Below are positions 1-37,520 of a DNA stretch of 37,520 bases, piece by piece. Under the pieces are notes generated by a model that worked only from the letters and a program-made list of their open reading frames with translations, was not told where the DNA came from and did not search any database. The stretch is from a virus. The stretch spans positions 1 to 37,520 of IMG/VR virus record IMGVR_UViG_3300032092_000105, one strand, 5' to 3'. Both the position numbers and the translations under genes were made by a program. Position 1 is the stretch's first letter. The number at the start of each line of letters is the position of its first letter.

Positions 1-9
1 GAACTGCGT

Positions 10-366
10 ATGCAACAAGCGCAGGCTGGACTTGCTGCCCTTTATAGCGGTGACCTTGATGACGCGGTATTTCATTGGTCAGTAATCAACAGCGAGAAGA
101 ACAAGTCAACCGATTACCGTTTCACTGCTTATGCAGATGATTTTTGGTTTGAAGTAGATCCAAAAAACTTCAACGGTAATTTTGCATGGGTACACGTTGA
201 GGCTGAGGGTACTGAATGTATCCTTGGTAGTGAAACATTCAGGCTCATGCGTGTTGCAGACATCTGCGTAACGCAAGAAAGTACCAAGTGGTACGAGAAG
301 TATCAGGAGATTTCGGAAACTGAGCCATTCCTGACATGGCACAACGAGTTGATGGAGGGTAAGTAA
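10..366 (+). CDS. Hypothetical protein, possibly 5'-truncated by window edge
   Basis: Unrecognised protein of at least 118 residues. The frame is open from base 1 (codons for E, L, R precede the first ATG), so the true start may lie outside the window. The product is acidic and rich in Trp and Phe, with no membrane segment and no motif I know. Its stop is followed directly by the ATG of the next gene at 367, so the two are probably cotranscribed. Function unknown. Confidence 0.75.
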   Translation: MQQAQAGLAALYSGDLDDAVFHWSVINSEKNKSTDYRFTAYADDFWFEVDPKNFNGNFAWVHVEAEGTECILGSETFRLMRVADICVTQESTKWYEKYQEISETEPFLTWHNELMEGK

Positions 367-555
367 ATGAATAGGTTCTTTAAAGTTCTCGACCGTAATG
401 CGGTCACTATCGGGTTGTTGCTCATCTTGTTCGGAATGGGCAGTATGTTGGTTATCGAGACCAACAAGCGGATGGATGCTGAGATTAAAGCTCAGCAAGC
501 TCATGAGCGTGAACTCATGACAGACAAAGCGTACAACGCTGTACTCGCCGACTAA
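367..555 (+). CDS. Small single-pass membrane protein
   Basis: A 62-residue protein with one clear hydrophobic segment at about residues 12-30 (AVTIGLLLILFGMGSMLVI), a basic N-terminus (RFFKVLDR) and a charged, helical C-terminal tail rich in Glu, Lys, Gln and Ala. The charge pattern suggests N-in, C-out topology. It abuts the upstream gene with no gap and is followed 6 bases later by a terminator hairpin, so it ends a transcription unit. Small membrane proteins of this kind in phages are often superinfection-exclusion, spanin-like or holin-like, but nothing here decides between these. Confidence 0.75.
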   Translation: MNRFFKVLDRNAVTIGLLLILFGMGSMLVIETNKRMDAEIKAQQAHERELMTDKAYNAVLAD

Positions 556-560
556 TTTCA

Positions 561-587
561 GGGGGACGCAAGTCCCCTCACTTTTTT
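561..587 (+). terminator. Rho-independent terminator with GCAA tetraloop
   Basis: Stem GGGGAC (562-567) pairs with GTCCCC (572-577) around a GCAA loop of GNRA type, with an extra G-T pair at 561/578. A run of six T follows at 582-587. It sits directly after the membrane-protein gene and before the ribosome binding site of the gene at 606. Confidence 0.8.
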
Positions 588-605
588 AAATAGGAGTTCA
601 ATAAT

Positions 606-926
606 ATGGCCACACCAGTTGAAATGTTGCATGCCCGTAAACATTACGGGATTGACCCGCAATTTGTTTCGGATTCTGACAAGAAGTGGATTGTGAAGCA
701 CCACCGATGTTGCTTGCACGTCGATCAGAAGCGTGGAGTCCCATTGATGTGGCGCAACATTCCAACGCTAATGGTTGTGCTACTCCCAATCGACCTCGCA
801 TACGACGAGGATACAGATTGGACCGCAATGGCTTACGGTGAAGACCGTAAGGGACGCGGAGTAAGAATGTTTGTGACCCGTAAGTTGGCGATCCACCTTG
901 GGTGGACGATTGATAGCAACAAGTAA
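606..926 (+). CDS. Hypothetical protein
   Basis: A 106-residue protein that I do not recognise. The start is supported by a TAGGAG ribosome binding site about 9 bases upstream. It has a basic, His- and Cys-containing middle (KHHRCCLHVDQKRG), a hydrophobic stretch at about residues 53-62 (IPTLMVVLLP) too short for a confident membrane span, and an acidic segment DEDTD. It lies between two hairpin terminators, so it may be expressed from its own transcript or by read-through. A longer antisense frame over 598-993 is rejected because it has no ribosome binding site and runs against the operon. Confidence 0.7.
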   Translation: MATPVEMLHARKHYGIDPQFVSDSDKKWIVKHHRCCLHVDQKRGVPLMWRNIPTLMVVLLPIDLAYDEDTDWTAMAYGEDRKGRGVRMFVTRKLAIHLGWTIDSNK

Positions 927-937
927 GGAGTTTAGTT

Positions 938-1114
938 ATGTATATTGGAGTATTGATATTGAGCGTCCGTGGTGGACGCAAGCGTCGTGTCAAGATTTAT
1001 CACAATCTTGATAACTCCTTCACCTTCCGGTGGGGGCTGTTTGGTCGAGTCAACGCAGAATGGCTCGGCGGGTCATTCGACGACTTTGTAGAGGCAACGC
1101 TTCTACACTGCTAA
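938..1114 (+). CDS. Small hypothetical protein, 58 residues
   Basis: Starts with ATG after a strong AAGGAG about 8 bases upstream and ends at TAA 1112-1114, just before the terminator at 1123. The product has a short hydrophobic N-terminus (MYIGVLILSV), then a very basic patch (RGGRKRRVK) and an aromatic C-terminal half. It could be a nucleic-acid-binding or membrane-edge peptide; no family recognised. It lies 11 bases after the preceding gene. Confidence 0.65.
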   Translation: MYIGVLILSVRGGRKRRVKIYHNLDNSFTFRWGLFGRVNAEWLGGSFDDFVEATLLHC

Positions 1115-1122
1115 TCAACACA

Positions 1123-1147
1123 GGGAGGCGAAAGCCTCCCATTTTTT
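1123..1147 (+). terminator. Rho-independent terminator with GAAA tetraloop
   Basis: Perfect 7-bp stem GGGAGGC (1123-1129) / GCCTCCC (1134-1140) closed by a GAAA tetraloop of GNRA type, followed by a T6 run at 1142-1147. It lies between the small genes at 938 and 1162. Confidence 0.85.
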
Positions 1148-1161
1148 ATAGGAGTTAACCA

Positions 1162-1272
1162 ATGAGGTATCGGCAACCAACAAAAGAAGAAGAACGAGAC
1201 AACACTACAGCTATCATCATCAATGGCATTCTCATCGTAATGTTTATTGCTGCAGTGATATCAGGATTGTAA
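1162..1272 (+). CDS. Very small membrane protein, 36 residues
   Basis: Short reading frame with a TAGGAG site about 9 bases before the ATG. The peptide has a charged N-terminus (RYRQPTKEEERD) and a C-terminal hydrophobic segment at about residues 16-36 (TAIIINGILIVMFIAAVISGL, given here as its core IIINGILIVMFIAAVISGL), consistent with a C-tail-anchored single-span protein. The next gene's ribosome binding site overlaps its stop (TAAGGAGAAC), which supports translation in this layout. Function unknown. Confidence 0.6.
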   Translation: MRYRQPTKEEERDNTTAIIINGILIVMFIAAVISGL

Positions 1273-1282
1273 GGAGAACACT

Positions 1283-1639
1283 ATGGACTGGGATTTGAGT
1301 CAGCTCGGTGAAGTCCAGAAAACAAGCGGTATCAAACGATACCTGTTTGCACTGCGACATGACCACGAATCATACGTGGTACATGGCGATGATGATAATG
1401 GTGACTACATGTTGCTGTTTGAATCAGTAGTCGATGCAGCAAAGGTGTTGGAAGACTATCGCGAAGCAACACAGTGCGATGCACTGGTTTGCTCATTTGA
1501 TATTTACGATCTTGAACCTAAATTCAATGTCCGTCTTTACAGAATAGACGGGACATGGGCTGATTACGCACATACAAAGTACATGAGGCTACTCAAATTA
1601 CGAGAGCGATTCGAGCAAGCAGAATCCTCAATCGACTGA
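1283..1639 (+). CDS. Hypothetical acidic protein
   Basis: A 118-residue protein, unrecognised. The start has AAGGAGA about 7 bases upstream. It is rich in Asp, Glu and Tyr, with a mixed alpha/beta look and no membrane segment; the C-terminal third (KYMRLLKLRERFEQAE) looks helical. It closes the first block of small genes and is followed by two G/C-rich hairpins and a promoter. Confidence 0.7.
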   Translation: MDWDLSQLGEVQKTSGIKRYLFALRHDHESYVVHGDDDNGDYMLLFESVVDAAKVLEDYREATQCDALVCSFDIYDLEPKFNVRLYRIDGTWADYAHTKYMRLLKLRERFEQAESSID

Positions 1640-1645
1640 CGTATG

Positions 1646-1678
1646 GGAGGGGTTAAATTTTATACCCCTCCAATTTTT
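1646..1678 (+). terminator. Rho-independent terminator
   Basis: Perfect 8-bp stem GGAGGGGT (1646-1653) / ACCCCTCC (1664-1671) with a 10-base AT-rich loop, followed by AA and T5 at 1674-1678. It starts 6 bases after the gene ending at 1639. Confidence 0.8.
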
Positions 1679-1681
1679 ACA

Positions 1682-1710
1682 GGGGGGAGGGGTCAAATAT
1701 TACCCCCCTC
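1682..1710 (+). terminator. Second G/C-rich hairpin, possible tandem terminator
   Basis: Six G at 1682-1687 can pair with six C at 1703-1708; alternatively GAGGGG (1687-1692) pairs with CCCCTC (1705-1710). The loop is AT-rich. No proper T-run follows (ATTATATT), so as a terminator it is weaker than the hairpin at 1646. The pair may insulate the promoter just downstream. Confidence 0.5.
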
Positions 1711-1716
1711 ATTATA

Positions 1717-1746
1717 TTGAATAACAATCAATGTAATACTTATAAT
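1717..1746 (+). promoter_or_regulatory. Candidate sigma70-like promoter
   Basis: TTGAAT at 1717-1722 and a perfect TATAAT at 1741-1746, separated by 18 bases. It lies just after the tandem hairpins and about 24 bases before the ATG of the gene at 1770, leaving room for a short leader with the AAGGAG ribosome binding site. It would drive the long plus-strand operon from 1770. The position is inferred from sequence only. Confidence 0.6.
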
Positions 1747-1769
1747 ACACATGACCCAAGGAGTTAGTT

Positions 1770-2153
1770 ATGGGAAAAATGACATGGTCACAAGCGTCAA
1801 TCAATGCATTGACACCAGCGCAACAGCACAGCCTCGTAAAAGCTGGCATTCTCACAATAGAGAATACACAAGCGGAAGAAGAACTGTGGCAAGTATGCAT
1901 GGTCATGCTTGATCGTGGTTACATTGCCGAGTTGCTTGGCTATCACATCACCACGTTCAACACATACATGACGGATGAGTATCGTCTTGTACGCATGAAA
2001 GAAAAGCTGTTCACAATTCTTGGCAATGACATTCGCCAGCGTGACATTGCTGTTGTGCACAACATCTACAAAAAGCTGCACAAACTTGTAGATGCCAAGC
2101 ACAATAACAAGTTGGCTCAGCAGTTTATTGAGGCACAAGATAATGCCATTTAA
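1770..2153 (+). CDS. Hypothetical protein, possible DNA-binding helices
   Basis: First gene after the candidate promoter; 127 residues with a good AAGGAG site. It appears all-helical. Residues about 48-75 (DRGYIAELLGYHITTFNTYM) resemble a helix-turn-helix arrangement, but not strongly enough to name a family. The C-terminus is basic and helical. Being first in a phage operon, it could be a regulator; that is inference. It overlaps the next gene by 11 bases. Confidence 0.65.
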   Translation: MGKMTWSQASINALTPAQQHSLVKAGILTIENTQAEEELWQVCMVMLDRGYIAELLGYHITTFNTYMTDEYRLVRMKEKLFTILGNDIRQRDIAVVHNIYKKLHKLVDAKHNNKLAQQFIEAQDNAI

Positions 2154-2457
2154 TGTAGGTGACCGAGTGCGAAACGTACGCCGCCCCGACGTTGTCGGGG
2201 TGGTTACTGCTTTAGATGCACCTAACAATAAATGGTGTACACGACCTGAAGACTTTCGCATTATTGTGCGATATCCACGCATCGAAAAGAAATCTAATGG
2301 CCAATGGAAAGGCGGTGAATTAGACGAATTACCAGCAGATCTTCTCCGCACGGGAGAAAAGATACCAGACGCATTCCACACATTTAAACGTAGTGGTAGC
2401 GAAGGTGGTGTTGGTGAACGAATGAAAGCACACGACAGACGAAGACGAATCAAATGA
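2143..2457 (+). CDS. Small protein with KOW/SH3-like N-terminus
   Basis: The start is placed at ATG 2143 rather than an in-frame upstream start at 2092, because the product then begins MPFNVGDRVRNVRRPDVVG, a typical start of a KOW/SH3-like barrel (V-G-D-x-V followed by G-V-V-T). The product is 104 residues, basic, with an Arg-rich tail (DRRRRIK). Such domains bind nucleic acid or ribosomal partners; the role here is not known. It overlaps the gene before it by 11 bases and the membrane-peptide gene after it by ATGA. Confidence 0.65.
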   Translation: MPFNVGDRVRNVRRPDVVGVVTALDAPNNKWCTRPEDFRIIVRYPRIEKKSNGQWKGGELDELPADLLRTGEKIPDAFHTFKRSGSEGGVGERMKAHDRRRRIK

Positions 2458-2567
2458 TACTTACTCTCTTATTTCCATTCATCGTAGTAATAATGTCCCT
2501 CTTGTACTTAGGGGGATGGTTTTTTAGTTCAATGTGGTCAGCACAGGAAAAGATAGACAATGAATAA
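2454..2567 (+). CDS. Very small membrane protein, 37 residues
   Basis: Its ATG overlaps the preceding stop (ATGA at 2454-2457) and its end overlaps the next gene by 8 bases, a chain expected of coupled translation. The peptide is almost entirely hydrophobic at residues 2-26 (core ILTLLFPFIVVIMSLLYLGG), followed by a short polar tail SAQEKIDNE. One membrane span; function unknown. Confidence 0.6.
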   Translation: MILTLLFPFIVVIMSLLYLGGWFFSSMWSAQEKIDNE

Positions 2568-2958
2568 ACAAATCATTAGCGCCAGCGAACTGGCACGACA
2601 AGTAATCAAAACATACGAGCAAGGTGATGGTGAACTAATTACCGGCATTGAGTTCCATAACAGCGAAAACGGTCGCACTAAGCACCGTATCAATATTAAT
2701 GGAACACTTGAAACCAAGTTGTATATGCAGCATGAGCGCATGTCTCCTGCTATGTATGGCATTTACATTACTATCTACGATGGCGCATGGACACTGCGCA
2801 CACAGGGTTACTACGATGAAGTAAATGTTGAATACACATCTACTAACACCGAAATGCAATACACGTTTATGCAACTACGTGAATGGATGAGTGATTTTGT
2901 TGAAACTGTGTACCAACTCAAAGCAGCTGAAGTACACGGAATCGTCGTTATCCCTTAG
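2560..2958 (+). CDS. Hypothetical protein
   Basis: A 132-residue protein with an AGGAAAAG site. It has a mostly beta-like central part (about residues 25-95, rich in Tyr, Thr and Ile) and a C-terminal helix (LREWMSDFVETVYQLKAAEV). No signature known to me. It is the last gene before the first copy of the repeated pseudoknot leader, which begins 6 bases after its stop. Confidence 0.7.
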   Translation: MNKQIISASELARQVIKTYEQGDGELITGIEFHNSENGRTKHRININGTLETKLYMQHERMSPAMYGIYITIYDGAWTLRTQGYYDEVNVEYTSTNTEMQYTFMQLREWMSDFVETVYQLKAAEVHGIVVIP

Positions 2959-2964
2959 TTATAC

Positions 2965-3000
2965 GTGAGGGGTGCGTCTCACTAACAACGCATAGAAAGA
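2965..3000 (+). promoter_or_regulatory. Pseudoknot-forming leader repeat, copy 1
   Basis: A 36-base element almost identical to two others at 4034 and 4577. Stem 1: GTGAG (2965-2969) / CTCAC (2978-2982). Stem 2: TGCGT (2973-2977) in the loop of stem 1 / ACGCA (2988-2992) downstream. Crossing pairs with loops GGG and TAACA fit a compact H-type RNA pseudoknot. It fills the gap between genes; the 3' arm ends 17 bases before the ATG at 3010. Here base 2993 is T, where the other copies have C: a G-U instead of a G-C pair extending stem 2. No T-run follows, so it is not a terminator. Confidence 0.7.
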
Positions 3001-3009
3001 GTACACACA

Positions 3010-3204
3010 ATGACTGAACAAGACAAGATTTGGGTCACCATCTGCCAGTGGGTTAGTAACATGGAGTTCCTATCCACCATGGTTGGCATGGACTTTGCTT
3101 TACCTGTGCCACTAGAACGTGAAAATCAACAGACACTGCTTGAGTTCATGCAAAACTACAATATGAATCAAGCCAAAGAATACAACAGATTGAGGAGTTT
3201 ATAA
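3010..3204 (+). CDS. Small hypothetical protein after pseudoknot leader
   Basis: A 64-residue soluble protein, mixed helical, unrecognised. The only ribosome binding site is the weak purine run AGAAAGAG at the end of the repeat, so the leader is likely to influence its translation. Its stop shares a base with the next ATG (TAATG at 3202-3206). Confidence 0.65.
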   Translation: MTEQDKIWVTICQWVSNMEFLSTMVGMDFALPVPLERENQQTLLEFMQNYNMNQAKEYNRLRSL

Positions 3205-3530
3205 TGTCGCCTATTCATCACCACAAAATCATTGTGCTCAAGTTTGCATATCTTCATGTCCATCCCGGCGGTGGAATTGAGAAAACAATCTTACTCACAC
3301 CAAGTTTTCAAAGATTCCTTGATCGTGAGGCACGTCAACATCTTGCAGAACTACTTGACTTCATCGATGCTCACGTTCCACATCAAGCACGTACTAGAGA
3401 TGGCTTTGATGAATGGCACAACGAACGAGCAACAGAAGATGAAGTAACTGTTTATGTGCAATGGGTTGATGCACTAACACCAATGCCAAGACCTACTGGC
3501 TGGGAGGAGGTAGATACATCGCATGGCTAG
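3204..3530 (+). CDS. Hypothetical protein
   Basis: A 108-residue protein with a strong GAGGAG site inside the preceding gene. It has several His residues (SPIHHHK; HVHPGGG; DAHVPHQ), a helical middle (RFLDREARQHLAELLDFIDAH) and a beta-like end. The His clusters could bind metal, but I cannot assign a family. It overlaps the next gene by 8 bases. A second frame inside it (3232-3447) is a shadow. Confidence 0.65.
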   Translation: MSPIHHHKIIVLKFAYLHVHPGGGIEKTILLTPSFQRFLDREARQHLAELLDFIDAHVPHQARTRDGFDEWHNERATEDEVTVYVQWVDALTPMPRPTGWEEVDTSHG

Positions 3531-3771
3531 ATATACCTATCACAATCAGATGTATGACTTTCAAGGCCGAGAAATCGGCCTTCCTGATGTTTATACAACT
3601 GCATTAGCTGCACAAAAAATTGCTGGACTTCACGTTTACTGTGATCCAACAATTATGCACATTAGAATCTCGCGATGCCTTGAGCATACATATGAGTTCA
3701 AACCGTATGCCATTGTTTACATGAACATTGTTGCTGACAAACCTGTAAGTTCTAAAAGGAGAATATTTTAA
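3523..3771 (+). CDS. Hypothetical protein
   Basis: An 82-residue protein. GGAGG lies about 13 bases upstream, a little far, so translation may depend on coupling through the 8-base overlap. Tyr-rich with an alternating pattern suggesting a small beta fold; basic C-terminus (SSKRRIF). No family recognised. Confidence 0.65.
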   Translation: MARYTYHNQMYDFQGREIGLPDVYTTALAAQKIAGLHVYCDPTIMHIRISRCLEHTYEFKPYAIVYMNIVADKPVSSKRRIF

Positions 3772-4026
3772 ATGAAATGCGATTGGGATGTTGTAATGGG
3801 TTCCTTAGTTCTTGAGGAATTACTCGAAGAAAACTTGATAACTAAAGATCATTACAATCATATGTGGGAAATATTTAAAGATAAGCAAGACGATGTCAAC
3901 TGGGTTTTACTCGATATGTCTGAAGTGTTATTAAATCTTGAACAAGATGATTGTGACAAGATCATTGCCTACTTAACAAAAGAGTGTAACCTCAAGAGTT
4001 TCACTGAAGCTAAGATCGCCATCTAA
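3772..4026 (+). CDS. Hypothetical acidic helical protein
   Basis: An 84-residue protein starting directly after the previous stop with an AAAGGAG site. It is acidic and Leu-rich, probably all alpha, with many Asp and Glu (KDKQDDVNWVLLDMSEVLLN). Acidic small phage proteins are sometimes inhibitors of DNA-binding host proteins; this is only a general analogy. It ends the first leader-headed cluster; copy 2 of the repeat begins 7 bases later. Confidence 0.65.
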   Translation: MKCDWDVVMGSLVLEELLEENLITKDHYNHMWEIFKDKQDDVNWVLLDMSEVLLNLEQDDCDKIIAYLTKECNLKSFTEAKIAI

Positions 4027-4033
4027 TTTTTAT

Positions 4034-4069
4034 GTGAGGGGTGCGTCTCACTAACAACGCACAGAAAGA
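4034..4069 (+). promoter_or_regulatory. Pseudoknot-forming leader repeat, copy 2
   Basis: Same 36 bases as copy 1 apart from one C/T difference. Stem 1 pairs 4034-4038 with 4047-4051; stem 2 pairs 4042-4046 with 4057-4061, extended by a G-C pair (4041/4062). The 3' arm ends 17 bases before the ATG at 4079. It fills the gap between the genes ending at 4026 and starting at 4079. Confidence 0.7.
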
Positions 4070-4078
4070 AACATAATC

Positions 4079-4570
4079 ATGTCTATCGAATTGTACACAA
4101 AGTATTTCCGCGAAGCTCTTCTCGCTGTTCCTGCTAAAGTAGCAGACGGCACACTGTATTCGTACGGTGGCTACCATGTATGTTCACATACAGATACCGT
4201 TGAACTCAACGGGCATTACATATCAATGGAGTACAAGCTGCGTATGGACGTAGCTAATGGTGAAGAAAAGACTCTTCATCCTATTCCTCTTGTTCAAATT
4301 GAACTGACTATGACATTGCGTCCTGACAAGGATAGCCGTGACACATCGTCATTTATGACCAAGATCATCAAGGTTCAGCTTAACAGCGAGACTCTTGAAG
4401 AGCAGATTGATGAAGCGATCCAGACACTGGAACGTGTCATCATCGATGTCAAGTTGCCAACTATAGCTTTTGATTTCTGGAAGTATGTTGCTACGGCAAT
4501 GCCAGACTTTGAGAAGCAGGTGTCTAAAGCGATTGTGACTAATCATAATCGCCTGTCCTACAAGGACTAG
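4079..4570 (+). CDS. Hypothetical protein after pseudoknot leader
   Basis: A 163-residue protein, unrecognised. The first two thirds look beta-rich (alternating Tyr, Val, Thr), followed by helices (ETLEEQIDEAIQTLERVI) and a further helical tail. Its only ribosome binding signal is the purine run at the end of the repeat element. It is a single-gene unit between copies 2 and 3 of the repeat. Confidence 0.7.
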   Translation: MSIELYTKYFREALLAVPAKVADGTLYSYGGYHVCSHTDTVELNGHYISMEYKLRMDVANGEEKTLHPIPLVQIELTMTLRPDKDSRDTSSFMTKIIKVQLNSETLEEQIDEAIQTLERVIIDVKLPTIAFDFWKYVATAMPDFEKQVSKAIVTNHNRLSYKD

Positions 4571-4576
4571 TTAGAT

Positions 4577-4612
4577 GTGAGGGGTGCGTCTCACTAACAA
4601 CGCACAGAAAGA
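4577..4612 (+). promoter_or_regulatory. Pseudoknot-forming leader repeat, copy 3
   Basis: Third copy. Stem 1 pairs 4577-4581 with 4590-4594; stem 2 pairs 4585-4589 with 4600-4604, with a further G-C pair (4584/4605). It begins 6 bases after the stop at 4570, and its 3' arm ends 15 bases before the ATG at 4620. Spacing to both flanking genes matches the other copies closely. Confidence 0.7.
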
Positions 4613-4619
4613 GAACACA

Positions 4620-4856
4620 ATGAATAAAACAACATGGTACCAACGCAAAATCAAACTTGATGACGGCGCTGTCATTTCAATCATCTGCAAAGATGACATT
4701 AGTTATGGTCACGCAGATAATTTATTTGAATGCGCCTTGATCAATCCAGATGGTTGCATAGATGATAATTCAGTTACAGGTTATCTAACCTTTCATCAGG
4801 TTGCAGAATACATCGATAAAGCAATGGAGAAACACAATGACAATAGGAACAGCTGA
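4620..4856 (+). CDS. Small hypothetical protein after pseudoknot leader
   Basis: A 78-residue protein. The start is ATG 4620; an in-frame non-ATG start at 4584 would lie inside the repeat and is rejected. The N-terminal half looks beta (TTWYQRKIKLDDGAVISIIC), the C-terminal half helical. Unrecognised. It overlaps the next gene by 20 bases, beginning a coupled run through 5997. Confidence 0.65.
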   Translation: MNKTTWYQRKIKLDDGAVISIICKDDISYGHADNLFECALINPDGCIDDNSVTGYLTFHQVAEYIDKAMEKHNDNRNS

Positions 4857-5085
4857 ATATATTAGGCATCACGTATATCGTGATTGCCCTGACTACTCGT
4901 TTCCACCATGTAAGTATGGACACACGATGTGTTCATGCACAGACGAAGCTGGTGGCCCATGCTCTGATGAGTTAGAAGCAGAAAACGATCAAAGGGTTGA
5001 TGTGTTCTATGCAGCTCGCATCATTGATGCCATATACGTCAAGAACAATGACAACTACACATTACTAATTGAGGACGAAGAATAA
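4837..5085 (+). CDS. Cys-containing hypothetical protein
   Basis: The start is ATG 4837, with GGAG about 8 bases upstream, in preference to an in-frame start at 4801. The 82-residue product has a Cys/His cluster at about residues 17-42 (C17, C25, H29, C32, C34 and C42, approximate), which could form a small metal site, and an acidic C-terminus. Its stop overlaps the next ATG (TAATG). No family recognised. Confidence 0.6.
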   Translation: MTIGTAEYIRHHVYRDCPDYSFPPCKYGHTMCSCTDEAGGPCSDELEAENDQRVDVFYAARIIDAIYVKNNDNYTLLIEDEE

Positions 5086-5330
5086 TGGAACACAAGATTT
5101 GTTTAGTCAGCGTCGATATGTTTAATGCACCCGGAATGCTACGCTGGGCGCGTCACTTCTACCGCATGCCATCATGCTCCAAACAGGACAAGAAGTATTT
5201 TTTAGGTGTAATGGAAGCATGGATACCTGACAAAAAGACAGCCAAGTATTGCCTTGAATGTCCAGACGATGTCATTGAATGGGACTACGAAGAACGGTCT
5301 GCAACAATCACAGTAAAGGTAACAAAATGA
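5085..5330 (+). CDS. Small hypothetical protein
   Basis: An 81-residue protein with a GAGGACG site and a TAATG junction with the previous gene. Basic and aromatic with four Cys residues; no CxxC pair. It ends with an ATGA overlap to the next gene. Not recognised. Confidence 0.6.
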   Translation: MEHKICLVSVDMFNAPGMLRWARHFYRMPSCSKQDKKYFLGVMEAWIPDKKTAKYCLECPDDVIEWDYEERSATITVKVTK

Positions 5331-5602
5331 AACAAGCAAACCCAGTGACGTATAAGTTTGAGTATTGGTCAACATTCCAAGACGCAACACCAAATAGACT
5401 CGTCAGGTTTTACTTTCACACGTATCGTACTCCGCCTAGTCTAATCAAGGTTAGACAACAACTCAACAGTGACATCGGATGTACTCGCTTACGTCAAGGT
5501 ATTGAACAATCATACGATGGTACTCAATACCGCGTATATAGCGAGCGACACTGTATGGTTGGCTTTGCACATATAGCAACGAAGGATGATGTCAAAATAT
5601 GA
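5327..5602 (+). CDS. Small hypothetical protein
   Basis: The start is ATG 5327 (ATGA junction, AAAGG upstream), not the in-frame start at 5279, which would overlap the previous gene by 50 bases. The 91-residue product is basic and beta-like (YKFEYWSTFQDATPNRLVRF, YRVYSERHCMVGFAHIA). No known family. Confidence 0.6.
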   Translation: MKQANPVTYKFEYWSTFQDATPNRLVRFYFHTYRTPPSLIKVRQQLNSDIGCTRLRQGIEQSYDGTQYRVYSERHCMVGFAHIATKDDVKI

Positions 5603-5997
5603 ATGACAGAATAATGATAGAAGCATGGGACGAGATCATGGCTGATTCACAAGAAGCCGAAGAATGTATCGTATCCATGTACAGTGTCGAGCGTTATTAC
5701 GGTGGCCCAGAGGAAGGAGGTTGGTGGGGCAACCTGTTTATTCTTAGAAAGTATGTTCGATGTAGTAATCGTGATGCAGCTGAAAAGCTACAACATAAAC
5801 TACAAGAACGATGTGAGGAGTTAAATAGAGAAGAACAACAACGAGATAGTGAAGACTGTTTGCGTCATTGCGAACGTGCTTGGTCACGAGGTGAGGATGT
5901 AGATGACTACGGATATGACGGGCCAAGTACATATCACGTACTCATTGAGAAGTTTCCCGGAGAGAATCAACAAACAGAACGATCACACTACGAATAA
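5599..5997 (+). CDS. Hypothetical charged helical protein
   Basis: A 132-residue protein joined by ATGA to the previous gene. A long charged central segment (about residues 50-95: RDAAEKLQHKLQERCEELNR and following) looks like a coiled coil. The N-terminal part has a Gly/Trp-rich turn (GGPEEGGWWGN). Unrecognised. Last gene of the cluster headed by repeat copy 3. Confidence 0.65.
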   Translation: MNDRIMIEAWDEIMADSQEAEECIVSMYSVERYYGGPEEGGWWGNLFILRKYVRCSNRDAAEKLQHKLQERCEELNREEQQRDSEDCLRHCERAWSRGEDVDDYGYDGPSTYHVLIEKFPGENQQTERSHYE

Positions 5998-6008
5998 GGA
6001 GAATAACT

Positions 6009-6236
6009 ATGTATTACGAATGGGATGAAGACGATATTCCATATGATGAAGACGAGATGATTGAACAGGTGTTTGAAGACCCTCATGGTGTTTCAGCATT
6101 GCGCAGAGCAACAGCAAGTAACCCACGCAATCTGCCGTGCCCGACATGTGAGGAACCTAACAGGCTTACACCAATGGATGTATGGAAAGGATATCAATGC
6201 GACGCATGCGCTAATCAAGCAGAACGAGGCTGGTAA
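6009..6236 (+). CDS. Small zinc-ribbon-like protein
   Basis: A 75-residue protein with a strong AAGGAG site. The N-terminal 24 residues are very acidic (WDEDDIPYDEDEMIEQ). The C-terminal half carries two CxxC pairs, C44-x2-C47 and C64-x2-C67, spaced as in a zinc ribbon. Zinc ribbons in small phage proteins usually mediate contacts with nucleic acid or polymerase; the partner is unknown. Stop and next start share a base (TAATG at 6236). Confidence 0.65.
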   Translation: MYYEWDEDDIPYDEDEMIEQVFEDPHGVSALRRATASNPRNLPCPTCEEPNRLTPMDVWKGYQCDACANQAERGW

Positions 6237-6745
6237 TGCCACTAAAAAAACTGACACCTGAACAAACAGCGTCAATACGACATCAAGCAAACAATGGCGT
6301 AAGTGTAATTGCACTTGCTACTAAATACAAAGTGTCTCAACAACACATATACAGAATTAAAAGTAATCAACGACGAGACAGAAAAACAAAACAAATGAGT
6401 ACATACAACGGCTGGACAAATTACGCAACATGGTTATTTTACTTACATCACAGTGAGGACATATACAACTGGTGGCATGAACACTCTGAACATGAGCGTC
6501 AAAATCACGCACTTGAACACATCAAAGAGTACTTTGAGGAAATGTACAGTGAGCTGATTGATGGCATTGCTAACACATATCTTACAGATGTCATTCTTGG
6601 TGAACTCCGTGACGTTGATTGGAGAGACATACTTAAAACAGTAACAGAAAATAACAACACAACTGACGCTAATTGGACAGAAGAAGGCGCAATAACAAAC
6701 TACTTAGATCACGTAGCAGAAAACAAAGATAAAGAAAGAAACTAA
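6236..6745 (+). CDS. Helix-turn-helix fused to NGWTNYATW-domain protein
   Basis: A 169-residue protein with two parts. Residues 6-45 look like a classic helix-turn-helix (LTPEQTASIRHQANNGVSVI, then ALATKYKVSQQHIYRIK), as in Hin/transposase-type DNA-binding domains. Residues 54-165 start anew with MSTYNGWTNYATWLFYL, a signature of small stand-alone phage proteins of unknown function (a DUF7249-like family, from memory). An internal ATG at 6395 sits exactly at that boundary, with only a weak purine run before it. So this may be a fusion, or one frame making two products. TAATG junctions on both sides. Confidence 0.7.
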   Translation: MPLKKLTPEQTASIRHQANNGVSVIALATKYKVSQQHIYRIKSNQRRDRKTKQMSTYNGWTNYATWLFYLHHSEDIYNWWHEHSEHERQNHALEHIKEYFEEMYSELIDGIANTYLTDVILGELRDVDWRDILKTVTENNNTTDANWTEEGAITNYLDHVAENKDKERN

Positions 6746-7638
6746 TGACCGCACAACAATACCTCGCTAAGTTCGGGCTGGATGCAAATCCAGCCCTTTT
6801 TACTAACGTACACAATGGCAAACACATGAAGCCAAAGTACAACTCTTATTGCATATACGATGGAGTTAGTCAACTAGATCGTCGATCTCGCATCATATGC
6901 GTCATGTCTAACTGCCAGACTAACAACGAGGAATGGAACATCAAAACTGGTGACATGATTCAGACCTACATCATTATGCGTGACGTGCATCCACAAGTTG
7001 CCATTGATCAACGACTTGACGGTTGCATCTGTGGCAACTGTACCCACCGCAAGCGACGCAAACGTCACACGCGCACTGCTAAAGTCAAAGATGTGCGTAC
7101 GTGTTATGTCAATATCGGCAAAGGCACATCAGCCGTATGGGAATCATTCCAGCGAGGCAATATACCTGTTATCTCTAGCACTGTTGCAGCTACCATTCAG
7201 TTAGTCGCTGGCAAGAAGCTACGCATGGGTACATACGGTGACCCAGTAGCCGTACCATTCCCTATCTGGAGTGACATGCTACGCTATTCACTTGGTCACA
7301 CAGGTTACACACACCAGTGGCGTATGCCGATAGCAAAGCCATTTCGTGGTGTACTTCAAGCATCATGTGACTCATACATCGATCGATGGGAAGCCAAAGA
7401 AGCTGGCTGGGGTACATTCCTAGTCCGTCCACATGACGGCTACGTTGACAAACGTCACACTGCTTATGCTCGTGGTTGCAAGCAGTGCCCAAGTGATCCA
7501 TTCATTAACGAGATGCGAGCAATGCGCAATATGCTGAAAATGCATACTACGTGCGACACTTGCCCTGCATCTTTACGTTGTGATGGCGATAGCGATATTG
7601 TCATCCGTGCCCACGGCTCAGCTGCGCTGTGGGTTTAA
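6745..7638 (+). CDS. Conserved phage protein with GDPVAVP and GYTHQW signatures
   Basis: A 297-residue cytoplasmic protein. Residues 160-192 (RMGTYGDPVAVPFPIW ... GHTGYTHQW) match a signature I remember from widely distributed phage proteins of unknown function (DUF7227-like). It also has Cys clusters that could bind zinc: C94, C96, C99 near a very basic stretch (HRKRRKRHTR, 101-110); C245-x2-C248; and C270-x2-C273 with C279. The basic patch suggests nucleic-acid contact. Start by a TAATG junction. Family placement is from memory; the biochemical role is unknown. Confidence 0.75.
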   Translation: MTAQQYLAKFGLDANPALFTNVHNGKHMKPKYNSYCIYDGVSQLDRRSRIICVMSNCQTNNEEWNIKTGDMIQTYIIMRDVHPQVAIDQRLDGCICGNCTHRKRRKRHTRTAKVKDVRTCYVNIGKGTSAVWESFQRGNIPVISSTVAATIQLVAGKKLRMGTYGDPVAVPFPIWSDMLRYSLGHTGYTHQWRMPIAKPFRGVLQASCDSYIDRWEAKEAGWGTFLVRPHDGYVDKRHTAYARGCKQCPSDPFINEMRAMRNMLKMHTTCDTCPASLRCDGDSDIVIRAHGSAALWV

Positions 7639-7659
7639 TTAAACACAAGGTAAATAAAC

Positions 7660-8073
7660 ATGTTTTATTCAATAGCAGACTACGACGAATGGTCATCTGA
7701 CCACTGGGACGGACAAGGGCACTACACCAAAGATGGTGAGTGCCTTTCACCAGCTTGTGGTGCATACTTTATGGCTGCGCTTGGTAAACGCATTTTCAAA
7801 TCTATTGACGTGCGTTACACAGATGCAGCAATACGTCGTTTCATTAGCGAAGAAGAGGCGCAAGGAGACGTAAAAGTTACTGATGATGAAATCACAAATT
7901 TCATTGCCTTAGTGCAGTCCGTGTACCACGAACGCACCATAGAAGAATTTAACGAAGCTATGTGGGAATACATCTGTGACTCTACATACAGCGAGTGGAA
8001 TGACATATTTAGTGCGCATGACTTAGGTTATGTTTGCAAGTTAGAAGAACCAGAAGGGTGGCCAGTGCCATGA
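7660..8073 (+). CDS. Hypothetical acidic protein
   Basis: A 137-residue acidic protein, largely helical after residue 30, rich in Glu, Asp, Trp and Tyr. AAGG lies upstream of the ATG. It contains four Cys without a CxxC pair. Its stop overlaps the next start (ATGA at 8070). No family recognised. Confidence 0.65.
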   Translation: MFYSIADYDEWSSDHWDGQGHYTKDGECLSPACGAYFMAALGKRIFKSIDVRYTDAAIRRFISEEEAQGDVKVTDDEITNFIALVQSVYHERTIEEFNEAMWEYICDSTYSEWNDIFSAHDLGYVCKLEEPEGWPVP

Positions 8074-8363
8074 CAGTAAAAGAGATTGATCAAGATCAAG
8101 AGAATTTTGAGAACGAGTTGCGATGGCTGCGGGAGAAATACCCGCAGTTTTATATTGAAGTATGGGGGCCATACGATTTTGCATTGCAACTTAATCATGA
8201 TGGATACCCGACTGGAGACGAGCTTGCACAGGCTGCAGCAGACAACTGGGATAAATGGGTGGGTGTAGTCGAAGTGTTACACGACACATTTGATGCTCAT
8301 ATTGGTACAAACTGGGATCGACTTACAGAAGCAATAAAGGAGATTAATAGAGATGATAGATAA
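8070..8363 (+). CDS. Hypothetical acidic protein
   Basis: The start is ATG 8070 (ATGA junction, AAGGGTGG upstream); the in-frame upstream start at 8034 is less likely. The 97-residue product is acidic and Trp-rich, probably alpha/beta. It overlaps the following gene by 11 bases. Not recognised. Confidence 0.6.
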   Translation: MTVKEIDQDQENFENELRWLREKYPQFYIEVWGPYDFALQLNHDGYPTGDELAQAAADNWDKWVGVVEVLHDTFDAHIGTNWDRLTEAIKEINRDDR

Positions 8364-8682
8364 TTACACATTCGAGCACATGACGCTCACTGTTCAATCC
8401 ATCAATACAGAATGGTGGTTTGAGATGATGATGGACATGATTCAGTACAGCGACTGGGTCAAGAATGTACGAGTAGTTGAGCACACAGACACAAGATGGG
8501 TGCTAGAGATTATTGATGATGAGTGTGAACCACATCTCATATCAGACCTAAATCTATTGGAACATCTACGCAAGAGCTGGTCAATTGGTGATCGTACGTT
8601 TCTAGAGCCACAAAATGTTGATTACGACATCATTGACTGCATTGTGCAGGAGTTATGTTTTGGTGAATTAGTTTACGGATAA
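8353..8682 (+). CDS. Hypothetical acidic protein
   Basis: A 109-residue protein with AAAGGAG about 11 bases upstream. Similar in size and composition to its two upstream neighbours (acidic, Trp- and Ile-rich), but I see no clear sequence similarity to them. No motif recognised. Confidence 0.6.
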   Translation: MIDNYTFEHMTLTVQSINTEWWFEMMMDMIQYSDWVKNVRVVEHTDTRWVLEIIDDECEPHLISDLNLLEHLRKSWSIGDRTFLEPQNVDYDIIDCIVQELCFGELVYG

Positions 8683-8693
8683 GGAGTAATAAA

Positions 8694-9194
8694 ATGCCTA
8701 ATTGGTGCGATAACACATTAACAGTATCGGGTGACAACATAGATGACGTAAAGAAGTGGGTGGCAGAAAACACAAAGAAAAACGAATATGGCATCGATTG
8801 CGTAGACTTTAATGGTTCAGTGCCTATGCCGGACGAGGAAGATGGTAACAACTGGTACACATGGTCTATGGCTAACTGGGGCACTAAATGGAATGCTTGC
8901 TATTGTAGCGAGCTAATAGGTGAAGACAACGAAGCCCGTTATAACTTTGACACTGCATGGGGACCACCCGGTGCATGGTTTATTACTATGAGTGCAAAGT
9001 ACCCAAAGCTCAACTTTGTTATGCATTACTCAGAACCGGGCATGTGCTTTGCTGGCACCATGTCTAGGCAAGACGGTTATTTTGACGACGTGTATCGTGA
9101 AAATACAGACCTCACTGATGATGACAAAGAAGCAATGGGCTATACACCATGTGAAGCATGTGGTGGATGGGAAGAAGAATGCATGTGTGACTAA
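8694..9194 (+). CDS. DUF1281/Api92-like conserved phage protein
   Basis: A 166-residue protein with a strong AAGGAG site. The order MPNWCDNTLTVSG (1-13), PMPDEE (44-49), NWGTKW (61-66), FDTAWGPP (85-92) and EPGMCFAG (114-121) is the signature I know from the DUF1281/Api92-like ferredoxin-fold family, widespread in phages and bacteria without a settled function. Unusual is a Cys-rich tail after the domain (C153-x2-C156, C163-x-C165), possibly a metal site. It is followed by a 48-base gap, one of the larger ones here. Confidence 0.85.
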   Translation: MPNWCDNTLTVSGDNIDDVKKWVAENTKKNEYGIDCVDFNGSVPMPDEEDGNNWYTWSMANWGTKWNACYCSELIGEDNEARYNFDTAWGPPGAWFITMSAKYPKLNFVMHYSEPGMCFAGTMSRQDGYFDDVYRENTDLTDDDKEAMGYTPCEACGGWEEECMCD

Positions 9195-9242
9195 CACGTG
9201 CGGTACAATACAAGTAATACATTTATTTATTGAAAGGTTTTT

Positions 9243-9641
9243 ATGTTACAAGAATTAATTGATTTGCTTAACGCAATGAAAAAGAACAGCGAATACAAAG
9301 ATGGTTGGGATAAGTTAGAGCCATTGATCGGTTTGAATAATACAATCTCACTATCATGGCCACAGTGGAGACTAAAAATCGTTACATTCCGCATGCCAAA
9401 AGAATGGGATGGCAACACAGAGTCCGCAGAAGACATCAAAACCATTGACAATCTCTTTTGGCACAATGATCAAATTATCTGGGTTACAGATAAAAACAAG
9501 AATATGTATGATGAGCAAACACTTGTTCGTGTCACTGTAGCTGATGTAATTGATGAGTTTCTGTCTGGTAGATGGACTCCACCTTGGAAGTGTGGTTACT
9601 GTGTATCTAGGCATAAAGGTCAACTACAGCCAAGATACTAA
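9243..9641 (+). CDS. Hypothetical protein with C-terminal CxxC
   Basis: A 132-residue protein with GAAAGG about 6 bases before the ATG. It has a mixed alpha/beta look, with a C-terminal basic tail containing a CxxC pair (WKCGYCVSRHKGQ). The stop overlaps the next start (TAATG at 9641). The 48 bases before it hold the palindrome CACGTG but no convincing promoter. Unrecognised. Confidence 0.65.
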   Translation: MLQELIDLLNAMKKNSEYKDGWDKLEPLIGLNNTISLSWPQWRLKIVTFRMPKEWDGNTESAEDIKTIDNLFWHNDQIIWVTDKNKNMYDEQTLVRVTVADVIDEFLSGRWTPPWKCGYCVSRHKGQLQPRY

Positions 9642-10198
9642 TGCCTACACGTAAACGTAGTAACTATCATCCTGTTTGCTACGTTGTGTCTGGAAACGGA
9701 CACAGCGTAGCAGTCAGCAATCAGTTTGTAGCCAAGATTATCTATAAATTATGGATTCAAAAGAGTGTTGAAAAAAATATTACTACTGCAGTAATAATTG
9801 ACGCTTGGATGTCTCCAAACTCATGGTCAACTTGGAGTCGCAAACACATCATCGCTTTATTGAATGGCTCGTGGAAAAAACGACTGATCTGTAAAGCAAT
9901 CGTTAGTAATGGTGCATACAAAGAAATAATGTACAACACACAAATAAAATTAACTGGCGATGAATATGAGTCATTTGCCACATATAACTACACAACACTT
10001 TCAAATCCAGTAGCACACGCATTAAATAATGCACTGATGTACCCAAACATCTTGCAATTAATTTTACGTGCGCCTACAGCACTAGCTGCTCGCGTTGCTT
10101 TGAAGGTTGAAGGTTATGTGCTGTGGCAAGACGGCACAAGAATAAGCCATATCGATAAAGTGTGGGAGTACCTACACTTTGAAGTCAGAAGATCGTGA
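9641..10198 (+). CDS. Hypothetical protein
   Basis: A 185-residue basic protein (MPTRKRSNYH start), probably alpha-helical, rich in Ala, Asn and Trp. The internal part about residues 60-100 (WSRKHIIALLNGSWKKRLIC) and the C-terminal part (RAPTALAARVALKVEGYVLW) look helical. Translation is likely coupled through the TAATG junction, since no good ribosome binding site is visible. No family recognised; last gene before the recombination block. Confidence 0.65.
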   Translation: MPTRKRSNYHPVCYVVSGNGHSVAVSNQFVAKIIYKLWIQKSVEKNITTAVIIDAWMSPNSWSTWSRKHIIALLNGSWKKRLICKAIVSNGAYKEIMYNTQIKLTGDEYESFATYNYTTLSNPVAHALNNALMYPNILQLILRAPTALAARVALKVEGYVLWQDGTRISHIDKVWEYLHFEVRRS

Positions 10199-10223
10199 CT
10201 ACGAACCAAATTTTGGCTGTAGT

Positions 10224-10289
10224 ATGTTACTTTTTTGGTTTGGCCTGATCATTTACTTTGCATATCAGACTATGATGCGAAACAAATGA
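10224..10289 (+). CDS. Putative 21-residue membrane peptide
   Basis: A 22-codon frame in the gap between 10198 and the nuclease gene. It encodes MLLFWFGLIIYFAYQTMMRN plus Lys: a hydrophobic span of about 14 residues and a basic end. Its TGA overlaps the ATG of the nuclease (ATGA at 10286-10289), the junction used repeatedly in this phage. No good ribosome binding site is visible before it. It may be a real membrane peptide, or a leader whose translation delivers ribosomes to the nuclease gene. Confidence 0.4.
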   Translation: MLLFWFGLIIYFAYQTMMRNK

Positions 10290-10672
10290 GAAGAAATAAC
10301 GCGGAAGCTCTATTCCAAAAACAAGTCATTGCTTTGCTGTCTGCCTGTGGCTACACAGTAATAGAAGTAGGTAAGTCAAGAGGTAAGACACAATGCCCTA
10401 CCTGCAAAACGTACCATTACTCAAGTGGATGGCAAGGCAATACTGTTGGTGCTCCAGACTTATATGTACACCGAAAAGAATGGAGCCACTTGGCTGTTGG
10501 GATAGAACTCAAAACGGAGAAAGGAGCTGTACGTAAAGAACAACAAGCATTTGCAGACAAAGGAATAGTATCAATATGTAGAAACATGGAAGATGTAATA
10601 CTTTTGATTACAGCAATAGATAAACGATTCAATCTAGAAAGTAAATTGGAGAAAGTTACTTGGATAATTTAA
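10286..10672 (+). CDS. VRR-NUC-like (PD-(D/E)xK) nuclease
   Basis: A 128-residue protein with the order expected of small phage VRR-NUC nucleases: N-terminal Glu-helix (NAEALFQKQVIALL), GAPDLYV with the metal-binding Asp, then GIELKTEKG with the E-x-K pair, then RKEQQAF with the conserved Gln. Known relatives cut branched DNA in recombination or resolution. A CPTC insertion with nearby His suggests an extra zinc site between core elements. The start is taken at ATG 10286 (ATGA coupling) rather than an in-frame TTG at 10235. Its neighbours (Rad52-like, Gam-like) support a recombination role. Confidence 0.75.
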   Translation: MRRNNAEALFQKQVIALLSACGYTVIEVGKSRGKTQCPTCKTYHYSSGWQGNTVGAPDLYVHRKEWSHLAVGIELKTEKGAVRKEQQAFADKGIVSICRNMEDVILLITAIDKRFNLESKLEKVTWII

Positions 10673-11307
10673 TTAAATGCCCCGTTGCTTACGAGCATCA
10701 TGACGTGTGGCTTGATTCGTCAAAGTTTGATGTTGTGTATGTTGCAACTAAGCCAGAAGACAATACGTCATTTTTAAGCGTAGATAAAGATGGTTGGTTT
10801 TTCATACCAGCATGGTCACAATACGAAGATGCTGAAAAGTATTTGCAAGCCAAAGACCTAGTAGGACTACACAACATTACTCGTTTGTCGTTGGTAGAGT
10901 TATGTTTACTTGCACGAGCAATCATGCTAAACAACGTACCAATGTTAATTTGCGGTACAAATACTGCCGAAAACGTTCTAAGCACATATGCTCCGACACC
11001 AACTATGTTTTCGTCCATAACTAGTATTTGGCATTACGCAGAACTTGATGGAGAAAAAATACGCACTCAAAACGGAGACCTATATGTACAGCTATCAACA
11101 TCAAATCTTATGGCTCGTTTATATAGCGAAAAACCAGATCTTATAGAAGCAATAGTTCACGACCAAGTAATTATTAGGTCAATGATGTTTAAACAATTAG
11201 TGAGCGAGGAAGAATATGTGTATTCAGATGGTGAATCCCTTAATGTTAAAAATGGACTTAGTGTAAGCAAAGTACTACGTGAAATAGAAGGAGAGAAAGA
11301 TGTTTAG
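10660..11307 (+). CDS. Hypothetical protein in recombination block
   Basis: A 215-residue protein starting with TTG at 10660, supported by TTGGAG about 8 bases upstream, overlapping the nuclease gene by 13 bases. It appears alpha/beta: N-terminal part with WFFIPAWSQYEDAEKYLQAK, middle helix SLVELCLLARAIMLNN, helical C-terminus. I do not recognise it. Its place between nuclease and annealing protein suggests a DNA-metabolism role. It overlaps the next gene by 8 bases. Confidence 0.65.
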   Translation: MDNLIKCPVAYEHHDVWLDSSKFDVVYVATKPEDNTSFLSVDKDGWFFIPAWSQYEDAEKYLQAKDLVGLHNITRLSLVELCLLARAIMLNNVPMLICGTNTAENVLSTYAPTPTMFSSITSIWHYAELDGEKIRTQNGDLYVQLSTSNLMARLYSEKPDLIEAIVHDQVIIRSMMFKQLVSEEEYVYSDGESLNVKNGLSVSKVLREIEGEKDV

Positions 11308-11902
11308 TCCACGTGATCACTTTATCAACCTAAAAGGTAAGCAATATTTACCAGTCGCCGCCCGTATCGCTTGGTTCAGAGAAGACCATGTAGATTGGAC
11401 GATTAATACATATCCTGTGCCCGACCTTTCGGGCACAGACTACTGTACTTTTGCTGCCGAGATCTTAGACGATGAAGGCAAGTTGATTGCAAAAGGACAC
11501 AAAACAGAACACGAAAAACACTTTGCTGATTATCGTGAAAAGGCAGAGACTGGATCTATTGGTCGTGCTCTTGCCTTATGCGGATACGGAACGTTGTTTG
11601 CTCAAGAGCTAGAGGAACCTATTACTCAAGCTGGAGATATGCGTATTGTTGACACCCCACAACCAACAAAAGCAAAACTAACACCGGGAAAGCAATTTGC
11701 ATATGAGTGCAAACGCATATGGGGATCAGACATTACACCAAGTGATATGAAGCGAGTGTTCTTCAAGTTAGCTGGACACAACGATACTACAGATCAAAAC
11801 CTGCGGTTAGTCATAGAAGTACTAATGGGATTCAACACACCGGAAGAAGCAGAAGCAGTATTTTTGACAATAGAAGAAGAAGGACTCAATGGACAAATCT
11901 AA
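11300..11902 (+). CDS. Rad52-like single-strand annealing protein
   Basis: A 200-residue protein with AAGGAG 7 bases upstream. Residues 12-33 (KGKQYLPVAARIAWFREDH ...) and 75-98 (FADYREKAETGSIGRALALC ...) match a family of phage and plasmid proteins of Rad52/Erf-like type: a beta-sheet start, then the AETG-SIGRALAL helix before a Gly-Tyr-Gly turn. Such proteins anneal complementary single strands in phage recombination. The C-terminal about 70 residues (KLTPGKQFAYECKRIWGSD onward) form a separate small helical region. Cluster context with nuclease and Gam-like protein fits. The exact subfamily is not resolved. Confidence 0.7.
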   Translation: MFSPRDHFINLKGKQYLPVAARIAWFREDHVDWTINTYPVPDLSGTDYCTFAAEILDDEGKLIAKGHKTEHEKHFADYREKAETGSIGRALALCGYGTLFAQELEEPITQAGDMRIVDTPQPTKAKLTPGKQFAYECKRIWGSDITPSDMKRVFFKLAGHNDTTDQNLRLVIEVLMGFNTPEEAEAVFLTIEEEGLNGQI

Positions 11903-12452
11903 GTTTGACGTTATCGGAGATAGTTACTACGACATCGAGACTGGCGAGTATGCTGGCCCTGTTGATGGCTGGTTAGGTGAGGAACTGGCATCAGAAGATC
12001 AAGTACTTCTGGCAATGCAACGCTTGTTGCAATATGAGACCGAACTCAAGGCACAGCAACTAGCAATGCAGTCTGTTGTAGAACGATGCAAGTCTATGGT
12101 CAAAGACAAAGAGCGCAAGGTTCAGTGGTTACAGTCTCGTTATGGCGCTCAAATTGCAGATTTTGCCAAAAAGCAGTTGACTGGTAAAGCTAAAACATGG
12201 AAGTGTCCATGGGGACAAGTTGCTTTCCGCAACTCGCAACCAACGTTTTCTATTCTTGATGAAGAGAAAGCAGCGTATGTAATTCCATTGTCATTAGGCG
12301 CAATCAAGATTGAGCATAAAGTTTACAAAAGTAAGATACCAAAAGAAGTTCAACTTACACTTGTAGATCAATACCCAGATCTGTTCAGTATGACTGAAGC
12401 ATCTGAAAACTTTAGCATAAAGTCATTGACAGCAACCGATACTGAGGAGTAA
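11889..12452 (+). CDS. Gam/gp157-like protein, putative nuclease inhibitor
   Basis: A 187-residue protein with AAGGA upstream, overlapping the previous gene by 14 bases. It has a helical/coiled-coil region (about 35-95: LLQYETELKAQQLAMQSVVE, then CKSMVKDKERKVQWLQSRYG), then GKAKTWKCPWGQVAFR (99-114) and a Val/Ile-rich end. The coiled coil followed by K-T-x(3-4)-G-x-V-x-F-R resembles Mu Gam-type host-nuclease inhibitors and siphovirus gp157 proteins. Gam-like proteins bind DNA ends and protect them from RecBCD-type nucleases. Assignment between the two families is open. Confidence 0.65.
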   Translation: MDKSKFDVIGDSYYDIETGEYAGPVDGWLGEELASEDQVLLAMQRLLQYETELKAQQLAMQSVVERCKSMVKDKERKVQWLQSRYGAQIADFAKKQLTGKAKTWKCPWGQVAFRNSQPTFSILDEEKAAYVIPLSLGAIKIEHKVYKSKIPKEVQLTLVDQYPDLFSMTEASENFSIKSLTATDTEE

Positions 12453-12459
12453 GATTGCA

Positions 12460-12488
12460 GTGCTCCGTACCAATATCCAACGGAGCAC
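12460..12488 (+). promoter_or_regulatory. 9-bp perfect inverted repeat
   Basis: GTGCTCCGT (12460-12468) and ACGGAGCAC (12480-12488) form a perfect 9-bp hairpin with an 11-base loop, 7 bases after the stop at 12452. No T-run follows, so it is not a terminator by itself. It could be an RNA structure, a processing site or a DNA-level operator. It rules out a start for the next gene at 12455. Confidence 0.6.
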
Positions 12489-12501
12489 AACTACCAAATG
12501 G

Positions 12502-12533
12502 AGGACCACGGACATCAACACCGTGGTCCTTTT
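12502..12533 (+). terminator. Rho-independent terminator
   Basis: A 10-bp perfect stem AGGACCACGG (12502-12511) / CCGTGGTCCT (12521-12530) with a 9-base loop, followed by TTT then G. The T-run is short (four in a row counting the stem's last T), so termination may be partial. It separates the recombination genes from the replication genes. Confidence 0.65.
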
Positions 12534-12553
12534 GTATCCATAAAGGAAAGAGA

Positions 12554-13156
12554 ATGAGTGACGAATTAGTTTATATAGGTAGCATTCCTGACGCCGTCAG
12601 CGTAACAGACGTAGGGCTACAGTTTAATCACGATATTGAATACGATCAGTGGCTACGCCTTATGGCAACACTACAACAACTTACAACAGCATTTCAATTT
12701 GCAATTGGTGACGCATTAAACTATGGACAAAAACGTTATGGCGAGAAGTACGCACAAGCAATGGATGCGACTGGGTGTGCTTATCAAAGCCTTGCTAACT
12801 GGAGCTGGGTGGCTAGTCATGTGCCTATTAATAACCGTGTGGCTGGTCTTAGTTGGACTCATCATAGGCTTGTTGCCCATGTCGGCACCGAACAACAAAA
12901 ACAATTACTAGAAGCCGCAAAAGCAAAAGGTATATCTGTAACAGAGTTTGAGAAAGAACTTAAAGGTGAACCAGAAGAAGAAAAGAAACCATTTAAACAA
13001 ATCACCATTCCTGAAGGCTGGTCAGTTGATGATGCTAACAAAGCATTGGAAATGATCAGTTCATACAAGGATGGACTTAATGCATTATGTGAAGCAATAG
13101 AAACAAAAACAGAATCAGTGCAGAGGTACTGCGCTGAATGTCCATATAACAATTAG
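12554..13156 (+). CDS. Putative DNA-binding protein of the replication block
   Basis: A 200-residue protein; the start is ATG 12554 with AAGGAAAGAG upstream, since an in-frame start at 12455 would cross both hairpins. Residues 55-112 (YGQKRYGEKYAQAMDATGCA, then LANWSWVASHVP, then GLSWTHHRLVAHV) match a pattern I know from phage and plasmid proteins with ParB/helix-turn-helix-like cores (paired SYQSL-NW-V-A and LS-x-HH). A linker with EEEKK follows at 139-147 and the C-terminus has C193-x2-C196. Position just before the initiator gene suggests a role in replication or its control. Confidence 0.6.
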   Translation: MSDELVYIGSIPDAVSVTDVGLQFNHDIEYDQWLRLMATLQQLTTAFQFAIGDALNYGQKRYGEKYAQAMDATGCAYQSLANWSWVASHVPINNRVAGLSWTHHRLVAHVGTEQQKQLLEAAKAKGISVTEFEKELKGEPEEEKKPFKQITIPEGWSVDDANKALEMISSYKDGLNALCEAIETKTESVQRYCAECPYNN

Positions 13157-13165
13157 AGGTAAGGC

Positions 13166-13870
13166 ATGATTACTGTATTTAATGGCAAGTCTATTGGCTT
13201 GTCAGGTGAGCGTTCGTCTGGGTTTGTACAACTAGATCGAGTACTAGTTGACCACATCAAAACATTTACACCATCTGGATTTGTAGTATTTATGGCATTG
13301 GTAATGCACGTAGACAACAACGGATACTGCTGGCCAAGTGTCAAACGACTTGTTGAATGCACCGGCTTATCAGAGTCTACTGTCAAGAATGCATTGCATT
13401 ATTTGACAGGTATGAGGATAAACGACAAGCGTATTCTGGCAGTTAATCCTAGAACTTCTCCTAATGGGAGAACAACAAGCAATGGATACAAACTGTTTCC
13501 TGACACGATTGACCACGCCGGTGACATCACCGTTGTAACTGCTGGTTCAACTAAAACGGAGAAAGCCAAGGAGGAGGATCCAGCATATCCACTGTACAAG
13601 ACATTCAAGCAAGTCGTATCTGGCTTTACTACTGAAGCACCTATTACTGACAAGGAGTGGAAAGATGTCCGCCTAACTATATGGCAGATGCACAAAGCTG
13701 GTGTAACACCTGATGACGTGACAGAGCGAGTCAAGGTTTTACTGGGTAAGTGGTATCAAAACCAAGATATGATTACGGTTCGCTCATTATGGAGACACTG
13801 GGACACACATGCTAAGCCAAAACAAACTATAAGCAATGTGAATACAACAGTAGAGGAGTGGTTTAAATGA
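13166..13870 (+). CDS. Winged-helix replication initiator-like protein
   Basis: A 234-residue protein with GAGGTAAGG upstream. Residues 35-82 (TPSGFVVFMALVMHVDNNGY, then CWPSVKRLVECTGLSESTVK) are the typical winged-helix/HTH_36 N-terminus of phage replication initiators and replisome organisers. Residues 140-215 form a helical C-terminal domain of the kind that contacts the helicase or loader. Genes for a putative loader and a DnaB helicase follow directly (ATGA junction at 13867). I see no iteron array inside the gene; an origin in or near it is possible but not shown. Confidence 0.75.
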   Translation: MITVFNGKSIGLSGERSSGFVQLDRVLVDHIKTFTPSGFVVFMALVMHVDNNGYCWPSVKRLVECTGLSESTVKNALHYLTGMRINDKRILAVNPRTSPNGRTTSNGYKLFPDTIDHAGDITVVTAGSTKTEKAKEEDPAYPLYKTFKQVVSGFTTEAPITDKEWKDVRLTIWQMHKAGVTPDDVTERVKVLLGKWYQNQDMITVRSLWRHWDTHAKPKQTISNVNTTVEEWFK

Positions 13871-14301
13871 CAGCAACAGATAAGTTATTAGCAGTACTCT
13901 CACAACTGCCTAGTTCAATTCAATGGAATGAGACTAGCCAGACCGTCTATCGTGTGGCTATAAACGGGCTTACAGATGACGACATTAAAGGTGGATGCCA
14001 AAGGATTCTTACCCGGTGTAAGTTTAGACCTACGCCATCAGAAGTTCTTAACTACATTGCGATAGAGAAGTACGGTGATGCTCAACCGCATATGGTTACG
14101 CATGACATCAGTGAAGGCATCAGACTAGGAACTGACCCAAACAAACTTCATCCAACTGTAGTACTTGTACTAAAGAAAACTGGCGGATATAGAGCGTGGA
14201 GGGTCGAACCACCACTAAAGGGTCAGCAGTTGCAAGACGTAATTAATGAAGTACACATTGTCAGGTTAACGGATTACATTAATGAACAAAGAAGCAAATA
14301 G
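13867..14301 (+). CDS. Putative helicase loader
   Basis: A 144-residue, mostly helical protein between initiator and helicase genes, with GAGGAG upstream and an ATGA junction. The pattern (MTATDKLLAVLSQLP start; LTDDDIKGGCQRIL, TRCKFRPTPSEVLNYI) resembles small helicase loader proteins of Gram-positive phages (gp39/G39P-type), which deliver the hexameric helicase. Similarity is in pattern and location, not in a firm motif. Overlaps the helicase gene by 20 bases. Confidence 0.55.
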   Translation: MTATDKLLAVLSQLPSSIQWNETSQTVYRVAINGLTDDDIKGGCQRILTRCKFRPTPSEVLNYIAIEKYGDAQPHMVTHDISEGIRLGTDPNKLHPTVVLVLKKTGGYRAWRVEPPLKGQQLQDVINEVHIVRLTDYINEQRSK

Positions 14302-15661
14302 AAGCCTTGGCTTCAACATAGAAGTTCCATCGGATGTTATGAGTGAGCAATCACTCATAGCATCTGTGCTTTTAGGTGGCAATCGTTTACTTAGATCACT
14401 AACAGCAATAGATAAGTCAATGTTCTATCGTGTGTCACACAGCCTGATTTGGGAATCATATGTTGCAATTGATAAAGCAGGTCAGGACATTGACATCGTA
14501 ACTGTTAATGAAGAACTGACAAAGCGTAATGCATTAGAGCCAGCTGGTGGCCTAGCGTACATTATGCAGTGTGCAGAGTTACTTCCAACTACATCAAATT
14601 ATGAGAGTTATGCAAAGTTAGTAACTGATTACCACAGGCGTAGAGAAGTTATCTTTGCTTCTGAGTTTGCAAGTAAGCGAGCATCTATAGGTGATGATGA
14701 TGTTGAGACAATCGTAAAGGATTTAAATAACTCTGTTACGTTTATCAATTCCGGAAACGATACTGATGATTTATCTAAATTAATATGGGACACAACTAAC
14801 GAGGCTATACTTAGAGATGAAGACAAGCTAGACTTTTCAATCGGATCTGGCTACAACGACATTGACACAATCACAGGAGGGTGGCGCAACGGTGAACTAA
14901 TTATACTTGGTGGTAGGCCGTCAATGGGTAAGTCTAGTCTTGGATTGCAATATGCATGGAATGCAGCTAAGTTTATGAGAGGCTTAGAGGAAAAGACCGG
15001 AGTGCTTATTGTTAGTGCAGAGATGTCAAAGGACATGGTCACTGCACGTATGTTGTCAATCTACAGTGAAGTGGATAGTCAAGTTATACAGACTAAGAAA
15101 CTGAATAACTATCAAAAAGATCAGCTACATAACGTAGCTAGAGAGGCTAAGTCACTTCATGTTAGGATTGTCGCAGATAAAACTGTCACCCTTGGAGGAA
15201 TTAGAGATGCCATTAGAGCCACACAAAAATCTTTTCATGTTGGCTTGGTGGTTGTTGATTACCTACAGATGATTGCGATGCCTAGTTCCTATAAGTCTGA
15301 GAATAGAACTAGAGATATCGGCGTTATTAGCCGTGGGTTGAAAGATATTGCACGTGAGTTTGGATGTCCTGTCATTGCGCTATCTAGTTTGTCTCGTGCT
15401 GTAGAGCAACGACAAGACAAGCGACCGATGATGTCTGATCTCAGAGAGTCTGGTGATATCGAATCAGACGCAGACGTAATTCAGTTCATCTATCGTGCTG
15501 GTTATTATGATAAGAAACAAGATAGTGAGTATGAGGAGCAGTCAGACAAAGCAGAGGTTATTACAGCTAAGAATAGAAATGGCAGAACCGGGGTGTCACT
15601 ACTTGAGTTTCATCCCCGGTTTGCTAAGTTTACTGACTACGGACTAGACGGTCTTCTTTAG
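14282..15661 (+). CDS. dnaB: DnaB-type replicative DNA helicase
   Basis: A 459-residue protein of normal length for the family. The N-terminal domain (EQSLIASVLLGG, 22-33) is that of DnaB. The RecA-like core has Walker A GRPSMGKSS (211-219), the EMS segment (SAEMSKDM, 245-252), Walker B LVVVDYLQM (322-330), SSLSRAVEQRQDKRPMMSDL (368-387) and RESGDIESDADVI (388-400). It unwinds the phage replication fork as a hexameric 5'-3' helicase; the genes before it are likely its loader and initiator. A weak ribosome binding site and the overlap suggest coupling. It ends 18 bases into the convergent lysin gene; no strong terminator follows directly. Confidence 0.95.
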   Translation: MNKEANRSLGFNIEVPSDVMSEQSLIASVLLGGNRLLRSLTAIDKSMFYRVSHSLIWESYVAIDKAGQDIDIVTVNEELTKRNALEPAGGLAYIMQCAELLPTTSNYESYAKLVTDYHRRREVIFASEFASKRASIGDDDVETIVKDLNNSVTFINSGNDTDDLSKLIWDTTNEAILRDEDKLDFSIGSGYNDIDTITGGWRNGELIILGGRPSMGKSSLGLQYAWNAAKFMRGLEEKTGVLIVSAEMSKDMVTARMLSIYSEVDSQVIQTKKLNNYQKDQLHNVAREAKSLHVRIVADKTVTLGGIRDAIRATQKSFHVGLVVVDYLQMIAMPSSYKSENRTRDIGVISRGLKDIAREFGCPVIALSSLSRAVEQRQDKRPMMSDLRESGDIESDADVIQFIYRAGYYDKKQDSEYEEQSDKAEVITAKNRNGRTGVSLLEFHPRFAKFTDYGLDGLL

Positions 15662-16429
15662 ATAGACTTTCTTTTGGTCACTATTGACGATGCAATCAAG
15701 ATCAAAACTACGAGCAATATCTCTGATTGCTGCATACGATTTACCATCTCGTAGAATGCACTGAAGGGCCAGTGGCTCACCATTGAGCACTGGCCCATCT
15801 TCCCAAGCCAATACAGCATTGTCCCCAGCGACAAGCCGAACAAAGTCACGCACAGGCGCGTATGTCTTTCCGTTTTGCAATAAAGCAACAATGTGGTTGT
15901 CTCCGTATACAATCTTCCAATCTTGACCAGCTTGAATTAATGACCATGGACGTATAAAACGCACCATGTTTTTATTCCTATTTCCATACAATGGTCTGTG
16001 AGCTACTTCATAACCATTGCGACTTCCATTACTGTTACTATTCCCTTCTATAGATTTCCAAATACCATTTTCATCTAAACCTTCTACAACACCAATATGA
16101 AATGCATCTTGTCGCCCATTTTGTAATTTCTTTACCAAGACTACTAAATCACCAGCCATAGGTGTTGTGTGTAATACGCCATGTTTTTTAGCAACAGCCA
16201 ACCAGACATCGCAGTCTGCACTTACACACAGTGGCCAATCCAATCCAGACTTATATTCCCATTCTAAAGCAACGCCACTTACAAATGATGCACACCAATA
16301 ACTTCCCAGTGGTGCATTGACCGATGTGTTCCACCTGTCAATCATTGGTCCGCAATTACTGCCCATCGGTTCTTCTTTGATACCAATATATTTACGGGCG
16401 ATATCAATAAATTGATTACGAATATCCAT
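15644..16429 (-). CDS. CHAP-type peptidoglycan hydrolase (endolysin-like)
   Basis: A 261-residue protein. The N-terminal domain (1-165) has a CHAP/NlpC-P60-like pattern: YWCASFVSG with catalytic Cys46, DAFHIGVVEG with His111, and IEGNSN (E128/N130) as third polar residue. This class cuts amide or peptide bonds of peptidoglycan. The C-terminal about 85 residues carry two copies of a copper-amine-oxidase-N-like motif (NGKTYAPVRDFVRLVAG; RDGKSYAAIRDIARSF), plausible as a cell-wall-binding part. No signal peptide, so export would need a holin, not identified here. It starts 3 bases after the giant gene and is the last gene of the late operon; AAGGACC precedes the ATG. It could instead be virion-associated. 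Confidence 0.8.
   Translation of the reverse strand: MDIRNQFIDIARKYIGIKEEPMGSNCGPMIDRWNTSVNAPLGSYWCASFVSGVALEWEYKSGLDWPLCVSADCDVWLAVAKKHGVLHTTPMAGDLVVLVKKLQNGRQDAFHIGVVEGLDENGIWKSIEGNSNSNGSRNGYEVAHRPLYGNRNKNMVRFIRPWSLIQAGQDWKIVYGDNHIVALLQNGKTYAPVRDFVRLVAGDNAVLAWEDGPVLNGEPLALQCILRDGKSYAAIRDIARSFDLDCIVNSDQKKVYLKKTV
15766..15796. other. Strong hairpin inside the lysin gene near the convergent junction
   Basis: GGGCCAGTG (15766-15774) pairs with CACTGGCCC (15788-15796), and CTCA (15776-15779) with TGAG (15784-15787), leaving one bulged G (15775) and a CCAT loop. No T-run follows on either strand. It lies about 105 bases beyond the helicase stop on the plus strand and inside the C-terminal domain of the lysin on the minus strand. 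Confidence 0.6.
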
Positions 16430-16431
16430 TA

Positions 16432-19400
16432 CTAAGGTCCTTGTAACATTCTCTGAATTTCAGTATTGCTCAACGGTTCAAACTTTTTGACAAATCTGCG
16501 CTTTTGTTTTGCGCGTAATCTTTCAGTTTGAGGAGTACTTTCAAATATGACTGGAGATGTCGGCATTCCGGGATAACTAATATCCTGCAATGTTGGATCT
16601 CCACTGTCAGGAATACCTTCCCAAAGAGCAGATATTCCATGAGCGTTCATCACATCTAATGCGTTGGGGTAATCGTATTCATACCTGCGCATTTCAGACA
16701 ACACAGTAGACATCGAGGTATTTAATGCCTTGATGTCAGATACTTGATCAACATATGGACTTTGATATGCATTTTCAATACCAACTAAGCGACCAAACAT
16801 CGACATTCGTAAATTATACGTCTGTGGATCAAAACGCATATCTGGCGTGTTAGTCTTGTACACCATGGTTTCAAGGTCACGTAAGAAATTCTGTATAGGA
16901 ATAATTTCGTGATTTGCAGCCATGCGACTCATGCCATTTGGATATTGCATTAGTATTTTACGAACCAATAATTGATATGGGTGTCCCTGCAATGCAGAAA
17001 GAACCTGCTCTTTATTAGCTCTTAAGTACTCAAATCCAATGTGCTTACCAAATGATGCAGTTCCATTCCACTCTTGCCCACTGTACATAGAGTACAACGT
17101 CTGATACTGGGGGTTTAACCTATCAATAAAGTATAAACGCGCCATTTCAGCAGCAATAGCTTGTGGAGCCGGGGTTCCTAATTCTATTTCTTGATTAATG
17201 TTCAACATCGGTGCAGCAATAAACTTATGCCACCCCATAATTGCCGGTGGATAGTTTAACTGAGTGTCTCCAATTGTTCTGACCTTGCCATACTCACGTA
17301 GATTTTTAGGATCTATTACAGGTTTGGTTTTTACAGTCCACATTGGCTGCGTGTCAGAATTTGCACCAATACTAGCAACGTGTGACCAGATTGTATCTGA
17401 TACTTCTGTTCCAATATTTTGTGCAATTGCATGCTTAGATGCTTGTGCAATAACTGCATTATTAATATGATGCAAAGCCATCAATCCAACCAAAGCAGTT
17501 CCTGCGCGTCTCGCCCATTCTTGTCCAGCAGTTTTAATTCGAGTACCAGCTTGTGGTGTATTAAATTGTAGTGCGTCAAAGAATCTAGCTTGTGGTCCAA
17601 CATCAACAACGTTATAACCAATGCCACCGTCAAATCGTTTAACGATCGGACGTATTGCGTTATTTAGCATCATTCCAGTGCCCATCTGTAAAGCAGCAGG
17701 TATCAAAGAAATATTACCAACAGCCTTAAACCAGTTTGGAGCTAAATAAAGTTGAGATGCTTGGTAATACTTTTCCTGTATCTTTGGATTTAATCCGGGA
17801 TCAGTACCAGACGGCACACCAGTAAGAGTATTCAATACACGTGCGTAGTTTTTCTTGTATTGAGATGCAACGTAATTCATCTGACCTTCACTTGGTGTAT
17901 CACCTAAACCAAATGCAGGTAAGTTCTCATCAACGTATGCTAGATACTCAAGCATCATCTTAATGCGCAAAATATCTGTACTCATAACACCAGCTCGTTC
18001 GGTAGCTCCAACAAATGGATATCTTTGTGCAAGAACACCTTTACCAATAAATTCACTTTGTGACAACTGGATAGGCACATCTTCTAAAGCCATTGATGGA
18101 TTAAGTGCTTGCATGGCAGCAGCTGCTTCATACCATTCACCATATTGAGTACTCAATCCAAGCTCATTTAGATCAGCAATTGTATATTGGCGCCGTGGCA
18201 TATTGACTCCAGATACAACAGGTTTGACATATTGACCACGAACAGTACGTTGATGTACTAATGGAATTCCATATCCAATCTTACTGCCCGGAGTTCCATA
18301 CTTATCAAACAAGCCAGACATTACCGCGTGATAAGCCTGATCGCCGTGAGCAGTATCTTTAGAATGTCCTAATGCCCAACTAGCCAACTTCTGTAATGGT
18401 GTTGTGCCTAAAGCCCTAGCAGCACCCGGCTTAGTATAATTTGGCAGTAACCCAGCTAATCCATAAAATTGCATTGCTGAATTTTTTGGATCTAAAAATG
18501 CAACCATAAAGTTCTGTAAGAATGGCCTAGCAAAGTCCAAACTCAATCGCATCACAATATTGGATGCATTTAATTCTGTCCAAGCTCCATTTAAAAACTT
18601 ATTGAGTTTAGTGCGTCCGGGAACAATACGATACTGCAACGCTCTCATTTGATTAGGCGACAACGTAAACGATGGGCGTGTTGAGCCAGAACTTAAAAGT
18701 GTATTGCCAACAGTCTCATAATCAGCCGATGGAATAGCCATGTAAACGTCTTTTCCATCTATAGATACACCTATCTGGTTATTTACAGGATCATTCTTTA
18801 AAATCAGACGTTCAGGCTCATCAAATACAAACATCTTGTCAACGATGTCCGTATATCGTTGTTGTCTCCATTCATCAAATGCTTCTGGATCCAAATGTTT
18901 CTCTGGATCATACGGCTCTAATCCTGATACTAAATTCATTTCTTCATCAGTAAATGGTTCAACTGCATCTTCAAAAATATCACCAGAACTTAACCAAGTA
19001 CCTTTGCGAGCATTATTGACAATAGCAGATTGCGTAATATCAATTTCCATTCCAGCTTCTGGTTGCACAATCTTAGACACGCGATAATCATTGCCCATTT
19101 TTGTGCGCCATTCAGCAGGAATGACTGATGGATCGTTGTGTTCAGCCTCTGCAACGAGCATTTTGGCAACAAACACATCATGGGGGATGATAGTGTTTTT
19201 AGTTAGGTTATCCAATCTCTCGTAAGCTTCTGGTGTAGCATCCGGCATCCATGCAGCAGCAGCCAAACGAATAAGTTCTGAAGAACTTTGCTGGCGGTAT
19301 TCCTGAACACTTCTTAACTCAGTGACAGTCCCGTTATCATCTGTCACAGATCGGTAACTCAAGAATGGATTAGACAGCAATTCAACTTTATATGGAATAC

Positions 19401-22400
19401 TCTCGTCAATCTGCGACTTAGGATCAACAATCTTCATTCGCTTTGGACTACTGACTCTATATAAATAGATGCCATCATTTAATCCGGAATCATGGAATGG
19501 CTTACTGCGCATAATAACGACAGAACCATTACGCAGATAATCGGTTTTTTCAATCGGTGAAAGAGAATTGATATCAAAAATGCCGTCTGGTATTTCACCG
19601 TGAGCAGCAGCTTGAAATCTCATTCTGTAACCCGGAGTAGTTATTGGGTATCGATTACCTAATACGTCTCCGCGTATTAACTGCATTGGATTCGTAGGGT
19701 CGATGCTTACTGGACGCGACTGATTTAAAGCAAAGTCAACATTGTATAAACCACCCGAACCATCTCTCATTAGCAACATCTTGTTTGTTTTAAATGAATT
19801 AGGTACAAGTGTAAATCGTTGGCTTTTCCAGTTATATCTAGCAGAAGACATTTCACGTTCTTGTAAATCAAGAATATGCGATGTTGCATATAGTAACTGT
19901 GTAGCCTTTTCATTCACAGACGGATTTGGATCAGTCAATTGCTTTAAGAAGTTAGAGTAGCCAGCAATATTGTTGCGACCAAATACAACGTCACGGACAC
20001 GAGACAAGGCATATGCTGCTCCAGTAGAGCGGTAATAGTTATCCGAAAACCGTAATTCTTGCCCACTTTTGACTGTGTCCATAATGTCAAGCAACTGCAA
20101 CGGATAACCTTGAGTAAAGAAATCACCAACGTCATTACCACGTATCGGCATTTCCATTGCGGATATGGCGTCAACTGCAATTGGTTGATCTTTATATTGC
20201 TGAATTGAGGACGTCGATAACTGAAGGTCATCTGGTAACCCTTCATTGAATGCAGAAATCACTGAAGCAATTCTGTCGTGCATACTAATATTACGGTCTG
20301 CGCGTTTGTTACCAGCGTCCAGTGGTTTAGAAAACGCATAGTACATGTCATATGCAAATTGCTCTAGCATATCTTGACGATCGGTAACAGATAAATCTTT
20401 TGCTTTGTAATCTAATGCATTGTCTAATTGGTCAAAGAATTGGACCATGGCTCCGTATTCAGGAGCATCGACGTTAAGTACGAATTCAGATGTATCCGTA
20501 TCATAAGTAAATCGTGAGTCGTACATCATTTGGTCGCGACCAATAGACATACGGAATAGGCCATTATTGTAAATGAAGTCACCAACCGGATTAATTGCAT
20601 TGCGGTTCAAGGCACTAATAAAGTCTGTTCCCTCTAGTGTAATACCTCCCTCGTCGTTTATTAATCCTTGTGTGTTCATAAAGTCAACAAGATCAGCCTC
20701 AACTGATGCCCTGCCAACTTTCATCATGCCACGCATATCAACGCCAGCTGCACGTACATGCTTAAACTGATCTGCAAAATACGCGCTAATTCTGTCAGAA
20801 GCAGTCTCTGTATCTGGACGCTTTGCTTGGAAATCTACAGCTGTTCCAGTCAATATCTTTTTCTCTAATGCAACTTGATCAGAGTAATCAGCATAACCAA
20901 CCATTGACTTCTGTATCTGTGAAATACGTCTGTTAATGTCATACAAAACAGCAGAGAACTTACTGTTGTATTCACCAGAGTAACCATGCAAGCGAGGTTG
21001 ATTTACACCATCAAGGTCAGCCAATGCCTCACTACTTACTAACATACGCACAGTAGTGTTTCGAGCTATTGCTTCTTTACCTCTACCCATACGTAATGTA
21101 ACAGGTACTTCTAATACATAATATGAACTCTTTAGCGGTGCAGATTCATATTGCTTCTCAATACCAGCGGATGTTGTTTTTACAAATTTACCAGTAGATA
21201 CGTCACGGTCAACTAAATGCAACTGTGTTGGGAAGAATCCATCTTTATCTATAATTCCATCTTGAGCAACACTCACATAAGTAATTTCTTGACCACCGAC
21301 GTTATCAACAAATGCAGTCCTGAATTGCCCGCGATTCAATCGAGGATTGATAGCAACTATCTGATCAACAACACGTCCCTGTAAACGCATTGCATAACGT
21401 GGCGAAATAGATAATTCATCACCATGTAGTCGTAGTTTACGTTGAGCTGAAGATATTGGGGTAAACCAGAAATCACGCTCATTGTATTTACCGTCACGAA
21501 CCATACTGATAAATAATTCAGTAATAGTCTTTTCTTTGAATGGTGAATTAATCTTTCGATCACCTACATAGTGTTCGTAGCCATATGTCTGTCCTACACC
21601 CTCACCAAAAGCAGACTGCACCCAAATACGTGCAACATCTTTTGGTGAATACATGTGCACATACGAGCGTCCTTCTAACTTACCCATTGTCGGGACGTTA
21701 ATACTGACGTAATCATCCTTGCGCAATTGTGGATAAGTAACAGTTCGACGACCTGTTTTATATTTTGCAAACGGAATAGGTGATGTCCACTGCTGTTGAA
21801 ACTTACCATCTACAGTGCGCAAAATATCAGCTGGACTTTGTCTAGCTAAGTTTTTCCATGCTGCGCGTAATGGGCCACCAACCTCTTGGAAAATTGCTGC
21901 AGCATCCCTGTCGTATGACATTGCAGCATTGTTTGCAATAGGTGACTCAAAATTTGATAACGCAGTCAGAAAGCCACTTGCAAATATTTCGTGAGCAAAT
22001 GGATGCCAATCATCAGTCAATGAAATTCCATCAATAGGCTCTAAATTTGCCCATGCAGCTTTTAAGTCTGTTGATTTAAAGTCATTGCGATATTTTCGCG
22101 CTGCATCCAATTGAACTATAACTGGATATAACGGATGCGTCTCATTGATTTTTGATAAGAACTCTGCACTTTGCGGAATCAATGCATCAAGTAACCGCAA
22201 TTGATTTCCGTCGGAAACTCCATGGAATAGCACATGGCTAACTTCATGAGCAAGAGTTGCAGCATTACGATCTGCACTCATGTCACTAGCAATCATCATT
22301 AACTTATGCGCTGCTTTTTGACTTTTACTCTCTAAGTTCAGAAGCGTACCATACACTTGTTGTTTTGATGACCCAGTACCAAGGTGTTCTCTCATAGACA

Positions 22401-25400
22401 CATTGGTTAATTCCATAATTTTCTTAGTGGTAAACAATACCTTTCCACTATTTAAGTAGTAGTCTTGTCGCCCACGAGCGAGCATGTATGAGCGAAAAGC
22501 GTTTACTTGCTCAGGAGTCAGAGCTTTAGTGTTTTGCATAAACTGTGCAAAAGACATTGCGTTCTCTCTTATAAACGCCTGTACAAGTTGCTCTTTTGTG
22601 CCAACAGCACGTAAGCCATTAATGATTTCTGTACGGTGTTGCGGCAGTTGGCTACCTAGCAACATTGATAACTTGTCATTAGCATGACCAAACGCAAAGT
22701 TGTCATACAGTCTAGCAAGTCCTGTGGCTAGTTGATTGACCATCTGTAAATCGCTGGCCATTTTCTTAGCAGGTGCTTGAGCAGCATCAGCCATAATTCC
22801 GCGATAAACACCCTTAATTCTATTGATGTTATCTATCTGATCTTGATTCGTGTACTCAGATAAATCAATTTGGTTGTACATATCGTACAAAAGTTTGGCT
22901 GTTGCTGGCTGTATTCTTCTAAGTTCACCTTCAGTTGGCTCTGAAAAGATTGTGTAACGCCCACTCTGATTAGTTGTAAATGCAACGGCTTGTTCTCCAG
23001 CGTCAGTTAAACCACGTATTGTAGTTGCAATTTGATGCTGTACGTCGTTGTATCCTTCTCGGAATGTTGCATAAGAGCCAGTCTTATCAATACTTGACCA
23101 CTGTCGTAAAAACACATTACTATGCGTTTGTGCTAGTAGTGTTTTCTGCCAATCACTTTTGCCGTTTGTCTCAGATTCAATAATCATTCTCACAAAATCG
23201 GCTAATTCTTGTGCGCTAAAATTAGTGTCAGCTGTTGATAGTCCTTTAAATAAAGTATCTATTCTGTCTGTGATTCTTTTTATTACTTTGTAGTCAGATG
23301 CTTCAGGCAGTACTTTTAATCCACCTTCTATATTAAGGCCATCTTTTGTCTTATTAATTGTACGTATAGTCTCATTGCGCCATCTACCTTGAGCAGCATC
23401 TAAAGCTCCAATGTGACTCATGCGTGTTTTTGCTAAACTAACGTTTCGCATTGGAGAAACTACTGTTTCTGGATTGATTGCTGCTACTTGCTTATCGCCA
23501 AACAATCTAACCTGTGCATCTGGATTATCAGGGGAAGACAATTCCAATTCACTAGTTAGCACCTTGCTCAACAAGTCTCTCATGCCAGCAAAATTGCGAG
23601 CATGTAATGCTAATAACTTTGCTCGATCAGATGCATTCTGATCGTGAAGCACCATTCCGTTAAAACCACTCTCGCTATTTAAAGCATATGTAACGACAGA
23701 TGGGTCATCACTTAAAAACTCGGCCATTGTTGGATCTATTGCTGAAGATACAAACATAGCATCTTCAACAGTGACATCAGGATTCATCTTTACGATGTCT
23801 GGGTTGTCACGATCAATTGCGTAAGCCATATTTTCAATGTCTGCCACATTGCGTTTTTGGCCAAAGATGTTAATGCTGAGATCACCGTTTTCAACATCAA
23901 TTGAAATCTCTTGAGATTTCATTGCATCGGACAGGAATGTCAATTGGTCTTTAGCCATTTGGCTAACCTGCCGAATCATGCGAACAGATGCTTCACCAAA
24001 AGCACGTGCCCTACTTGTACCAATCTCACGTACAGAATCGTTACTCATTGACTCGTACATGTTTTGCATAATAGAAAGTTGTATTGCCAACACATCTTGT
24101 GGTGAATCAGCAAATCGTTCTAGTAATGGCTGCGGAACACTAGTTAAGGCTGTATTAAATTCTCGCAATGCCTTTACAAATCGCTCCTTTACAGTAGCTT
24201 CTGGCTCTTGTGATGATCCCTTACGCCGGTATGCATTTAAAGCTTCTTGAAGAATAGCTAGTTGCTCTTGTTTTTCACGGACACTAAGACGTGTGTCCGC
24301 TTGTACCTCTCGTATTCTGTTTTGTACTAAAGTTGCTTGTGCCTCATCACTTACAGATGTAAACGACTGTGTATCAGAAACAGCACCTTCCTCGCCTTGC
24401 GATACTATGCGACCTTGTGCCACATCTGCATAACCCAATGTAATATCGGAACTAAAACTATAGCCTTCTTCCGTGTATACATTTTTTAGGCTTTCATACG
24501 CTGATTCTAATGCGCCTAACGCAAATTCAAACCTTTGATTTACATGAACATCGCCATCCATGTACAGTAAATTTAACTGTGTAGCGTTAGCAATAATATT
24601 CTCCATATGCTTAAACGCTGCAAGAAATGTGTTTCTGCGTGGTTCTATTTCGTCTTTATACGCCTTCTTTAGCGCATCTTCGTCACCAGATTGCTCAGCA
24701 CGTTTTCTGTTTTCAAGGGCAACATCGTACCCATAAATAGATGCATATTTACTAATTAATGCATCTACATCATCTACTTTAAAAGTACTAAGGGCGTTGA
24801 TAACTGATGTAAAGTTTTTAATATTTGTAAGGCGGTTGACTGTCAGTTGCCGTAAAGCAGCCGTATTGCCCTCCTCAAGCGCAACTTCAGCTAGATCTAA
24901 GTCCGTAGGCCTATTCTTATTCTCTCCAGCAGAAACAAATTCATCTACGACAGCATGACTCATTACTTCTTCAGTAACTTGATTGATACTCATCATAGAG
25001 TCAACTGCCGTCATGTTTGCAACACTGTTGCCATTACGCAATGTTACATCAACGCCGGGGCCAGCCTCAGTTCCAGTATAGTTAGCAACTCGGCTTGCAA
25101 TAGCTGGGTTTTCATCTACCTGATTAAGCAAGTCATATAAAGCATTTGAGATAGATTCTTTATCGGCCAGCGGTAGGTTTGAACGCTGTACGACGTCACC
25201 AATTTCACGACCAAATTTTGACAACACAGAAAGGAAAGCAAGTTCATTGGTTTGATCTGCACTTCCATCCTCGGTAAATCCTAAGAATGTATTATTTTCT
25301 ACTGACTCACCAATAGTGTCTATAATGATCTTGGGAATAACAGAGTTGGCAACATATAAGTTAGACTCACGCTGAAAGTCACGGAACGCTTCTGCATTAG

Positions 25401-28400
25401 TTGTCAATGTTCTGCGATTCAATACTTGGTCTTGATCTATTGCTGCATAGTACAAAAAGTCAAGACCTTGCTCACGCAACATGCGCTCAGTCTGACCGTT
25501 TGTTTCAACAGTTTCGGCGAGAGCCATCTTGCGTACAGCACTTAATGCTTGATTGTAATAGTTTTCTCCACGCCAGAAATCTACTAAATTAACAGGTAAA
25601 CCTGCGTCAGCTAATAATTTACGGGCATCGACAACATTAGACGTTGATGCAATCGCACGACCAAGTCTTACTTGAGCATCTAAATTCAATCCGCTCAAAC
25701 GTTTCATGTGCCACAGATTCTCAATATGCGCTATAGCCTGTGGTGCTATACCACGCATGTATGTAGCTTCTGCTTTTGCATCACGTTCTACAGTGCTATT
25801 CTTTTCAATAGTTACACCGAGAGATTTGATCGCTCTCTTATATGCTTCACCTTGACTAATCTTGTTTGGAGAACGCAACAAGATTTGATTCATGCGACGT
25901 GCAATAGCTCTTGTTGTCGCTGCCTGTTGTATAGATCGAGCAGAAAACAAACTTGCCTTTGGAATGTCTGTACTTAAATCATCAATCGTATATAAAGTGT
26001 CTAAGAATCTTTCATCACCGTAGATGTCAGCAACACGATTTAAGTAATGAATATTTGGAGACAACTCCGACATAGCATCATCATAGACAGACACCAAGGC
26101 GTCAATGACTGCTTCACTGTTCTGGTTAGTAGCTGCCCATACAATTAAGCCACTTTTGACTGCTTGTGGCATCGACCGTGTTTCACGAACATATGTTCGG
26201 ATGATGTCAGGTAATTCTTCTGCAGACGCTTGACGTATTTCACGCTGTACGTCTACGGCGTTTTTAGTTGCAACAAATATTGCAATCTCTTCATCGTCAG
26301 CCAATGCACGTTTGTATGGTCGCAATGTAGGCATTTCTTCCGACGGGGTGAATTCACTTAGTCTTTGATTTAGTTCCTCGCGACTATGATGAGTGTCTAA
26401 CACGACACGGTCAATAGGTGCAGTGTAACCAATGCCTTCTGGGTCAGATAATAATTTAACTGTAACTAATCTGCCATCAGATTTAATTACAACACCTTTT
26501 TGCCCATCATCATTAATCTCAAGTGGGTCAAATTGACCAATAACAACGTCTCCGGGCAATAAATCGGCATCCTGCGTAGGATCACCGTCCTCATTTAAAC
26601 GATACGCTTTGCTATCAGGAGCTATGTCTAATGCTAATGTTTCAGCAATTGCATTACGTAATGCCGTTGCTTTTTCAGCATCTGGTAATCCAGAGTCCAT
26701 AATACTTTTTGCAAGCTGAATTTGATCAGCCGTCAACATAATGCGTGTTGGCAAACCGATGTTATGTACGTCTAGGTCTATATACCCTTCACTAGCGTCA
26801 ATAGATCTACGCGCTTGTGCTAATGTTCTTGCGTTTAATGCTTCTGGACTACTATCAATCTGACGTGATGTAAGAGGCATTTTTGTGCGCACTGCCTTAT
26901 CACGAATTGGTTGCACATAGATACTTCCACTCTGCAATTGAAATACACCAATTGGATCTTGTATGCCAAACGTTGCAATCAAACGTCCATTTACATCACG
27001 TTTAACTCCACCAACTGTCGTATATGCAACACGATCCGGAAAGTCTTGACTTTCGTAGTAATCGGGCACATCGGCTAATTCAGTCTTATTAGAGTTCATT
27101 GCCTCTAATTGGCTGCCTATAGCCTCAGATAATTTTGGTTTTAATGTTGCAATTTCACGTGCAACCTGAATACTAGGCACTGCCTCTTCTGATACTTCAC
27201 CTGTCACAGAATTATGAGACTTTATGATGACTGCGCCATCTTCGCGGAATCCACCAATAGTGCGAATAGATTCACCATCAGCAGATGTCCATCTGTTTAA
27301 AACGAGCGGATTCAATACATCAGGATTAGCTGCAACAACACGTGCTAAATTTTCAGCAGTGTGGATTCTATTCCGAGCCATGTTTACATCGGAGCTAATA
27401 TCTATTAAGTCGGAGATATCTTGATCTCCACGCACAATTTCAGCTGATCTAAAAGTATGCCCATACCCAGTTTTATGTGAGTTATACGCAATGTACTGTG
27501 GTGTACCATCTTCGGCATCTTCAATGCGAACAGCGTAAAACTTATCACCTTTAGTCTCGATAGTTGTTTCAGGTGCCTCTTCAGGTTGAGGTTGCTGTGT
27601 TTGCGATTGCTCAACAGACTTCTGTAATTCAATAGCAATCTGCTTTTGCACTTCTGCAATTTGTGCCTTTTTTGCAACTGGATCTAATACATACAGCTTA
27701 GGGTTAACAGCATATTTAAGCAATGGATTGTCATCGGCAAGTGGAGCATTGTCGCCATTTTTGCGCATTGATGAAATTAACCTATTAGTCTCAGCCTGAG
27801 ATGTTTCACCACTTTCGTGCGATAAACCTTTACCTTCTGCAAGGTTAATAAACATGCCTTCAATTGCATGCTGTGGTAAGACGCGCCCCTTACTTAACTC
27901 TTCTAAAGCAGGTGCCTTTACCATTTCGTAAATAGCTGATGCAACACGTTTCATGTCATCAGGGTTAGGTTGCTCGTTGCCAGTCAATTCCTTATATCGT
28001 TTAGCAACATATGTAGATCGCCAGTCACCGCCGTCTACATAGTCTTTAGCCATAAAGTATGCTTGAGCGTTTATATCTGCACCAGTAAACATTGGCTTCC
28101 CACGTAAAGCCGGTTGAACAAACGGAGCAATTTTTTTACCCGGACGAGTAGCACCAAAAGTTAATAATGTTGCCTTGGCTAAATCCATCACTGATGGCGG
28201 TTGATATAAACGATTGCCTTCTTTATCAACTGATTTATCTGTAGCAGCACGATATGTTTGCGCTACTGGCTGGAATACATTGTTTAACGCAAACGCTGCA
28301 TCAGGTCCAACCGAACCAATTAATTCAGCTTTTTGTCTAGCTAGTCTTTGCCCTGCAGCAACATACTTACCAGGTTGCGATGCACCCGCTCGTGAAAGCA

Positions 28401-29811
28401 TACGGCTAACTTGATATAGTTTTTTAGCATCTTTATAAAAGCCTAGTGTGCCACCACTAAACATAGCCATTGTGGTGCCTAAATCTGAAATACCAGCTGG
28501 GTCAGTCTGTTGTTTAATACTCGCTTCTTGCTGTCGTAAATCAATAGGGTTACCAAATTCATCCTTAGTTACTTGAGGCACCATATTGTAAATGCCCTCT
28601 AAAGGTGCTCCTAAGAATTCGGCAGTTTTATTTGCCATTTCACCTTGTTCGGCATTTCCACCAACGCCACGAGTAATTTGCCCCGGAATACCAGATGTAC
28701 CTAATGCCGACGTTGCACCCGGTAAAAACATACCTGCGGTTTTTAACTTATTGTAATTAATCATCGAGCCTGCTACTGGGCGCAATGCTCTAGCAAATGC
28801 GTTACCAGCAACATTCATTGTCGCTAAACCAGCACCAGCACTAACTATTGACCCCATAGTGTCCTTAGCAGCTTGTCGATACACCTGCCTAGACAAATTA
28901 GTTTCATCGCCCGTTTTTTCGCGATACCAATCCATGATCCCCATGGTGTCATAAATGTCATCAGACTGCTGTGGTGTCTGCCCCATTAATGAGCCAAGAG
29001 CGCGACCAACAGTGTACTTGCCAGCCTCACCACCGAAAACAAAAGGAGATGCTAATAACTGTTGAGTGCCAGCACTAGAGCCATACATTGCCTCAAGAAA
29101 TAAGTTTTCTTTACCAGACTCGGCTGCTCCTTTGTAATACTTCTTTTCTTGATTAGTCAAGAATGTGTCTACGTCATCCATTAACCGAAAATCCGTAGCG
29201 CGAGATCCAGCCTTTGCTACAGACTGTACGGCACCAAGAGCTAATCCAGTAACTCCGCCAGCAAGTCCAGATACATCGCGCTTAAATAACTCAGGGACAC
29301 TTAATGGATTTTCTTGTGCAGCTTTTCGCCTTGCACGTTCCATGTCAGCCACATTCATGTCGCGGACGTACTTAATTTCACCTGCACTAATGTCTGGTAA
29401 AAACTGACGCCCGGTTACAAGTTTGCGACCATCTTCAACTTTATTGCCTTGTGTTACCTTTAACTTTTTTGCTTCAAGTAATCTGCGAGATATTAAGTTA
29501 GATCCCTTTTGATACTCTTTTAACGATATATGACCTTTGTCATAAGCTGTCCGTAAATCACCGTCATCTTCCTTGATACCTTCCCGCTTCCATCTATCGG
29601 TTGATAACTTTGAAATAATGTCTGGATATTTTTCGGTGCGGAATCTTTTTCGCTCAAGCTCATTTTCCTCATCGTACTTTGCTTGAAAAAATTCACCTAA
29701 ATTGCGAGCGTTTTTTGTAGTAAGCTTCGGTGAAAGCTCACCCATATCTACCGCTTGACGAAAATAACCAGTTTTATTCTTAGTTTTCGATGTTACAGGT
29801 GGTTTACGCAT
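16432..29811 (-). CDS. Giant 4459-residue virion/ejection-type protein with metallopeptidase motif
   Basis: A single uninterrupted frame of 13.4 kb, over a third of the window. Visible parts: basic/charged N-terminus (1-180); Ala/Gly-rich hydrophobic stretches (182-198, 319-348) that could insert in a membrane; a Gln/Pro linker near 735-750 (QSQTQQPQPEEAPETT); a long middle of mostly helical character; a zinc-metallopeptidase motif AHEVSHVLFH with HEVSH at 2522-2526; and a helical C-terminal third with SLDFARPFLQNFMVAF (near 3755) and YLAPNWFKAVGNIS (near 4018), which resembles C-terminal domains of phage polyvalent proteins. It follows two internal-protein-like genes, in the place of T7 gp16-type DNA-ejection proteins. 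Giant virion proteins of this size are known, from memory, in Bcep22-like podoviruses. I found no lytic-transglycosylase, helicase or methylase motif. The start (ATG 29811) has GTGAG upstream. Confidence 0.85.
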   Translation of the reverse strand: MRKPPVTSKTKNKTGYFRQAVDMGELSPKLTTKNARNLGEFFQAKYDEENELERKRFRTEKYPDIISKLSTDRWKREGIKEDDGDLRTAYDKGHISLKEYQKGSNLISRRLLEAKKLKVTQGNKVEDGRKLVTGRQFLPDISAGEIKYVRDMNVADMERARRKAAQENPLSVPELFKRDVSGLAGGVTGLALGAVQSVAKAGSRATDFRLMDDVDTFLTNQEKKYYKGAAESGKENLFLEAMYGSSAGTQQLLASPFVFGGEAGKYTVGRALGSLMGQTPQQSDDIYDTMGIMDWYREKTGDETNLSRQVYRQAAKDTMGSIVSAGAGLATMNVAGNAFARALRPVAGSMINYNKLKTAGMFLPGATSALGTSGIPGQITRGVGGNAEQGEMANKTAEFLGAPLEGIYNMVPQVTKDEFGNPIDLRQQEASIKQQTDPAGISDLGTTMAMFSGGTLGFYKDAKKLYQVSRMLSRAGASQPGKYVAAGQRLARQKAELIGSVGPDAAFALNNVFQPVAQTYRAATDKSVDKEGNRLYQPPSVMDLAKATLLTFGATRPGKKIAPFVQPALRGKPMFTGADINAQAYFMAKDYVDGGDWRSTYVAKRYKELTGNEQPNPDDMKRVASAIYEMVKAPALEELSKGRVLPQHAIEGMFINLAEGKGLSHESGETSQAETNRLISSMRKNGDNAPLADDNPLLKYAVNPKLYVLDPVAKKAQIAEVQKQIAIELQKSVEQSQTQQPQPEEAPETTIETKGDKFYAVRIEDAEDGTPQYIAYNSHKTGYGHTFRSAEIVRGDQDISDLIDISSDVNMARNRIHTAENLARVVAANPDVLNPLVLNRWTSADGESIRTIGGFREDGAVIIKSHNSVTGEVSEEAVPSIQVAREIATLKPKLSEAIGSQLEAMNSNKTELADVPDYYESQDFPDRVAYTTVGGVKRDVNGRLIATFGIQDPIGVFQLQSGSIYVQPIRDKAVRTKMPLTSRQIDSSPEALNARTLAQARRSIDASEGYIDLDVHNIGLPTRIMLTADQIQLAKSIMDSGLPDAEKATALRNAIAETLALDIAPDSKAYRLNEDGDPTQDADLLPGDVVIGQFDPLEINDDGQKGVVIKSDGRLVTVKLLSDPEGIGYTAPIDRVVLDTHHSREELNQRLSEFTPSEEMPTLRPYKRALADDEEIAIFVATKNAVDVQREIRQASAEELPDIIRTYVRETRSMPQAVKSGLIVWAATNQNSEAVIDALVSVYDDAMSELSPNIHYLNRVADIYGDERFLDTLYTIDDLSTDIPKASLFSARSIQQAATTRAIARRMNQILLRSPNKISQGEAYKRAIKSLGVTIEKNSTVERDAKAEATYMRGIAPQAIAHIENLWHMKRLSGLNLDAQVRLGRAIASTSNVVDARKLLADAGLPVNLVDFWRGENYYNQALSAVRKMALAETVETNGQTERMLREQGLDFLYYAAIDQDQVLNRRTLTTNAEAFRDFQRESNLYVANSVIPKIIIDTIGESVENNTFLGFTEDGSADQTNELAFLSVLSKFGREIGDVVQRSNLPLADKESISNALYDLLNQVDENPAIASRVANYTGTEAGPGVDVTLRNGNSVANMTAVDSMMSINQVTEEVMSHAVVDEFVSAGENKNRPTDLDLAEVALEEGNTAALRQLTVNRLTNIKNFTSVINALSTFKVDDVDALISKYASIYGYDVALENRKRAEQSGDEDALKKAYKDEIEPRRNTFLAAFKHMENIIANATQLNLLYMDGDVHVNQRFEFALGALESAYESLKNVYTEEGYSFSSDITLGYADVAQGRIVSQGEEGAVSDTQSFTSVSDEAQATLVQNRIREVQADTRLSVREKQEQLAILQEALNAYRRKGSSQEPEATVKERFVKALREFNTALTSVPQPLLERFADSPQDVLAIQLSIMQNMYESMSNDSVREIGTSRARAFGEASVRMIRQVSQMAKDQLTFLSDAMKSQEISIDVENGDLSINIFGQKRNVADIENMAYAIDRDNPDIVKMNPDVTVEDAMFVSSAIDPTMAEFLSDDPSVVTYALNSESGFNGMVLHDQNASDRAKLLALHARNFAGMRDLLSKVLTSELELSSPDNPDAQVRLFGDKQVAAINPETVVSPMRNVSLAKTRMSHIGALDAAQGRWRNETIRTINKTKDGLNIEGGLKVLPEASDYKVIKRITDRIDTLFKGLSTADTNFSAQELADFVRMIIESETNGKSDWQKTLLAQTHSNVFLRQWSSIDKTGSYATFREGYNDVQHQIATTIRGLTDAGEQAVAFTTNQSGRYTIFSEPTEGELRRIQPATAKLLYDMYNQIDLSEYTNQDQIDNINRIKGVYRGIMADAAQAPAKKMASDLQMVNQLATGLARLYDNFAFGHANDKLSMLLGSQLPQHRTEIINGLRAVGTKEQLVQAFIRENAMSFAQFMQNTKALTPEQVNAFRSYMLARGRQDYYLNSGKVLFTTKKIMELTNVSMREHLGTGSSKQQVYGTLLNLESKSQKAAHKLMMIASDMSADRNAATLAHEVSHVLFHGVSDGNQLRLLDALIPQSAEFLSKINETHPLYPVIVQLDAARKYRNDFKSTDLKAAWANLEPIDGISLTDDWHPFAHEIFASGFLTALSNFESPIANNAAMSYDRDAAAIFQEVGGPLRAAWKNLARQSPADILRTVDGKFQQQWTSPIPFAKYKTGRRTVTYPQLRKDDYVSINVPTMGKLEGRSYVHMYSPKDVARIWVQSAFGEGVGQTYGYEHYVGDRKINSPFKEKTITELFISMVRDGKYNERDFWFTPISSAQRKLRLHGDELSISPRYAMRLQGRVVDQIVAINPRLNRGQFRTAFVDNVGGQEITYVSVAQDGIIDKDGFFPTQLHLVDRDVSTGKFVKTTSAGIEKQYESAPLKSSYYVLEVPVTLRMGRGKEAIARNTTVRMLVSSEALADLDGVNQPRLHGYSGEYNSKFSAVLYDINRRISQIQKSMVGYADYSDQVALEKKILTGTAVDFQAKRPDTETASDRISAYFADQFKHVRAAGVDMRGMMKVGRASVEADLVDFMNTQGLINDEGGITLEGTDFISALNRNAINPVGDFIYNNGLFRMSIGRDQMMYDSRFTYDTDTSEFVLNVDAPEYGAMVQFFDQLDNALDYKAKDLSVTDRQDMLEQFAYDMYYAFSKPLDAGNKRADRNISMHDRIASVISAFNEGLPDDLQLSTSSIQQYKDQPIAVDAISAMEMPIRGNDVGDFFTQGYPLQLLDIMDTVKSGQELRFSDNYYRSTGAAYALSRVRDVVFGRNNIAGYSNFLKQLTDPNPSVNEKATQLLYATSHILDLQEREMSSARYNWKSQRFTLVPNSFKTNKMLLMRDGSGGLYNVDFALNQSRPVSIDPTNPMQLIRGDVLGNRYPITTPGYRMRFQAAAHGEIPDGIFDINSLSPIEKTDYLRNGSVVIMRSKPFHDSGLNDGIYLYRVSSPKRMKIVDPKSQIDESIPYKVELLSNPFLSYRSVTDDNGTVTELRSVQEYRQQSSSELIRLAAAAWMPDATPEAYERLDNLTKNTIIPHDVFVAKMLVAEAEHNDPSVIPAEWRTKMGNDYRVSKIVQPEAGMEIDITQSAIVNNARKGTWLSSGDIFEDAVEPFTDEEMNLVSGLEPYDPEKHLDPEAFDEWRQQRYTDIVDKMFVFDEPERLILKNDPVNNQIGVSIDGKDVYMAIPSADYETVGNTLLSSGSTRPSFTLSPNQMRALQYRIVPGRTKLNKFLNGAWTELNASNIVMRLSLDFARPFLQNFMVAFLDPKNSAMQFYGLAGLLPNYTKPGAARALGTTPLQKLASWALGHSKDTAHGDQAYHAVMSGLFDKYGTPGSKIGYGIPLVHQRTVRGQYVKPVVSGVNMPRRQYTIADLNELGLSTQYGEWYEAAAAMQALNPSMALEDVPIQLSQSEFIGKGVLAQRYPFVGATERAGVMSTDILRIKMMLEYLAYVDENLPAFGLGDTPSEGQMNYVASQYKKNYARVLNTLTGVPSGTDPGLNPKIQEKYYQASQLYLAPNWFKAVGNISLIPAALQMGTGMMLNNAIRPIVKRFDGGIGYNVVDVGPQARFFDALQFNTPQAGTRIKTAGQEWARRAGTALVGLMALHHINNAVIAQASKHAIAQNIGTEVSDTIWSHVASIGANSDTQPMWTVKTKPVIDPKNLREYGKVRTIGDTQLNYPPAIMGWHKFIAAPMLNINQEIELGTPAPQAIAAEMARLYFIDRLNPQYQTLYSMYSGQEWNGTASFGKHIGFEYLRANKEQVLSALQGHPYQLLVRKILMQYPNGMSRMAANHEIIPIQNFLRDLETMVYKTNTPDMRFDPQTYNLRMSMFGRLVGIENAYQSPYVDQVSDIKALNTSMSTVLSEMRRYEYDYPNALDVMNAHGISALWEGIPDSGDPTLQDISYPGMPTSPVIFESTPQTERLRAKQKRRFVKKFEPLSNTEIQRMLQGP

Positions 29812-29825
29812 ACGTTATTATCTCA

Positions 29826-31553
29826 CTATTCCATTGCATCAAGCCAACGAGTCAGATTTAAATTTTCCTCAACCTGTTTTGGAGTTAGTGGAACCCTGCC
29901 TCTAGGTTGATGAAGATAATTAGTCTTTACAAAATCTCTTGCTTGCGCGGTCGCATTTGCATGAATTCCAAATAACTTATTGTTTCTTGCTTGCAGACCC
30001 TCAAGTGAAGTCACTGGGCCACTACGTACGGTGTTAAACTTTGCCTCGGCAAGAACTGCACGTTTTTGATAGAAGGCTCTAGCTGCTTGGGTAGAAATAC
30101 CAGACAGGTTTACATTAGGTATTGCTGTAAGTATTTGATCAAGTTTAACCTCGCCAGTGTCTAACTTTGTAACAATAGATTTGTCATTAGCAATGCCTTC
30201 AAATACCTGATCGCGAGTGTATCGCTCTTCTTCCAGTAAGTCCTTGGGAGTCAATCCAGCTGGAGTTACCTTATTTGTGGCTGTTAACTTTGCTCGCTCA
30301 CCTGCTGCCTTCTCCTCATATTTAGTTGTGAGATCTTTAAATAATTGATCACGCAATTCTTTAAGGTCGGCTATTTGAGTTTCCAGTGATGATCGACGTT
30401 GTCTACGTCCCTCAGTAATCTGCGCTAACGTTGATTCATCTGGTTTTAAAAATGGTTGCAACGCAGAAGTTAAACGTAATCTTTGCTGTGGATCTAGATT
30501 TTTCCAGAAATCTGTCTTATTTGTTATATTGCCAGCTTCATCTATGGCAACAGGCCACAATGCTTTATCTGGGCCAATAACAGATTTTAATGTTTCTTCT
30601 GGATCAATGTATCTACCTTGTCCTACTAACAAACCGCCTCTTAAAGCTTCTTGTACTTGAGGCATGTTTACCTCAAGAAATTTCTGTGCATTAAGACCAA
30701 TGTTCTCAGGGTCTTTTACAGATGCGTATTTTAAGGTGCGAACCTTGCCGTTGATATCAACATATTGCCTTGTACCCTCTGTTAACGTTGGCATGTCGTA
30801 CATTGAGACGCCTAGATTTCCTAGTCCGTACTTGTTAATTGCACCCGTAATTGCTTCTATGTCTTCACTAGTAGGTGGTGGTAGTGGATATTTATCATCT
30901 CGTTTTACAGTTGTAGTTTGCTTTGGTAACTGCGTGGTGTCTGTAACTACATTGCCGCTAGTACCAGTACCAGTAACACCTGCACCAGTACCAGTTACAC
31001 CTGCACCGGCACCAGTTACTTGTGTCGGTTTTCCAAATTGACTAAATCTAGTGATGTATTTAGTAGGATCTTTCAATCCCGGTATTGACTGTAATCGACC
31101 TTGTAATCGAGCTGGTAATTGCTCAAGTGATCCATTAACTTGATCTAGTTGGCCAAGCAATAATGCTCGTCCGGGACCACGCTGAGATAAAATTTGCGCC
31201 TGTAATGTCGTCTGTTGACTTAGTAACTTTGCACGTTCGTCTTCTAAAGAAGCAGTAACAGCATCTGCATCAATATCAGGTTTACCTAAAGCAGTAGTAA
31301 CTTCTAATTCACGTACAGGGGCAAGACGCGCGAACTCAGCATCCTCGCGTTTCCTTCGTTCGGCTGCAGCAGCTGCCTCATCAGCTGCAAATCCAACCTG
31401 TTGTTTTTGCAATCCAAACGCACGATCAGCATCAAACTGTTGTTGCTTCTGCTGGAGAAATTGCTCACGTTGTTGATTACGTTGTTCTTGTCCTTGTTGT
31501 AACGATTGCAGAAAACCTAATAATGCCGATGCACCTGCTTGACTTGCTTTCAT
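29826..31553 (-). CDS. Putative internal virion protein, Gln-rich coiled coil
   Basis: A 575-residue protein. Residues 15-75 are Gln- and Ala-rich, highly helical (QQGQEQRNQQREQFLQQKQQ; DEAAAAAERRKREDAEF), likely coiled coil. Around 179-202 lies a 7-residue repeat of Gly, Thr, Ala and Val, a flexible linker. The rest is mostly helical. It sits between a small Gly/Gln-rich protein and the giant protein, matching the position of T7 gp15-like core/ejection proteins; that role is inferred. No enzyme motif seen. Start supported by AAGGG; 14 bases to the giant gene. Confidence 0.7.
   Translation of the reverse strand: MKASQAGASALLGFLQSLQQGQEQRNQQREQFLQQKQQQFDADRAFGLQKQQVGFAADEAAAAAERRKREDAEFARLAPVRELEVTTALGKPDIDADAVTASLEDERAKLLSQQTTLQAQILSQRGPGRALLLGQLDQVNGSLEQLPARLQGRLQSIPGLKDPTKYITRFSQFGKPTQVTGAGAGVTGTGAGVTGTGTSGNVVTDTTQLPKQTTTVKRDDKYPLPPPTSEDIEAITGAINKYGLGNLGVSMYDMPTLTEGTRQYVDINGKVRTLKYASVKDPENIGLNAQKFLEVNMPQVQEALRGGLLVGQGRYIDPEETLKSVIGPDKALWPVAIDEAGNITNKTDFWKNLDPQQRLRLTSALQPFLKPDESTLAQITEGRRQRRSSLETQIADLKELRDQLFKDLTTKYEEKAAGERAKLTATNKVTPAGLTPKDLLEEERYTRDQVFEGIANDKSIVTKLDTGEVKLDQILTAIPNVNLSGISTQAARAFYQKRAVLAEAKFNTVRSGPVTSLEGLQARNNKLFGIHANATAQARDFVKTNYLHQPRGRVPLTPKQVEENLNLTRWLDAME
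30957..31020 (-). repeat. 21-bp tandem repeat encoding TGAGVTG units
   Basis: About three imperfect units of 21 bases (plus-strand core ACCAGTAACACCTGCACCAGT) within the internal protein gene, giving the linker AGAGVTG / TGAGVTG / TGTSG. Copies differ at a few third positions. Confidence 0.7.
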
Positions 31554-31564
31554 GCTATTAGCCC

Positions 31565-32320
31565 TTAACTTCTATTAAAGTTTGGATCACGCATACGGAA
31601 ATTTGCTTCTTTTTGACGTAATCCAAAATCACGATCTGCATTGCGCTGATTAATGAATTGACCACCTAATGCACCAAACTGACTTGCAATTTGATTACGT
31701 TGGTTCTGCATTGCTGCATCAGATTCCATCTGTTGTTGGGCTTCACCCATATATTGATTGTATAGATTATTTGACATATTCGATGCAGTGCCGAATGATT
31801 GATTAGCAGTGTTTTGATAGTTACCTAAACCCATGCCAGCCAATCCAGTTGCCTCACGTAAACGCTCACCTTCTTTAGCAGCATAGTTGACAGCACCTTG
31901 AGATATAGCCTGTGATATAGGATTATTGTAGAAATTGTCCTGCATCATATTCCCGGTCATGCCAGCACCAAGGTTTAACTGATTACCCATTGAGTTATAA
32001 CGAGCTTGCGCTTGAGCTGCATTACTAGTAATGTTGCCCATCTGTGCTCCAGCTGACCTAAGCATTGCATTAGTTGCATCAGGATTACTAAGACGTTCCA
32101 TCTCATTTTGTAGACCACGAGAATACATTCCAGAAAATTTATCTGCTTGTGCTTGACTTCGTTGTCCCAATCCGTATTGTTGATTCTGAATGTTTTGATT
32201 AAACATACGTTGTTGAGACAATTGATCTTGATATGGATTTTTTTGTTTTCCAAATAAAGACCCGACCCCCTGACCAAGAAGAGTACTTCCTAAACCTATA
32301 GCATATGCTGGAATTGGCAT
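31565..32320 (-). CDS. Putative small internal virion protein (gp14-like)
   Basis: A 251-residue protein starting with a Gly-rich hydrophobic stretch (IPAYAIGLGSTLLGQGVGSL, 3-22), followed by a Gln/Asn/Met-rich helical region with many small residues. This composition and the position before two larger internal-type proteins resemble gp14-like ejection proteins of podoviruses, which reach the outer membrane during DNA entry; this is inference by composition and order. No enzyme motif. AGGGGAA lies upstream of the ATG. Confidence 0.65.
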   Translation of the reverse strand: MPIPAYAIGLGSTLLGQGVGSLFGKQKNPYQDQLSQQRMFNQNIQNQQYGLGQRSQAQADKFSGMYSRGLQNEMERLSNPDATNAMLRSAGAQMGNITSNAAQAQARYNSMGNQLNLGAGMTGNMMQDNFYNNPISQAISQGAVNYAAKEGERLREATGLAGMGLGNYQNTANQSFGTASNMSNNLYNQYMGEAQQQMESDAAMQNQRNQIASQFGALGGQFINQRNADRDFGLRQKEANFRMRDPNFNRS

Positions 32321-32330
32321 TTCATTTCCC

Positions 32331-32774
32331 CTACTGTAAAACGTACCAGATACCTTGTCCTGATGAATCTACTTGCGCAACTAAAGTAACTGTTTCATAT
32401 TGAGCTACTGGCCATGCTTTTGCTGCAGCCCTACCAAGCGTATCGCCTGTTTGTACAGCAGCACTAACTTGATTTGCAGTACTATCTGTTTTGATTATAT
32501 GTATAAATTGCCCATTAGCATAATATGCTTTTGGTAATGTAACAATTATTGCTGCAGATGCCGCATTAGCACTCACTATTAATTGCCCAGTATCTGCATT
32601 TGCACTTGCATTTATAGATAATGGCGTAAAGTTTGCAGGAGTATATGGTGGAGCAAATGCTCCACGTGTCTGCACATTTGATGTAACAACTGCCTTGCTT
32701 TTTCCGGGACCAACAACACCACCAGTTAACGATGTAAATTGATCTGGAGTTGCTAATCCTCCGGGTAATGCCAT
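32331..32774 (-). CDS. Small fibre/tail-associated beta protein
   Basis: A 147-residue protein, beta-rich. The C-terminal part (AAIIVTLPKAYYANGQFIHI, then IIKTDSTANQV, then YETVTLVAQVDSSGQGIWYV) has the pattern common in fibre and spike C-terminal domains: I-x-V-T-L-P, F-x-I-x-K-T-D, G-x-W-Y-V-L. It probably forms part of an adhesin or trimeric decoration; receptor unknown. TAATG junction with the preceding 1.1-kresidue gene. Confidence 0.65.
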   Translation of the reverse strand: MALPGGLATPDQFTSLTGGVVGPGKSKAVVTSNVQTRGAFAPPYTPANFTPLSINASANADTGQLIVSANAASAAIIVTLPKAYYANGQFIHIIKTDSTANQVSAAVQTGDTLGRAAAKAWPVAQYETVTLVAQVDSSGQGIWYVLQ

Positions 32775-35700
32775 TATCCTCTCCTTACTGCACTTTCAGT
32801 AGACATAACAGACAAAGCATGTATTTCTATTCTAGATGTAGCACTCGTCCCATATATTTCTACCTCTAACCATGTGCCACGTAATTCATTTGGCACTTGA
32901 CGAAATCCTACTGCTTTATCTTGATTTGCAAGTGTTGTGTATTGACCAGTAGTACTTATGCCTTTATTGTTCGACAGCTTCCAAGTAAAAGTTGTAATTG
33001 ACGGTACATAATAATGCACATTAACCTGATGTGGCCTATTTGTACCGTAATATGCAACCCCTTCCGCATAAGTTTGACCATAACGACGTGTTGTAATTTT
33101 CCAATCAATACCTTGCGTTGCACCTGCGTATGTTGGCCTGTCAGTAAAGCCTTCAAGTCTATATATTTGCCCATTAGATGCACCAACATACATATCTGCT
33201 ACATCATTAGTAGATGTACATGAAACAGCACTCGTTGCATACATCTGTGCACTACTGAATACTGGAAGCTTCCATTTTACCCAGCCAGTAGTTCTTGTGT
33301 CGTACAGATAAATAACCGTATTCTGATTTGCTGTTGATGCACCGGCAACTGGAGCGAATGCATACAATCTACGCTCATGTGCCAACATGATAATGTCACT
33401 ATATGCTGCTGCTCCAATATAATTTGCAGATCCAGTAGGTCCATAATCCATAGACCGTGGATTTAAAACTGCTTCAAGAGGAAGGCTTATTGGCTCTATC
33501 TTTGTGCCATTCATTACACTGATGCCAAAACTCGATACGTGTAATGCCTGACCAACTAAACTAGCAATACCTTTACTTGCCAGTAAACCAGCACCGGGTT
33601 CACGTATAAATTGCTGTGCTTGAAAAGAAGTTGGATCAAATCCCATAATTGGGACAATGCTGTTTTCGCGATATGCGATAAGTACAGCAGATGTATCACC
33701 ACCTGCTGCAACCATACCGTCAGCAACATATGACAATAGGTTAACAATCTTCTCGTTATCATCCTGTGAACCAATCGTCATAAATGCACCCTTGATTGCC
33801 ATAAAGGGATCTTGGACATCAGGGATATTTGTTGTGTATACGCCGTATTCGTTGTCTTTATTTAATGGCCATGTCGCATATAGCCCATTATCCTTTGATA
33901 CAAATAACCTCTGTTTGTGATTTGCAATAGTGCTTAAACCAGTTGGTAATTGATTTCTGCCAGTGTGATGAAACATCCCCGGCCTACCAATGTTTGTTGG
34001 AAACAATATATCTGTATCACGAACGTCATCGTAGATTGTGTAGGACGCAGTATTAGTTGACCATGTTACATCAAACGTTACAGCATCACTATTTACTAAC
34101 GTGCTAGTAGTGTAGTCGAATACTTTTGCGTTTTGCCCCGTATAAGATGCGCCTGTACCGATGTTTGTCGGTATCATCGCAATCAGTCGCGGCATACCAT
34201 CAGTAAATAACGTGTCGCATCTACGATAGATTAGTATGTAATCATAATCATAATTTGTTGTAGATGTTCGCAAACCAGTGTCAGTAAACGTTATACGCCC
34301 ACGACTATATGCTACGGATGACTCTATCTCAGGGCTAAACTCTGATGGCACTGTCTCTACACCCTCACCCGGAGGTGCAACAATGTTGTATGCAGATGTT
34401 GCTCTCCATGCAGCAGGAGCTGATTTCCATCTAGTGTAAAGGTATTTATACCTATTGTCTGGAGTCATACCTCCTTGGCGCACAACGTCACCAAGGCCAA
34501 TTAATACTGCGTCTACGGGTACATCTGGTATATCTTCGTCAAAACGTAGATAAATAGCAGTAACAGCATCACGACTCGTACCCGGTATGGGAAATAACTG
34601 AAACTCTAAAAATCGAGTTTGTGCGTTATATGCAGCTTGACCTGTCCAAACAATGGACCCAGCTTCTTGTATCCCAAGACTAATCGGCATAGCGACAGTT
34701 CTAATATTAGGGTGTAGCTCAGCACGTATACCAATGCCCCTATCATTAGATAAGTCTGGTGTTCCTGTAATAGCCAGCTTTATCAGTCTATTCTGTACAT
34801 ATCCGCCATATAAACCTTTTACGTTAGTGTTTATCTGAGCAGCTTTAAATCCAGCTAAACCTAGATCTGTAGTTGTTGCGTTGTCATTAGCACTAGAGAG
34901 GACGCTGTATAAATACACGCCATCAATTAATACGCCGGGATCATTGTCGCGTGACCACCCACTATTGCTTAATTGGATGCGTACCTTATCAAGAGTTCCT
35001 TCAAAATCACGGAAGTCTACAACATACTCAAATTGAACCCAGTCAGCTGTAGTTTGCTTAGGGGCTGCGTCTGCCACTGCTGTAAATTGCGCACCGTTAA
35101 TAACGCCAGTAGTGCTGTATCCAGTAACTGTAACGTTTAAGTATTGACCATTAAAAGGTTTAGCATCATCATAATTCATTAGGTTGAATGTCAACCTAAA
35201 TAATCCATTTACCTTAGCCGTACTACCATTTTGCGAATATGTAGGTAAGCCAGATATCTCTTGGATGATGTAATCTGTTGGCTTATCGATATGGACTATA
35301 TTTCCTGTAGTACGCCCATCAGCACCCTGTGAAACAGTACCTTTACTACCAGCCCACGGTAATGCATGAATTCTAACCAGCTGTCCTGAGCCTGTACCGA
35401 TCGATGGCGAGCCACCAATTGTGTTCCAGTTAGAACACGTAGTACCAGTAGCTGTACCAAAAAGAGGATTAAGAACACGGTTGTCAGATGGACTAGCACT
35501 TGAAAATGTTGCTTGCGCTGCACTGTCACCATACGTACCAGACGTGTACGTCTTAATTGCTTTTACAATCCCAACAGCATTTGGCTTTGTTGACGTAGGC
35601 CCATTCACCGTAGGTAAAGATGCAGCAATAGTGCCGTTAGTTCTAAATAATGAGAACGATGAGCCAGCCCCACCAACTCCATAAATGTATCGACCATATT

Positions 35701-36079
35701 GAGTCATACGAACAAGTTTCCCCGATGAGGGGAAACTAAATGACGCACCAGTCGTTTGGTCAGTTAATTCCGTTTCAGCAGCTGGAGCACCTGATGGGTC
35801 AGTAGCATATAACTTTCCATTTTTTGCATAAACTAACTTGCTGACTGTAGCCGAACTTTTCAAAGCTGTAAGTTCGTATACAGGATTAGCAATAAACGTA
35901 TTCATGATTCCGCGAAAACCATTCCTCAAGACGGGAGAGCTTCCATCAATCATCATGTTTTCAATATTTTGCGCGTAACCATCTTTCAACTTATTTGGCT
36001 GTGTTCGAGTATCCATGCCAATCCATGTAACATCACCTAATATATATGATTGCTGATTGTTCATTGCTTTGATTGCCAT
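32774..36079 (-). CDS. Large tail protein with repeated beta structure
   Basis: About 1101 residues from ATG 36079, which shares a base with the preceding stop (TAATG); an in-frame ATG at 36088 would give 1104. The opening (LGDVTWIGMDTRTQPNKL, then LKDGYAQNIENMMIDGSS, then PVLRNGFRG) is the start typical of phage tail/connector proteins of beta-propeller type. The rest is beta-rich with Tyr/Asn/Gly turns, including domains like ITFTDTGLRTSTTNYDYDYI and LFVSKDNGLYATWP, as in blades. Role inferred: tail nozzle or tail-tip, as with gp12 of T7-like phages; exact homologue not identified. Confidence 0.7.
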   Translation of the reverse strand: MAIKAMNNQQSYILGDVTWIGMDTRTQPNKLKDGYAQNIENMMIDGSSPVLRNGFRGIMNTFIANPVYELTALKSSATVSKLVYAKNGKLYATDPSGAPAAETELTDQTTGASFSFPSSGKLVRMTQYGRYIYGVGGAGSSFSLFRTNGTIAASLPTVNGPTSTKPNAVGIVKAIKTYTSGTYGDSAAQATFSSASPSDNRVLNPLFGTATGTTCSNWNTIGGSPSIGTGSGQLVRIHALPWAGSKGTVSQGADGRTTGNIVHIDKPTDYIIQEISGLPTYSQNGSTAKVNGLFRLTFNLMNYDDAKPFNGQYLNVTVTGYSTTGVINGAQFTAVADAAPKQTTADWVQFEYVVDFRDFEGTLDKVRIQLSNSGWSRDNDPGVLIDGVYLYSVLSSANDNATTTDLGLAGFKAAQINTNVKGLYGGYVQNRLIKLAITGTPDLSNDRGIGIRAELHPNIRTVAMPISLGIQEAGSIVWTGQAAYNAQTRFLEFQLFPIPGTSRDAVTAIYLRFDEDIPDVPVDAVLIGLGDVVRQGGMTPDNRYKYLYTRWKSAPAAWRATSAYNIVAPPGEGVETVPSEFSPEIESSVAYSRGRITFTDTGLRTSTTNYDYDYILIYRRCDTLFTDGMPRLIAMIPTNIGTGASYTGQNAKVFDYTTSTLVNSDAVTFDVTWSTNTASYTIYDDVRDTDILFPTNIGRPGMFHHTGRNQLPTGLSTIANHKQRLFVSKDNGLYATWPLNKDNEYGVYTTNIPDVQDPFMAIKGAFMTIGSQDDNEKIVNLLSYVADGMVAAGGDTSAVLIAYRENSIVPIMGFDPTSFQAQQFIREPGAGLLASKGIASLVGQALHVSSFGISVMNGTKIEPISLPLEAVLNPRSMDYGPTGSANYIGAAAYSDIIMLAHERRLYAFAPVAGASTANQNTVIYLYDTRTTGWVKWKLPVFSSAQMYATSAVSCTSTNDVADMYVGASNGQIYRLEGFTDRPTYAGATQGIDWKITTRRYGQTYAEGVAYYGTNRPHQVNVHYYVPSITTFTWKLSNNKGISTTGQYTTLANQDKAVGFRQVPNELRGTWLEVEIYGTSATSRIEIHALSVMSTESAVRRG

Positions 36080-36765
36080 TACATACACCCCATTCGCTTG
36101 TAAGTTTTTACAAGAGTTGCGTCTCTAGTACTTGTATCTACTTGATCACCAAGTAAGTCATTTACCGTATACCCACAGGCTAATGGCAATAGATTTAAAT
36201 AGTCTGGGCATTCACATAAATTAGGTTGTGTGCCATTTGCAACAAGATTTGCAATACCAATAATATTTGCAAATAACGGTACAGCTGGAGTAGTTGGAGA
36301 AATTGCAAACGCTAAAATATTTGCTGTGCCAGATATAGAAGCAGTTCTTACAAATGATAATTCAGCAGTTAGATTTGCATTACCAATAATATTGCTAAAT
36401 AAAAGCGTAGGACTTACTACAGTACCTGTAGAGCTAAGTGAACCTGTGCCAACTATAGATGACTGCAGTTGCGTAGATCGCAAAGCTGTTAAGTTTGCAA
36501 TGCCAGTAATTGACGCTGAACCGGGACTTACTACAGATGCAACAGAAGTAAGATTAGCAATACCAGTTAACGATGCACTGCGTTGAATTGCTGGTTGGGC
36601 GTTAAGTGTAGCAATACCAGTAAGCGATGCACTACGTTGAACAGCAGGTTGTGCATTAAGCGTACCAATACCATTAAGGCTTGCTGATGCATTTGTAACT
36701 CCAACTGAGGGTGCAGCAAGCCTTGCAGCAATAAATGCTACTGTTATGTAACCAGCAAATGCCAT
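36079..36765 (-). CDS. Repeat-rich beta protein
   Basis: A 228-residue protein. Residues 25-180 consist of about eight 17-22-residue units with the core A-S-[LI]-x-G-I-A-x-L (for example SASLTGIATLNAQPAIQRS). Alternating small and hydrophobic residues suggest a stack of beta-strands. The C-terminal 45 residues form a separate Cys-containing domain (CECPDYLNLL ... LACGYTVNDLLGD ... RMGCM). It lies between Gp80-like and large tail proteins, so probably a tail or fibre accessory part. The start has no clear ribosome binding site; the previous stop is 5 bases away. Confidence 0.65.
   Translation of the reverse strand: MAFAGYITVAFIAARLAAPSVGVTNASASLNGIGTLNAQPAVQRSASLTGIATLNAQPAIQRSASLTGIANLTSVASVVSPGSASITGIANLTALRSTQLQSSIVGTGSLSSTGTVVSPTLLFSNIIGNANLTAELSFVRTASISGTANILAFAISPTTPAVPLFANIIGIANLVANGTQPNLCECPDYLNLLPLACGYTVNDLLGDQVDTSTRDATLVKTYKRMGCM
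36556..36690 (-). repeat. 54-bp tandem repeats in the repeat-rich tail gene
   Basis: Units begin at 36556, 36610 and 36664 (exact 54-base spacing; the third is partial and diverged). The first two are nearly identical, encoding an 18-residue unit with GIATLNAQPA. Older copies further along the gene are recognisable only in protein. Confidence 0.75.
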
Positions 36766-36769
36766 TTAA

Positions 36770-37234
36770 TTAGTCAAGCGATACAGAAATTGCACCAGCT
36801 GCAAACGTAATGGATTGACCTGCTGTAAGAGTTACTGATCCTCCAGTTAAATCTCCATAGTAAATTCCAAAAGTTTCAAGTGATGATCCTACGGTTGAAC
36901 TTGTACAAATAGCAATACCGACAATACCTGTATGTGTTGCTGTAGCAGTAAATGTAATTGCTTGTGCATTGACTAATGGTGCTCCATTAGCTGAAGCTAC
37001 GTTAGTACCAGCTCCAGTTGAAAATTGCTGTCCAGCCGTACCACTAAATGCTGGTCTTCCAGTTCCTGTATAGCTACCACCTGCTGCTAATTCAGCAATA
37101 GTTCCATCGTTTGTACTGTTAGTCAGGAATGCTAAGAATAAAGCGGTTCCGCCTTTAGCTGTAAAACCAGCTCCGCGTAAGGTCGAATTTAATACTTCAG
37201 ACTCTAAAGTGTTTGTGAAAGCTGTATTTGCCAT
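36770..37234 (-). CDS. Gp80-like tail/decoration protein
   Basis: A 154-residue, almost wholly beta protein: NTLESEVLNSTLRGAGFT (7-24) then LFLAFLTN, YTGTGRPAF, ITFTATATHTGIVGIAICTS, and a closing LTAGQSITFAAGAISVSLD. This order (short helix with LESEVLN, L-x-L-A-F-L-T, closing G-Q-S-I-x-F-A-A-G) matches small phage tail-fibre-like/Gp80-type proteins found next to fibre genes in many phages. Role likely structural. AGGTAGG precedes the ATG. Confidence 0.7.
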   Translation of the reverse strand: MANTAFTNTLESEVLNSTLRGAGFTAKGGTALFLAFLTNSTNDGTIAELAAGGSYTGTGRPAFSGTAGQQFSTGAGTNVASANGAPLVNAQAITFTATATHTGIVGIAICTSSTVGSSLETFGIYYGDLTGGSVTLTAGQSITFAAGAISVSLD

Positions 37235-37236
37235 AA

Positions 37237-37520
37237 CTACGCACCTACCTTTACAATTGGATCTGCACTAGCATTTGTTGTAATTGGTTGCGACCAGATT
37301 ACTGTTGTATCCGCTTCATTGTACACATCAACTTGCGTACCGCCCGATGCATCTACCTTGTTGCGTAAAATGCGTAAGGCATTACGAACTGTTCTACCAT
37401 TAGATGTAGTTGACACTTCATTTCCAGAACTGTCAAGATTGCGTTTAAGAATAGCATCAGCTATTTCCTCAACCGCACTAGTAGCAAGTGCATTTGCATC
37501 AATAGCACCAGCTGCAAAAT
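37237..37520 (-). CDS. 3' end of a tail fibre/baseplate-type protein (5' end outside window)
   Basis: The frame is open from the window edge and ends with TAG at 37239-37237, giving 94 residues. It reads FAAGAIDANALATSAVEEIA, then DAILKRNLDSSG, then GRTVRNALRILRNKVDASGG, and ends with a Thr-rich strand and TTVIWSQPITT. This order (A-x-A-I-D-A-x-A-[IL]-A, then EIADAIL-R, then NALR-LRNK, then a short beta end) is a C-terminal module common in phage tail fibres and neck/tail proteins. The 5' part lies beyond base 37520. Stop to next ATG: 2 bases. Confidence 0.75.
   Translation of the reverse strand, partial: FAAGAIDANALATSAVEEIADAILKRNLDSSGNEVSTTSNGRTVRNALRILRNKVDASGGTQVDVYNEADTTVIWSQPITTNASADPIVKVGA

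Follow-up and report, generated by a model that had tools for sequence, protein, structure and literature searches.

Three gaps between genes in the viral record IMGVR_UViG_3300032092_000105 each hold a nearly identical short element a few bases ahead of a start codon, and the locus raises the question of what these elements are and what they do. Throughout, the window is the whole stretch of DNA that was analysed, 37,520 bases long (positions 1 to 37,520 of that record). The original prediction, made from the letters alone, had read the elements as 36-base leaders that fold as an H-type RNA pseudoknot and act as a shared translational control site, with a DNA operator as the main alternative.

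Sequence, pairing and placement in the window

The 28-nt core, composed in order of GTGAG, GGG, TGCGT, CTCAC, TAACA and ACGCA, is present in three identical copies on the + strand, at 2965, 4034 and 4577. All three match GTGAGGGGTGCGTCTCACTAACAACGCAYAGAAAG with 0 mismatches, compared with 0.00 in dinucleotide shuffles. An H-type descriptor run over the + strand of the window returned these three copies only, with 0 or 1 matches in mononucleotide shuffles, and the pattern match, the shuffles and the descriptor together confirm three near-identical elements that fill gene gaps. The motif YAGAAAG lies directly 3' of each core. Although the repeat does extend to 36 bases within the window, its conservation is lost past about base 29 in relatives. 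The cores begin 6, 7 and 6 nt after the upstream stop (copies 1, 2 and 3), in agreement with the 6-7 bases first described. The predicted 15-17 bases from the element's end to the ATG were recovered for the 28-nt core (17, 17 and 15 nt) but not for the full 36 bases, from whose end the distance is 7-9 nt.

The pairing originally proposed, GTGAG/CTCAC enclosing TGCGT, which pairs with ACGCA downstream, was right about stem 1 and about a second stem, but the register of stem 2 was one base off. In 31 distinct sequences, pair 13-24 of that register was unpaired in 11, while pair 8-29 was kept in all 31 as G-C, G-U or A-U, and we therefore place stem 2 at 8-12/25-29. Base 29, which had been noted as variable yet always paired, is the outer base of stem 2. 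The element is thus supported, at the level of sequence, as a putative 29-nt H-type RNA pseudoknot. The features around it are listed below; the three pseudoknots are assigned from the sequence, the exact pattern match and family covariation.

2560..2958 (+): 132-aa ORF preceding copy 1, from a family that stays constant here in relatives; no Pfam or PHROG match
2965..2993 (+): predicted pseudoknot, copy 1; stem 1 2965-2969/2978-2982, loop 1 2970-2971 (GG), stem 2 2972-2976/2989-2993, junction base 2977, loop 3 2983-2988 (TAACAA)
2994..3009 (+): spacer 1, A-rich and unstructured, with the weak SD AGAAAGAG, before ATG 3010
3010..3204 (+): 64-aa ORF behind copy 1, opening an overlapping or abutting run
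3204-3530, 3523-3771 and 3772-4026: ORFs behind the 64-aa ORF
3772..4026 (+): the last of these, an 84-aa ORF upstream of copy 2
4034..4062 (+): predicted pseudoknot, copy 2; stem 1 4034-4038/4047-4051, loop 1 4039-4040, stem 2 4041-4045/4058-4062, junction base 4046, loop 3 4052-4057
4063..4078 (+): spacer 2, A-rich and unstructured, weak SD, before ATG 4079
4079..4570 (+): 163-aa ORF between copies 2 and 3; no Pfam or PHROG match
4577..4605 (+): predicted pseudoknot, copy 3; stem 1 4577-4581/4590-4594, loop 1 4582-4583, stem 2 4584-4588/4601-4605, junction base 4589, loop 3 4595-4600
4606..4619 (+): spacer 3, A-rich and unstructured, weak SD, before ATG 4620
4620..4856 (+): 78-aa ORF led by copy 3, heading an overlapping run; the gene in this slot varies in relatives

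In the window and the relatives grouped with it (the window group), the knot-led gaps measure 49-52 nt and lie amid genes that mostly overlap or abut. The distance from stop to knot is 4-8 nt in most copies and is tighter than that from knot to start. A makes up 59% of the spacer between knot and ATG, and 56 of the 58 distinct spacers examined were predicted to be unfolded. Predicted SD pairing was modestly weaker at knot-led genes than at other genes (mean -4.2 vs -5.5 kcal/mol, p=0.005), a comparison that rests on automatic ORF calls, which upholds the weak ribosome binding sites originally described. Site A, the first of the sites, is without the knot in one relative (L021) and has a strong SD, AGGAG, there. 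Relatives keep the same upstream gene at sites A and C, and the genes after the knot there are unrelated between them. Members of the same downstream gene families carry the knot when first in line and none at other positions; at 3204 and 5085 in the window, such homologues, as judged by eye, start overlapping and without a knot. The knot thus marks a site rather than a particular gene.

Elsewhere in the window, a Mu Gam-like end-protection match was found at 11889-12452 (phrog_491, E 3.4e-8) and a DnaB-like helicase at 14282-15661. Positions 16432-29811 on the - strand form one ORF of 4459 aa, in surroundings that look like a structural region.

Distribution and covariation of the two stems

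The exact 28-mer was found in 26 other IMG/VR contigs and in none of the GTDB species genomes, and a BLAST of the DNA gave no match of the element to named phages. A relaxed pattern scanned over 84,980 species genomes returned 32 stretches, with full stem-1 pairing in a single contig (L080). Relaxed scans combined with the descriptor over the fetched loci yielded 116 non-redundant elements from several unrelated environmental phage groups, nearly all of them intergenic and on the coding strand. These groups are arranged as follows.

Group 1, the window group: near-full records of ~60-66 kb, 1-3 copies each
Group 2, first arrangement: SSB-like gene, knot, tRNA-like element, primase gene (11 contigs)
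Group 2, second arrangement: SSB gene, knot, tRNA, primase-like gene (L242 and L247)
Group 3: DUF932-like gene, hairpin, knot, gene (L066, L213, L217, L218, L227, L232, L244, L249, L268, L292)
Group 4: knot as leader of an ERF recombinase gene (L241)
Group 5: knot as leader of an SSB-like gene with a weak phrog_378 match (L036, L106)
Group 6: knot downstream of a gene of 309 aa, possibly encoding a capsid protein (L299)
Group 7: phage-like contig of a Gammaproteobacteria MAG, two copies (L080)

Among the fragments compared, we found no protein family common to all phage groups, and searches of Rfam 15 at gathering and relaxed thresholds gave no relevant family. Judged by these comparisons of sequence, the element is a compact putative RNA family that is new to Rfam, of a known kind and unusually widely spread.

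Covariation was evaluated in the 31 distinct 29-nt sequences under the structure (((((..[[[[[.)))))......]]]]]. All cells were paired (100%), compared with 89.4% in shuffles and at most 53% in slid registers. Changes on both sides were seen in 6 of the 10 pairs, four of five in one helix and two of five in the other, and the covariation score was 0.296 vs 0.088 in shuffles, a control inflated by relatedness among the sequences. In a less biased test, the central core was fixed and stem 1 was left free together with pairs 8-29 and 9-28. The original prediction had named relatives that keep stem 1 and lose stem 2 as the pattern of a DNA operator. In this test, stem 1 was fully paired at 97 sites, and every one of them kept both free stem-2 pairs, while pair 8-29 was often broken at sites without stem 1. 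When stem 2 was freed and GAG/CTC and TAACA were fixed, 53 sites paired in stem 1, and 47 of these had all five stem-2 pairs. Across the three relaxed scans that left stem 2 free, only one contig (L106) deviates, with a compensated T-A to A-T pair. Stem-1 pairing was bimodal (five pairs, n=90; four, n=0; three or fewer, n=14), and the sites with three pairs or fewer are mostly chance matches; two contigs whose core matched with a stem 1 of only 3 pairs (L046 and L049) were excluded.

Across the family, stem 1 has 5 bp, and up to 7 bp in relatives, in many letter sets. The consensus continues with a GG loop 1, fixed in all scans, a stem 2 of RNGCG/CGCNY, of which GCG/CGC was fixed in most, one junction base and a YRACAA loop 3 that usually ends in ACAA. 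The nested folding energy of the element was ordinary, as given by a folding tool that cannot score pseudoknots. One knot with a 7-bp stem leads a gene with a match to Pfam Cas_VVA1548 (L054:6809-7135, - strand, E 3.4e-17), a putative CRISPR-associated protein.

Two interleaved helices, each with compensatory changes, were therefore recovered across unrelated phages, which is the test that the original prediction had itself proposed for its pseudoknot. Covariation in both stems supports an RNA pseudoknot and counts against a DNA operator. The GTGAG-N8-CTCAC palindrome on which the operator would rest is indeed an inverted repeat present in three gaps, yet its half-site letters are not constant: they co-vary in many ways with pairing kept, the centre and the downstream strand keep their letters, and stem 2 compensates too. 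These results contradict the operator alternative, to which we give almost no weight.

Proposed translational control and competing explanations

We consider it about an even chance that the knot is a cis-acting leader controlling translation of the downstream genes. It heads coupled runs, it is followed by an A-rich, unstructured ribosome binding site, and knot and SD appear to trade places, all of which point to a leader that sets initiation. Leader placement is also seen before the ERF recombinase gene of group 4 and the SSB-like genes of group 5. A trans-acting factor, whether an RNA-binding protein encoded by phage or host or a small ligand, would act through the knot on initiation at the spacer, setting translation of the first gene and, through gene overlap, of the whole run. 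The near-invariant core across unrelated phages suggests either a widely shared host partner or a tight triple-stranded fold. Two observations sit less well with a leader: one group has a tRNA or tRNA-like element after the knot rather than a start codon directly, and the stop-to-knot distance is tighter than a leader alone would need.

The closest parallel may be the gene 32 operator of T4 and RB69, an H-type pseudoknot of ~28 nt that leads into an A-rich region, unstructured and containing the ribosome binding site (PMC535899). In T4, the gene 32 mRNA pseudoknot nucleates gp32 on the unstructured site, and a pseudoknot with an adjoining unstructured region and ribosome binding site is found here as well. 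The core is constant across unrelated phages here, whereas it diverges among T4 relatives, and several unrelated genes carry the knot. Of the 14 near-full relatives searched, every one has a PF00436 SSB gene, in each case far from the knots, so autoregulation by SSB is not supported in the window group; a knot ahead of an SSB-like gene was seen only in L036 and L106, where the SSB match is weak. By analogy, the element would work in a manner resembling gene 32 operators, whether or not it belongs to that class.

The main rival, which we hold as tentative and clearly less probable than the leader, is a role at mRNA boundaries or in mRNA stability. The knot would block exonucleases or set a processing end, protecting the upstream message after cleavage, for example where RNase P cuts at the tRNA or tRNA-like element placed behind the knot in one phage group. 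We keep this reading in play because of the tight gap of 4-8 nt between stop and knot in most copies, unrelated phages included; because of the tRNA neighbours of group 2, where SSB gene, knot and tRNA or tRNA-like element follow one another in 13 contigs; and because of the Arthrobacter phages Amavida, Amigo and Molivia, in which a knot of the same shape and different sequence lies 6 nt after the SSB stop with a tRNA next. A constant upstream gene and a varying downstream gene at sites A and C would fit it as well. On the other hand, L242, L299, the L066 class and L241 have 34-64 nt or more between stop and knot, and a stop-linked position had to be rejected as a general rule since it fails in several groups. 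Stability alone would not require stem 2 to be invariant, except where the fold itself calls for it, and a boundary role leaves the weak SDs and A-rich spacers unexplained. The position, the spacer, the weak SDs and the strong SD in L021 fit the shared translational control site first proposed, with part of the probability going to a boundary role. A purely 3'-UTR role was hinted at by copy 2 of L080, which lies before a convergent amidase gene, yet the SD-like AAGGAG and a GTG follow it. As a broader alternative, possible though on balance doubtful, the element may be a phage-wide 29-nt minimal RNA operator or aptamer that answers one host-shared signal and sets translation of early and replication clusters in unrelated phages, with tRNA-like use in one group; the loop of the tRNA-like element would then pair with the SD of the following primase gene.

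A metabolite riboswitch, in which a minimal aptamer of the preQ1-I type would let a ligand control access to the ribosome binding site, is unlikely. The preQ1-I riboswitch is likewise a very small H-type knot with an A-rich loop 3 in an mRNA leader (PMC11625349). Conservation follows the pattern of ligand-binding H-type knots, in which stem 1 is free and loop 1, stem 2 and loop 3 are constant (loop 1 being fixed in our scans), and in L241 the SD comes directly after stem 2. The letters of loop and stem 2 differ from preQ1-I, however, and neither the preQ1 family nor any other in Rfam matched. Queuosine genes were not noticed in the vicinity, the genes behind the knots have no pathway in common, and no switching partner sequence was seen in the window group. 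Still less probable is a decoy against host defence modelled on pseudo-ToxI, the mimic of a type III antitoxin pseudoknot carried by phage PhiTE (PMC3475682). The element is a phage-borne pseudoknot of similar size in gene gaps, but its copies are single and dispersed with variable flanks, where tandem repeats and conserved cleavage flanks mark ToxI, and its core is constant across phages of seemingly different hosts. The start-associated sequence of cluster K mycobacteriophages offers a further likeness as a short repeated element before several unrelated genes of an actinophage. That sequence, SAS, is a 13-bp asymmetric GGGATAGGAGCCC lying 3-7 bp from the start, and RNA pairing was not supported for the ESAS repeats (PMC3203893); the present element differs in sequence and in spacing to the start. 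The element lacks at least one tested feature of each of preQ1-I, SAS/ESAS and ToxI mimics.

The placement of most knots 4-8 nt after a stop is also the geometry of recoding pseudoknots, and a knot acting on the ribosome at the upstream stop by readthrough, frameshifting or a barrier to reinitiation was weighed and found improbable. Luteovirus frameshift knots resemble the element in shape, with a 5-bp stem 1, a 2-nt loop 1, one junction base and an A-rich loop 3, and stand a few nt after a decoded codon. Here, by contrast, the knot follows stop codons and has a nearly constant five-pair stem 2, and no slippery heptamer was seen by eye. Gaps of 5, 6, 7 and 8 nt place different frames after the stop, so that frames are not conserved, in-frame stops lie within the knot for some gaps, and some knots are far from stops.

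Should the element prove to be an operator, a factor common to many hosts would be its partner, and whole runs of coupled phage genes would be under the control of one small site. It would also serve as a compact, clean model in which to test the effects of pseudoknots on bacterial translation or mRNA ends.

Neighbouring structures in other phages

In 11 contigs (L035, L037, L038, L043, L063, L209, L215, L221, L260, L283 and L301), a tRNA-like structure lies just 3' of the knot, with an acceptor, a long 'anticodon' arm and a canonical T arm; ARAGORN called no tRNA in those tested. Its loop is complementary to the SD of the primase gene, with a longest match of 7-10 nt (mean 7.6) at 10 loci, compared with 6.3 for swapped and 4.9 for shuffled pairs. 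ARAGORN likewise found no tmRNA in the window or the tested loci, and an identity of the element as tmRNA pseudoknot 1 was rejected. One locus before a primase gene (L302:1386-1468, ON045087.1) matched tmRNA in Rfam over just 83 nt (E 7.7e-22), a structure resembling tmRNA ends that leaves hardly any space for a tag ORF. Upstream of the knot in six contigs (L066, L217, L218, L227, L232 and L292) stands a hairpin with a CCTCC-type anti-SD loop, whose match to the SD was not clearly above chance in those six. Finally, a second type of pseudoknot, with a loop 1 of C or CU and a loop 3 ending in AAAC, was observed between SSB and tRNA genes in Arthrobacter phages (L304, L309, L312) and Microbacterium phages (L308, L315). 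Shuffles scored as well in 0 of 100 cases in the Arthrobacter phages and in 4-11 in the others.
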